A stretch of DNA of 45,489 nt, from contig CAMXQX010000003.1 of NCBI GenBank assembly GCA_947246355.1, forward strand, positions 1 to 45,489, given 5' to 3'. A program made the position numbers and the translations under genes. How positions within the stretch are numbered: the stretch's first letter is position 1; each line of letters opens with the position of its first letter. The notes beneath the pieces were generated by a model. It did not search any database. It was given only the letters and a program-made list of their open reading frames with translations, and had not been told where the DNA came from. This DNA is from an uncultured Bacillota bacterium. GTDB taxonomy: Bacteria > Bacillota_I > Bacilli_A > RF39 > UBA660. Shown piece after piece: positions 1-45,489 of the stretch.

Positions 1-554
1 TCCGTGGAATTAGAACAGCTTTCTTTAGAAGAATTATGGAATTTATTTCCTATCACACTAGTTGATAATCATGAAAAGTATAAAGTACAATATAAAAAAG
101 AAGAACAATACTGCAACCTTATATTAAAAGAATAAGCCATATAGGAAGCACATCGATTGCCAATATACAAACAAAACCCATTGTGGATATATTACTGGAA
201 GTGGAAACGAAGAGTGCTATAAAAAAAGTAAAGGAAATATTGATTAGTCATCACTATATTTTGATGGGTGAGGATTGGGCCTCTCTTAGAATTTCTTTGA
301 ATAAGGGGTATACAAACAAGGGGTATGCAAGAGAAGTATTTCATATTCATATAAGGAAATACAAAGATTGTGATGAACTTTATTTTCGAGATTATTTAAA
401 TGAAAATTTAAAAATAGCGAAAGAGTATGAAAAATTGAAATTAGATTTGTATGAAAAATATAGACCAAATCGAGATTTATATACCAAAGGAAAAACTGAT
501 TTTGTAGTAAGAATAGTACAAGTGGCAAAACAAAAATACCCCAATCGTTATTAA
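1..554 (+). pseudogene. GrpB/UPF0157-like protein, 5'-truncated by window edge and interrupted by a frameshift near 124-135
   Basis: Frame 1 reads SVELEQLSLEELWNLFPITLVDNHEKYKVQYKKEEQYCNLILKE*; frame 3 continues from the same point as RISHIGSTSIANIQTKPIVDILLEV..., a GrpB-like core. One extra A in the AAAA run would restore the frame. Confidence 0.7.
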
Positions 555-737
555 ATAAAGAAGTGATTTACCTTTTACTCTGTTTCGCTAAGAACACTTT
601 AAAAAATTGATATTATCATTTGTCATAACACTTAATCATAATAATAGTCAATCATTCGGTGACTTTATGTATGCGTCTTTAAAAATAAAATCATTATATC
701 TTTGGAAAAAGTATAAAGTATAAATAAAGTTTTCCAT

Positions 738-768
738 AAAAAAAGATATTCTCTTTTGAATATCCTTT
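738..768 (-). terminator. Rho-independent terminator for the minus-strand collagen-like gene
   Basis: GATATTC-tctttt-GAATATC stem; on the minus strand it is followed by a T-run (ttttttt). Confidence 0.6.
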
Positions 769-822
769 CATGGATGAAAAATTTCCTTTTGATGTACAAA
801 TTCTTATAGAGATAAATTTTGT

Positions 823-1345
823 TTAGAAATTAAGTTTTTTAATGAGTAAAGAAATATCTTGTGTTTCAGAAGAGGAAGTACTATCTTTTCTAAAGTACAC
901 AGCAATGGTTTGCTTTTTTTGAAATGTCATTAGCATGGTTTGAGAAAAATACTCTTGTCTAGAATCCGCTACAATGGATGCTAGCATCACACTATAACCA
1001 ACGCCATCTTCATTGGTGACTGTCATACCAAATTGATAGGACTTCATTGGCAGTAAGTCCTTCCATAGAACCACTTACTATAAACTCATAATTTCCAGGT
1101 TCGTTGATTTCTATTTGGTTGGTTTTAGGTGTGAAAACAGTTGCATTGTTAGGTAAAATTGTATTTTTAAAGATGTCTAAATATCCTTCTTTGGAAGAAT
1201 CAAAAAAATCTGTATAAAGAAGGGTTTCTAAACTTGCGGGTCCTGTGGGTCCCATTTCTCCCTGTACTCCTTGGGGTCCTGTTGCTCCATCCTGTCCAGA
1301 AGGAATGACAAAATCAAGAGTATAATTTACATTTTTTTGTTGCAT
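823..1345 (-). pseudogene. Collagen-like (BclA-type) surface/exosporium protein split by a frameshift
   Basis: ORF 1010..1345 has an NYTLDFVIPSGQDGATGPQGVQGEMGPTGPA head and start of a C-terminal domain; ORF 823..1074 in another frame continues the C-terminal domain and ends in LLIKKLNF, matching the IKKLPF/LKKIA ends of two paralogs in the window. Confidence 0.65.
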
Positions 1346-1434
1346 ATGTATCTCCTTTCTAATGTGCGTATATTCCTATTTCCAAAAAAGTATACGAAAT
1401 AGAAAAAAGTGAAGGTATGTAAAGAAAATTACTT

Positions 1435-1932
1435 TTAAAAAGGTAATTTTTTTATCATAAACTTTAAGGGTTCTGCATTGGCTCCTGTCGTATTTGCTGA
1501 AAACAAAAGGTGCATTTTTTGTGGTTCTGTTATTTTTAAAATTCCCGTTTTTGAAAATAACATCGAAGCCTTTTGTGCTGTTATCGTGGTTAAATTAGTT
1601 AGCCTCCCTTGTGTATTAACAGACTGTATGTTTACGACAGCATTTCCATTGAGTTTCCCACAAAGTGTGAATTCATAATTTCCTGGCTGCTTAATCGAAA
1701 TTTGATTGCCGTTGGTGCCGAAAAGGGACGAGTGATTGGGAAAGATGGTTGCATTAAAAATCGTGAGTAGGCCGTTTGTAAAGGAATTATTGTATTGTAC
1801 AAAGATAACATCTTCTAAAGTGGCAGGCCCTGTAGGTCCTATGGGTCCTTGTGGTCCTGTAGGACCTAGTTTTCCTGTTATTCCTTCTGGAATAGTAAAA
1901 TCCAAAAGATAGTTTTTATGATTTGGTTTCAT
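1435..1932 (-). CDS. Collagen-like (BclA-type) protein with short Gly-Pro repeats
   Basis: NYLLDFTIPEGITGKLGPTGPQGPIGPTGPATLEDV; paralog of 823..1345. Start chosen at the ATG (MKPNHKN) downstream of an aggagg-like RBS rather than the extended ORF start. Confidence 0.7.
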   Translation of the reverse strand: MKPNHKNYLLDFTIPEGITGKLGPTGPQGPIGPTGPATLEDVIFVQYNNSFTNGLLTIFNATIFPNHSSLFGTNGNQISIKQPGNYEFTLCGKLNGNAVVNIQSVNTQGRLTNLTTITAQKASMLFSKTGILKITEPQKMHLLFSANTTGANAEPLKFMIKKLPF

Positions 1933-2101
1933 TAATCCTCCTTTTCCATTTGGATATAGTATAGCAAAGCACATTTTTTCTTCATTTTATTTTATGATGA
2001 AGAAGAAAAGAGATTAACAGCAAAAGTTTATAATCGAGAGAATTTCTTGCATTGTAAAAAAATTGATGTATAATAGATGATAAAAAAAGGGGATTTTAGG
2101 T

Positions 2102-2815
2102 ATGAAAACAAAAAGTGAAAATGAACTTTATTTTAGAATGCAATTTCGTGGTTATGAGGGAATGCTTACACTTTATGAAAAGAAAAGGTTAAGCCCAAAG
2201 CAATACCATCCTCTTTATTCTACACATACCAATTTTTATCAGAAAGTTGTAGAAAAAGAGGAAGTGATAGGCAAAAGAATTCCTTCGATGCAATTATTTC
2301 CAGAAGTATATAAAAATTATGGTTTGGAAAGAGTAGACTATCCCGTCTGCAATGATTTTATGTTGGATGGATTTGAATACGATCAGAAAAGGGAAATCGT
2401 TACGTATGCTTCCATTTATGGTGTTTATGCGATCAGAAAAGAGGGAGCATATTATGAGGTAATTACAGGAGAAGAAGTGAAAGATTACGTAGTAGGAAGC
2501 GTTTTAGAAGTGACAACACCAAAAGAAATGCAAGAAATGCTAGAGGACTTAAATGCCATAGCTAAAAAGAAAGAAATTTATGTTTCTATACTGAGGGAAA
2601 TTCTTTTTTATCTAGAAGAAGGAGAGAAAAATAAAAATCTTGCATTAAAACGCTATACCCAAAATTATGCTATTCTAAAAAGAGAACAAGAAGAGAAATG
2701 GATAGAGAAACAAGTGAAAAGTCAAAATATGCAACAAAAATTTTCTATTACACCTTCTTTTCCTAAGGAAAAGGTAAAAGAATTGATTTATAAAATAAGA
2801 AACGATGTTCTATAG
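2102..2815 (+). CDS. Hypothetical protein
   Basis: 237-aa ORF, RBS-like ggggattttaggt, TATAAT-like box upstream; no family recognised. Confidence 0.75.
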   Translation: MKTKSENELYFRMQFRGYEGMLTLYEKKRLSPKQYHPLYSTHTNFYQKVVEKEEVIGKRIPSMQLFPEVYKNYGLERVDYPVCNDFMLDGFEYDQKREIVTYASIYGVYAIRKEGAYYEVITGEEVKDYVVGSVLEVTTPKEMQEMLEDLNAIAKKKEIYVSILREILFYLEEGEKNKNLALKRYTQNYAILKREQEEKWIEKQVKSQNMQQKFSITPSFPKEKVKELIYKIRNDVL

Positions 2816-2824
2816 GAGGAAAAT

Positions 2825-3079
2825 TTGAAAACAGATTTACGAACCATTCCTTATGTAGGGAAAAAGACGAAAGCACTTTTGTTAAAAATGGGAATCACTT
2901 GTGTGGAAGATTTAATCGGTAAAAACCCAGAAGAACTTTATTTAAAAGAGTGTGCTATGAAAGGGTATATAGAAGACAAATGTGAACTTTATGTTTTTCG
3001 TATGATGGTTTATTATGCAGAACATGAAGTGCATGAAGCAGAAAAATTAAAATGGTGGTATTGGAAAGACCATACGTAG
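2825..3079 (+). CDS. Helix-hairpin-helix protein, Cdd1/pathogenicity-locus type
   Basis: DLRTIPYVGKKTKALLLKMGITCVEDLIGKNPEELY...LYVFRMMVYYAEHEVHEAEKLKWWYWKD matches the Cdd1 pattern; aggaggaaa RBS. Confidence 0.8.
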   Translation: MKTDLRTIPYVGKKTKALLLKMGITCVEDLIGKNPEELYLKECAMKGYIEDKCELYVFRMMVYYAEHEVHEAEKLKWWYWKDHT

Positions 3080-3122
3080 TGAAGAAAAGTAAAGCATAAA
3101 AAAATGAGCAAGGGGGGATTTT

Positions 3123-4379
3123 ATGAAATTGCTGTTTTTACCTAGTTTACCTAAAGAACAAGATACAAAGGCATGTAATCTATTAAATACATTACTTAAG
3201 AAGGACTTTAATATTGTTTTTTACCTACCAAAACATGAGATGGAGAGATGTTTAATTTATAATTTTTTAAATGGTAACATCATAAAAAACATTATAAAAA
3301 ACGAACTTATTGATAAAAATCGTATTTTGTTTGTTGGTAAGGGTTGTCTTATAGAAGAAGCTGGAGCACTTCAAAAAGAAAATATAGGGGCAGCCAATAT
3401 TTCTTCGAAATGTGCAGTACCAGGGAATTTTTATTGTGATTTTATTCCAGCCGTCCTTGACTACTATAGAAAAGAGCAAATTGAAATTGAAGATATTCTT
3501 CTCTTTTTAAAAGGTGAAAAAAGTGAGAAAGAAATCTATGAATGGGTAGATGGACAAGAGATTTTTTATTCAAATGAAATAATAAAAGAACTAGAAAATT
3601 ATGCAAAAGCAAATCAAATTCGATATGTGAGGCCTATAGATAGTTGGGAAAGTTGCCTAGTAGAAGAGATAAAGAAAACTTCTTTAGAGAAAAGTATGCA
3701 GTATGCAACAAATTTAGATATCCTTTATCAACCTTTTCTTAAAAAAGCTTCCTTAAAAAATAAATTTTCTATCTTGTTCACGGATCGTGATCAAACTTTA
3801 TCTGTTACTTCTTTTAAGCAAACGCAAAAACATTTTGAACAAATGAAGTCCTTTTTAGAAGAGGGAAACTTCATTGTTGTTATCACAACTGGAAATCATG
3901 AATCCACTCTATTTCATGAAAATAAACGATTAGAAACACTTTGGAAAAGCTTAAGTGAATACAAAAACCAAATCATAGGACTTCCACCTTTTTGTGCTGG
4001 AGTCACTTTAGGAAATATAAAAATACCAATTGGCCATAATGCTATCTATAAGCGTAATATTATAGGACCAATTCTTCGTATGTTTTTAGAGAATAGATAT
4101 GAAATAGATCAGATTTTTTGTATAGGAGATAGTCCTATAGATATGGACATGATTATAGATGCTGTATCTAAATTTGATGCCATAGGATATCATATACGAA
4201 AAGATGATAGTTATTTTGCTAAAGATAGGGGAATCGATTTTTTTGACGAAAGAGATTGGATTTATCTTAGAAATCATGGAGTAGATTCTTTTGCAACATT
4301 TATGAATCAATATGTTCTTCCTAGTAAAGAAAAGCAAAAAAGAAAAGAAGTGCATGAAATTTCTTATAGAAAAAAGTAG
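3123..4379 (+). CDS. HAD-superfamily-like protein with an unassigned N-terminal region
   Basis: FTDRDQTL (DxDxT motif I), ITTGNH, GDSPIDMDM (motif IV-like) in the C-terminal half. Confidence 0.65.
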   Translation: MKLLFLPSLPKEQDTKACNLLNTLLKKDFNIVFYLPKHEMERCLIYNFLNGNIIKNIIKNELIDKNRILFVGKGCLIEEAGALQKENIGAANISSKCAVPGNFYCDFIPAVLDYYRKEQIEIEDILLFLKGEKSEKEIYEWVDGQEIFYSNEIIKELENYAKANQIRYVRPIDSWESCLVEEIKKTSLEKSMQYATNLDILYQPFLKKASLKNKFSILFTDRDQTLSVTSFKQTQKHFEQMKSFLEEGNFIVVITTGNHESTLFHENKRLETLWKSLSEYKNQIIGLPPFCAGVTLGNIKIPIGHNAIYKRNIIGPILRMFLENRYEIDQIFCIGDSPIDMDMIIDAVSKFDAIGYHIRKDDSYFAKDRGIDFFDERDWIYLRNHGVDSFATFMNQYVLPSKEKQKRKEVHEISYRKK

Positions 4380-4404
4380 CAAAGAAAATTTCCTTTTTTA
4401 GGTT

Positions 4405-4430
4405 AGAAACTTCAAATGTGAAGTTTTTTT
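4405..4430 (+). terminator. Rho-independent terminator
   Basis: aACTTC-aaatgt-GAAGTttttttc. Confidence 0.65.
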
Positions 4431-4486
4431 CGTATAGAGAGAGTAAATGTTGTATAATAGAGAAAATGGAATTGAAGGAGGAACGT

Positions 4487-5257
4487 ATGATATCGATAAA
4501 AAGTGAAAGGGAGATTGCTCTCATGAGGGAAGCAGGCCTCATGGTTTCGAAAACACATGAGTATTTGCAGAAATATATAAGACCTGGCATAACAACGAAA
4601 GAGTTAAATCGTATGGCCGAGGAATATATTCTATGTCTTGGTGGTATTCCTACTTGTAAAGGGTATGAAGGTTTTCCAAGTGGTTTATGTACCAGCGTGA
4701 ATGATACTGTTGTGCATGGTATTCCTTCTAATCAAAAGTTAAAAGAGGGAGATATTATTTCTGTGGATATGGTGATAGGGTATAAAGGATACCAAGGCGA
4801 TGCTGCATGGACTTATGCGGTGGGAGAGGTAAGTGCTGACAAAAGATATTTAATGGAACACACAGAAAAAGCCTTGTATAAAGGGATAGAACAGATTAAA
4901 CCTGGGGCACACATTGGAGATATTTCTTCAGCTATTGAAACGTATGCCAAAGAACATCATTTGGGAGTCGTAGAAGAACTTTGTGGACATGGAATTGGGA
5001 GAGAGATGCATGAAGACCCAGAGGTACCTAATTATGGAATCAAGAAAGCGGGACCTAGACTCAAAGAAGGAATGGTCATTTGTGTAGAACCTATGTTAAC
5101 TTATGGTGATAAGGCAATCTATATTTTAGAGGACAATTGGACTGTCAAGACAGAGGATGGAAAACCAGCAGCGCACTATGAACATACCGTTTTAGTCACC
5201 AAAGAGGGTTATGAGATTTTGACGCCACGATTGAATGAGGAGTATTTATATGAATAA
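4487..5257 (+). CDS. map: Methionine aminopeptidase, type I
   Basis: SIKSEREIALMREAGLMVSKTHEYLQKYIRPGITTKELN...GYQGDAAWTYAVG...CGHGIGREMHEDPEVPNYG; start after ggaggaacgt, TATAAT at 4453-4458. Confidence 0.95.
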   Translation: MISIKSEREIALMREAGLMVSKTHEYLQKYIRPGITTKELNRMAEEYILCLGGIPTCKGYEGFPSGLCTSVNDTVVHGIPSNQKLKEGDIISVDMVIGYKGYQGDAAWTYAVGEVSADKRYLMEHTEKALYKGIEQIKPGAHIGDISSAIETYAKEHHLGVVEELCGHGIGREMHEDPEVPNYGIKKAGPRLKEGMVICVEPMLTYGDKAIYILEDNWTVKTEDGKPAAHYEHTVLVTKEGYEILTPRLNEEYLYE

Positions 5258-6188
5258 AATTATAGAAGTCGCAAATCTTACCAAAAAATACAAAGGAAAA
5301 ACAGCGGTGGATGCTCTTTCCTTTTCGGTTTTTGAAGGAGAAATTTTAGGGTTACTCGGACCCAATGGTAGTGGAAAATCAACAACCATTAATTGTATTT
5401 TGTCCCTTCTTTCAATAGATGAAGGAAAGATTACAATCTTTGGGCAAGAAATGAAGCCAAGTGCTTATGAGATAAAAAAAGAGATAGGTGTTGTTTTTCA
5501 AGATGTCGCTGTTTTTGATGAGTTAACTGTCATAGATAACATTCGCTATTTTTGTGGCCTTTATATTAAAGATAAGAAGGTAAGAGAAGTGTATATCGAG
5601 GAAGCTATTCAATTGGTCGGTTTAGAAGAATTTAAAAAATACTATCCAAAACAATTGTCTGGAGGTCTACTTAGAAGACTCAACATTGCTTGTGGTATTA
5701 GTCATAAACCAAAACTTATTTTCTTTGATGAACCAACCGTTGCTGTCGATCCGCAGAGTAGAAACAATATATTAGACGGAATGAAAACATTAAATAAAAA
5801 TGGAGCCACTATTATCTACACGACACACTATATGGAAGAAGTAGAATTTCTTTGTCATCGTGTTATTATTTTAGATAAGGGAAAAATTATAGAGAGTGGA
5901 ACCATTGATGAATTAAAATCACTTTCGAACATAGAAGAAAAAATAAGTGTAGAAGTAAACAATTTAAAGAAGAGCATTATTTCTGATATTGCAAAATGGG
6001 AACAAGTGGAATCGGTAGACTATGAAAATGGTATTTTAATAGTGACTTACCAAAAGGGAAAGAACAATTTGGCTGGCTTGATACATTATTTTAAAGAAAA
6101 TAGAATTGAATATAATAAAATATTCTCCGAAAGACCTACACTCAATGATGTTTTCTTAGAATTAACGGGTAAGGGGCTTAGAGATTAA
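5250..6188 (+). CDS. ABC transporter ATP-binding protein
   Basis: Walker A GPNGSGKST, signature LSGGLLRRLNIA, Walker B LIFFDEPT; overlaps the map stop. Confidence 0.95.
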   Translation: MNKIIEVANLTKKYKGKTAVDALSFSVFEGEILGLLGPNGSGKSTTINCILSLLSIDEGKITIFGQEMKPSAYEIKKEIGVVFQDVAVFDELTVIDNIRYFCGLYIKDKKVREVYIEEAIQLVGLEEFKKYYPKQLSGGLLRRLNIACGISHKPKLIFFDEPTVAVDPQSRNNILDGMKTLNKNGATIIYTTHYMEEVEFLCHRVIILDKGKIIESGTIDELKSLSNIEEKISVEVNNLKKSIISDIAKWEQVESVDYENGILIVTYQKGKNNLAGLIHYFKENRIEYNKIFSERPTLNDVFLELTGKGLRD

Positions 6189-7375
6189 TGTTTCATCAAT
6201 TTATCTATTCCCTTAAAACCCTTTGCAAAAATAAGATGCTTCTTTTTTGGACATTTGCCTTTCCTATTATATTAGGTACTTTCTTTTCTCTCGCATTTTC
6301 CAATATTGAAAACAGTGAAAAATTGGACGTATTTCCTATTGCTATTGTCAATAACGATGCATTTCAAAATCGAAAAATACTGCAAGAAACATTTAAAAAT
6401 CTAGGTGAGGAAGGAAATGAGAATCAACTTTTTACGATTACCTATGTAGAAAAAGAAGAAGAGGCAGCAAATCTTCTAGAGGAAGGGACGATAGAAGGGT
6501 ATCTTCACTTAGAGGAAGAAGCAAAAGTGATTGTAAAAAAAAGTGGAATTCATCAAACAATTTTAAAAGTAGCAACAGAAGAGATGTTACAGATGGAGAT
6601 GATGGTTCAAGTAGATATTGAAAAGGAGATACAGGAAAATTTAAAAAATGGAATTGCTCTTGATGTGACACAGGAATATTTTGAACAGATTGCCTCTAAC
6701 ATTGGTCATCAATTGCAAGAAAAAATGGGTATAAAGGATATTTCAAGTAGTCATTTAAGTTATACAATGATAGAGTTTTATACATTGATTGCTATGACTT
6801 GTTTATATGGTGGCATTCTAGGTATGACTTCTATTCATCAAAATTTACCAAATAAAAGTGAGGTAGGCAAACGAGTTTCTGTAAGTCCTATTTCCAAAGG
6901 AAAATTGATTTTCAGTAGTGTACTCTCTAGTTTTTTAGTACAATTATTCGGTCTTTTTCTTTTATTTCTCTATACTATTTTTGTATTGAAAGTAGATTAT
7001 GGCAACAAATTATTCTTTATTATTCTACTCGCTTTTGTAGGTAGTCTAGCGGGTCTTTCTTTAGGTATTTTTATTGCCACTTTCTTAAAGGCAAATGAAA
7101 ATGTAAAAACAGGCGTTATGATTGCAATGACTATGTTGGGCTGTTTTTTATCAGGTATGATGGGCATTACGATGAAATACATTGTTGATACCCATCTACC
7201 TATAGTAAACAAAATCAATCCAGCAAGCAGGATTACCGATGGATTTTATTCTTTATATTATTATGATACATTGGATCGATTTTATGGTAATGTTTTTAGT
7301 TTATTATTCTTCGCCCTCCTTCTGCTTCTTCTTTCTATGTATCAATTAAGGAGGCAAACCTATGACAGTATTTAA
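6188..7375 (+). CDS. ABC-2 type permease
   Basis: N-terminal TM, extracellular loop, multiple C-terminal TMs; overlaps the ATPase stop. Confidence 0.85.
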   Translation: MFHQFIYSLKTLCKNKMLLFWTFAFPIILGTFFSLAFSNIENSEKLDVFPIAIVNNDAFQNRKILQETFKNLGEEGNENQLFTITYVEKEEEAANLLEEGTIEGYLHLEEEAKVIVKKSGIHQTILKVATEEMLQMEMMVQVDIEKEIQENLKNGIALDVTQEYFEQIASNIGHQLQEKMGIKDISSSHLSYTMIEFYTLIAMTCLYGGILGMTSIHQNLPNKSEVGKRVSVSPISKGKLIFSSVLSSFLVQLFGLFLLFLYTIFVLKVDYGNKLFFIILLAFVGSLAGLSLGIFIATFLKANENVKTGVMIAMTMLGCFLSGMMGITMKYIVDTHLPIVNKINPASRITDGFYSLYYYDTLDRFYGNVFSLLFFALLLLLLSMYQLRRQTYDSI

Positions 7376-8504
7376 AACATTTTTAAAAGTACTCAATAAA
7401 AACAAATTTATCGTCATTTTATATAGTGTTATTTTATTGTTTTTTGGTGTTTCGAATATGCAAACCCAAGAAGAAAATACGAATTTCATCTCTAGCAAAC
7501 CAGATGTATTACTGGTGGTATCCGATGAACTAGAAGGAATTACCAAACATTTTGTGGATTATATGGAGAAGCATACCAATAGAAAAGAAATAGAGGAAAG
7601 TGTAAGAGACGATGCCTTATTTTATAGGGATGTCAATTATATCATTTTTATCAATGACCATTTTAGAGAAGACTTTTTAAGTGGAGAACAACCGAATATT
7701 GAAGTAAAAAGTACAGGAGATTATCAAGCATCTTTAGCAGAATTACTAGTGAATAATTATTTAAAAGTAGCTTCCGTTTATCAAAAAATGGGATTTACAG
7801 AAGAAGAAATAATGCAGAATATAGATAAGACACTTGAAAAACAAGTAGTTATGGAAGTCACCTCTCCATTAGATACAGACCAATTAGAAAAAGTCGCATT
7901 TTACTATAATTTTCTCAGTTATAGTATGCTTGCTGGGTGTGTTTATATTATTTGTCTTATGTTGGTGAGTTTTCAAAATGAAAAAATTCGCAAAAGAACA
8001 ATCATTAGTAGCATGTCAGATAGAAAATATAATCGTATTTTACTACTTTCTAATGGACTATTTGCACTTTTGTTATGGTTGTGCTACGTTGTTTTAAGTT
8101 TTATCTTATTAGGAGAGGGTATGTTTAGCCGACAAGGCTTTCTTATGCTTATTAATTCTTTCTTATTTACCATTTGTTGCTTAACGCTTGCATTTCTTCT
8201 TGGAACCCTTATTCGTAGTAAGAATACCATCAATGGAATTGTAAATGTAGTTGCCTTAGGTTCTAGTTTTTTATGTGGAGCTTTTGTACCGATGGAATGG
8301 CTTCCTAATTTTGTTCTTAAAATAGCGCATCTACTTCCTTCTTATTGGTATATCAAAACCAATGAATTACTAAAGACGATGGAAATCATAAATATAGAAT
8401 CTTTAAAACCTATTTTCTACCCTATGGGAATATTGTGTTTCTTTTCTGTTTTCTTTGTTATTCTTACCAATTATATTTCTTCGAAAAGAAGAAATATAGG
8501 CTAG
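7362..8504 (+). CDS. ABC-2 type permease
   Basis: Same topology as the preceding permease; LCGAFVPMEWLPNFVLKIAHLLPSYWYIK typical of ABC-2 families. Confidence 0.85.
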   Translation: MTVFKTFLKVLNKNKFIVILYSVILLFFGVSNMQTQEENTNFISSKPDVLLVVSDELEGITKHFVDYMEKHTNRKEIEESVRDDALFYRDVNYIIFINDHFREDFLSGEQPNIEVKSTGDYQASLAELLVNNYLKVASVYQKMGFTEEEIMQNIDKTLEKQVVMEVTSPLDTDQLEKVAFYYNFLSYSMLAGCVYIICLMLVSFQNEKIRKRTIISSMSDRKYNRILLLSNGLFALLLWLCYVVLSFILLGEGMFSRQGFLMLINSFLFTICCLTLAFLLGTLIRSKNTINGIVNVVALGSSFLCGAFVPMEWLPNFVLKIAHLLPSYWYIKTNELLKTMEIINIESLKPIFYPMGILCFFSVFFVILTNYISSKRRNIG

Positions 8505-8523
8505 GATAAAGAAAATGTTAACT

Positions 8524-8558
8524 CTAGTTGACAAATTTCCAAGCGAACTAGATAGAAT
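8524..8558 (+). promoter_or_regulatory. Putative promoter with embedded inverted repeat upstream of the XRE gene
   Basis: TTGACA (8528-8533) and TAGAAT (8553-8558), 19-nt spacer; CTAGTT...AACTAG arms flank the region. Confidence 0.4.
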
Positions 8559-8600
8559 GCAACAAAGAAAAATAGGTATAATGAAATCGAGGTGAAGAAA

Positions 8601-9233
8601 ATGAATATAGGTGAGAAACTTTATGATTTAAGAAGAGAAAAACACTTATCACAAGAAGAGGTGGCAGGGAAGCTAAATGTCACAAGACAAACGATTTCGA
8701 AATGGGAAACGAACCAAAGTACTCCCGATTTTGATAAAATTGTTCCTCTATGTCAACTTTATGGTATATCGGCAGATGAACTTTTAACAGGGGCAAGGAA
8801 GGAAGAGAAAAATCTAAAAATAGAAAACCAAGAAGAAAAATTAGAAAATAAAAGAAAAAAAGCAATGGGCATAGGAATAGCCATTATTCTTTATTTTATA
8901 GCCATTGCTTGGATAATGGTATCGATTCCTGTTTTGATGATGAATCCCATTGTATCTTCGGCTATCTTCTTACTCATTTGTGGAGTAGCAACGTTTGTGA
9001 TTGTTTATTCATCCATTGTCTATAAGGAGAAAAAGAAAAAAGAAATGGATGATGAGAGTACTAGATTAAGGAAACAAATAACAGAGATTGCATCGATGAT
9101 TACACTGGTCATTTATTTATTTGTAAGCTTTTTTACCATGGCTTGGCATATTACTTGGCTTTTATGGATTGTGTATGCATTGGTAGAAGAAATCATTAAG
9201 CTTATCTTTTTATTAAAGGGGGAATCCAAATGA
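8601..9233 (+). CDS. XRE-family transcriptional regulator with C-terminal TM segments
   Basis: IGEKLYDLRREKHLSQEEVAGKLNVTRQTISKWETNQSTPDFDKIVPLCQLYGISADELL HTH; GAGGTG RBS upstream of the ATG. Confidence 0.9.
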   Translation: MNIGEKLYDLRREKHLSQEEVAGKLNVTRQTISKWETNQSTPDFDKIVPLCQLYGISADELLTGARKEEKNLKIENQEEKLENKRKKAMGIGIAIILYFIAIAWIMVSIPVLMMNPIVSSAIFLLICGVATFVIVYSSIVYKEKKKKEMDDESTRLRKQITEIASMITLVIYLFVSFFTMAWHITWLLWIVYALVEEIIKLIFLLKGESK

Positions 9234-10117
9234 AAAATAAAGGAGTGATTATTACCTTGATTGTTTTATTATCCATACTGGTACTAGGAATTATTTCTTT
9301 ACTTGTTTTCTTTTTAACAGGAAGTAGACATGTTGGTTTTATTTCTTTTGGAAATAGTGTGAGTACAGAGCTTGTTTTTGATAAAGTGTATCAACAAAAT
9401 TTTGATGAGGTAACTATCAACACCAGTACAGGAAATATAGAAATCAAGGTTTCTAAAGATGAGGACATCCATGTTCGTATCTATGGGGATAAAGAAAGAA
9501 CGAATGTAGAGGAGAAGAAGCAACAACTTTTTATTGAAACAAAAAGTAAGAAATGTTTTGGTTTTTGTTTTAACCAAAAAATGGCTAAAGTAGAAGTAGA
9601 ACTACCTGCTTCTTTTGAAAATAAAATCAATATCAAAAATAACTATGGCGATGTTGCCATTGCCTCTTTTTTAAATGCCAACATAAAGGTGGATGAAGAT
9701 GCCGGAGATGTTTCTATTTTAGGAGGAAGAGAAGTGATAGTTGACAATCATTATGGCGATATTGAAATTGAAGAGGCTAAAGAAATTAAGGTAAAAGAAT
9801 CTGCTGGTGACGTTTCAATCGGTAAGGTAGAGAAGGTACAGGTGGAAAACAACTATGGAGACATTAAAATTCGTGAAGTAACAGGAAGCATGGATATAGA
9901 ACAGGATTGTGGAGATGTCAAGGTAGAAAAGATAGACCTTACCCAAAATTCTTCAATTGAAAATAATTTAGGTGAGATTAAAATTGGTTCTACCAATGAA
10001 ATTTATATTGATGCTAAAACAAGTTTGGGCGATGTCAAAATTAACGAGAATTATACAAAATCAGATATTACATTAAAGCTTAAAAATAGTTGTGGAGATA
10101 TTCGAGTGGATAATTAA
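9230..10117 (+). CDS. DUF4097-like membrane-anchored beta-repeat protein
   Basis: N-terminal TM then repeating NNYGDVAI / DAGDVSI / NHYGDIEI / SAGDVSI / NNYGDIKI / DCGDVKV units. Confidence 0.8.
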   Translation: MKNKGVIITLIVLLSILVLGIISLLVFFLTGSRHVGFISFGNSVSTELVFDKVYQQNFDEVTINTSTGNIEIKVSKDEDIHVRIYGDKERTNVEEKKQQLFIETKSKKCFGFCFNQKMAKVEVELPASFENKINIKNNYGDVAIASFLNANIKVDEDAGDVSILGGREVIVDNHYGDIEIEEAKEIKVKESAGDVSIGKVEKVQVENNYGDIKIREVTGSMDIEQDCGDVKVEKIDLTQNSSIENNLGEIKIGSTNEIYIDAKTSLGDVKINENYTKSDITLKLKNSCGDIRVDN

Positions 10118-10145
10118 AAAGAAGAGGTTTTTCTTCTTTTTCTTT
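10116..10145 (+). terminator. Rho-independent terminator
   Basis: AAAGAAGA-ggtttt-TCTTCTTTttctttt. Confidence 0.7.
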
Positions 10146-10281
10146 AACAGATGATGTGAATTAGAAGATGTTTGTCATTTTTGAATGAATATTTTTCTAA
10201 TACATCCTGTATTTATGCTTTATAATCACACGAAGTATATAGATTTTAATATAATATAGAAAGGTGAGAAAGGAGAAATTT

Positions 10282-10755
10282 ATGGAAGAATATGTTTTAA
10301 ACTTTTCAATTCCACAGGGTCCAACAGGCCCAGAAGGTCCGAATTTACCAATATGTTATGTTAATTACAATACGGTTACGAATCCAAAAAGACTCTCAAT
10401 AAAAGATACAAAAATGTTTCATACGAATGGTGAATTTTCTGTTAATGGGGATTCATTATCGGTGCAGGCTGGGACATATGAAGTCACATTTTGTGGAAGA
10501 ATAGATGTGAATCAAGATTTTCAGAGTAATATCATGGTTGCATTACAGGAAAGCTTAGGTGGAGGGTATTCACAACCAGTTAGTGGGATGACCATGGTTT
10601 TGGCGCCTGGAATAAACTGTATGCATTTTTCCGAAACAAGAATAATAACGCTTAGTGATGCAGAAGATATATTTGTAATTATTTCAAACAATAATGCAAT
10701 TTCCATTTCTGCTACAGTGTCAATGGGATCATTAATTTTGAAAAAAATAGCATAG
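10282..10755 (+). CDS. Collagen-like (BclA-type) protein, third paralog
   Basis: YVLNFSIPQGPTGPEGPN head, C-terminal domain ending SLILKKIA; aaggagaa RBS. Confidence 0.7.
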   Translation: MEEYVLNFSIPQGPTGPEGPNLPICYVNYNTVTNPKRLSIKDTKMFHTNGEFSVNGDSLSVQAGTYEVTFCGRIDVNQDFQSNIMVALQESLGGGYSQPVSGMTMVLAPGINCMHFSETRIITLSDAEDIFVIISNNNAISISATVSMGSLILKKIA

Positions 10756-10840
10756 ATTACAAGTTAGAAAATGATTTCCCATATTTATTATAAATTTTGT
10801 ACTATATTCTACTCTTGTTCAAATTAAAGATGTGATAGGA

Positions 10841-10869
10841 ACTCCGTTTCTTGGATATAGAAACGGAGT
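10841..10869 (+). terminator. Strong hairpin, probable terminator of the collagen-like gene
   Basis: Perfect 10-bp ACTCCGTTTC-ttggatata-GAAACGGAGT stem followed by ctttg (weak T tract). Confidence 0.45.
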
Positions 10870-10921
10870 CTTTGTAGTGTGCAAAAACGTTTTTATCAAT
10901 AATATCCTTAGTTTAGAATAC

Positions 10922-10954
10922 ATAAAAAAACTGATATTTCTATCAATTTTTTTG
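10922..10954. terminator. Bidirectional terminator between convergent genes
   Basis: aaaaaaaCTGATA-tttc-TATCAAttttttt. Confidence 0.65.
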
Positions 10955-10974
10955 TATGTATTTTATGAAATTAA

Positions 10975-11433
10975 TTATTCACAAGTCGCACCCATTGCTT
11001 TATAAAGGGCTTTGATGCCATCCACTTGCATTTTGCCATTTTTAACAAAATCTTTAAGTACAGGTTGATCTTTAACATATTGGTCTAAATTCATCTTATT
11101 ATAATCAATAGTTACAGTTGATACAACTTTACCATCTTTATTTTCGATGTTGTATTTATATCCACCATAGGCTTCGTCTGTTTTGCTATACATTTCATTT
11201 AGTTGTTTTTCAAAGGCTGATAACACTTCACTATTATCTGCTGTCACTAACTCTGTTGTCTCAACAGAATCAACGTTATCTCCTTTATAATTGATTACAT
11301 ATTTTGCTTCTAGGGTGTAACCACTCGCAACATTGTTTTGATTACTTGTGCATGTGATTTTTCCTGTTTTTTCCTTACCACAACCTGTTAAGCATAATGC
11401 TAAGATTGGTAATACTAAAATACTCTTTTTCAT
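10975..11433 (-). CDS. Lipoprotein, DUF1307-like
   Basis: MKKSILVLPILALCLTGCGK lipobox; YTLEAKYVINYKGDNVDSVETTE; aggaggat RBS on the minus strand. Confidence 0.75.
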   Translation of the reverse strand: MKKSILVLPILALCLTGCGKEKTGKITCTSNQNNVASGYTLEAKYVINYKGDNVDSVETTELVTADNSEVLSAFEKQLNEMYSKTDEAYGGYKYNIENKDGKVVSTVTIDYNKMNLDQYVKDQPVLKDFVKNGKMQVDGIKALYKAMGATCE

Positions 11434-11464
11434 AATATCCTCCTTTTCTTTTTTATTCTACCAT

Positions 11465-11504
11465 AAAATTATGCAAAATTCTACAAAATTTTACAAAATT
11501 TTAC
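11465..11504. repeat. Four tandem ~10-bp A/T-tract units (aaaattNNNc)
   Basis: aaaattatgc aaaattctac aaaattttac aaaattttac, exactly 10-bp register. Confidence 0.8.
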
Positions 11505-11681
11505 AAATAATTAAGAATATAGAAAGATATAGAATACAATTGCCAAATATTCCTATGATTTTATAGATAATGGAGGAATAAAAAAGAAAATAGAATAAAA
11601 CCCACTTTTTAAAAACAGTGTCTTTTTTTTTATTCTTTTTTGTTATATACTATAATTATAAGAATAATAAGGAGGGATCAC

Positions 11682-13268
11682 ATGGTATTAAGAAAACCTT
11701 TGGCTTTTTTAATTAAACATTTTAAGCTCATTCATTTTTTTCTAGTTGTTCTCTGTATTTTTTTAATTTATAAAACCAGTAGTATTCTTGTATTTATGAA
11801 TGAGTACATCACTTCCAATATTGGTGTTTTGAATACCGAAGTTGCAAACGTTTATATTACTCCTTTGATGTATCTTTTAATCTTAGTGATGATGCTGGGC
11901 TCTGCTTTAATATTAACCATTTTAAAGTTAAAAGATAAGCCTATTAAATTTTATATATTCAATATTTTTGCTTATGTTTTAGTCTTAGCTATTTTTTTAT
12001 ATAGTTATAGTTTACTGGAAACATTAGAAGATCGTCTTATTGAAATACAAACATTAGAACTTTGTAGGGATTTGTTGGTCTTATCTATCCTTTTTCAAAA
12101 TTTATCGTTGATTTGGCTTACAATACGAGCAGTTGGATTTGATATTAAAAGTTTTCATTTTAATGAAAATTTAGATGAACTTCAAATTGAAGAAGAAGAT
12201 AGTGAAGAATTTGAAGTGGATTTAGAAGTTGATAGACATTTATACACGAGATATTATCGTAAATTTAAACGATTTATGACATATATGTTCAAAGAAAATA
12301 AAATTTTTGTGATTCTTTTTATTTTAGTTTTTATAGGAATCTCTTGCTATGTTGTTTATTTAAACCATGGTGTATATGAAGAGGAACTCTCTCTAAATCA
12401 AACTTTTAGAACCAATGAATTCATAATAAATGTTGAAAATAGCTATTATACTACAACCGATTATGAAGGAAAAACGATAAAGAAAGATAAGGGCCTTGTC
12501 TTATTGAGAATCAATATTAAAGCAGGGGCTTCTAGTAAAAAGATATTTAAAACGGGACGACTTTCTTTAATAATTAATAAGCAACGATTTGCTGCAACTA
12601 CAGAGTACAAAGATAAATTTACTGATTTGGGTTATACTTACCTTTCAGAAGAAATTTCCAAAGAGGGAACGACTTATTTAGTTGCTTTTGAAATTCCCTC
12701 TACACTAAAAGATAAAAAAATGATAGTAAAATATACTGACATTAATGATTTAGAGGTCAATATTGATGTGACCCCTATTGATTTGACGAAAAAAAGAAAT
12801 GCGACAACGATTTTTTTGCCAGGTGAGATGGTTTTTGAAGAAAGCCCTATGCGAAAAAGCATTCTTACGATAAGAGAAGCAGACTTTGCAGATCAATTTA
12901 AAATAGAATACAATTATTGTTATGACAAGGAACACTGCTACGATTCCTATGAATATATAAAAACAACAACAGGGGATAGAACCACGAAAACTCTATTAAA
13001 AATCATAGGAAACCTTACGATTGATGCAACTTTAAATACAGAGCTTAATTCCAACATCTATAAATTCATGCAGTATTATGGAAGTATTGCATACAAAACC
13101 AATGGACAAACTAAAGTGATGACAGGTAGTTTTAAAAGAATTTATCCCCTAAAAACAGAAAATAAAAATGAGTACTATATAGAGGTGGATAAAGAGGTTT
13201 TAAATGCGGAGGAAGTAAGCCTTATTTTCAATGTTAGAGGTTACATTTACACATATCGCTTAAAATAA
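11682..13268 (+). CDS. Multi-TM membrane protein with C-terminal extracellular region, first gene of the Tad/T4SS locus
   Basis: Four N-terminal TMs, acidic linker, one TM, then a beta-rich ectodomain; aaggaggg RBS before ATG 11682 (ORF track start 11640 is an extension). Confidence 0.75.
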   Translation: MVLRKPLAFLIKHFKLIHFFLVVLCIFLIYKTSSILVFMNEYITSNIGVLNTEVANVYITPLMYLLILVMMLGSALILTILKLKDKPIKFYIFNIFAYVLVLAIFLYSYSLLETLEDRLIEIQTLELCRDLLVLSILFQNLSLIWLTIRAVGFDIKSFHFNENLDELQIEEEDSEEFEVDLEVDRHLYTRYYRKFKRFMTYMFKENKIFVILFILVFIGISCYVVYLNHGVYEEELSLNQTFRTNEFIINVENSYYTTTDYEGKTIKKDKGLVLLRINIKAGASSKKIFKTGRLSLIINKQRFAATTEYKDKFTDLGYTYLSEEISKEGTTYLVAFEIPSTLKDKKMIVKYTDINDLEVNIDVTPIDLTKKRNATTIFLPGEMVFEESPMRKSILTIREADFADQFKIEYNYCYDKEHCYDSYEYIKTTTGDRTTKTLLKIIGNLTIDATLNTELNSNIYKFMQYYGSIAYKTNGQTKVMTGSFKRIYPLKTENKNEYYIEVDKEVLNAEEVSLIFNVRGYIYTYRLK

Positions 13269-13327
13269 TGAAAAAAATGTAAAAATATTGAAAATTTATG
13301 TTAAAATAAAGTAGAAAGGGTGTTTTT

Positions 13328-13981
13328 ATGAAAAATTATGGTAAAATAGTGGTATTCATTGCTTTATTTCTATTTTGTCCTCGAAGTATAAAAGCACTCC
13401 TTTGTGAAAATGTAGATAAAGTAAGATACCAAGATTTAGCAAAAAATATCTCTTATAGTTATGATGCTATAGAAAAAAATGGAAATGTAAAATTTACGAT
13501 TACTTTTTCAAATATTCCAAAAAATTTTGCAATAAAGCATGTTGCTTTAAATCAATGGTTTGGTTATAAAGGTAATGAACTAAAAATAGAAAATTTAGAA
13601 CCGAATAAGAGTTACCGGTTTGATATTTTTGTAGAAGAGGGGGAAGGCTGTGACAATATTGTGATGTACACAATCAATATTAGTTTGCCTTTTTATAATA
13701 AATATTATAAGGATCCATTATGTGAAGGAATAGAGAGCTATAAATTATGCCAAAAATGGGTTCAGACCGATTACTCGTACGAAGAGTGGAAAAAACAGGT
13801 CAATAAGTATAGAGATAGTAAAGAAGAGACTATAGTTAAAGAGGAAGAAAAGAAAAATAATTCTTGGATAGAGAAAATAATAGAAGTATATGGAAACATT
13901 TATTACATTGTTTTACCTTTAATTATTGGAATTGGTGGTATAATAATATTTATATATAACAAAAAAAGAGATTTGTTTTAG
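13328..13981 (+). CDS. Secreted/membrane-anchored protein with C-terminal TM
   Basis: Signal peptide, ~150-aa ectodomain with 5 Cys, C-terminal TM (YYIVLPLIIGIGGIIIFIYNKKRD). Confidence 0.75.
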   Translation: MKNYGKIVVFIALFLFCPRSIKALLCENVDKVRYQDLAKNISYSYDAIEKNGNVKFTITFSNIPKNFAIKHVALNQWFGYKGNELKIENLEPNKSYRFDIFVEEGEGCDNIVMYTINISLPFYNKYYKDPLCEGIESYKLCQKWVQTDYSYEEWKKQVNKYRDSKEETIVKEEEKKNNSWIEKIIEVYGNIYYIVLPLIIGIGGIIIFIYNKKRDLF

Positions 13982-13995
13982 GAGGTGAAGTTTTT

Positions 13996-16900
13996 ATGAA
14001 AAGAAAATATGTAGAATATTTCATTTTCTTAATGCTTCCTTTACTAAGTATTAACTTATTTGTAGATAGCGTAAAAGCAGATGAAAAGTGTACAGCAAAG
14101 ACAAAACTGACGCAATATGGGGCTTTAACAGTAGACTCATTGAGTGGGAAAATAAAAGTTCCTCATAGAACATTTAATATTTATGTGGGGCAAACGGTTG
14201 CCTTTTGTATTGAACCAGGCAAGCCATTACGAACAGGAGAAATTGTTATTGAAAATGGTTGTTCGGATATGCCTGTTGAAGCAAAAAAAGCTTTAAACTA
14301 TTGTGCAAATAAAGGATGCAGCCCAGAAGAATACATAGTAGCGCAAATGTATATTTGGGGTGGAGATGTGCAGACTGCTGCAGAAGCCATTTGCTCTTAT
14401 CGTGGACAATCAAGAAAAGAATCTTGCATTTTAGCTGAATCAAAAAGTGGGAGCACTGCCCATAATATATATACAGCAGTCAGTGCAACTTCTGCTAGTG
14501 GGAACGATTTTATATGTTGGCAACCGAAAAATGCATCTCATCAAAAAACAGTAACAAAACAGGTTTCTTCTTGTAGATACTATTGTCCAGAAGACAAATT
14601 AAATAGTGGATTAGATATTACAGATTGTGTGATAAAACAAAAAAAATCTTATGATACTTGTGTAACAGAACTTTGTGGTACAGAAGCAAGCTGTTCGGGA
14701 AACTCTATTGAATTAACAGGGCGTTTGGCAGTATGTACAGACGATTATGAACCTTCTCATTCGATTTTTAGTGAAGCAATTGGCCCCAAGAGTACATCTT
14801 CTTCTGATTCTGATAAAGGTCGGTTAACGTATAAAGTAGCTGGCAGTGGAACATATTGTGCTTTATATTGCTTGGAAACGGCAGAAGCTGTTTTGCCAGG
14901 GGGCCTTGCCAATCCAATTCGTCTTGGCTCAGCGATTACTTGGCCAACATCAGACCAAACCAATACATCAAGATTTGGCAATAAGTTTCCACTTTACTTT
15001 CATGGACAGAAAGAATGTTATATTAAGGTTGCCCCTGATTTGACATTTGGACAAGGATGTGAGACAGACCCAGTTAAGACTTTCGCAGATTATAGAAAAG
15101 AATTAGAGGCGGCTTACAAAAAAAATACAACAGCGAAGAAAACGGTTGACAATGCGAATAAATATTTGACAGGGCATAGCAATGGGGCTACACTATCCTC
15201 TCTTACCAAAATAGATAAAACACCAGAAATTAACTATTTAGATTTAACAAATGAGGAAATTCGAAAAAAGGCAATTAAAAATTACAATGAATTAAAAAAA
15301 TCAAGTGCTCCAAATTTATTTTTAAGTTTTTTGAATACAGCTAAAGCTAACAAGAAGGCAGCAGAGGGAAATGTGACTAAAGTATGGCAAAAATACTGCG
15401 ATGGTAAAGGACAAGCAGCAACCGCGAGCCATTCTTGTACAGGTGGAGGTGTTTATAATGGAACAACTGGCACTTGTAGCGCTGGAACAAAGGTCACAAC
15501 TTATACCTGTCCTGATCATTATTCATTATCTGGAACACAGTGTAAGTGTACGAAAGATACAGCCAAAGAATTGGATGGAGGCAATACAAAATTTTGGGAG
15601 GAAGCCGTAAAGGCTTGGAATGCTGCTGTAAGTGTATTGACCAACAAGCATAATTATTATAATACCTATATTACTAAATTAAAGAAGACTGTCGATTTAT
15701 ATAATGAGATCTATTTATGTGCTACAGAGGTACCCAAAATATTTAAAGAGGACTGTAATGGAAGTGATACATGTCAATTCTATGAATTTGAAACATATGC
15801 CACTATGTCTTATACAGATGAGGGAGAGTATACAGAAGGTGCAGAGGGCGATCATACTTTGGTTTTAGAGCAGCCTGCGAAATATACTTGTCAAAACTGT
15901 GATTCTCCTGTTAATATGCATGCTCCAAATGACTTGCTAAGCTCCACTATTGAAAATAAAAGTGGTGGAACATGGCTTGTTGAAAATGGAAATACTTATT
16001 TTTCAGATAAAATCAAAGATATACAAAATAAAAAATTTGAGATTGATACAGGAAAAGTTATATATAGATTAGAGGATAATCTTTATAACTATATTGATAA
16101 AAATACGCAAAAATGGGAAATGGATCGACCAGAACATAACAATTATATAACAGATGGACTAGATAAGAATGGAAAATTTTTATATAGTAATCTGCCTACT
16201 TCTTTCAAAAATAAATTAAATAAGAAATATGATTTAATCATCAGAGAAATTGCATTAGGACATAAAAGTCAATTTACTTCGGAGACGTTGAAAGGGGTTC
16301 TTGATAAAGATTACGTTTGTCATTATACAGTAACTCCTAAAACAGATGATCCTTGTACCTGTCCACCAGGAACTTTAAATGCGGGTATGCGTTTAACAAG
16401 TATTATTGAGCAAAACGGGATGACCTGTGCAGAAGCACAATATGAGTATTGCAATAGAGATAATCCAGGCCCAGGGTGTGAAGAAAACTGTGAAATTTTT
16501 TGTGACAGTGACCCTACCATTGAAATTACCCCTTGTATAAATGAGGGAAAAACAAAAGCAGAGTGTGAAAAACTATTCTGTAGTGGGAATAATCCCCATT
16601 ATGTTTGTCCTTCTGGAAAGAACAAGGGTATGGATATTACAGATTGTGTTATGAAAACGATGACTAAAAATAAGAATTATAAATTGGAAGAGGCAAAAAA
16701 ATATTGTGAAAATCGTTTATGTAATTTAGATCAATTGATTATTTATCGTACAATTGACCTAAAAAATCCATTCCCAAGTTTGGATGCGGATGAACTAGCT
16801 ATTGCCAATTGGCCAGATATAGGTGCATTTAATTTAACAATTCACGGAAGGAAACCAGGCTCTAACTGGAATAGCACCAGTCTAGTACAAAATCGTATTC

Positions 16901-17223
16901 ATAAAGTGGTACGAGATATAGATAAAGTGGCAGACTATGAAATTTATAAACAAAAACCACTATATCATTTTGAATTAGATACAACAACGATTAAGCAAAT
17001 TCGTAGTTACAATAAAGAACAAGCAAAAAAAGGGTATGGATATAATGATTACAATTTAACATGCAATAAGACGATGGGTGACTCCAATTTGGGAGCAGGT
17101 TGTATCAGTTCCTTCGTTCATAATCCAACTTACGGAGGAGATACCAATGGTTCAAAAAGTCGTTGTGGAGGCATTAGCAATCCGAATCGATTAGTGGAAT
17201 GTCTTGCTGGAGGTGGATCATAG
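13996..17223 (+). CDS. Large Cys-rich secreted protein with N-terminal thioester (TED/TQXA-like) adhesin domain
   Basis: Signal peptide; VAFCIEPGKPLRTGE (Cys71) and IVAQMYIWGG (Gln117) match the spacing and context of internal-thioester adhesin domains; ~49 Cys by hand count; aggaggtgaa RBS. Confidence 0.75.
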   Translation: MKRKYVEYFIFLMLPLLSINLFVDSVKADEKCTAKTKLTQYGALTVDSLSGKIKVPHRTFNIYVGQTVAFCIEPGKPLRTGEIVIENGCSDMPVEAKKALNYCANKGCSPEEYIVAQMYIWGGDVQTAAEAICSYRGQSRKESCILAESKSGSTAHNIYTAVSATSASGNDFICWQPKNASHQKTVTKQVSSCRYYCPEDKLNSGLDITDCVIKQKKSYDTCVTELCGTEASCSGNSIELTGRLAVCTDDYEPSHSIFSEAIGPKSTSSSDSDKGRLTYKVAGSGTYCALYCLETAEAVLPGGLANPIRLGSAITWPTSDQTNTSRFGNKFPLYFHGQKECYIKVAPDLTFGQGCETDPVKTFADYRKELEAAYKKNTTAKKTVDNANKYLTGHSNGATLSSLTKIDKTPEINYLDLTNEEIRKKAIKNYNELKKSSAPNLFLSFLNTAKANKKAAEGNVTKVWQKYCDGKGQAATASHSCTGGGVYNGTTGTCSAGTKVTTYTCPDHYSLSGTQCKCTKDTAKELDGGNTKFWEEAVKAWNAAVSVLTNKHNYYNTYITKLKKTVDLYNEIYLCATEVPKIFKEDCNGSDTCQFYEFETYATMSYTDEGEYTEGAEGDHTLVLEQPAKYTCQNCDSPVNMHAPNDLLSSTIENKSGGTWLVENGNTYFSDKIKDIQNKKFEIDTGKVIYRLEDNLYNYIDKNTQKWEMDRPEHNNYITDGLDKNGKFLYSNLPTSFKNKLNKKYDLIIREIALGHKSQFTSETLKGVLDKDYVCHYTVTPKTDDPCTCPPGTLNAGMRLTSIIEQNGMTCAEAQYEYCNRDNPGPGCEENCEIFCDSDPTIEITPCINEGKTKAECEKLFCSGNNPHYVCPSGKNKGMDITDCVMKTMTKNKNYKLEEAKKYCENRLCNLDQLIIYRTIDLKNPFPSLDADELAIANWPDIGAFNLTIHGRKPGSNWNSTSLVQNRIHKVVRDIDKVADYEIYKQKPLYHFELDTTTIKQIRSYNKEQAKKGYGYNDYNLTCNKTMGDSNLGAGCISSFVHNPTYGGDTNGSKSRCGGISNPNRLVECLAGGGS

Positions 17224-17625
17224 ATGAAAGAGTCGATGTGGGGAACATATATCATAGGATTTGGAGTCATTGCGATAGCCTTTATCTTCTTCTTTCAAAA
17301 TGTTTCAAACACTTCAGAACAAAATTATGAACTATTGCAGGAAATTACAGAAGCAGCAATGTATGAAGCTGTGGATATGGCAACCTATAAAGCAACAGGA
17401 AATATTCGAATTGATGCTGAAAAATTTGCTGAAAATTTTGTAAGAAGATTTGCCCAAAGCGTTTCTTTAGGAAACTACTATATTATTGATATCTATGATG
17501 TCCAAGAATCCCCTCCCAAAGTTATTTTACGAATTTCAACAAAATTAGATAGTAACGTTGGGGGCGAATTGGTTGAATTTGACATTGTTGATAATATAAA
17601 TGCAATATTGGAAACTCCATATTAG
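17224..17625 (+). CDS. Small single-TM pseudopilin/TadE-like protein
   Basis: MKESMWGTYIIGFGVIAIAFIFFFQ N-terminal TM directly after a short Gly-ended leader; conserved position before CpaB. Confidence 0.55.
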   Translation: MKESMWGTYIIGFGVIAIAFIFFFQNVSNTSEQNYELLQEITEAAMYEAVDMATYKATGNIRIDAEKFAENFVRRFAQSVSLGNYYIIDIYDVQESPPKVILRISTKLDSNVGGELVEFDIVDNINAILETPY

Positions 17626-17634
17626 AAAGGATGA

Positions 17635-18513
17635 GTGAGTTATATGAATAATTTAGTTATTGCACTAAAAAGATTTTTTTCAAATAAAAACACGGTTACA
17701 ATATTAGGAGTACTTGCCGTTGTTTTGATCTTGTTTTTTGGATACCGTATGCAAATAAAAAAACAAGTAAACCCAATTAAAAATATTCCAGTAGCATCAC
17801 AGACCATTCAACCTAGGACCAAAATCACAAACGATATGATTGATTATATCGATGTTTCTCCTATTGTTTTACAATCCAATGTATATAGAAGAAAAAGTGA
17901 TATAGTGGATAAATATTCCAATTATAATACCGTTATTCCAGCAGGAAGCTTATTCTATCATGAGGCGGTTGTAAAAGAGGAAGATCTTCCAGATTCTGCT
18001 TTTGTAGAAGTCGAGGAAGGCCAAGTTCCTTATAACTTTCCTGTAACAACGGCTACTACATATGGAAACTCTATGTACCCAAAAAATTACATTGATATCT
18101 ATATGAAAGCTGTAAATGAGAATGGAGAATTAATGGTTGGGAAACTTATTGAAAATGTGAAAATTTTAGCTGTTAAGGATTCACAAGGACGTAATGTCTT
18201 TGAAAATTCCACAGAAGCAAGAACTCCAGCTTACCTTATTTTTGGATTGGAAGATGAACTTAATATTTTACTTAGAAAAGCAAGTTATATGAGTTCTTAT
18301 TCTGTGACGCTCTTCCCTGTTCCACATGGAGTAACAGTAAGTGGTGAAGAAGGAGAAACAATGGTAAGTTCTCAAACTTTAAAGAACTTTATTAATGCAA
18401 ATACAGTTCCAAATGATGAAATTAAAACCGATGTTACAGATACAAAGACAGAGGATAAAACAAACAACGACAAAACAACAACCAACGATAAAACTACAAA
18501 TAACGAAAGATAA
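17635..18513 (+). CDS. cpaB: Flp pilus assembly protein CpaB-like (SAF-type domain)
   Basis: N-terminal TM, then NIPVASQTIQPRTKITNDMIDYIDVS ... NTVIPAGSLFYHEAV SAF pattern; adjacent to cpaF. Start may be GTG 17635 or ATG 17644. Confidence 0.8.
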   Translation: MSYMNNLVIALKRFFSNKNTVTILGVLAVVLILFFGYRMQIKKQVNPIKNIPVASQTIQPRTKITNDMIDYIDVSPIVLQSNVYRRKSDIVDKYSNYNTVIPAGSLFYHEAVVKEEDLPDSAFVEVEEGQVPYNFPVTTATTYGNSMYPKNYIDIYMKAVNENGELMVGKLIENVKILAVKDSQGRNVFENSTEARTPAYLIFGLEDELNILLRKASYMSSYSVTLFPVPHGVTVSGEEGETMVSSQTLKNFINANTVPNDEIKTDVTDTKTEDKTNNDKTTTNDKTTNNER

Positions 18514-18521
18514 TTAAACAT

Positions 18522-19943
18522 ATGATGGATGGAATGTTTTCCCAAATTGATTTTGGGGCATTGAAAGAGTATTTGGAACAAGATGACATCACCGATATAT
18601 CTTATAGTAATGGTGGACAGATTTGGTTAAAGACATTATCACGTGGTATTTTTAGAATCGAAAATCCAGGAATTAACAATGCTTTCATCGAGAAACTTGC
18701 TTTCCAATGTGCCAATTGTATGGGAACAACATTCAATATGGCACATCCATTTCTAGATGCAGAAGGAACAGAATTGCGTCTTAACTTTGTGCATGATTCG
18801 ATTGCTAGAAATGGTGTTGCATGTGTTATACGTAAAACACCAGCGAAAATTCGATTGGAAAAGGATAAACTATTAGAGCAAAAATATGTAGAACTGGATA
18901 TTCATGATTTTCTAATTCAATGTGTTTTGGGACACTGCAATATTATTGTTTGTGGAGAAACTGGCTCTGGAAAAACAGAATTTGTTAAATATTTAGCAGC
19001 ACATACGAAAGAGGATGAAAAGTTAATTACCATTGAGGATACACTTGAACTTCACTTGGATCGCATTTTCCCTCACCGTGATATTGTTGCAATGAAAACA
19101 AATAATATTGCTTCTTACTCAGATGTGCTTGTAACTTGTATGCGGCAGAACCCAAAGTGGATTTTGCTTTCTGAAGTTCGTAGTGCTGAAGCTGTTTTAG
19201 CGGTTCGTAACTCAATTTCTTCTGGACATTACATTTTATCTACAATTCATGCAGACAAGGCTTCTAGTATTCCTAATCGTATGTATTCTCTTATGGAAAC
19301 CAATCAAGATATTGATCAATTTTTAAAGACAATTCATCGGTATGTTCAAATTGGTGTATATATAAGAGGCTATCAAGATAAGGTAACGAAACGGTTTGTC
19401 CGTGAAATTGCAGAGGTTACTGAATTTTTTGTAACGCGGGATAATAAAGCAGAGTATAATGAAATCTATAAAAAGAGCACAACAGGAAATGTAATACGTA
19501 GGAAACCATCCCAGTATTTGCTTGATTATTTGGATACGCAAGGTGTTACCTTGAATCCCAATTTGATCGAGGAAGGGGAATCGAGCGTTCCTAAAAATTT
19601 TAATACATTTTTAGAAAAGCCTAATGCGCAAAGCCCTACGTTTAATGAAATTTTAAAAGAGGAAAAAAATGGACAAGTGATAGGGAATGCAATTAACCAT
19701 TATCAAGGTGCACCAATGCAAAACGCATATGGACAAATGGGTGAGCAAACCATTTCTTCCCCTATAAATGCAAATTCTGTAAGTCAAAATACGCAAGGAC
19801 AAGAACAGGCTCTAAATCAAAACCAAGCGTTTGTCTTTGATGAAAATGGAACACCTATTTTTAATAGACCACAAGGTGGTTCTGTAGCCAATGTAGGTAT
19901 TAGTCAAGGTGGAGTTTTGTTTGATACAAATTCAAACGTATAG
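18522..19943 (+). CDS. cpaF: CpaF/TadA-type secretion ATPase
   Basis: Walker A VCGETGSGKTEF, Walker B-like ITIEDTLELHL, LLSEVRSAEAVLAVRNSISSGHYILSTIHADKASSIPNRM; Q/N-rich C-terminal tail. Confidence 0.95.
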   Translation: MMDGMFSQIDFGALKEYLEQDDITDISYSNGGQIWLKTLSRGIFRIENPGINNAFIEKLAFQCANCMGTTFNMAHPFLDAEGTELRLNFVHDSIARNGVACVIRKTPAKIRLEKDKLLEQKYVELDIHDFLIQCVLGHCNIIVCGETGSGKTEFVKYLAAHTKEDEKLITIEDTLELHLDRIFPHRDIVAMKTNNIASYSDVLVTCMRQNPKWILLSEVRSAEAVLAVRNSISSGHYILSTIHADKASSIPNRMYSLMETNQDIDQFLKTIHRYVQIGVYIRGYQDKVTKRFVREIAEVTEFFVTRDNKAEYNEIYKKSTTGNVIRRKPSQYLLDYLDTQGVTLNPNLIEEGESSVPKNFNTFLEKPNAQSPTFNEILKEEKNGQVIGNAINHYQGAPMQNAYGQMGEQTISSPINANSVSQNTQGQEQALNQNQAFVFDENGTPIFNRPQGGSVANVGISQGGVLFDTNSNV

Positions 19944-19955
19944 AAGGAGGTATAT

Positions 19956-20861
19956 ATGGATTTTATAATTTTTATAGTAATTGCAGGAATTGCAATCTTT
20001 GTTACTGCTTTTCGTCTTAATAGCAATGGAAGTGTATACAAGTATATCTCCAAAAATGCGGGAAGTATTTATGACAAAGTCGCACCCTATTCTTTTAAGG
20101 AAATAAGACAGAAAGTAAAAGATTTAGGACAAGAATATACAAAAAAGCAATATGCCATTCAAGCAACTGTCTTTTCTGTAGGAGCGTTTTTAGTTTCGTA
20201 TCTTTACTTTTATAACATTATTATCTCTATTCTATATGCAATTATTGCTGTTTGTGTTATTCCTTATTTAACTTATTTGCGATGCAAAAGGGTATATAGT
20301 GAATTTATTTTTGAACAAATTCAAGTCTATACGACCAATGTGATTATGGAATTTGGGACGACACAGTCCTTTGTTAAAGCCCTTGAGGGAGTTTATGAAT
20401 CTGGTGTTTTAGAAGATCCCGTTTTGAGCGATGTAAAAATGATGATTGATTTGGCCTATGAAAATGGAACCGTTGATGCATCTTTGGAGTATATGAATAA
20501 TAAATATGATTTCTTTATCGTAAAAAATATGCACCAACTTTTTTTACAAATCACAAATGAGGGTTCAAAAAATTCCGCAGATGCACTAGAAAATATGTCA
20601 CTTGATATCGATATGCTGGTTGAAAATGTATATCGTGATCGATTAGATAGAGCGGAATTCCATAAGAAATTTTTACAATTTGGAATTGTACTCTATTTAC
20701 TTGTCATGCTAGTTCAAATGTTACTTTCAACTGAAACATATATTAATTTAATTAATACTAATTTACTTGTCTTCTTCTTGTTGCATGGAATTATTATTGT
20801 AAATACAGCATTCTTGCTGAGTGGAGAAAAATATTACAATGAGAATGTGGGGGCGGAATAA
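19956..20861 (+). CDS. tadB: TadB-like inner-membrane platform protein
   Basis: T2SF-type topology, position after cpaF; gaaggagg RBS. Confidence 0.8.
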   Translation: MDFIIFIVIAGIAIFVTAFRLNSNGSVYKYISKNAGSIYDKVAPYSFKEIRQKVKDLGQEYTKKQYAIQATVFSVGAFLVSYLYFYNIIISILYAIIAVCVIPYLTYLRCKRVYSEFIFEQIQVYTTNVIMEFGTTQSFVKALEGVYESGVLEDPVLSDVKMMIDLAYENGTVDASLEYMNNKYDFFIVKNMHQLFLQITNEGSKNSADALENMSLDIDMLVENVYRDRLDRAEFHKKFLQFGIVLYLLVMLVQMLLSTETYINLINTNLLVFFLLHGIIIVNTAFLLSGEKYYNENVGAE

Positions 20862-21652
20862 TGGAGTTTATTTTTATAGCAATTATTTTACTATTCGTAC
20901 TAGAGTATAATAAAAAACTAGATACGAGAAAATTTATAGCCGATACACAGCCTTATTTCCACTTTTTAATGGAAGATAATTATAAATTTCTACTGAATAT
21001 AAGATATGGGGAAATTAGCGATGAAGATGTTAATGTTCTATTTGGAAAAAGAATTCGTGATGGAGCTTTAACCATCATTACACTCATTTTCATCTTTGTA
21101 ATGACAGACTTTAATTTTATAAGTTTCATTTTAAGTTTTATTATTGGATTTGTCGTTTTCAAAGCACCTTATACAAAACTAAAAGGTTATTATAATAAAA
21201 ATTTGGCAACCATTAACCAAATGTTACCCTTTTATTTAAAAGGTCTAGAAATTTTGATTCAACACTATACAGTGCCCGTGGCCCTTTCTAGAAGTATTGA
21301 TACAGCACCAGAAATCTTTAAACCAGGTTTAAGACGAATGGTTGAAAAAATAGAAGCTGGAGATTCTTCTATAGAGCCTTATATGGATTTTGCGAAAGAA
21401 TATCCTGTAAGGGATTCTATGCGTATGATGCGGTTACTCTATCGTTTAGGAATTGGTGCACAAGAAAATAAGCAAGAACAATTAATCATGTTTTCAAGAA
21501 ATGTTTCGTCTTTGCAAAATAAATCACGTGAACAAAGATATGCAGCACGTTTAGCTAAGATGGAAGGAAAAACAAGAGCTATGCTTTTTACAACCGGTGG
21601 TGGCGTTGTTATGCTTTTAATGATAGCAATGATGCAAATGATGTCATTATAA
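20861..21652 (+). CDS. tadC: TadC-like inner-membrane platform protein
   Basis: T2SF-like, paired with TadB; TAATG stop-start overlap. Confidence 0.8.
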   Translation: MEFIFIAIILLFVLEYNKKLDTRKFIADTQPYFHFLMEDNYKFLLNIRYGEISDEDVNVLFGKRIRDGALTIITLIFIFVMTDFNFISFILSFIIGFVVFKAPYTKLKGYYNKNLATINQMLPFYLKGLEILIQHYTVPVALSRSIDTAPEIFKPGLRRMVEKIEAGDSSIEPYMDFAKEYPVRDSMRMMRLLYRLGIGAQENKQEQLIMFSRNVSSLQNKSREQRYAARLAKMEGKTRAMLFTTGGGVVMLLMIAMMQMMSL

Positions 21653-21653
21653 G

Positions 21654-21682
21654 TTGTTAAAAATATAAAAAAATGTTATACT
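21654..21682 (+). promoter_or_regulatory. Internal promoter upstream of the candidate Flp-like pilin
   Basis: TTGTTA-N17-TATACT, ~20 nt upstream of ATG 21703. Confidence 0.6.
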
Positions 21683-21702
21683 AATACTAGGGTGGTGATA
21701 AA

Positions 21703-21894
21703 ATGAAAGAAGCTGCTGGAGAAGCAAATATGACAGTAATCACAATTGTTTTAATTGCGATTGTATTATCTGTAGGTACTATTATTGTTAGAAGTATGAT
21801 GTCCAATACTAAAAAATCGACGGAATGTACTAGTAGCGGTGGATACTGGTATGGAGGGGATTGTCATACTGAACCACAAGATGTTGATATTTAA
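21703..21894 (+). CDS. Candidate Flp-like major pilin (63 aa)
   Basis: MKEAAG/EANMTVITIVLIAIVLSVGTIIV hydrophobic N-terminus, short C-terminal region with a Cys pair (CTSSGGYWYGGDC), own promoter, directly after tadC. Confidence 0.65.
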   Translation: MKEAAGEANMTVITIVLIAIVLSVGTIIVRSMMSNTKKSTECTSSGGYWYGGDCHTEPQDVDI

Positions 21895-21938
21895 TTATTT
21901 ATTTTAAAAAATAACTAAATCGAATGGAGGTAGATTAG

Positions 21939-22373
21939 ATGAGGCAAAGTATTGGGTTTACACAAACAATTGCAATTATGAGTGTTTTTATCTTAATGGT
22001 CTTTGCCCTTCTGACTGCCTCTCTTAGTTATTACAAGGCCTTTAAGATTAATAGTTATATTTCTTCTATTGTAGAAAAATATGAAGGATATAATGATTTG
22101 TCTATACAAGAAATTACACAAAAACTATCTTCTTTGGGATATAGAATGGGAACAGTAGATTGCAAACAAACTTTTTCTAAAAAAAGTACACCAGTGGATA
22201 GAAAAGAAAAACAACATGCGTATTGTATCTATGAATACGGTAGCAAAAATGGTTATTTTACTTATGGAATTGTTACTTACATTTTTGTAGAATTGCCTTT
22301 TGGTGTTCACTTTAAACTACCAGTTTATTCAGAAACAGAACCTATTTTTATCTTTAATGAAGGAGGTAAATAA
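21939..22373 (+). CDS. Small TadE/pseudopilin-like protein A
   Basis: MRQSIG + TM; paralog of the next gene (YCIYEYGSKNGYFTYGIVTYIFVELPFGVHFKLPVY). Confidence 0.6.
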   Translation: MRQSIGFTQTIAIMSVFILMVFALLTASLSYYKAFKINSYISSIVEKYEGYNDLSIQEITQKLSSLGYRMGTVDCKQTFSKKSTPVDRKEKQHAYCIYEYGSKNGYFTYGIVTYIFVELPFGVHFKLPVYSETEPIFIFNEGGK

Positions 22374-22810
22374 TGAGGGAATCGATTGGTAATGCTTATT
22401 TACTTGGAATCATTGCTTTCTTTGTTGTAATAATTATGCTCTTTTTTTCGGCCTCTATGAATTATACGAGAGCTTTTAAAGTAAAAAATAGAATTATTAA
22501 CATTATTGAGACCAATAAGACATATAATAATGGAGAGGTAAAAACAGAAATTGATAGGACTTTAGGCGATATGAAATACCGTATTGCCAATAATGCCTCT
22601 TGTAAGCAAGAAGGAAGATTTGAAAATGCGAAATTGGTCAATCAGACCATAGGGACCTCTACTTATCGATATTGTATTTATGAATTTAATTCTAAAGACA
22701 GAGGCAAATATTATGGAGTAGTGACTTATATGTATTTTGATATTCCATTGTTGAATGTAACATTAGAGTTTCCTATCTATGGAGAAACAAAAACTTTGGG
22801 GGTATATTAG
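22373..22810 (+). CDS. Small TadE/pseudopilin-like protein B
   Basis: MRESIG + TM; YCIYEFNSKDRGKYYGVVTYMYFDIPLLNVTLEFPIYGET; TAATG coupling to the previous gene. Confidence 0.6.
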   Translation: MRESIGNAYLLGIIAFFVVIIMLFFSASMNYTRAFKVKNRIINIIETNKTYNNGEVKTEIDRTLGDMKYRIANNASCKQEGRFENAKLVNQTIGTSTYRYCIYEFNSKDRGKYYGVVTYMYFDIPLLNVTLEFPIYGETKTLGVY

Positions 22811-22833
22811 GTTGATATTTAAGGAGGAATACT

Positions 22834-23790
22834 ATGAATGTAATTGTATCAAATAAATATCAGGCTATGTTACAAAACTTAGATATTGATGTAATTAAAA
22901 GTTTAAATGGGGAATTTGAAGTAGATGATTTGATTGCTAATTTTAAAAATTTCTTTTTCCAAAGAATGATTTTAGATATTACCGCGATTAAAAATTATCG
23001 AGATATTCGAAATCTTCAAAAATTATCTGTATCTTTGGATATGGATAAAGTAATTTTACTACTGGATGATTCAACAGAAGGAACATCAACAGAGTATCTA
23101 TCAAAATTAATTTCTATTGGTATCTATAATTTTACGAAAAATGTAGAAGGGATCATGTATTTATACAATAATCCCAATACATATCGTGATGTAGCACATA
23201 TTCATCAATTGGACATGCAAACAGGTGGTGCTGAAATTGTTGTTCAAAATTATAATGAACCAATTGTTGGCACGAAAATTATTGGTATAAAGAATATCAC
23301 GAAACAGTCTGGAGCAACGACCTTAACCTATATGATGAAAAATGAATTGAGTAGTGCTTATTCTGTTGTTGCCATTGAAGTTGGAAAAAGTGATTTTAGA
23401 TATTTCAATGATCGCTCTTTAATATCAACAACCCAAACAGAAGCGGGAAATGTCATTGCTAAATATATGGATAAAGATGTTATTTTACTTGATTTAAACG
23501 ATAGTAAGCAAGTAGAAAGCTTATGTCATGAAATCATTTATCTTATTGAACCATCTATCATTAAATTGAATAAACTGATGCTTATCAATAGCAAAGTATT
23601 TGGAACATTAAAAAATAAAAAAGTTGTTTTAAACCAAAGTATATTAAATCCTAAAGATGTTTTAGATTTCGAGTATGAGGCAAGAACGAAAATATACTAT
23701 AATCTCCCACCACTTGATGAAAGACAAAAAGGCTCTAATGCTTTGATTGCTTTTTTGATCAAATTGGGATTTAATAAATTACAAAAGTAA
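22834..23790 (+). CDS. TadZ/CpaE-like protein with degenerate Walker A
   Basis: N-terminal receiver-like region then ParA-like core with GIKNITKQSGATTLTYMM; Tad gene neighbourhood. Confidence 0.65.
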   Translation: MNVIVSNKYQAMLQNLDIDVIKSLNGEFEVDDLIANFKNFFFQRMILDITAIKNYRDIRNLQKLSVSLDMDKVILLLDDSTEGTSTEYLSKLISIGIYNFTKNVEGIMYLYNNPNTYRDVAHIHQLDMQTGGAEIVVQNYNEPIVGTKIIGIKNITKQSGATTLTYMMKNELSSAYSVVAIEVGKSDFRYFNDRSLISTTQTEAGNVIAKYMDKDVILLDLNDSKQVESLCHEIIYLIEPSIIKLNKLMLINSKVFGTLKNKKVVLNQSILNPKDVLDFEYEARTKIYYNLPPLDERQKGSNALIAFLIKLGFNKLQK

Positions 23791-23843
23791 CGTAGAAAAT
23801 CGTTCTTTTTTTTCTAAAAAATGTAAAGTATATGTTCAAAATA

Positions 23844-23872
23844 TTGACAAATAGGTTTGAATCAAGTATTAT
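23844..23872 (+). promoter_or_regulatory. Consensus sigma-A-type promoter of the VirB2-like gene
   Basis: TTGACA-N17-TATTAT. Confidence 0.75.
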
Positions 23873-23921
23873 AACCATAGAGTATTTAATTACTTAAGAA
23901 AAATTTAGGAGGGTGTTAAAA

Positions 23922-24299
23922 ATGTTTATTTTAGAAGGCGGATGCAATATTGATATCGATATGATTGTTCCAACTTTTACTGTTGGTCTAATTGAACTAG
24001 TGAAAGTTGCGATTCCAATTTTATTGGTTGCTTATGGTATGATTGATATGGCCAAAGCCATTATGAGCAATGATGAAAAACAAATGAAGGAGTCACAAAA
24101 TAAATTCATTAAGAGGATCATTTATGCAGTGGTTATCTTCTTCATTGTCGCTATTGTTCAGTTGGTGTTTGGTATGCTAGCAGATGCATCTAATAAGGGT
24201 AGTCAAGGAAATGTATCTAAAAATAAAGTTACTTCTTGTATTGCTTGTTTTATTAGTGATACAAGTGAGTGTAAACGTGGAACAGCGGAAGGAGAATAA
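23922..24299 (+). CDS. VirB2/TrbC-like small two-TM protein (candidate T4SS pilin), module 1
   Basis: VAIPILLVAYGMIDMAKAIMSNDEKQMKESQNKFIKRIIYAVVIFFIVAIVQLVFGM; ATG after aggaggg; C-terminal CIACFISDTSEC. Confidence 0.65.
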   Translation: MFILEGGCNIDIDMIVPTFTVGLIELVKVAIPILLVAYGMIDMAKAIMSNDEKQMKESQNKFIKRIIYAVVIFFIVAIVQLVFGMLADASNKGSQGNVSKNKVTSCIACFISDTSECKRGTAEGE

Positions 24300-24330
24300 A
24301 GGTGTCGTGCAACACTTTTATTTTTTTTAT
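24298..24330 (+). terminator. Terminator abutting the next promoter
   Basis: AAAGGTGT-cgtgca-ACACTTTtattttttt. Confidence 0.65.
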
Positions 24331-24358
24331 TGTCAAAAAAAAGATTATATGTTAAACT
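24330..24358 (+). promoter_or_regulatory. Promoter upstream of 24380 gene
   Basis: TTGTCA-N17-TAAACT with TG extended -10, immediately after the terminator T-run. Confidence 0.6.
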
Positions 24359-24379
24359 AAGTTTAGTCGAGGTGAGTAC

Positions 24380-25483
24380 ATGAAAAATTTGTTTAAAATG
24401 TTCAAAGGTATGGGTAAAAAACAAAAATTAGTCTTGAAATTGGTAGGTCTTTTCTTTTTGCTTTGTTTTATCTTTGTGCTTATTTTTGGTATCTTAAACA
24501 ATAAGAAGCATTCTTATATTGAAATAGAAGATAAGTTATTGACAGGAGCAAAATCATATTTTGAGGATAATAAAGATTTGCTTGCCAAACAGGATGGTGG
24601 AAGTGTATCTATCGATGCAAGTAAATTGATTGAACTTAAGTATATGAAGGATTTTAAAAAGTATAATAAAAATGCAGAAAGCTGTACTGGAGTTGTTTCG
24701 GTGACAAATAACAATGGAAATCATTTATATATTCCCTCTCTAAAGTGTAAAGAATATGAAACCACTACTTTATATGATAAAATTTTAAAAGAGCAAGGGA
24801 TTGTTTCTGAGGGAGATGGACTCTATGCGATGGGAAATGATTATATCTATAGAGGTGAATATCCTAAAAATTATGTGACCTTTGCAAAACAATTATGGAG
24901 AATCATAAAACTAGGTAATGATAAGGAAATTCGTTTAATACAAGTAGATAGTTATGATGAAACGAATTGGGATGATCGTTATAATGTCAATTCTTCTTAT
25001 AATTCTGGAATTACAACGTTTGAAATTAGTAGAATTAAAAATAAGTTGATGAAGTCTTATGAAAATGATTTTAAAGATAGTGATAAAAGTTATATTGTAA
25101 GTAAAAAACTATGTATTGGAAACAGGAAGAAAAAAGAGACAAAAAAGGATGGAAGTGTAGAATGTAGTAAAGTAACAGAGGAGGCTTATCCTGTTGGAAT
25201 GCTACAAGTAAATGAATATATTTTAGCTTCTATTGACCCAAACTGTAGATTGCAAGGAGATGCCTCTTGTACGAATTATAACTATTTAACAAAGCTAAGT
25301 AATTCCTTTTGGAGTATTACTACATCAAGTGCGAATGACTATGAAGCGTATTATTTTAGTGGAACGGTAAGGGCAAAAGATGCAGCCGAGTACGAAAGTT
25401 ATCGTTTAACAATTCATTTAAATGGAAATATTCCATTTAAATCAGGAGATGGAACCAAGGAAAATCCTTACGTGATTTATTAA
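24380..25483 (+). CDS. Membrane-anchored extracellular protein with pilin-like N-terminal region and C-terminal LWRII...GDGTxxNPY domain
   Basis: TM near N-terminus; YVTFAKQLWRIIKLGNDKEIRLIQ ... SGDGTKENPYVIY resembles an extracellular domain common in Bacillota surface proteins (DUF6273-like). Confidence 0.6.
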   Translation: MKNLFKMFKGMGKKQKLVLKLVGLFFLLCFIFVLIFGILNNKKHSYIEIEDKLLTGAKSYFEDNKDLLAKQDGGSVSIDASKLIELKYMKDFKKYNKNAESCTGVVSVTNNNGNHLYIPSLKCKEYETTTLYDKILKEQGIVSEGDGLYAMGNDYIYRGEYPKNYVTFAKQLWRIIKLGNDKEIRLIQVDSYDETNWDDRYNVNSSYNSGITTFEISRIKNKLMKSYENDFKDSDKSYIVSKKLCIGNRKKKETKKDGSVECSKVTEEAYPVGMLQVNEYILASIDPNCRLQGDASCTNYNYLTKLSNSFWSITTSSANDYEAYYFSGTVRAKDAAEYESYRLTIHLNGNIPFKSGDGTKENPYVIY

Positions 25484-25519
25484 AAAGGAATATACAATAT
25501 TTCTTTTTTTTGTTATAAT
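25482..25519 (+). promoter_or_regulatory. Composite terminator-promoter element, copy 1
   Basis: aaaaaGGAATATacaATATTtCttttttttTGtTATAAT: hairpin/T-run fused to an extended -10. Confidence 0.7.
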
Positions 25520-25544
25520 GTACATAGGTAATGAAGGTGAACAG

Positions 25545-26762
25545 ATGATAAAAAAGATAATAACAATATGTACAATATTTATAGCTTCCTTTTGGTTGAT
25601 TGAAAATGTGCATGCCGAGGGAGCAACCTGTGCTTATGCTATAGAAGGATATACAAGTTATTTTATTTGTATCGTAGATGAAAATAGTGTTTTCTGTAAA
25701 AAAGATGAGAGTTCTCATCAATTAGGAATAGAAGAAAAAAGTTTAAAATTGGAAGTAAAGAACTTCCAAAATAATGCCATTTGGAAGTGTCCGAGTACAC
25801 TTTACGGGGACTTCAGTAAAAGCGCATGGACAATTAAAAATTTATCAGTGAATTCTACAAATAAGAAAAACAATGCCTTTCAACTTATGAAAGATAAGAG
25901 CAGTGATGGAGGAAAAGTGACACATCCAATTGTAGAAGATACGGATAATTCTTCTCTCGATAAAACACAAACCAGTGGAACGGTTGGCTGCGCTATTTTA
26001 GGGGGGGCCAATAGTGAAACCGTTAAGATTTTAGCATCCGTTGTAAAAATGATACGATTAGGGGTACCTATCCTAATAATCATCCTTGGAATTATTGATT
26101 TTATGCGAATTCTTTTTTCAGGAGAGGAAAAAGTGTTTAAAGAATCTTTTTCTCGATTTACAAAACGAATTATGATTGGCGTGATTATTATATTTGTCCC
26201 TTATTTTCTTCAACTTGTTTTAAATCTTTCTGGAATTCAAACCCAATATGGAATAGATAATTTCTTCTGTGGAATTATTGATGCAACCAATGTAAGTTCA
26301 TCGAATAATAAAAAGGAAGATCCAGCAAGTTTCTACACGAATGCTAAGGGTTGTGAATCAGCAGGCTATATTTGGAATGCAGTAAAATCAGTATGTGTTA
26401 GCGGAACAGGGAATACCATATCAACATCTGATTGTGTAGCGAGTGGATATGTTACAGTTTCTGATGCAAGTGCTCCAGGCGGGTTTGTATGTAAAAAAGG
26501 AAGTAATCCAAGTAAAAAGCCAGAAGAGTATAAGAGTTTCTTTGCTTGTAATAACGCAGGACATATTTGGAATGCAGTTTCTAAAAAATGTATGGGGGAT
26601 ACAAAAATCTCAAAAGTGGACTGTGAAAAAAGCGGGTACAAAATGTCTGCAAATATCTGTGTTAAGAAAAGAGCTGGCGAGCATACAAATCGATCAGATT
26701 GTGAAAAATTTGGCTATACGTGGACCTATAATGAGGATGAAAGTGGATATTGCCATAACTAG
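25545..26762 (+). CDS. VirB2/TrbC-like module 2 fused to Cys-pair repeat ectodomain
   Basis: Signal peptide; two-TM core VKMIRLGVPILIIILGIIDFMRILFSGEEKVFKESFSRFTKRIMIGVIIIFVPYFLQ; C-terminal C-x2-xG[YH]xW...C repeats. Start at ATG 25545. Confidence 0.65.
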   Translation: MIKKIITICTIFIASFWLIENVHAEGATCAYAIEGYTSYFICIVDENSVFCKKDESSHQLGIEEKSLKLEVKNFQNNAIWKCPSTLYGDFSKSAWTIKNLSVNSTNKKNNAFQLMKDKSSDGGKVTHPIVEDTDNSSLDKTQTSGTVGCAILGGANSETVKILASVVKMIRLGVPILIIILGIIDFMRILFSGEEKVFKESFSRFTKRIMIGVIIIFVPYFLQLVLNLSGIQTQYGIDNFFCGIIDATNVSSSNNKKEDPASFYTNAKGCESAGYIWNAVKSVCVSGTGNTISTSDCVASGYVTVSDASAPGGFVCKKGSNPSKKPEEYKSFFACNNAGHIWNAVSKKCMGDTKISKVDCEKSGYKMSANICVKKRAGEHTNRSDCEKFGYTWTYNEDESGYCHN

Positions 26763-26773
26763 AAGTTTCTCTA

Positions 26774-26811
26774 AAAAAGGAATATACAATATTCCTTTTT
26801 TTTGTTATAAT
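26774..26811 (+). promoter_or_regulatory. Composite terminator-promoter element, copy 2
   Basis: aaaaaGGAATATacaATATTCCttttttttTGtTATAAT; 37/38 identical to copy 1. Confidence 0.7.
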
Positions 26812-26834
26812 AGCTATGAGTGAAGGATGATTCT

Positions 26835-28007
26835 ATGAAGAAAAAGAGAATATATTTGTTGATATTATTAATTTTAAGTGTTTATTGTGTGAAAGTGGAA
26901 GCAAAAACAGTAGAGAAAACATGTGACTATGAGGCGGATACCTGTCCTGCTGATGGAGTGGTTGCTGTCTGCCATAATAAAGTAAAAGTATATATATATT
27001 CCGATAATACAGCCAAAGCAGAAATTTTGATCAGTAAAGGAGTTAAGAAAAAGGATTTAGTTAAGGAAAGTATTCCCAACTGGTCGACAAAAAAAGAGGA
27101 ATACAAAAAAAACAATCGTTGTTTTTCCTATATTTTATTAACTTATAAAGGCGCCAATAAAGTATATGTATCTGATAGTAAGGAAGAGTTAGAGGAACTT
27201 GTTCGTACAAAAAAATGGAAGTTAAATGATAATGCTTTTATCATTTCCGGTATTGGATCTAGAAAAGCTACTGAAAAAGATTGGCAATTTGTAAAAGAAG
27301 TAACGAGTAAGCTAAAAAATATCGAAACAGATGAACGTTATACATGCTATTCTTTAAATAAAAGTTGTTCCTGTTATGATGAATATGAAAGCATAAAAAA
27401 AGAAATAGAAGCGGATTATAATGAGATTCTAAACTTAGGAAGTGCGATAGGTGCTACTTTTGGAAAAGACGCTAGGGTTCAAGAATATAATAAATTATAC
27501 CAAGAAGTGAATGAAAAACTAGTAAAACTTAGAGAAAAGATAGCGAATAGTTGTCAAAATATACCAGGAGATGAGGAAGATGATCCTTCTGATTTGCCTC
27601 CCAATAAAGATTTTGACTACAATTCATCTAGTAAAACATGTATATCCTGTGGAAATGGTGCATTTACAGATATCCCAATGCAGTTACCTACTTTTATTCG
27701 AAATATGATTTTTATGATCCAATTACTCATTCCTATTATTTTGATTGGATTAGGAATGTATGATTTTATTCGTGCTATAGTTGCAAGTGATGAAAAATTG
27801 ATGAAAGAGTCTCAAAATCGATTTATTCGCAGAATAATTGCTAGTGTTATAATTTTCTTTGTTATAGCGATTGTAAAACTAATTTTTGGTTTAATTCCAG
27901 GCGATGTGAATACACTTGGATGTGTCCCATGCTTTATTTCCGATGAAGATAGTTGTGGAGAACCCTATATTTGTAGTTACGCAGTAGAAGATATAGGCAA
28001 AGAGTAG
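26835..28007 (+). CDS. VirB2/TrbC-like module 3 with N-terminal ectodomain
   Basis: Signal peptide, Cys-containing N-terminal domain, two-TM core IPIILIGLGMYDFIRAIVASDEKLMKESQNRFIRRIIASVIIFFVIAIVKLIFG, C-terminal CVPCFISDEDSC as in module 1. Confidence 0.65.
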   Translation: MKKKRIYLLILLILSVYCVKVEAKTVEKTCDYEADTCPADGVVAVCHNKVKVYIYSDNTAKAEILISKGVKKKDLVKESIPNWSTKKEEYKKNNRCFSYILLTYKGANKVYVSDSKEELEELVRTKKWKLNDNAFIISGIGSRKATEKDWQFVKEVTSKLKNIETDERYTCYSLNKSCSCYDEYESIKKEIEADYNEILNLGSAIGATFGKDARVQEYNKLYQEVNEKLVKLREKIANSCQNIPGDEEDDPSDLPPNKDFDYNSSSKTCISCGNGAFTDIPMQLPTFIRNMIFMIQLLIPIILIGLGMYDFIRAIVASDEKLMKESQNRFIRRIIASVIIFFVIAIVKLIFGLIPGDVNTLGCVPCFISDEDSCGEPYICSYAVEDIGKE

Positions 28008-28039
28008 AAAATAGAATAAAGAATTTAAAAAAAGAAAAA

Positions 28040-28083
28040 AACGGTAATTTAGGCTAGGTTATTGTTTTTTTTTATGCTATAAT
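28040..28083 (+). promoter_or_regulatory. Terminator followed directly by extended -10 promoter
   Basis: CGGTAA...TTATTG hairpin plus ttttttttt, then TGcTATAAT (28075-28083). Confidence 0.5.
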
Positions 28084-28120
28084 GTATGTGTGTTATTAGT
28101 AGCTCATGGGAGGGATTTCA

Positions 28121-30061
28121 ATGGAACAAACATTTGTGATGAATGGTATTCGTTCTTTTTTTGCAACAATTGATAGAGCCATTTATGGACTGATTTCTGT
28201 TATATATGAAATTATTGTAGAACTTGCAAATGCTACTATAATCAGTTCAAGTGCGATTGAAGATTTATATGCTAGAATCTATACATTACTAGGCATTTTT
28301 ATGTTATTTAAAATCACATTTTCTTTTATCAATTACATTATCAATCCTGATAGTTTTACAGATAAAGCCAAAGGTGTACAAAACTTAGTAAGAAATGTCT
28401 TGATTGTTCTTGTGATGATTATTATTACACCTTATGCGTTTCATCAATTGAATCGAGTGCAAAGAGCAATTTTAAGTGATGAGATTATTCCAAAGTTTAT
28501 TATGGGGATAGCAACAGATGAATCAGGGGGAGAACTAAAAAATCGATTCCAAATGTCAGATGAATGCGGGGGAAATTTTGGTGTTACAGCGACGAGTGGG
28601 GACTTTATTGCTCTATCTGTTTTTAGACCTTTTTATCAATTGGAAACAACAACGACGGATATTCCAGAGGGCTACTGTGCAACAGGTACTGTTACACCTT
28701 CTACTTATTTAAAAAAAGATATCTATAACAAAGATAGATTGATAGAAGATACCTATTTAGTAGATTATAAATTTTTCTTATCGACGATTGTTGGCCTTTT
28801 TGTCGCCTTAATCATGGTTTCCTTTTGTATGGATATAGCGTCACGCTCCATTAAAATGGCTTTTTTCCAAATGATAGCGCCTGTGCCAATTATGTCGTAT
28901 ATCGATCCAGCATCAGGAAAAAATGGGACTTTTTCCAAGTGGTTAAAACAGGTGTTTGTGACGTGGGGAAGTTTATTTATTCGTTTGATTGCTCTATTTT
29001 TCGCCGTTCATATTATATCCATTATTGATATTGATGTGATCGCTGCAGGATCGGAGCATAAATTTTGGATGTTATTGTTTATTGTGATTGGTGCTTTGAT
29101 GGTTGCGAAAGCCATACCATCCATCCTCGAAACCTTGTTCCCTGGGCTAAAGATGGGAGGCTTAAAATTAAATCCATTTAAGAAAATTGCAGATGAAGCT
29201 TTAGGAGGGAAACAAGCGCTTGGTGGGGCAGCGGCTCTTGCTGGAATTGGCCTTGGGGCGGCTTCATGGGCAGGCTCTGTTTATCATAACCGTGGGCAAA
29301 ATAAACTGAAAAATTTAGAGAAGAGAAGGGATTTAGCTGCTAAAAAGTACGGAGAGAATGATGCAAGAACAGATTATTGGCAACAGAAGTATGACGATGC
29401 AAAACAAGAATTGGAGAATAAAAAATTGGCTCGAGAAGCTCGACTAGATAATATAAGAGGAACTTTACATATTGATGAAATGGCCCTTCATCCTGTGACC
29501 AATACAATGAAAGAACTAACAAGGGGATTAAGACAGATGAAAGATGCGGCTAATGTTGCGTACAAACAAGGATCCTCTCAAAAATTCTCTGTAGTTGGTG
29601 TGGGTAAAGAATCCTCACAATTAAGGGATTATAAAGATAGGTATACTACATGGGATCGAACCAAAGATGCAGCGACCGATTTCTTTGGAGTAAAAAATGA
29701 ATCTGGTACGACAAGTAAAACGAAAGATGATATCCGAGCACAAGAGCAATTGATTGCCTCTTTACAAGAAAACTTACGGATGATGAACAATTCTTTCTCA
29801 AATTTATATACCCAATTAGGAGCCAATGAGGTTTCACAAATGCTTGTTCAAGATCCAAGAACTGGTTTATATTCGTTTAACCAAAACTATGATGTGGACG
29901 ATGCTGTAAATAATCGTGGTATCGATCGATCAGCCATTACCAATATGCAAGCCATTCTTACACAAATTGCAAATACAACGAAGGCACAACATGATGCACA
30001 AAAAGAAATGAATCGTTTACAAAAAATTAGAGATTCTCGGCCAGGATCTAAAGCGGCTTAA
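28121..30061 (+). CDS. VirB6/TrbL-like polytopic membrane protein
   Basis: Multiple TMs in residues ~40-370, long cytoplasmic coiled-coil C-terminus; gggagggattt RBS before ATG 28121; precedes PrgI/VirB4 genes. Confidence 0.75.
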   Translation: MEQTFVMNGIRSFFATIDRAIYGLISVIYEIIVELANATIISSSAIEDLYARIYTLLGIFMLFKITFSFINYIINPDSFTDKAKGVQNLVRNVLIVLVMIIITPYAFHQLNRVQRAILSDEIIPKFIMGIATDESGGELKNRFQMSDECGGNFGVTATSGDFIALSVFRPFYQLETTTTDIPEGYCATGTVTPSTYLKKDIYNKDRLIEDTYLVDYKFFLSTIVGLFVALIMVSFCMDIASRSIKMAFFQMIAPVPIMSYIDPASGKNGTFSKWLKQVFVTWGSLFIRLIALFFAVHIISIIDIDVIAAGSEHKFWMLLFIVIGALMVAKAIPSILETLFPGLKMGGLKLNPFKKIADEALGGKQALGGAAALAGIGLGAASWAGSVYHNRGQNKLKNLEKRRDLAAKKYGENDARTDYWQQKYDDAKQELENKKLAREARLDNIRGTLHIDEMALHPVTNTMKELTRGLRQMKDAANVAYKQGSSQKFSVVGVGKESSQLRDYKDRYTTWDRTKDAATDFFGVKNESGTTSKTKDDIRAQEQLIASLQENLRMMNNSFSNLYTQLGANEVSQMLVQDPRTGLYSFNQNYDVDDAVNNRGIDRSAITNMQAILTQIANTTKAQHDAQKEMNRLQKIRDSRPGSKAA

Positions 30062-30098
30062 AAAATTTAAAATAAAAGAATAAAAGGATAGTGATAAA

Positions 30099-30410
30099 AT
30101 GAATGGGAATTTTTTGATACCAGCAAATTCAAAAAGATCAAGATTAATCTTTGGCTTATTTAACCCTTTTGATCTAATTTTATTTGCTTGTGGTATATCT
30201 GTGAGTTTGATTTTGATGATGGTTCTTCCAATTGAACAGTTCAAAATCGCTATGATCGCCATTGCTCCGGGAGGTATTTGTGGGTTACTTGTCTTTCCAC
30301 TTCCTAATTACCATAATGTATTGACAGGTATTATGTCTATCTTTCGCTTTTTTACAAATCGAAGGACCTTTATATGGAAAGGTTGGTGTGTAAGAGATGA
30401 ATACAAATAA
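30099..30410 (+). CDS. PrgI/VirB3-like protein
   Basis: Two TMs and YHNVLTGIMSIFRFFTNRRTFIWKGW end typical of the PrgI family. Confidence 0.8.
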   Translation: MNGNFLIPANSKRSRLIFGLFNPFDLILFACGISVSLILMMVLPIEQFKIAMIAIAPGGICGLLVFPLPNYHNVLTGIMSIFRFFTNRRTFIWKGWCVRDEYK

Positions 30411-30957
30411 AAAAACAAAGCAAAAAAGGAGCAAGTATACGCTTGATTTTGTTCCTATTAAAAGCATTACCAATGGGATGATTGTTTTAGACAATAATGA
30501 GAAAGTGACAGGTATTAAAATTATTCCTAGAAACTTATTTATTCTAGATAATGCAACACAAGCGGCTATCATCGATAATTTGAAAAATGTTTATAACCAA
30601 ATTGAATATGAATTTTGGATTATCGCAGCAGATAGACCTGTGGATATTAATGTTTATTTATCACAGTTGCAGCTTCTTTTCAATTCAACACAAGATCAAG
30701 TGAGAAGAAAATTAATTATTGAAGATATCAATAAAGCCAATATGTTTATGATGAATAATATTGTGGATACGGAATATTATTTGCTATTTAAGGAAAAAGA
30801 TGCAGATAAGATCAACAAGCGATTGCGACAACTTGTAAATGGTTTTGCTAATGCAGGACTTAATTCCCATCAAACGACCAACGATGATTTGCGAATTATC
30901 ATTGATAATTTTCTAAATGGTGGACAAACAACAACTTTTGGGGCGGTGATTGGATAA
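30397..30957 (+). CDS. VirB4-associated N-terminal-domain protein (separate ORF)
   Basis: LDFVPIKSITNGMIVLDNNEKVTGIKIIPRN; overlaps prgI-like ORF and the downstream VirB4 ATPase ORF. Confidence 0.65.
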   Translation: MNTNKKTKQKRSKYTLDFVPIKSITNGMIVLDNNEKVTGIKIIPRNLFILDNATQAAIIDNLKNVYNQIEYEFWIIAADRPVDINVYLSQLQLLFNSTQDQVRRKLIIEDINKANMFMMNNIVDTEYYLLFKEKDADKINKRLRQLVNGFANAGLNSHQTTNDDLRIIIDNFLNGGQTTTFGAVIG

Positions 30958-32741
30958 TGAATATAAAAGCACAACTTGCTCCAAAGAGCTTAGAATTTAA
31001 ATCCAATGGATTTGTTATTAGTGATAAATATGCAACAATATTAACAGTGATTGCGTATCCAAAATATGTACAACCGGGTTATTTAGCAAGTCTTACAAGC
31101 ATGTCTGGAATTAAAGTGGTGATTAAACATATCCCTCTTCCTTTTAGTGTAATGAGTAAGATGCTAAATAAAGAAATTGTTGAATTAAAACAAAGATATA
31201 TGGAAGAAACTGACCGAACCTACCAAGAAAGAATCCGTATGGATTATGAGTCGCTCGAACAATTCGTTACGATGCTGGCCGCCAACCAATCCAAAATTTA
31301 TGATTTTCAAATGCACATTATGATCACAGCGGATAGTGAAGACGAATTACTAAATAAAAAATTACAAGTGAAGAACTACTTGGAAGCGATGCAAATGCGG
31401 GCAATCACCTTGCGTTTTGAACAAGAAAGCGTCTTAAAGTCAATTTTGCCGATTTACAAACCACAAGATATTGAAAGTAGAATTGGAACACCTATTCCAG
31501 CTCCTACTATGGCTGCGATGTACCCTTTTATCTTTGATAGTATCAAAGATCCAGGACTTGCTTGCTTACTTGGTGTCGATTTCTCCGGTGGTGTTATTCT
31601 TTTCAATCAATTTTTATATCAAATTCGAAAAGAACATAATCGAAATAATGCTAATTTAATTATTTTAGGTACTTCTGGTAGTGGAAAAAGTACAGCGGCA
31701 AAGTTGTTACTTCGAACACATATTCGAAACAACTGTCAATTGGTTATTATTGATCCAGAAGGAGAATTGGAGGATATGACTTCACGTTATGCAGGGGACT
31801 TTATTGATCTTGGTAAAGGTGGAGATTACGGAATGGTTAATCCACTAGAACCTGTTTTGGATGCCGATGAGGAAGATATCGAAAATGGATTAGGATATAC
31901 GGTATTAACTAGAACACTCCAATCTCTAAAAGCATTTATGAAATATTATGATCCAAAAATTGATGAAGATGTTTTAAATATGTTTAGTGAAGTGGTCCAA
32001 GAAACCTATAGACGATTTGGAATTAGTTTTGAATCTGACTTTTCAGAATTTTCATCAGAAGACTACCCAACGTTTAAAGATGTATATGCAACCATTCGTG
32101 GGCGGGTTTCTTCTATGGTAGAACAAACCCATGAAAAAGATATTTTAGAGAAATTGGAAATTAAAATTCGTCCAATTGTTAAAGAATTGAAATACTATTT
32201 TGATGGACATACAACTATACGACCTAAAAGCCAATTTATTGTTTTCAACATTCGTGAAATCATGAATGCGGATGCCAATATTAAAAATGCGCTCTTCTTT
32301 AATATTCTAAAATATGCATGGGGGCTCACTTTAAATAAAACAGTCAATACCATCTTAGAGGTAGATGAGGCCCATGTCCTACTTTCTGGAAACAATACAC
32401 TAGGTGCTGACTTTTTGGCCCAAATTCAAAGACGTTCTAGAAAGTACAATACAGGAACGATTATTATTACGCAGCAACCAAGTGATTTCTCTGATCCAAA
32501 TGTCATTACGCAGGGAAAGGCAATCTTTGACAATGCTTCTTACTATTTAATTATGGGGCTAAAAAAACAAGCAGCAGAGGATTTAGCTCGATTGGTGGAT
32601 TTAAATGAAAGTGAAGTAGAAGGAATCAAACGCTATACGCAAGGGGAAGCTTTATTTGTATGTGGTTCTAGGAGAATGCAGATTAATGTGGTAGCAACTG
32701 ATGCAGAATTAGACTCTTTCGGTAGTGGAGGAGGATTTTAG
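30957..32741 (+). CDS. virB4: VirB4-type T4SS ATPase
   Basis: Walker A LGTSGSGKST, Walker B NTILEVDEAHVLL, QRRSRKYNTGTIIITQQPSDF. Confidence 0.9.
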   Translation: MNIKAQLAPKSLEFKSNGFVISDKYATILTVIAYPKYVQPGYLASLTSMSGIKVVIKHIPLPFSVMSKMLNKEIVELKQRYMEETDRTYQERIRMDYESLEQFVTMLAANQSKIYDFQMHIMITADSEDELLNKKLQVKNYLEAMQMRAITLRFEQESVLKSILPIYKPQDIESRIGTPIPAPTMAAMYPFIFDSIKDPGLACLLGVDFSGGVILFNQFLYQIRKEHNRNNANLIILGTSGSGKSTAAKLLLRTHIRNNCQLVIIDPEGELEDMTSRYAGDFIDLGKGGDYGMVNPLEPVLDADEEDIENGLGYTVLTRTLQSLKAFMKYYDPKIDEDVLNMFSEVVQETYRRFGISFESDFSEFSSEDYPTFKDVYATIRGRVSSMVEQTHEKDILEKLEIKIRPIVKELKYYFDGHTTIRPKSQFIVFNIREIMNADANIKNALFFNILKYAWGLTLNKTVNTILEVDEAHVLLSGNNTLGADFLAQIQRRSRKYNTGTIIITQQPSDFSDPNVITQGKAIFDNASYYLIMGLKKQAAEDLARLVDLNESEVEGIKRYTQGEALFVCGSRRMQINVVATDAELDSFGSGGGF

Positions 32742-32763
32742 AAAAACGAGGTGGTGATTTTTT

Positions 32764-34572
32764 GTGAAGAAGAAAAATGAAATAGAATTGAATGGCGATA
32801 ATGATGTTCATTTTTCACCACTAGAGACACCTAAGTCAGAAGGGAATACCCCTTCTGACTTAGGTGCTATAAAAAACAATAATTTACCAAATAATGGGAG
32901 TGGGTCACGGACAAATAGAACAAAACCTTTCAAAGATAAAGAAATCAATATTTCACAGACCCCTTCCCCAAACGATAGAAATCCAAATCAACAAGTGAAT
33001 AATTTTGGCAAAGGCAGTTCTTTGCAACCTATGGAGAAAATACAAAAGGAACCAAGTACAGAGAATGTCACGAATCAAGCCCTTGATTCAAAAATGCAAA
33101 ACCCTCTTTTGAACCAAAACCATATGAAAGGTTTTGGTAGAAATAAAAAGATAGGAAATCCTAAAATCAATTCGAGTACTCCTTTTTTAGGAAAAGGGAA
33201 AGGTTTTTTACCTGGTAAAGGAAAACTTCCATCATTACAGGGAAATAAATTATTATCTTCCTTGACAAAAAGTCCTAATAAAAAGACAGAAGTTGCTAAG
33301 GACTTGGCAAAATCAAAAATCAACATGAATTTGATCGCTGCATTTAAAGCTCTACCTATTCATGTGAAATTAATTATTGTTGGAGTAGCTGCTTCTTTTG
33401 TGTTATTATTTGTGGTTATTATTACTGTAGTGATTTTATCTAACTCTTCTATGGATGGAAACCGTGAGATGTTAGAGGAGTATGTAAGAGGAGACTATAC
33501 AGAAGAACAACTTTGTCATTATTTAAAAAATAATGGATATATTTCCCAAGAAGAAAACTGTGAAGATACAAGTGCATTCCAATTCTTTGTTTCTTTAAAA
33601 GAACTCGTAAAAGAATACGAGGCAAACTATGCGATCAATCGTTTTCAAGTCAATACAGAATTGTTGTATGAAAGTTTATTTTATTTTTCAGCAGATCAAG
33701 AAGCGTATGACCAATTAACAAAAGAGGAAATACGTAATTTGATTGAAGCAAGTTTGGAAGAAATTGAAGAGTCCTGCGTTATCAAAACGTATAATGAAAA
33801 AGAGCAAACTTGTACGAAGAAAAAATACGTGTATACTCTTTATGAATTTAGTTTAAATAAATACATTTCTTATTTGAAGTATGGGACGACAAGTACCCAT
33901 CCGAATTATGGAAATAATAAGGACAATGCGGGACGAAACGGGAAGAGCGTTGCAAGAATTTGTGGAACAGGAACCAATACCGATTATATTTTTGGATATG
34001 GTTTTGTCAATACAAGCTCTTCCCCGTTGGTAGAAAACAGCAATTGTCCTAATGATCCTGTAACGGAAGAAGATTATAAAAAACTTCCTATTACTGAAAC
34101 GAGTTTAGAGCAGTTAAATACGTATGGCGGAGTTCCAAAATATTCGCATATTTATGAAGGTGGTTCCGTTGTTGAAAGTCCACCGATTGGGGAAGTAGTA
34201 GGAAATGGAAAAGGAGCAGATATTGCCGCTTATGCATTACAATTTGTTGGGAATCCATATGTTTGGGGGGGAACAAGCCTAACCAATGGAGCCGATTGCA
34301 GTGGATTTGTGCAAAAAGTGTATGAACATTTTGGTATTAAGTTAAATAGACATTCTGGGGATCAAGCAAAGCAAGGAAAAAAAGTAGCGTGTAATCTTGA
34401 CTCTTTAAAAGCAGGAGATTTGATTTTTTATGACAATCCAGTAAGTCATGTGGCCCTTTATATTGGCGATGGCAAAGTGGTGCATGCCAAAGGATTAAAA
34501 TATAATATTACGATAGATAAATACGATTACAGTCGTAAAGGAATCAATGTTTGTAAACGGATGGTAGACTAA
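32764..34572 (+). CDS. NlpC/P60 cell-wall hydrolase with disordered cytoplasmic N-terminus and TM (VirB1-like role)
   Basis: FVGNPYVWGGTSLTNGADCSGFVQKVYEHFGIKLNRHS...SHVALYIGDGKVVHA; GTG start after gaggtggtg. Confidence 0.9.
   Translation: MKKKNEIELNGDNDVHFSPLETPKSEGNTPSDLGAIKNNNLPNNGSGSRTNRTKPFKDKEINISQTPSPNDRNPNQQVNNFGKGSSLQPMEKIQKEPSTENVTNQALDSKMQNPLLNQNHMKGFGRNKKIGNPKINSSTPFLGKGKGFLPGKGKLPSLQGNKLLSSLTKSPNKKTEVAKDLAKSKINMNLIAAFKALPIHVKLIIVGVAASFVLLFVVIITVVILSNSSMDGNREMLEEYVRGDYTEEQLCHYLKNNGYISQEENCEDTSAFQFFVSLKELVKEYEANYAINRFQVNTELLYESLFYFSADQEAYDQLTKEEIRNLIEASLEEIEESCVIKTYNEKEQTCTKKKYVYTLYEFSLNKYISYLKYGTTSTHPNYGNNKDNAGRNGKSVARICGTGTNTDYIFGYGFVNTSSSPLVENSNCPNDPVTEEDYKKLPITETSLEQLNTYGGVPKYSHIYEGGSVVESPPIGEVVGNGKGADIAAYALQFVGNPYVWGGTSLTNGADCSGFVQKVYEHFGIKLNRHSGDQAKQGKKVACNLDSLKAGDLIFYDNPVSHVALYIGDGKVVHAKGLKYNITIDKYDYSRKGINVCKRMVD
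32828..32866. repeat. Perfect 17-bp inverted repeat with 5-nt loop inside the coding region
   Basis: CACCTAAGTCAGAAGGG-aatac-CCCTTCTGACTTAGGTG. Confidence 0.95.
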
Positions 34573-34591
34573 GGAAGTAGGTGAATCGAAT

Positions 34592-35974
34592 ATGAAAAAG
34601 ATAAAGCTATTATTAATAGGAGGGATGGTTTTTATTCTTCTTTTGTATTCTATCACCCTTTCTTCTACTAATACAATTGTGAATCAAGCAAAAGTCTATC
34701 ATGTATCTTCTTCTGATATTTCTGCCAAGTCCACCATGTTCGTGGATGCCTCTTTGGAATTTGGAGTTCCAGCTTCTATTTTAATGGCCTTAGCGATTGA
34801 AGAAACCAGTTTTGGTACGAAAGGTGTCGCTTTAAGTTTAAATAACTGGTTTGGTATGGAAAAATCGAGCCTTTACCCAACAGATCCGAATTATAAAGGA
34901 AGATTTGAAAAATATCCCAATGCAAAAGATTCTATCCGTGATGCAGCAAGATTGCTTGGTTCTCCTAAAGCAAGTTATAAGATTACCAATATTATCATTA
35001 ATAATGGTAGACTAGAGGGTTCTTATGATAAAATTGTACGTTCTATTACAGCACACTGGTGTGTAAATGAACCTGGAGCTCCTTGTAGTTACGATGCACA
35101 AACATTACTTGATGATATAGAAAAATACAATTTAAGACAGTATGATAAGGAATTAGGTAGGTTATCGACTGATGAATTAAAACAAATATTGAATAAGTAC
35201 TATGGACCTAATGCGATTCCTATACCTGGATATGACAAAGTAGAGGGTGGATGGAATGGAGATTATACCAATCCAGATATTGGTGCCAACGATGTAAATG
35301 GAATCTATTTCAATACTTCCTATTCTGGGAATATCGAGGAGGGATATATTTATAAAAAATACGCTAACAATGTAGTGTGGGGCAATATAGGAGCAGATTC
35401 TGATGAAAAAAAAGTGGATACCATTATTCGAAGAACATTTATTCAAGGAGAAGAATTGTATGGGGATGGAGTCCTTCATGCGGATGATTTCTTGTTTAAT
35501 GGAACAGACGAGGAAGCACCAGGAGAAAATGGAGGAAATGGAAAGGGAATCCCTCTTGCGTGTTATGTACGAATTTCTTCTAACTTTGACAATCAAGAAG
35601 AATTCAGAAAGTCAAAGCATAAGGGGCTTGATTTAGCCGCTCCAAGAGGAACGAATATTTATTCTGTGACGGATGGAACAGTAGTGCAAACCTATTCTGG
35701 ATGTTCCCCTAATGGGTTTTATGGTTCAAAATGTGGTGGAGGTTATGGCAATCATGTTAGAATAAAAGGAAATGATGGATATACGTATATATATGCACAT
35801 ATGCAGACAAGTCCATCCGTTAAGCGAGGAGATACTGTTAGTGAAGGTCGAAAAATAGGAATTGTTGGCTCGTCTGGAAGTTCTACAGGACCTCATTTGC
35901 ATTTTGAGGTTAAAAAAGGAGTAAGTATCAATCCACTTCCTTTTGCGAATGTATCGCTTATTCCCAAATGTTAG
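34592..35974 (+). CDS. Bifunctional glucosaminidase + M23 (LytM-type) peptidoglycan hydrolase
   Basis: GVPASILMALAIEETSFGTKGVALSLNNWFGM (glucosaminidase) and KHKGLDLAAPRGT...YIYAHMQ...GPHLHFEV (M23). Confidence 0.9.
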   Translation: MKKIKLLLIGGMVFILLLYSITLSSTNTIVNQAKVYHVSSSDISAKSTMFVDASLEFGVPASILMALAIEETSFGTKGVALSLNNWFGMEKSSLYPTDPNYKGRFEKYPNAKDSIRDAARLLGSPKASYKITNIIINNGRLEGSYDKIVRSITAHWCVNEPGAPCSYDAQTLLDDIEKYNLRQYDKELGRLSTDELKQILNKYYGPNAIPIPGYDKVEGGWNGDYTNPDIGANDVNGIYFNTSYSGNIEEGYIYKKYANNVVWGNIGADSDEKKVDTIIRRTFIQGEELYGDGVLHADDFLFNGTDEEAPGENGGNGKGIPLACYVRISSNFDNQEEFRKSKHKGLDLAAPRGTNIYSVTDGTVVQTYSGCSPNGFYGSKCGGGYGNHVRIKGNDGYTYIYAHMQTSPSVKRGDTVSEGRKIGIVGSSGSSTGPHLHFEVKKGVSINPLPFANVSLIPKC

Positions 35975-35986
35975 AAAGGACACAAA

Positions 35987-36679
35987 ATGAAAAAAATATT
36001 CTTTATATGTTTAATTTTCATTCTATTTTGTGGATGTACTGCAGAAGTGGATATGGTTGTTACTACGAATCAAAAAGTAGAGGAAAAGATAAAAATTGCA
36101 ATCGCACAGCACCATATCCTCGCATATTCTTCTTTAAATGAATTTAAACAAAACTATAGAAATATTCTTGATGGGTATGATAAAAACTACTCTTTGAATG
36201 TGTATTCTAAAGGCGATACAATTACTAGTATTGTGAAAAATAAAGATCAAATCGATTCACTTGGGGTGGAAGGAATGAGCATTCTTTTATTTCAAAAAAT
36301 AGAAAAGAAAGAGAGGAGCTATGTTCTTAAATTCTCAGATCAAGTAAAGGATTTATTGCAGCCAAATTTAGAAATGGAAATAGAAGAAGAGGAACTTTTA
36401 AAAGAGATAAAAATTCATATTCAATTTCATAACGTTATTGAAAATGCAAATAGCGATTCTTACAATTCCAAAAGCAATACCTATACTTGGATAATGAATA
36501 AAGATAATTTGGACCGTAATATTGAATTTACAATTGCAAAAGAAAAAAGATATGATATAATAATTCCATATTTAATAAAAAAATATTTTGATTTAATTCT
36601 TTTAGGTGTATTGGTGGTCATAGTTTTCGTTGTTAGTTTATTTATTATACGAAAAGCGAAAAGAGAAAATGCGATTTAG
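35987..36679 (+). CDS. Lipoprotein with C-terminal TM (LppM-like)
   Basis: LIFILFCGC lipobox, CTAEVDMVVTTNQKVEEKI, C-terminal TM followed by KAKRE. Confidence 0.6.
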   Translation: MKKIFFICLIFILFCGCTAEVDMVVTTNQKVEEKIKIAIAQHHILAYSSLNEFKQNYRNILDGYDKNYSLNVYSKGDTITSIVKNKDQIDSLGVEGMSILLFQKIEKKERSYVLKFSDQVKDLLQPNLEMEIEEEELLKEIKIHIQFHNVIENANSDSYNSKSNTYTWIMNKDNLDRNIEFTIAKEKRYDIIIPYLIKKYFDLILLGVLVVIVFVVSLFIIRKAKRENAI

Positions 36680-36690
36680 GAGGTTTAAAG

Positions 36691-38730
36691 ATGAAGTTAA
36701 AATTTAAGGCGGAAGCAAAAGATGTTGCTATATTTGTAGTCTTTTTAATTGTTCTACTCTATGTAATTTGTCTTGCTGTTGTCAATTCCATTACTTTTTT
36801 AAATGAGGGGAGATTACACGGCTTAAATCCATTGCCTGCTTTTACGAGCAATTATTTAGCGCCTACTATGGTATTTTACCTTATTGCTGTTATTGCAGCT
36901 TTTACAAGTGTGCAGTCTTACTTTTTTGAAAGAGAAAAAGGAGTTGGAATTTCTATTGGTGGTAAAACAGAGAAAGGGTATTCTAGATGGGCCAAAGATA
37001 AAGAAATAAAAGCAGAGTTGGAACTTGTTCATCCCATGGATGTAAATATTCCAAAGGGTGGAATACCCCTTATTAACAATGGAAAAGAAATATGGGTCGA
37101 TACTTCTGGATACCATAATATGATTATTGGTTCAACAGGAAGTGGGAAATCACAAGCTTTATCGTTTCCTTTCATCCGCGTTTTAGCAAAAGCAGGAGAA
37201 TCCATGATTGTAACCGACCCCAAAGGAGAGCTTTATGAAGGTACTGCAAACGAATTAAGAGAGCGTGGATACAATATTGTCATTTTAAATTTCCGTGATC
37301 CACAGAAGGGAAATTGTTGGAACCCCTTTTCTCTTCCTTATAAGCTTTATAAAGAGGGAAACATTGATAAGTCTACGGAATTATTAGAAGACTTAGCTAA
37401 AAATATTTTATATGACGAAAATAATAAAGGTGCAGATCCCTTTTGGGAAAATACAGCAGCCGACTATTTTACAGGTCTTTCTCTCGCTCTTTTTGATGAT
37501 GCCAATGAATTAGAAATTAATTTAAATAGTATTAACTTAATGAGTACTGTGGGGGAAGAGAAAATAGGGGGAACGACAGTTATTAAAGAATACTTTGATG
37601 GTAAAGATAAAAACGCGGGAGCGTATATCAATGCTGCTAGTACTCTTATGGCTCCTTCGGAGACCAAGGGAAGTATTTTGTCTGTGTTCAAGCAAAAAAT
37701 AAAACTCTTTTCTTCTCGTGATAATTTATCCGAGATGTTATCAAGCAGTGACTTTGACATGGAAGATATTGGAAGAAAGAAAACGGCCGTATTTATTGTC
37801 GTACAAGATGAGAAAAAAACTTATCATTCTCTTGTAACCATTTTCTTAAAACAATGTTATGAAACTTTGGTGCGAGTAGCCCAAGAAACAGGAGGAAAAT
37901 TAAAATATAGAACCAACTTTTTAATGGATGAATTTGCCAATATGCCGCCCTTAGGGGATGTGGATGCTATGGTATCTGCCGCTCGCTCTAGAAATATAAG
38001 GCTTTCTTTTATCATTCAAAACTTTTCACAATTAAATGATGTATATGGAAAAGAAAAAGCAGAAACCATTCGTGGAAACTGTGGAAATACAATCTATATT
38101 TTAAGCACAGAACTTGCCGCTTTGGAAGAAATTAGTAAAATGTGTGGGGAAGTAAAATCGAAAAAAGAAGATAAAACGGATTCGAGACCACTTGTAACTG
38201 TGACAGACTTGCAAAACATGAAAGAAGAGGAAGCCATCATTTTACGTTCTAGAAATAGACCTTATAAAACAAAATTGAAATTCGATTGGAAAATAACTTG
38301 GGGGGCCAACTACGAAAAAGCAACTTATCCAAATCGAGAAAAAAAAGAAGTTAAAGTTTTTGATTTAAAATCCATTGTGGAAGAAAAACGAAATCAAAAG
38401 ATGAGTGAAATGTTAGGTTCTATAAAAGATAAAGATGGCAAAGTTCCAAGCTTTCCAGGATTTCCAGGCCTGCCAAAGATGCCAGCAGCGTTTTCAAATA
38501 GTAAACCAAATCCAGGAGGTTTTAATACCGATGATATCATAAAGAGAATTGATGCTCGTATTGCAGAACTAGAGGCAGAAGAGAAAAGGGAAAGGGAGGA
38601 ACAACAAAAGAAGGAGAATAGGAATAAAATGGAATCTCTTGAACCAAAAGTAGTCAATATGCCAAAGAAAAATAAAGAGATTACGGATGATCAATTTTTT
38701 GACGACTTTTTTTGCGATGATGAATTTTAA
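36691..38730 (+). CDS. virD4: VirD4/TraG-type coupling ATPase
   Basis: Walker A IGSTGSGKSQA, Walker B FLMDEFANMPPLGDVDAMVSAARSRNIRLSFIIQNFSQL. Confidence 0.93.
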   Translation: MKLKFKAEAKDVAIFVVFLIVLLYVICLAVVNSITFLNEGRLHGLNPLPAFTSNYLAPTMVFYLIAVIAAFTSVQSYFFEREKGVGISIGGKTEKGYSRWAKDKEIKAELELVHPMDVNIPKGGIPLINNGKEIWVDTSGYHNMIIGSTGSGKSQALSFPFIRVLAKAGESMIVTDPKGELYEGTANELRERGYNIVILNFRDPQKGNCWNPFSLPYKLYKEGNIDKSTELLEDLAKNILYDENNKGADPFWENTAADYFTGLSLALFDDANELEINLNSINLMSTVGEEKIGGTTVIKEYFDGKDKNAGAYINAASTLMAPSETKGSILSVFKQKIKLFSSRDNLSEMLSSSDFDMEDIGRKKTAVFIVVQDEKKTYHSLVTIFLKQCYETLVRVAQETGGKLKYRTNFLMDEFANMPPLGDVDAMVSAARSRNIRLSFIIQNFSQLNDVYGKEKAETIRGNCGNTIYILSTELAALEEISKMCGEVKSKKEDKTDSRPLVTVTDLQNMKEEEAIILRSRNRPYKTKLKFDWKITWGANYEKATYPNREKKEVKVFDLKSIVEEKRNQKMSEMLGSIKDKDGKVPSFPGFPGLPKMPAAFSNSKPNPGGFNTDDIIKRIDARIAELEAEEKREREEQQKKENRNKMESLEPKVVNMPKKNKEITDDQFFDDFFCDDEF

Positions 38731-38750
38731 AGTCTTATGGACTTTTTTTC
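38729..38750 (+). terminator. Terminator closing the Tad/T4SS locus
   Basis: AAAGTC-ttatg-GACTTTttttt. Confidence 0.7.
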
Positions 38751-38796
38751 TATGCATAAAATTTGAACTTCATATACTGTAAGTAGGAGGAATATT

Positions 38797-39087
38797 ATGG
38801 TAAATTCGATAACAATCGGTGAACTTCTTAAACTTGTACCCTCCTCATCCATTATTGATATAAGAAACAGCCAAAGTTATAACAATAATCATATTCCAGG
38901 GGCTATAAATGTTCCTTATGAAAAACTTATTCTCCAACCTGATGTTTATTTAAAATTTTCGCAGAACTACTATATATATTGTCAAAAAGGTGTTTCAAGT
39001 AAAAGAGTTGTTTCTCTTTTGAATCGAATGGGGTATCATACTGTTCATGTTGAAGGCGGATATGAGGAGTGGATTATGAAAAAATAG
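38797..39087 (+). CDS. Rhodanese-like protein
   Basis: IIDIRNSQSYNNNHIPGAINVPYEKL...YIYCQKGVSSKRVVSLLNRMGYHTVHVEGGYEEW. Confidence 0.9.
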   Translation: MVNSITIGELLKLVPSSSIIDIRNSQSYNNNHIPGAINVPYEKLILQPDVYLKFSQNYYIYCQKGVSSKRVVSLLNRMGYHTVHVEGGYEEWIMKK

Positions 39088-39115
39088 ATGAGAGAAACTT
39101 ATCTATTTTTCTTTT
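39080..39115 (+). terminator. Rho-independent terminator
   Basis: AAATAGAT-gagagaaactt-ATCTATTTttc. Confidence 0.6.
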
Positions 39116-39217
39116 AAAAAATATTGTATTTTGTCTAGAAAAAATCATTCCATGCATGTTGTTGTTGAACTACTAAAAAAATATGGTATAATTTTACTTA
39201 GAATAAAGGAGGCTTAT

Positions 39218-40039
39218 ATGACATTTGATGCAATCACCAATCTACTTGTTAAAATTATTGATGTTATGGTAGTTTGGCTTTTATTATACTATATTTTAAA
39301 AAATGTAAGAAAAAATGTGAAAATGTTGCTATTATTCAAGGGGATTACGATTTTAATTTTATTAAAAATAGTGAGCGGAATTTTTAATCTAGTAACAGTA
39401 GGCTATTTGCTGGATTACATTATTACTTGGGGACCTCTCGCTATTATTGTTGTTTTCCAACCAGAGATTAGAAACGTCTTAGAATATTTAGGAAGAACAC
39501 AACTTCTTGGAAGGCATAAGGTCTTGACGGTCGACGAAAGAGAAAGAGTTGTTTATGAAATTACGAATGCCCTTGATTATTTAAAAAAATCTAGAATTGG
39601 GGCTTTAATTGTCCTTGAAAGAGACAATAGTCTAAACGATTACATAGAGAAATCAAAGAAACTTTACGCTGATATTTCTTCAGATTTACTCATTTCTATT
39701 TTTTTCCCAAACAATCCACTTCATGATGGAGGCGTTATTATTCAAGGGGATAAAATTACGAGTGCTGGTGCAGTATTTCCAACGAGCGATAACTTAAAAA
39801 TTAGTAAACGTCTTGGTACAAGACATAGAGCAGCCTTAGGAATTTCAGAAACAGGAGACTGTATTGCTTTGATTGTCTCAGAGGAAACAGGAAGGGTTTC
39901 TATTGCTATGAATGGAGAACTTAATTATAACTTAACTCTTGATGAAGTAAAAATGACACTTCTTGAAGAATTGAGGCCAAAGAAAATGATTTTTGTGGAT
40001 GAAGAGGAGGAGAATGATGAAAATAGTGCAAGTGTTTAA
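39218..40039 (+). CDS. cdaA: Diadenylate cyclase CdaA
   Basis: Three TMs, then DGGVIIQGDKITSAGAVFP and RLGTRHRAALGISE DAC motifs; aaaggagg RBS at ATG 39218. Confidence 0.95.
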   Translation: MTFDAITNLLVKIIDVMVVWLLLYYILKNVRKNVKMLLLFKGITILILLKIVSGIFNLVTVGYLLDYIITWGPLAIIVVFQPEIRNVLEYLGRTQLLGRHKVLTVDERERVVYEITNALDYLKKSRIGALIVLERDNSLNDYIEKSKKLYADISSDLLISIFFPNNPLHDGGVIIQGDKITSAGAVFPTSDNLKISKRLGTRHRAALGISETGDCIALIVSEETGRVSIAMNGELNYNLTLDEVKMTLLEELRPKKMIFVDEEEENDENSASV

Positions 40040-41378
40040 AAAACTTTTTCGTTCTATAGCCTATTTTTTTGATAGATATTTTGTAACACCTGTTACAAAG
40101 TTCATCTTCCTCTTTACAAATAAATACGGAAAATCGGGAAAACAAATTGAAAATTGGCTATCTTCGACGAATACCCTTCTTTTTATTTCCCTTCTTCTTG
40201 CTTTTGCTATTTTTATAATGATTGATAAAAAGATTATTGTCTTTAATGACAATTCAGCAGAGGTATTACAAGATCAACCTGTAAAAGCAATTTACAACGA
40301 GGAGTCTTATGTGGTAGAAGGGCTTCCTAAAACGGTAGATATTACTTTGATTGGATCTACAACCGATTTATATATTGCAAGACAATCTTCCAATCATGAT
40401 GTAACCATGGATTTAAGCGGTCTAAAGCCTGGAACACATAAAGTTGCTATTAAATACAATCGAAATACAGGAAACATTAAATATATGGTTAATCCTTCGA
40501 CAGTGACAGTCATTATTTATCAAAAGGTTTCGGAAACAAAAACCCTTGATTTGGATATTTTAAATTTGGATCATTTGGATTCTAAATTGGTTGTGGAAGA
40601 TGTAACCTATGATACAGATAAGGTCATTATCAAGGGAGCAGAACATATTCTAAAGGAAGTGGCAACAGTGAAGGCTCTTGTTGATTTAGATAGCTTAGCA
40701 ACCCAAAATGTAGGAACCAATAAGCTGACAGATGTAATGCTTAAAGCCTATGACAAAGAAGGAAATGTCGTTGATGTAGAAGTTGTTCCAAGTAAGATCG
40801 ATGTAGACGTTGTTATTTCCTCTCCAAGTGAAGAAATTCCTATCAAAGTTATTCCAAAAGGGGAAGTTAGCTTTGGACTTGGAATATCTACAATTACACT
40901 CAGTGATGAAACTGTTATTGTTTACGCTTCAAGCGACGTACTTGAAAAAATTAAAGAAACAGGATATATTCCTATTGAAATTGATGTAAGTGATTTAAAA
41001 GCAAATAAAGAGTATAAGCAAGAAATTCCTCTACCAATTGGTGCGAAATCTTTGTCTACTAACACAATAACTGTCAAGGTGGCCGTAGAAGAATCAACCA
41101 ATAAAGATTTTACAGATATCGCGATTGAGACAAGAAATTTGCCTAGTGGCTATATTGCACAAGGTGTAAGTGAAAGTGATACAAAGGTCACAGTAACAGT
41201 AAAAGGGGTTAAATCAGTAATTGATACACTAGAGGCATCAGACATCCATGCTTACGTGGATTTATCAGATTACAAGGAGGGGACGCATAAAGTAGACGTG
41301 AAGGTAGAAGGAGCAGATACAAAAGTACAATATACATCAAAGATAAAACAGATTGAAATTAAGATCTCCAAAAAATAG
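40014..41378 (+). CDS. cdaR: CdaR/YbbR-domain regulator of CdaA
   Basis: N-terminal TM and YbbR repeats; overlaps cdaA. Confidence 0.9.
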   Translation: MMKIVQVFKKLFRSIAYFFDRYFVTPVTKFIFLFTNKYGKSGKQIENWLSSTNTLLFISLLLAFAIFIMIDKKIIVFNDNSAEVLQDQPVKAIYNEESYVVEGLPKTVDITLIGSTTDLYIARQSSNHDVTMDLSGLKPGTHKVAIKYNRNTGNIKYMVNPSTVTVIIYQKVSETKTLDLDILNLDHLDSKLVVEDVTYDTDKVIIKGAEHILKEVATVKALVDLDSLATQNVGTNKLTDVMLKAYDKEGNVVDVEVVPSKIDVDVVISSPSEEIPIKVIPKGEVSFGLGISTITLSDETVIVYASSDVLEKIKETGYIPIEIDVSDLKANKEYKQEIPLPIGAKSLSTNTITVKVAVEESTNKDFTDIAIETRNLPSGYIAQGVSESDTKVTVTVKGVKSVIDTLEASDIHAYVDLSDYKEGTHKVDVKVEGADTKVQYTSKIKQIEIKISKK

Positions 41379-41379
41379 A

Positions 41380-41412
41380 AAAAAGCTTTACTTCAAAAGT
41401 AAGGCTTTTTTT
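41380..41412. terminator. Bidirectional terminator
   Basis: aaaaAAGCTTTACTTcaaaAGTAAGGCTTttttt. Confidence 0.7.
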
Positions 41413-41611
41413 ATGCTTTTTCAATATGATTAAATAACAAACCGATATTAATAAGACCACATACAGCAATAATAATATAAATCACTCTTCTTATAATATC
41501 AATATCTTGAAATAAAAACTCAACTAAATTAAAATCAAGAATTGCAACTAAACCCCAGTTAACCGCACCAAGAATAGTAAAGACTAGTGCAATTTTTTGT
41601 AATGTCTCCAC
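41411..41611 (-). CDS. DUF378-type small membrane protein
   Basis: LQKIALVFTILGAVNWGLVAILDFNLVEFLF; minus-strand aggagtg RBS. Confidence 0.85.
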   Translation of the reverse strand: METLQKIALVFTILGAVNWGLVAILDFNLVEFLFQDIDIIRRVIYIIIAVCGLINIGLLFNHIEKA

Positions 41612-41713
41612 AAATACACTCCTTTCTTATCATTACTAGTATTTTACAAATTTTGAAACTTATTCATAACTTTTAAAAATAAAAATATAATTAAGTGAAT
41701 ATGAGGTGAGAAA

Positions 41714-42715
41714 ATGAAAAGAAAGGTTATATTAATTGTAGGAGTTTTATCTGTCTTTTTACTGAGTGGTTGTTTTGGAAAAAAGAGCGAAAATCTTCTA
41801 GAAAAATTTAAAAAACAAGTAAGTAAAAATGAGAGTTACTACTTATCTGGAGATTTAGAAATTGTGAATCATGAGGATATTTACTCTTATGTTGTAGAAG
41901 TAGCTTATAAAAAAGACAATCAATTTCGTGTAGAACTAAAAAACAAAACCAACGATCATGAGCAAATTATACTAAAAAATAGCGAAGGAGTATTTGTCTT
42001 AACCCCATCTTTAAATAAGAGTTTTAAATTTCAAAGCGATTGGCCATACAACAGTTCCCAAAGTTATCTATTACAAACATTAGTAACAGATATAGAAAAC
42101 GATGAAAATAGGAAGGTAGAAGAAAATGAGGAAGGCATCATCGTTACAACGAAAACAAACTATTCCAACAATAAAAGTTTGGTTAGTCAAAAAATTTATA
42201 TTGATAAAGATGCCAATGTGACTAAGGTAGAGGTTTTAGACAAAGATGGTACATCGAAAATTAAGATGTCTTTTGCAGATATTGATTATGATACAAAATT
42301 TGATGAAAATTATTTTGATCTAAATAGTAATATGCAAGCCAGTAAGACAGATAAATTAGAGCAAACTGAAAAATCAATCAATGATATAGTGTATCCTATG
42401 TTTTTACCGACAAATACTCGTTTATCTGGTGAAAATAAAGTGGCAAAGACCGATGGAGAGAGGGTTATATTGACATTTACTGGAGAAAAACCATTTACAT
42501 TTGTTCAAGAAAATGTCGGTATAACAGATAGTTATGAAACAATTACAACGTTTGGAGAACCACAAATGCTACTAGACACTATTGGTATTGTTGAGGACAA
42601 AACAGTTTCTTGGATTAGTGAAGGTGTTGAATACTACTTAACATCAGAAGTGATGAGTAAAGAAGAATTATTAGAAGTCGCTTCTTCAATAGCTACCGTT
42701 CCAATAGAAAAATAG
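41714..42715 (+). CDS. LolA/GerS-like lipoprotein
   Basis: SVFLLSGCFG lipobox; LSGDLEIVNHEDIYSYVVEVAYKKDNQFRVELKN...IYIDKDANVTKVEVLDKDG. Confidence 0.65.
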   Translation: MKRKVILIVGVLSVFLLSGCFGKKSENLLEKFKKQVSKNESYYLSGDLEIVNHEDIYSYVVEVAYKKDNQFRVELKNKTNDHEQIILKNSEGVFVLTPSLNKSFKFQSDWPYNSSQSYLLQTLVTDIENDENRKVEENEEGIIVTTKTNYSNNKSLVSQKIYIDKDANVTKVEVLDKDGTSKIKMSFADIDYDTKFDENYFDLNSNMQASKTDKLEQTEKSINDIVYPMFLPTNTRLSGENKVAKTDGERVILTFTGEKPFTFVQENVGITDSYETITTFGEPQMLLDTIGIVEDKTVSWISEGVEYYLTSEVMSKEELLEVASSIATVPIEK

Positions 42716-42732
42716 ATTTTTCTATTTTTTCT
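42706..42732 (+). terminator. Rho-independent terminator
   Basis: GAAAAATAGA-ttt-TTCTATTTTTTC. Confidence 0.6.
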
Positions 42733-42787
42733 ATGCTAGAGAAGTTTTATTTTTTAAATTTATGGTATAATGATTTTGGGTGAGAAA

Positions 42788-43333
42788 ATGAATCAAAGAA
42801 AAAAAATACAAAAAAATACAAAGAAAACACAAAATATGAAAGGAACAATACCCTCTCCAGAGGAGGAAGTAAGACGATTTGGTTTCTTAATTCTTGTGAT
42901 TGTTATTGTCCTATTTTTAGTATACATCGTTTCAACATTATTAAAAGGAAAAGATTATTCTTCTATTTTTGATAATAGCCTAGATGTGAGTGAGATACAG
43001 TATACAGAAATCTTAATTGGAACAATGCTAAAACAAAGGGAGGATAAATATTATGTATTAATTATGGATCGTGAAGATCCGTATTATGAAATACTTAACA
43101 AATATAAAGAAACTTATTTAGCAGCAAAAAACCATGAAGTATTATATACAATTGATTTAGGAAATATTTTTAATAAAGCCTCTAAGAAAGAGGAAACGGA
43201 TTTAGATACCCTATCGTTTAAGGGAGCTGCTTTTCTTCTTATTGAAAATGGGGAGATAAAACAAATAGAGGAAAATAGCGCTACAATTTCTACACAGTTC
43301 ATTGAAATGACAAAAAAATTAGAGGAAGCATAA
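42788..43333 (+). CDS. Single-TM hypothetical protein
   Basis: TM after a basic N-terminus; TGgTATAAT promoter immediately upstream; no family recognised. Confidence 0.7.
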   Translation: MNQRKKIQKNTKKTQNMKGTIPSPEEEVRRFGFLILVIVIVLFLVYIVSTLLKGKDYSSIFDNSLDVSEIQYTEILIGTMLKQREDKYYVLIMDREDPYYEILNKYKETYLAAKNHEVLYTIDLGNIFNKASKKEETDLDTLSFKGAAFLLIENGEIKQIEENSATISTQFIEMTKKLEEA

Positions 43334-43384
43334 TTTCTTTTTGATTTAGAAATAGGATAATAGAGTGGATAGGTGATAAAAGAG

Positions 43385-44596
43385 ATGTTGAAGAAGCAGA
43401 AACAAAAAAAAGAAAATAATCTATTTGAATTAAAGGAAGTAACTGTCCTTTTGGTTATAACTTGTATGATAGGAATTATTATGGGAGCCTCTGTTGGATA
43501 CCGAGTAAAAAAAGTAGACAAAAGTATTACTTCTCCAGTCATAGAAGAATTCATAGATCAGTACAACTATATTTTGCAAAATAATATTGCAGATGTGTCA
43601 CCAACAGATCTAATGAAAGGGGCCATAGAAGGAATGCTCTCTACATTTGAAGATGACTATAGTTATGTGATTAGTGATGAGGAGCAAGAAAACTTTAATA
43701 TACGTTTAAACGGAGAGTATGAGGGGGTTGGAATTGAGGTTGTTACCACCACTGATGATAAAATCTATGTTTATAACGTTTTTGCAAATTCCCCTGCTGA
43801 TCAAGCAGGACTTGCTCCAGGCGATCAAATTATCAAAATGGATGGTGAAAACCTTGAAGGCAAAGATTCAACCTATGTAGCTAATTATGTTAAAAATAGT
43901 GAAAAAAATAGTTTCTCTATCACAGTGTTGAGAAATGGGGAAGAGCTTGTAAAAGAAGTAGTTCGTCAAAAAGTTATCATTGATTCTGTCCATTCTAAAA
44001 TTATAGAAAAGGAAAGTCAAAAGATTGGATATATTTATTTAAGTATATTTTCTTCTTCTTCTTACCAACAATTTAAAGAAAAATTAAAAAAATTAGAGGA
44101 GGAAAAAATTGACTCTCTTATTATTGATGTACGTTACAATAATGGGGGGCACTTAGTAACTGCAGCCAATATATTATCTTTATTCCTAGATGCATCCCAT
44201 ATTATTTATCAAACGGATAAAGATGGAAAAATTGAAAAGTTTTATTCTTCTGGAACGGAGACGAAAAAATATCCCATTGTAGTTTTACAAAATGATGCAA
44301 GTGCATCGGCATCAGAATTACTATCAGCAGCTTTAAAGGAACAGTATGGGGCAAAAGTAGTCGGAAATACCAGTTTTGGCAAAGGAACTATTCAAGAACT
44401 CATTACGTTAAGTGATGGAACAGAGTATAAATTTACAACCAAAAAGTGGCTTACACCAAAGGGAAATTGGATTCATAAAAAGGGAGTGACTCCAGATGAG
44501 GAAGTCGATTTAGGTGAAGTTTATTTTGAAAACCCAACGGATGAAAATGACGTGCAATTACAAAAAGCAATAGAAGTTTTAGTAGGAAAGGAATAA
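43385..44596 (+). CDS. S41-family C-terminal processing peptidase with PDZ domain
   Basis: PDZ (EGVGIEVVTTTDDKIYVYNVFANSPADQAGLAPGDQIIKMDG) and VLQNDASASASELLSAALKEQYGAKVVGNTSFGKGTIQ catalytic region. Confidence 0.93.
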   Translation: MLKKQKQKKENNLFELKEVTVLLVITCMIGIIMGASVGYRVKKVDKSITSPVIEEFIDQYNYILQNNIADVSPTDLMKGAIEGMLSTFEDDYSYVISDEEQENFNIRLNGEYEGVGIEVVTTTDDKIYVYNVFANSPADQAGLAPGDQIIKMDGENLEGKDSTYVANYVKNSEKNSFSITVLRNGEELVKEVVRQKVIIDSVHSKIIEKESQKIGYIYLSIFSSSSYQQFKEKLKKLEEEKIDSLIIDVRYNNGGHLVTAANILSLFLDASHIIYQTDKDGKIEKFYSSGTETKKYPIVVLQNDASASASELLSAALKEQYGAKVVGNTSFGKGTIQELITLSDGTEYKFTTKKWLTPKGNWIHKKGVTPDEEVDLGEVYFENPTDENDVQLQKAIEVLVGKE

Positions 44597-44620
44597 AAAC
44601 TATTCCTTTCTATTTTTTTA
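44587..44620 (+). terminator. Rho-independent terminator
   Basis: AAAGGAATA-aaaac-TATTCCTTTctattttttt. Confidence 0.75.
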
Positions 44621-44718
44621 ATAATTTCGCATTTCTAATAATTTGTATTCTTGTAGTTTGAAAAACTTTCCAAATCACAAAAAAAAGGTTATAATAGTCT
44701 TGGGAAGAAGGAACACTC

Positions 44719-45261
44719 ATGAAAAAAATTTGTGTTGGAGATAAGTATCAAATACAATGTTATAAACATGATGGGAGTGTACATCGCGCCTGGGAAGAAG
44801 CTATTGTTTTAGATGTACAAAAGGATTATATCGTTTTTGCAAATAAGAAAACCCTTGTAACAAGATCAGAAGGAATCAGTTGGAAGACAAAGGAGCCAGC
44901 GATTATGTATTACTTCAAGCATAAATGGTATAATGTGATTGCCCAAATGAAGAAAGAAGGGTTTTCTTATTATTGCAATATAGCAACTCCTTATCTTATT
45001 GAGGAAGGAACAGTTAAATATATTGATTATGATTTAGATCTTAGAATTTATCCCTCTGGTGAATACAAAGTTCTTGATAAATTAGAATACCAGTACCATA
45101 AGAGGATTATGAATTATTCGGAGAGTTTAGATAAAGTAATTCAAAATGGATTAGATGAATTAATTACACTGTATAAAAAAAAATCACCAATTTTTAATAG
45201 AAATAAAAATTATGAATATTATAAACTGTATGAAGAATTAATAAAATTAGAAAAAAATTAG
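44719..45261 (+). CDS. ntdP: DUF402 protein, nucleoside di/triphosphate phosphatase-like (NtdP/YgaC type)
   Basis: YKHDGSVHRAWEEAIVLDVQKDYIVFANKKTLVTRSEGISWKTKEPAIMYYFKHKWYNVIAQ...YIDYDLDLRIYPSGEYKVLD. Confidence 0.85.
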   Translation: MKKICVGDKYQIQCYKHDGSVHRAWEEAIVLDVQKDYIVFANKKTLVTRSEGISWKTKEPAIMYYFKHKWYNVIAQMKKEGFSYYCNIATPYLIEEGTVKYIDYDLDLRIYPSGEYKVLDKLEYQYHKRIMNYSESLDKVIQNGLDELITLYKKKSPIFNRNKNYEYYKLYEELIKLEKN

Positions 45262-45339
45262 CATTTCTTCCCTTTTTTACATATAATATAAAGAATTCAA
45301 ACAAAATGCGTAAAATTGTAAAAAAAAGATATTTTTTTG

Positions 45340-45368
45340 TTGACACATTTCTTTGAATTTGATATATT
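45340..45368 (+). promoter_or_regulatory. Strong promoter of a downstream rRNA operon
   Basis: TTGACA-N17-TATATT. Confidence 0.8.
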
Positions 45369-45489
45369 AGTATTGCTCTTGAAAGAGGAGCAATATTACA
45401 AAAAGCGAAAAATGTCGCAGACATGAAAAAGCTTAAAATGATCTTTGAAAACTGAGCAAAAAAATAAGTCAATTCACAAGAGAAGTCAA
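45369..45489 (+). other. rRNA operon 5' leader (hairpin plus boxA-like antitermination sequence)
   Basis: ATTGCTC...GAGCAAT hairpin, then tgatctttgaaaactgagcaaaa typical of sequence preceding Firmicutes 16S genes. Confidence 0.7.

Follow-up and report, generated by a model that had tools for sequence, protein, structure and literature searches.

Covalent adhesion through thioesters has been described chiefly for Gram-positive surface proteins that are anchored by sortase, a single plasmid-encoded case being the exception, and streptococci and staphylococci use thioester adhesion domains (TEDs) for covalent bonding to their hosts. The locus described here encodes a large, Cys-rich secreted protein with a candidate domain of this kind at its N-terminus. 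The protein has no sorting signal, which raises the questions of which residues would form the thioester and by what route such an adhesin would be displayed. The window, i.e. the whole stretch of DNA analysed, is 45,489 nt from an uncultured Bacillota bacterium. The window comes from a single MAG contig of this uncultured organism, and the gene calls used in the comparisons are mechanical ORFs. The features discussed are collected in Table 1.

The initial annotation had proposed a Cys-rich adhesin encoded by positions 13996–17223 of the forward strand, and both the ORF and its composition stand: it begins with ATG and encodes 1075 aa, and a hand count of about 49 Cys proved to be exactly right. 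The reported lack of an LPXTG motif and of a C-terminal TM segment is also confirmed, the last 80 residues having no hydrophobic stretch. The sequence contains no lipobox, by which display as a lipoprotein is rejected, and no TM segment beyond the signal peptide. Isopeptide (CnaA/B) stalk domains gave no Pfam match anywhere in the protein, and beyond the TED nothing was found in Pfam, NCBIfam or PDB-sequence searches. The gene for the small TM protein is separated from the giant gene by 14 bp and the end of the giant gene adjoins the start of the DUF5411 gene. The three genes therefore look like a single operon.

Table 1. Features of the giant gene and of its surroundings in the window
Feature	Position	Strand	Basis or remarks
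Membrane protein syntenic with the block	11640..13268	+	30-38% identity in relatives
Small signal-peptide protein, one C-terminal TM	13328..13981	+	Directly 5' of the giant, or adjoining DUF5411 where the giant is absent
Cys-rich secreted giant with N-terminal thioester domain	13996..17223	+	1075 aa, 49 Cys
Predicted Sec signal peptide	13996..14079	+	Residues 1-28, SVKA/DE, signal-peptidase-I-like
Thioester domain (TED)	14080..14595	+	About residues 29-200; sequence searches, profiles, alignments; AF2 pLDDT 62.8
Cys71, predicted thioester Cys	14206..14208	+	[YFL]C-Phi-zeta motif, AFCIEP; invariant in alignments A2, A4, A5
Gln117-Trp121 (QMYIW), TQxxPhiW helix motif, not the thioester Gln	14344..14358	+	Alignments, AF2 model, papers
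Gln183 (SHQKTV), predicted thioester-forming Gln	14542..14544	+	Invariant in alignments A2, A4, A5
Conserved C-terminal module	16012..17154	+	About residues 673-1053, six nearly invariant Cys
DUF5411, one N-terminal TM	17224..17625	+	PF17424, E 7.9e-47; possibly minor-pilin-like, by topology
CpaB/RcpC-like protein	17635..18513	+	TIGR03177 E 4.7e-6, below its cut-off
CpaF/TadA-like secretion ATPase	18522..19943	+	PF00437 E 1.1e-25; 70-85% identical in relatives
TadB-like membrane protein	19956..20861	+	Position and topology only
TadC-like membrane protein	20861..21652	+	Position and topology only
Two pilin-like small proteins, one N-terminal TM each	21939..22810 (21939-22373, 22373-22810)	+	
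T4SS block	28106..38730	+	VirB6/TrbL-like 28106, VirB3-like 30099, VirB4 in two ORFs 30397 and 30957
T4SS block, further genes	within 28106..38730	+	NlpC/P60 32764, glucosaminidase-M23 34592, VirD4 36691

The N-terminal domain and its predicted thioester

When residues 26–205 were compared with 177,635 PDB sequences by phmmer, the sole match was to SaTIE-TED (E = 0.00096), in an alignment that spans both motifs ('AFCIEPxK ... YIxxQMxIW'). The whole giant reaches SaTIE-TED at only E 0.016 among PDB sequences, and a profile made from 11 syntenic relatives matches SaTIE-TED only, at E 1.8e-6. The motifs on which the initial annotation drew are present. The [YFL]C-Phi-zeta motif of TEDs occurs as FCIE at Cys71 (in VAFCIEPGKP), and the TQxxPhiW helix motif as AQMYIW at residues 116–121 (in YIVAQMYIWGG), with its Gln and Trp invariant. 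The strict two-motif pattern from the Cys to QxxPhiW arises in 0.1% of shuffles of the giant, the three TED motifs being invariant throughout 13 same-locus sequences. The Pfam TED model (PF08341) has no match to the giant at E<=1, which is a sensitivity limit of the model and not a property of the domain. Alignment of the TED-giant group with Pfam-TED paralogues by hhalign brought the same two motifs together with a probability of 79% and a P of 1.6e-5 that holds for that one comparison. Elsewhere in the bacterial family the TED family profile picks up further TEDs, such as that of G009:C20 (E 9.1e-10), where the Pfam model gives a match too. The phmmer and profile matches to SaTIE-TED and the invariance of the motifs in relatives make the identification as a genuine TED well supported at the level of sequence.

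The AF2 model of the domain, made from alignment A2, is of moderate quality (pLDDT 62.8, pTM 0.61). It places Cys71 in a strand that is followed by helices, with the Gln117 motif within helix 83–93, and this is the order of elements expected of a TED. The pLDDT of the Gln183 strand is below 50. A Foldseek search with this moderate model gave no significant match, to a TED or to any other fold.

A thioester between Cys71 and Gln117 had been proposed. Cys71 as the reactive residue is upheld, as it is invariant and as the domain contains no other Cys in relatives L064, L066 and L270. Because it stands alone in these relatives it is not an obligate disulfide partner, and a disulfide at Cys71 is not supported. 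The TED of the giant has seven more Cys, none conserved, that could misdirect Cys71. Gln117 is invariant in the homologues, and so are Cys71, Trp121 and Gln183, both in alignments with Pfam-TED paralogues and in those with 12 syntenic relatives. As the partner of Cys71, Gln117 is nevertheless rejected, because it matches the helix Gln of TQxxPhiW, which is not essential for the thioester bond in published TEDs (PMC4450167, PMC6194298). In characterised TEDs the bond Gln lies in a downstream strand, the pairs being Cys109–Gln261 in SfbI, Cys94–Gln247 in PnTIE and Cys138–Gln267 in CpTIE (PMC4450167), and Cys296–Gln467 in SaTIE (PMC6194298). The counterpart of this residue in the giant is Gln183, which, judged from the alignments, is almost certainly the bond-forming Gln. 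With the Gln corrected from 117 to 183, the thioester test becomes unambiguous.

Gln183 aligns with YQRF[IL], NQRVL and QNMLV of the relatives. Every member of the group has an aromatic strand and then a Gln (KLYIWEAEIEPGKYQRFI, YLGIWQDTNNPSNQRVL, TYYEWTAEGSQHLV, LYVYESITSSGSYQRFI and SVYLYKPSNAQKQNII), and the equivalent segment is VFYSSKVQNMLV in the sortase-type paralogue and FICWQPKNASHQKTV in the giant studied here. The motif was spotted before alignment, and the aligned segments were trimmed to end just past it as an aid to the aligner. HQKTV of the giant is a loose fit to PhiQ-zeta-PhiPhi and is weaker than YQRF[IL] of the relatives; the motif is also weak around the bond Gln of characterised TEDs (PMC4450167, PMC6194298). 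Among the relatives, L064 and L184 combine a clear YQRFI with a domain of only 1–2 Cys. The spacing between Cys71 and Gln183 is 112 residues, with 110–177 in relatives, and this is near the range of 129–153 for class I TEDs (PMC4450167).

SaTIE-TED (PDB 6fx6) and other TIE TEDs (PF08341) share with the giant the AFCIEP Cys motif, QxxPhiW, a downstream bond Gln and the N-terminal position behind a signal peptide. SaTIE, however, belongs to class II; it has a beta-sandwich insertion, a Cys–Gln spacing of 171, an isopeptide/ester stalk and sortase anchoring, whereas the giant has class-I-like spacing, a Cys-rich body and no sorting signal. TED paralogues occur in 110 of the 147 genomes of the bacterial family. 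The one found by Pfam TED in the giant's own genome (G000:C27, L062; 989 aa) is canonical (E 1.7e-9; Cys–Gln spacing 176). Unlike the giant, this paralogue ends in IPNTYKN, a TM segment and a basic tail and is encoded about 3 kb from a sortase gene, which is the usual display route. The genome carries three sortase genes.

The Tad-like block and the family of giants

A scan of genome contigs with the giant as a single protein found no relative, after which relatives were gathered with DUF5411 as the anchor. They share a fixed order, from the genes at 11640 and 13328 to the giant, DUF5411, CpaB, CpaF, TadB, TadC and the pilin-like genes. The giant is encoded within this Tad-like locus next to minor-pilin-like genes, and a prepilin peptidase gene is present elsewhere in the genome. 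Neither VKOR nor Thioredoxin_4 (DsbA-like) families were found in the genome, which leaves no DsbA/VKOR partner there for disulfides of the giant. Identity among relatives is 70–85% for CpaF but 26–35% for the giant and 30–46% for the small TM protein, the latter two changing fast, as exposed parts do.

DUF5411 was detected in 120 of the 147 genomes of the bacterial family. Upstream of it at 105 loci lie 95 large genes (>=550 aa) with many Cys, while six loci have the small TM protein directly, with no giant, and four have other or truncated genes. The 80 named MAGs of uncultured Bacilli and Mycoplasmatota, a set that overlaps partly with the 105 loci, comprise 52 with a giant, 20 with the small TM protein and 8 with other or truncated genes. 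The giants are fast-evolving secreted Cys-rich proteins of about 600–1500 aa with 1.6–5.4% Cys, and at some loci are found in tandem (three in L068). None of 94 giants has an LPXTG motif or a C-terminal TM segment. An SPase-I-like site is present in 116 of the 126 that have a start, and a prepilin-like start in only one giant. At least 116 of 140 giants have in common a C-terminal module, about 350 aa long and with Cys positions that are almost invariant, which among 298 genomes of the class is confined to this bacterial family. No known fold was recognised for this module, with AF2 and Foldseek results of moderate to low confidence that include no significant match, and no match among PDB sequences.

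The N-terminal heads vary, and a TED is carried by a minority of the giants. A profile search found strong three-motif TEDs at E<1e-14 in 12 of 389 genomes; the weaker matches, as far as they were compared, are canonical TEDs encoded elsewhere. On a DUF5411 tree, which is weak and built from few columns, the TED label needs six changes, at least three of them forced by well-supported branches. In a further set of giants the corresponding position is taken by [YF]C[ILMV]D[PH]G, and 'AxR' stands where QxxPhiW would be expected. One of these, L139, nearly reaches the Pfam TED cut-off (E 6.5e-4), therefore this set may have a divergent TED-like head. The remaining giants carry other N-termini.

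Proposed display of the giant

Homology, motif invariance, synteny and the family-wide lack of anchors support a reading, considered probable, in which the giant is a TED covalent-capture head on a Cys-rich stalk or base displayed with the Tad-like machine. The giant would be exported by Sec and cut by signal peptidase I after Ala28. The TED would fold and form the internal thioester of Cys71 and Gln183, with Gln117 on a neighbouring helix, and reaction of this thioester with a target amine would bond the bacterium covalently to its target. In itself the giant lacks a sortase signal, a TM segment and a lipobox. Its docking on the Tad-like pilus machine would fall to the C-terminal module, most likely via the small TM protein and DUF5411. 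Where an orthologue bears a different N-terminal head, that head would serve as an alternative tip directed at another target.

The initial annotation had suggested that the neighbouring apparatus could display the protein as its tip or cap. A role of this kind is plausible and is strengthened by the synteny; the physical position at the tip is the conjectural part. Docking and tip display are proposed with guidance from Myxococcus Tad tips (PMC12075869) and from TIEpLS20 (PMC8092201). In Myxococcus, variable extracellular domains encoded beside minor pilins are proposed at the pilus end (PMC12075869). The Kil/Tad tip complexes (KilLMN, TadEFG) resemble the giant locus in having variable extracellular domains beside minor-pilin genes (PMC12075869). 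KilN and TadG are pilins in their own right and possess a pilin helix. The giant lacks such a helix and carries a cleavable Sec signal, so that a tip role would need docking on a pilin. No TED in Tad tips is reported in the open-access papers found, and no report of TEDs combined with Tad or type IV pili was found in the open-access literature.

The T4SS comes after the Tad block in the window and in 7 of 14 sampled genomes, with VirB4 63–83% identical across genera. The giant could be a mating-pair or target-cell adhesin of the T4SS, holding on to a partner cell to which VirB4/VirD4 would deliver DNA or protein, with the Tad genes as assembly helpers. A precedent is TIEpLS20 (p34) of the Bacillus subtilis plasmid pLS20, a TED adhesin of a conjugation operon that is not sortase-anchored and is needed for efficient mating, for which its Cys68 is required (PMC8092201). 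By analogy this is the closest precedent for the giant, being a TED adhesin encoded with a T4SS and without a sortase signal (PMC8092201). It differs in its conjugative plasmid, its single Cys in the TED and its Cna-type domains (PMC8092201), while the giant has a family-specific Cys-rich body and belongs to a Tad-like and T4SS locus that is conserved across genera with no PF03432 relaxase. A role as T4SS adhesin is unlikely. Of relaxases the PF03432 class was covered, and none was found in the giant's own genome; it is over the cut-off in only 25 of the 147 genomes of the family. In G109, G034, G101, G063 and G104 the VirB4 orthologues lie elsewhere and the giant stays together with the Tad genes, hence the giant travels with the Tad block. 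G001, at first taken as a case of T4SS loss with TED retention, was dropped as proof of this linkage, its contig ending inside the T4SS block. A T4SS adhesin is compatible with display on the Tad-like machine, as pilus and T4SS could act together. The chromosomal T4SS of Patescibacteria (MPF_FATA), which is widespread, relaxase-poor, monoderm and proposed to be co-opted, resembles the T4SS of the giant locus in its scarcity of relaxases and its monoderm setting, but belongs to a different phylum in which adhesins such as PrgB are undetected (PMC12102498).

With a Sec-type signal peptide and no anchor, the giant might also be a free or passively wall-bound covalent adhesin held by its Cys-rich body and mechanically unrelated to the Tad and T4SS genes, and TIEpLS20 is likewise held at the surface without a sortase anchor (PMC8092201). 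This is rather improbable given the tight, conserved linkage of the giant to DUF5411 and the Tad genes and the restriction of the C-terminal module to a bacterial family in which the DUF5411/Tad locus is almost always present. A degenerate TED, with the fold kept for non-covalent binding or a structural role and no thioester, is improbable to a similar degree. The seven extra domain Cys and the weaker Gln motif would fit it, as would a related group that retains [YF]CxDP and has lost QxxPhiW, but Cys71 and Gln183 are kept in a domain that has mostly diverged to 16–25% identity. A coincidental occurrence of the motifs in an unrelated Cys-rich protein, to which the missing Pfam TED score and the lack of a significant Foldseek match with a moderate model might point, is contradicted at the sequence level by the SaTIE-TED profile match and the motifs invariant in 13 sequences, and is very improbable indeed.

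The preferred reading, a TED head displayed with the Tad-like machine, can be extended, tentatively and with some doubt, to a Tad-like and possibly extendable pilus with an exchangeable covalent-capture head. In this extension a family-specific Cys-rich cap would be docked on a pilin-like protein and would present interchangeable heads. The TED, as one of these, would bond irreversibly to its target and in this way could hold a partner, prey or host surface for the linked T4SS.

The same thioester chemistry is here placed on a different body and, by linkage, with another machine for display, in a clade that is among the large uncultured ones of animal guts (uncultured gut Bacilli/Mycoplasmatota). 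If true, this would offer a testable route by which TED adhesins that lack a sortase signal are delivered to the surface, and a single conserved locus would bring together covalent capture, a Tad-like pilus and a relaxase-less T4SS.

Tad-like block, T4SS and disulfide enzymes

In the window, a near-contiguous Tad-like block is followed by a monoderm T4SS. This T4SS is relaxase-less, PF03432 having been looked for in the genome carrying the window (G000) and not found, and its VirB4 is split into two ORFs. VirB4 identity is 63–83% between genera of the family. Three proteins have a common two-TM segment around 'ESQNKFIKRIIYAVVIFFIVAIV' and are perhaps VirB2/TrbC-like subunits; outside this segment two of the three are Cys-rich, with 17 and 15 Cys. 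Searches of the whole genome G000 found no VKOR and no DsbA-like Thioredoxin_4 family, even though the locus encodes several Cys-rich proteins.

Locations of the features
Feature	Location	Strand
Small proteins with short GPTGPxGP stretches	1435-1974	-
	10264-10755	+
Small signal-peptide protein, single C-terminal TM	13328-13981	
Tad-like block, then T4SS	17224-38730	
Proteins with two-TM segment	23913-24299, 25518-26762, 26820-28007	
VirB4 ORFs	30397-30957, 30957-32741	
Second match to C-terminal module	G000:C38:67-303	
AxR-type heads (relatives' loci)	L097, L099-L102, L105, L107-L109, L113, L139, L168, L169	

Small proteins of the window

The small TM protein is a marker for where the giant, the secreted Cys-rich protein upstream of DUF5411, is inserted; in loci without a giant, this small protein is directly adjoined by DUF5411. 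The two collagen-like proteins have no match in Pfam; after the collagen-like stretches, their C-terminal halves presumably resemble C1q/BclA.

Giants and their heads

The gene upstream of DUF5411 can encode thioester domain (TED)-like heads in which [YF]CxD[PH]G is kept and AxR replaces the helix motif QxxPhiW. Pfam TED gives E 6.5e-4 for one of these (L139), just under the cut-off. They are possibly an undescribed TED subclass.

A second, weak match to the giants' conserved C-terminal module (E 2e-5) lies near a contig end in G000 and may perhaps be a second, broken-off giant. Three giants are in tandem at L068 (1287, 1242 and 988 aa, with 73, 69 and 45 Cys), which suggests duplication and diversification.
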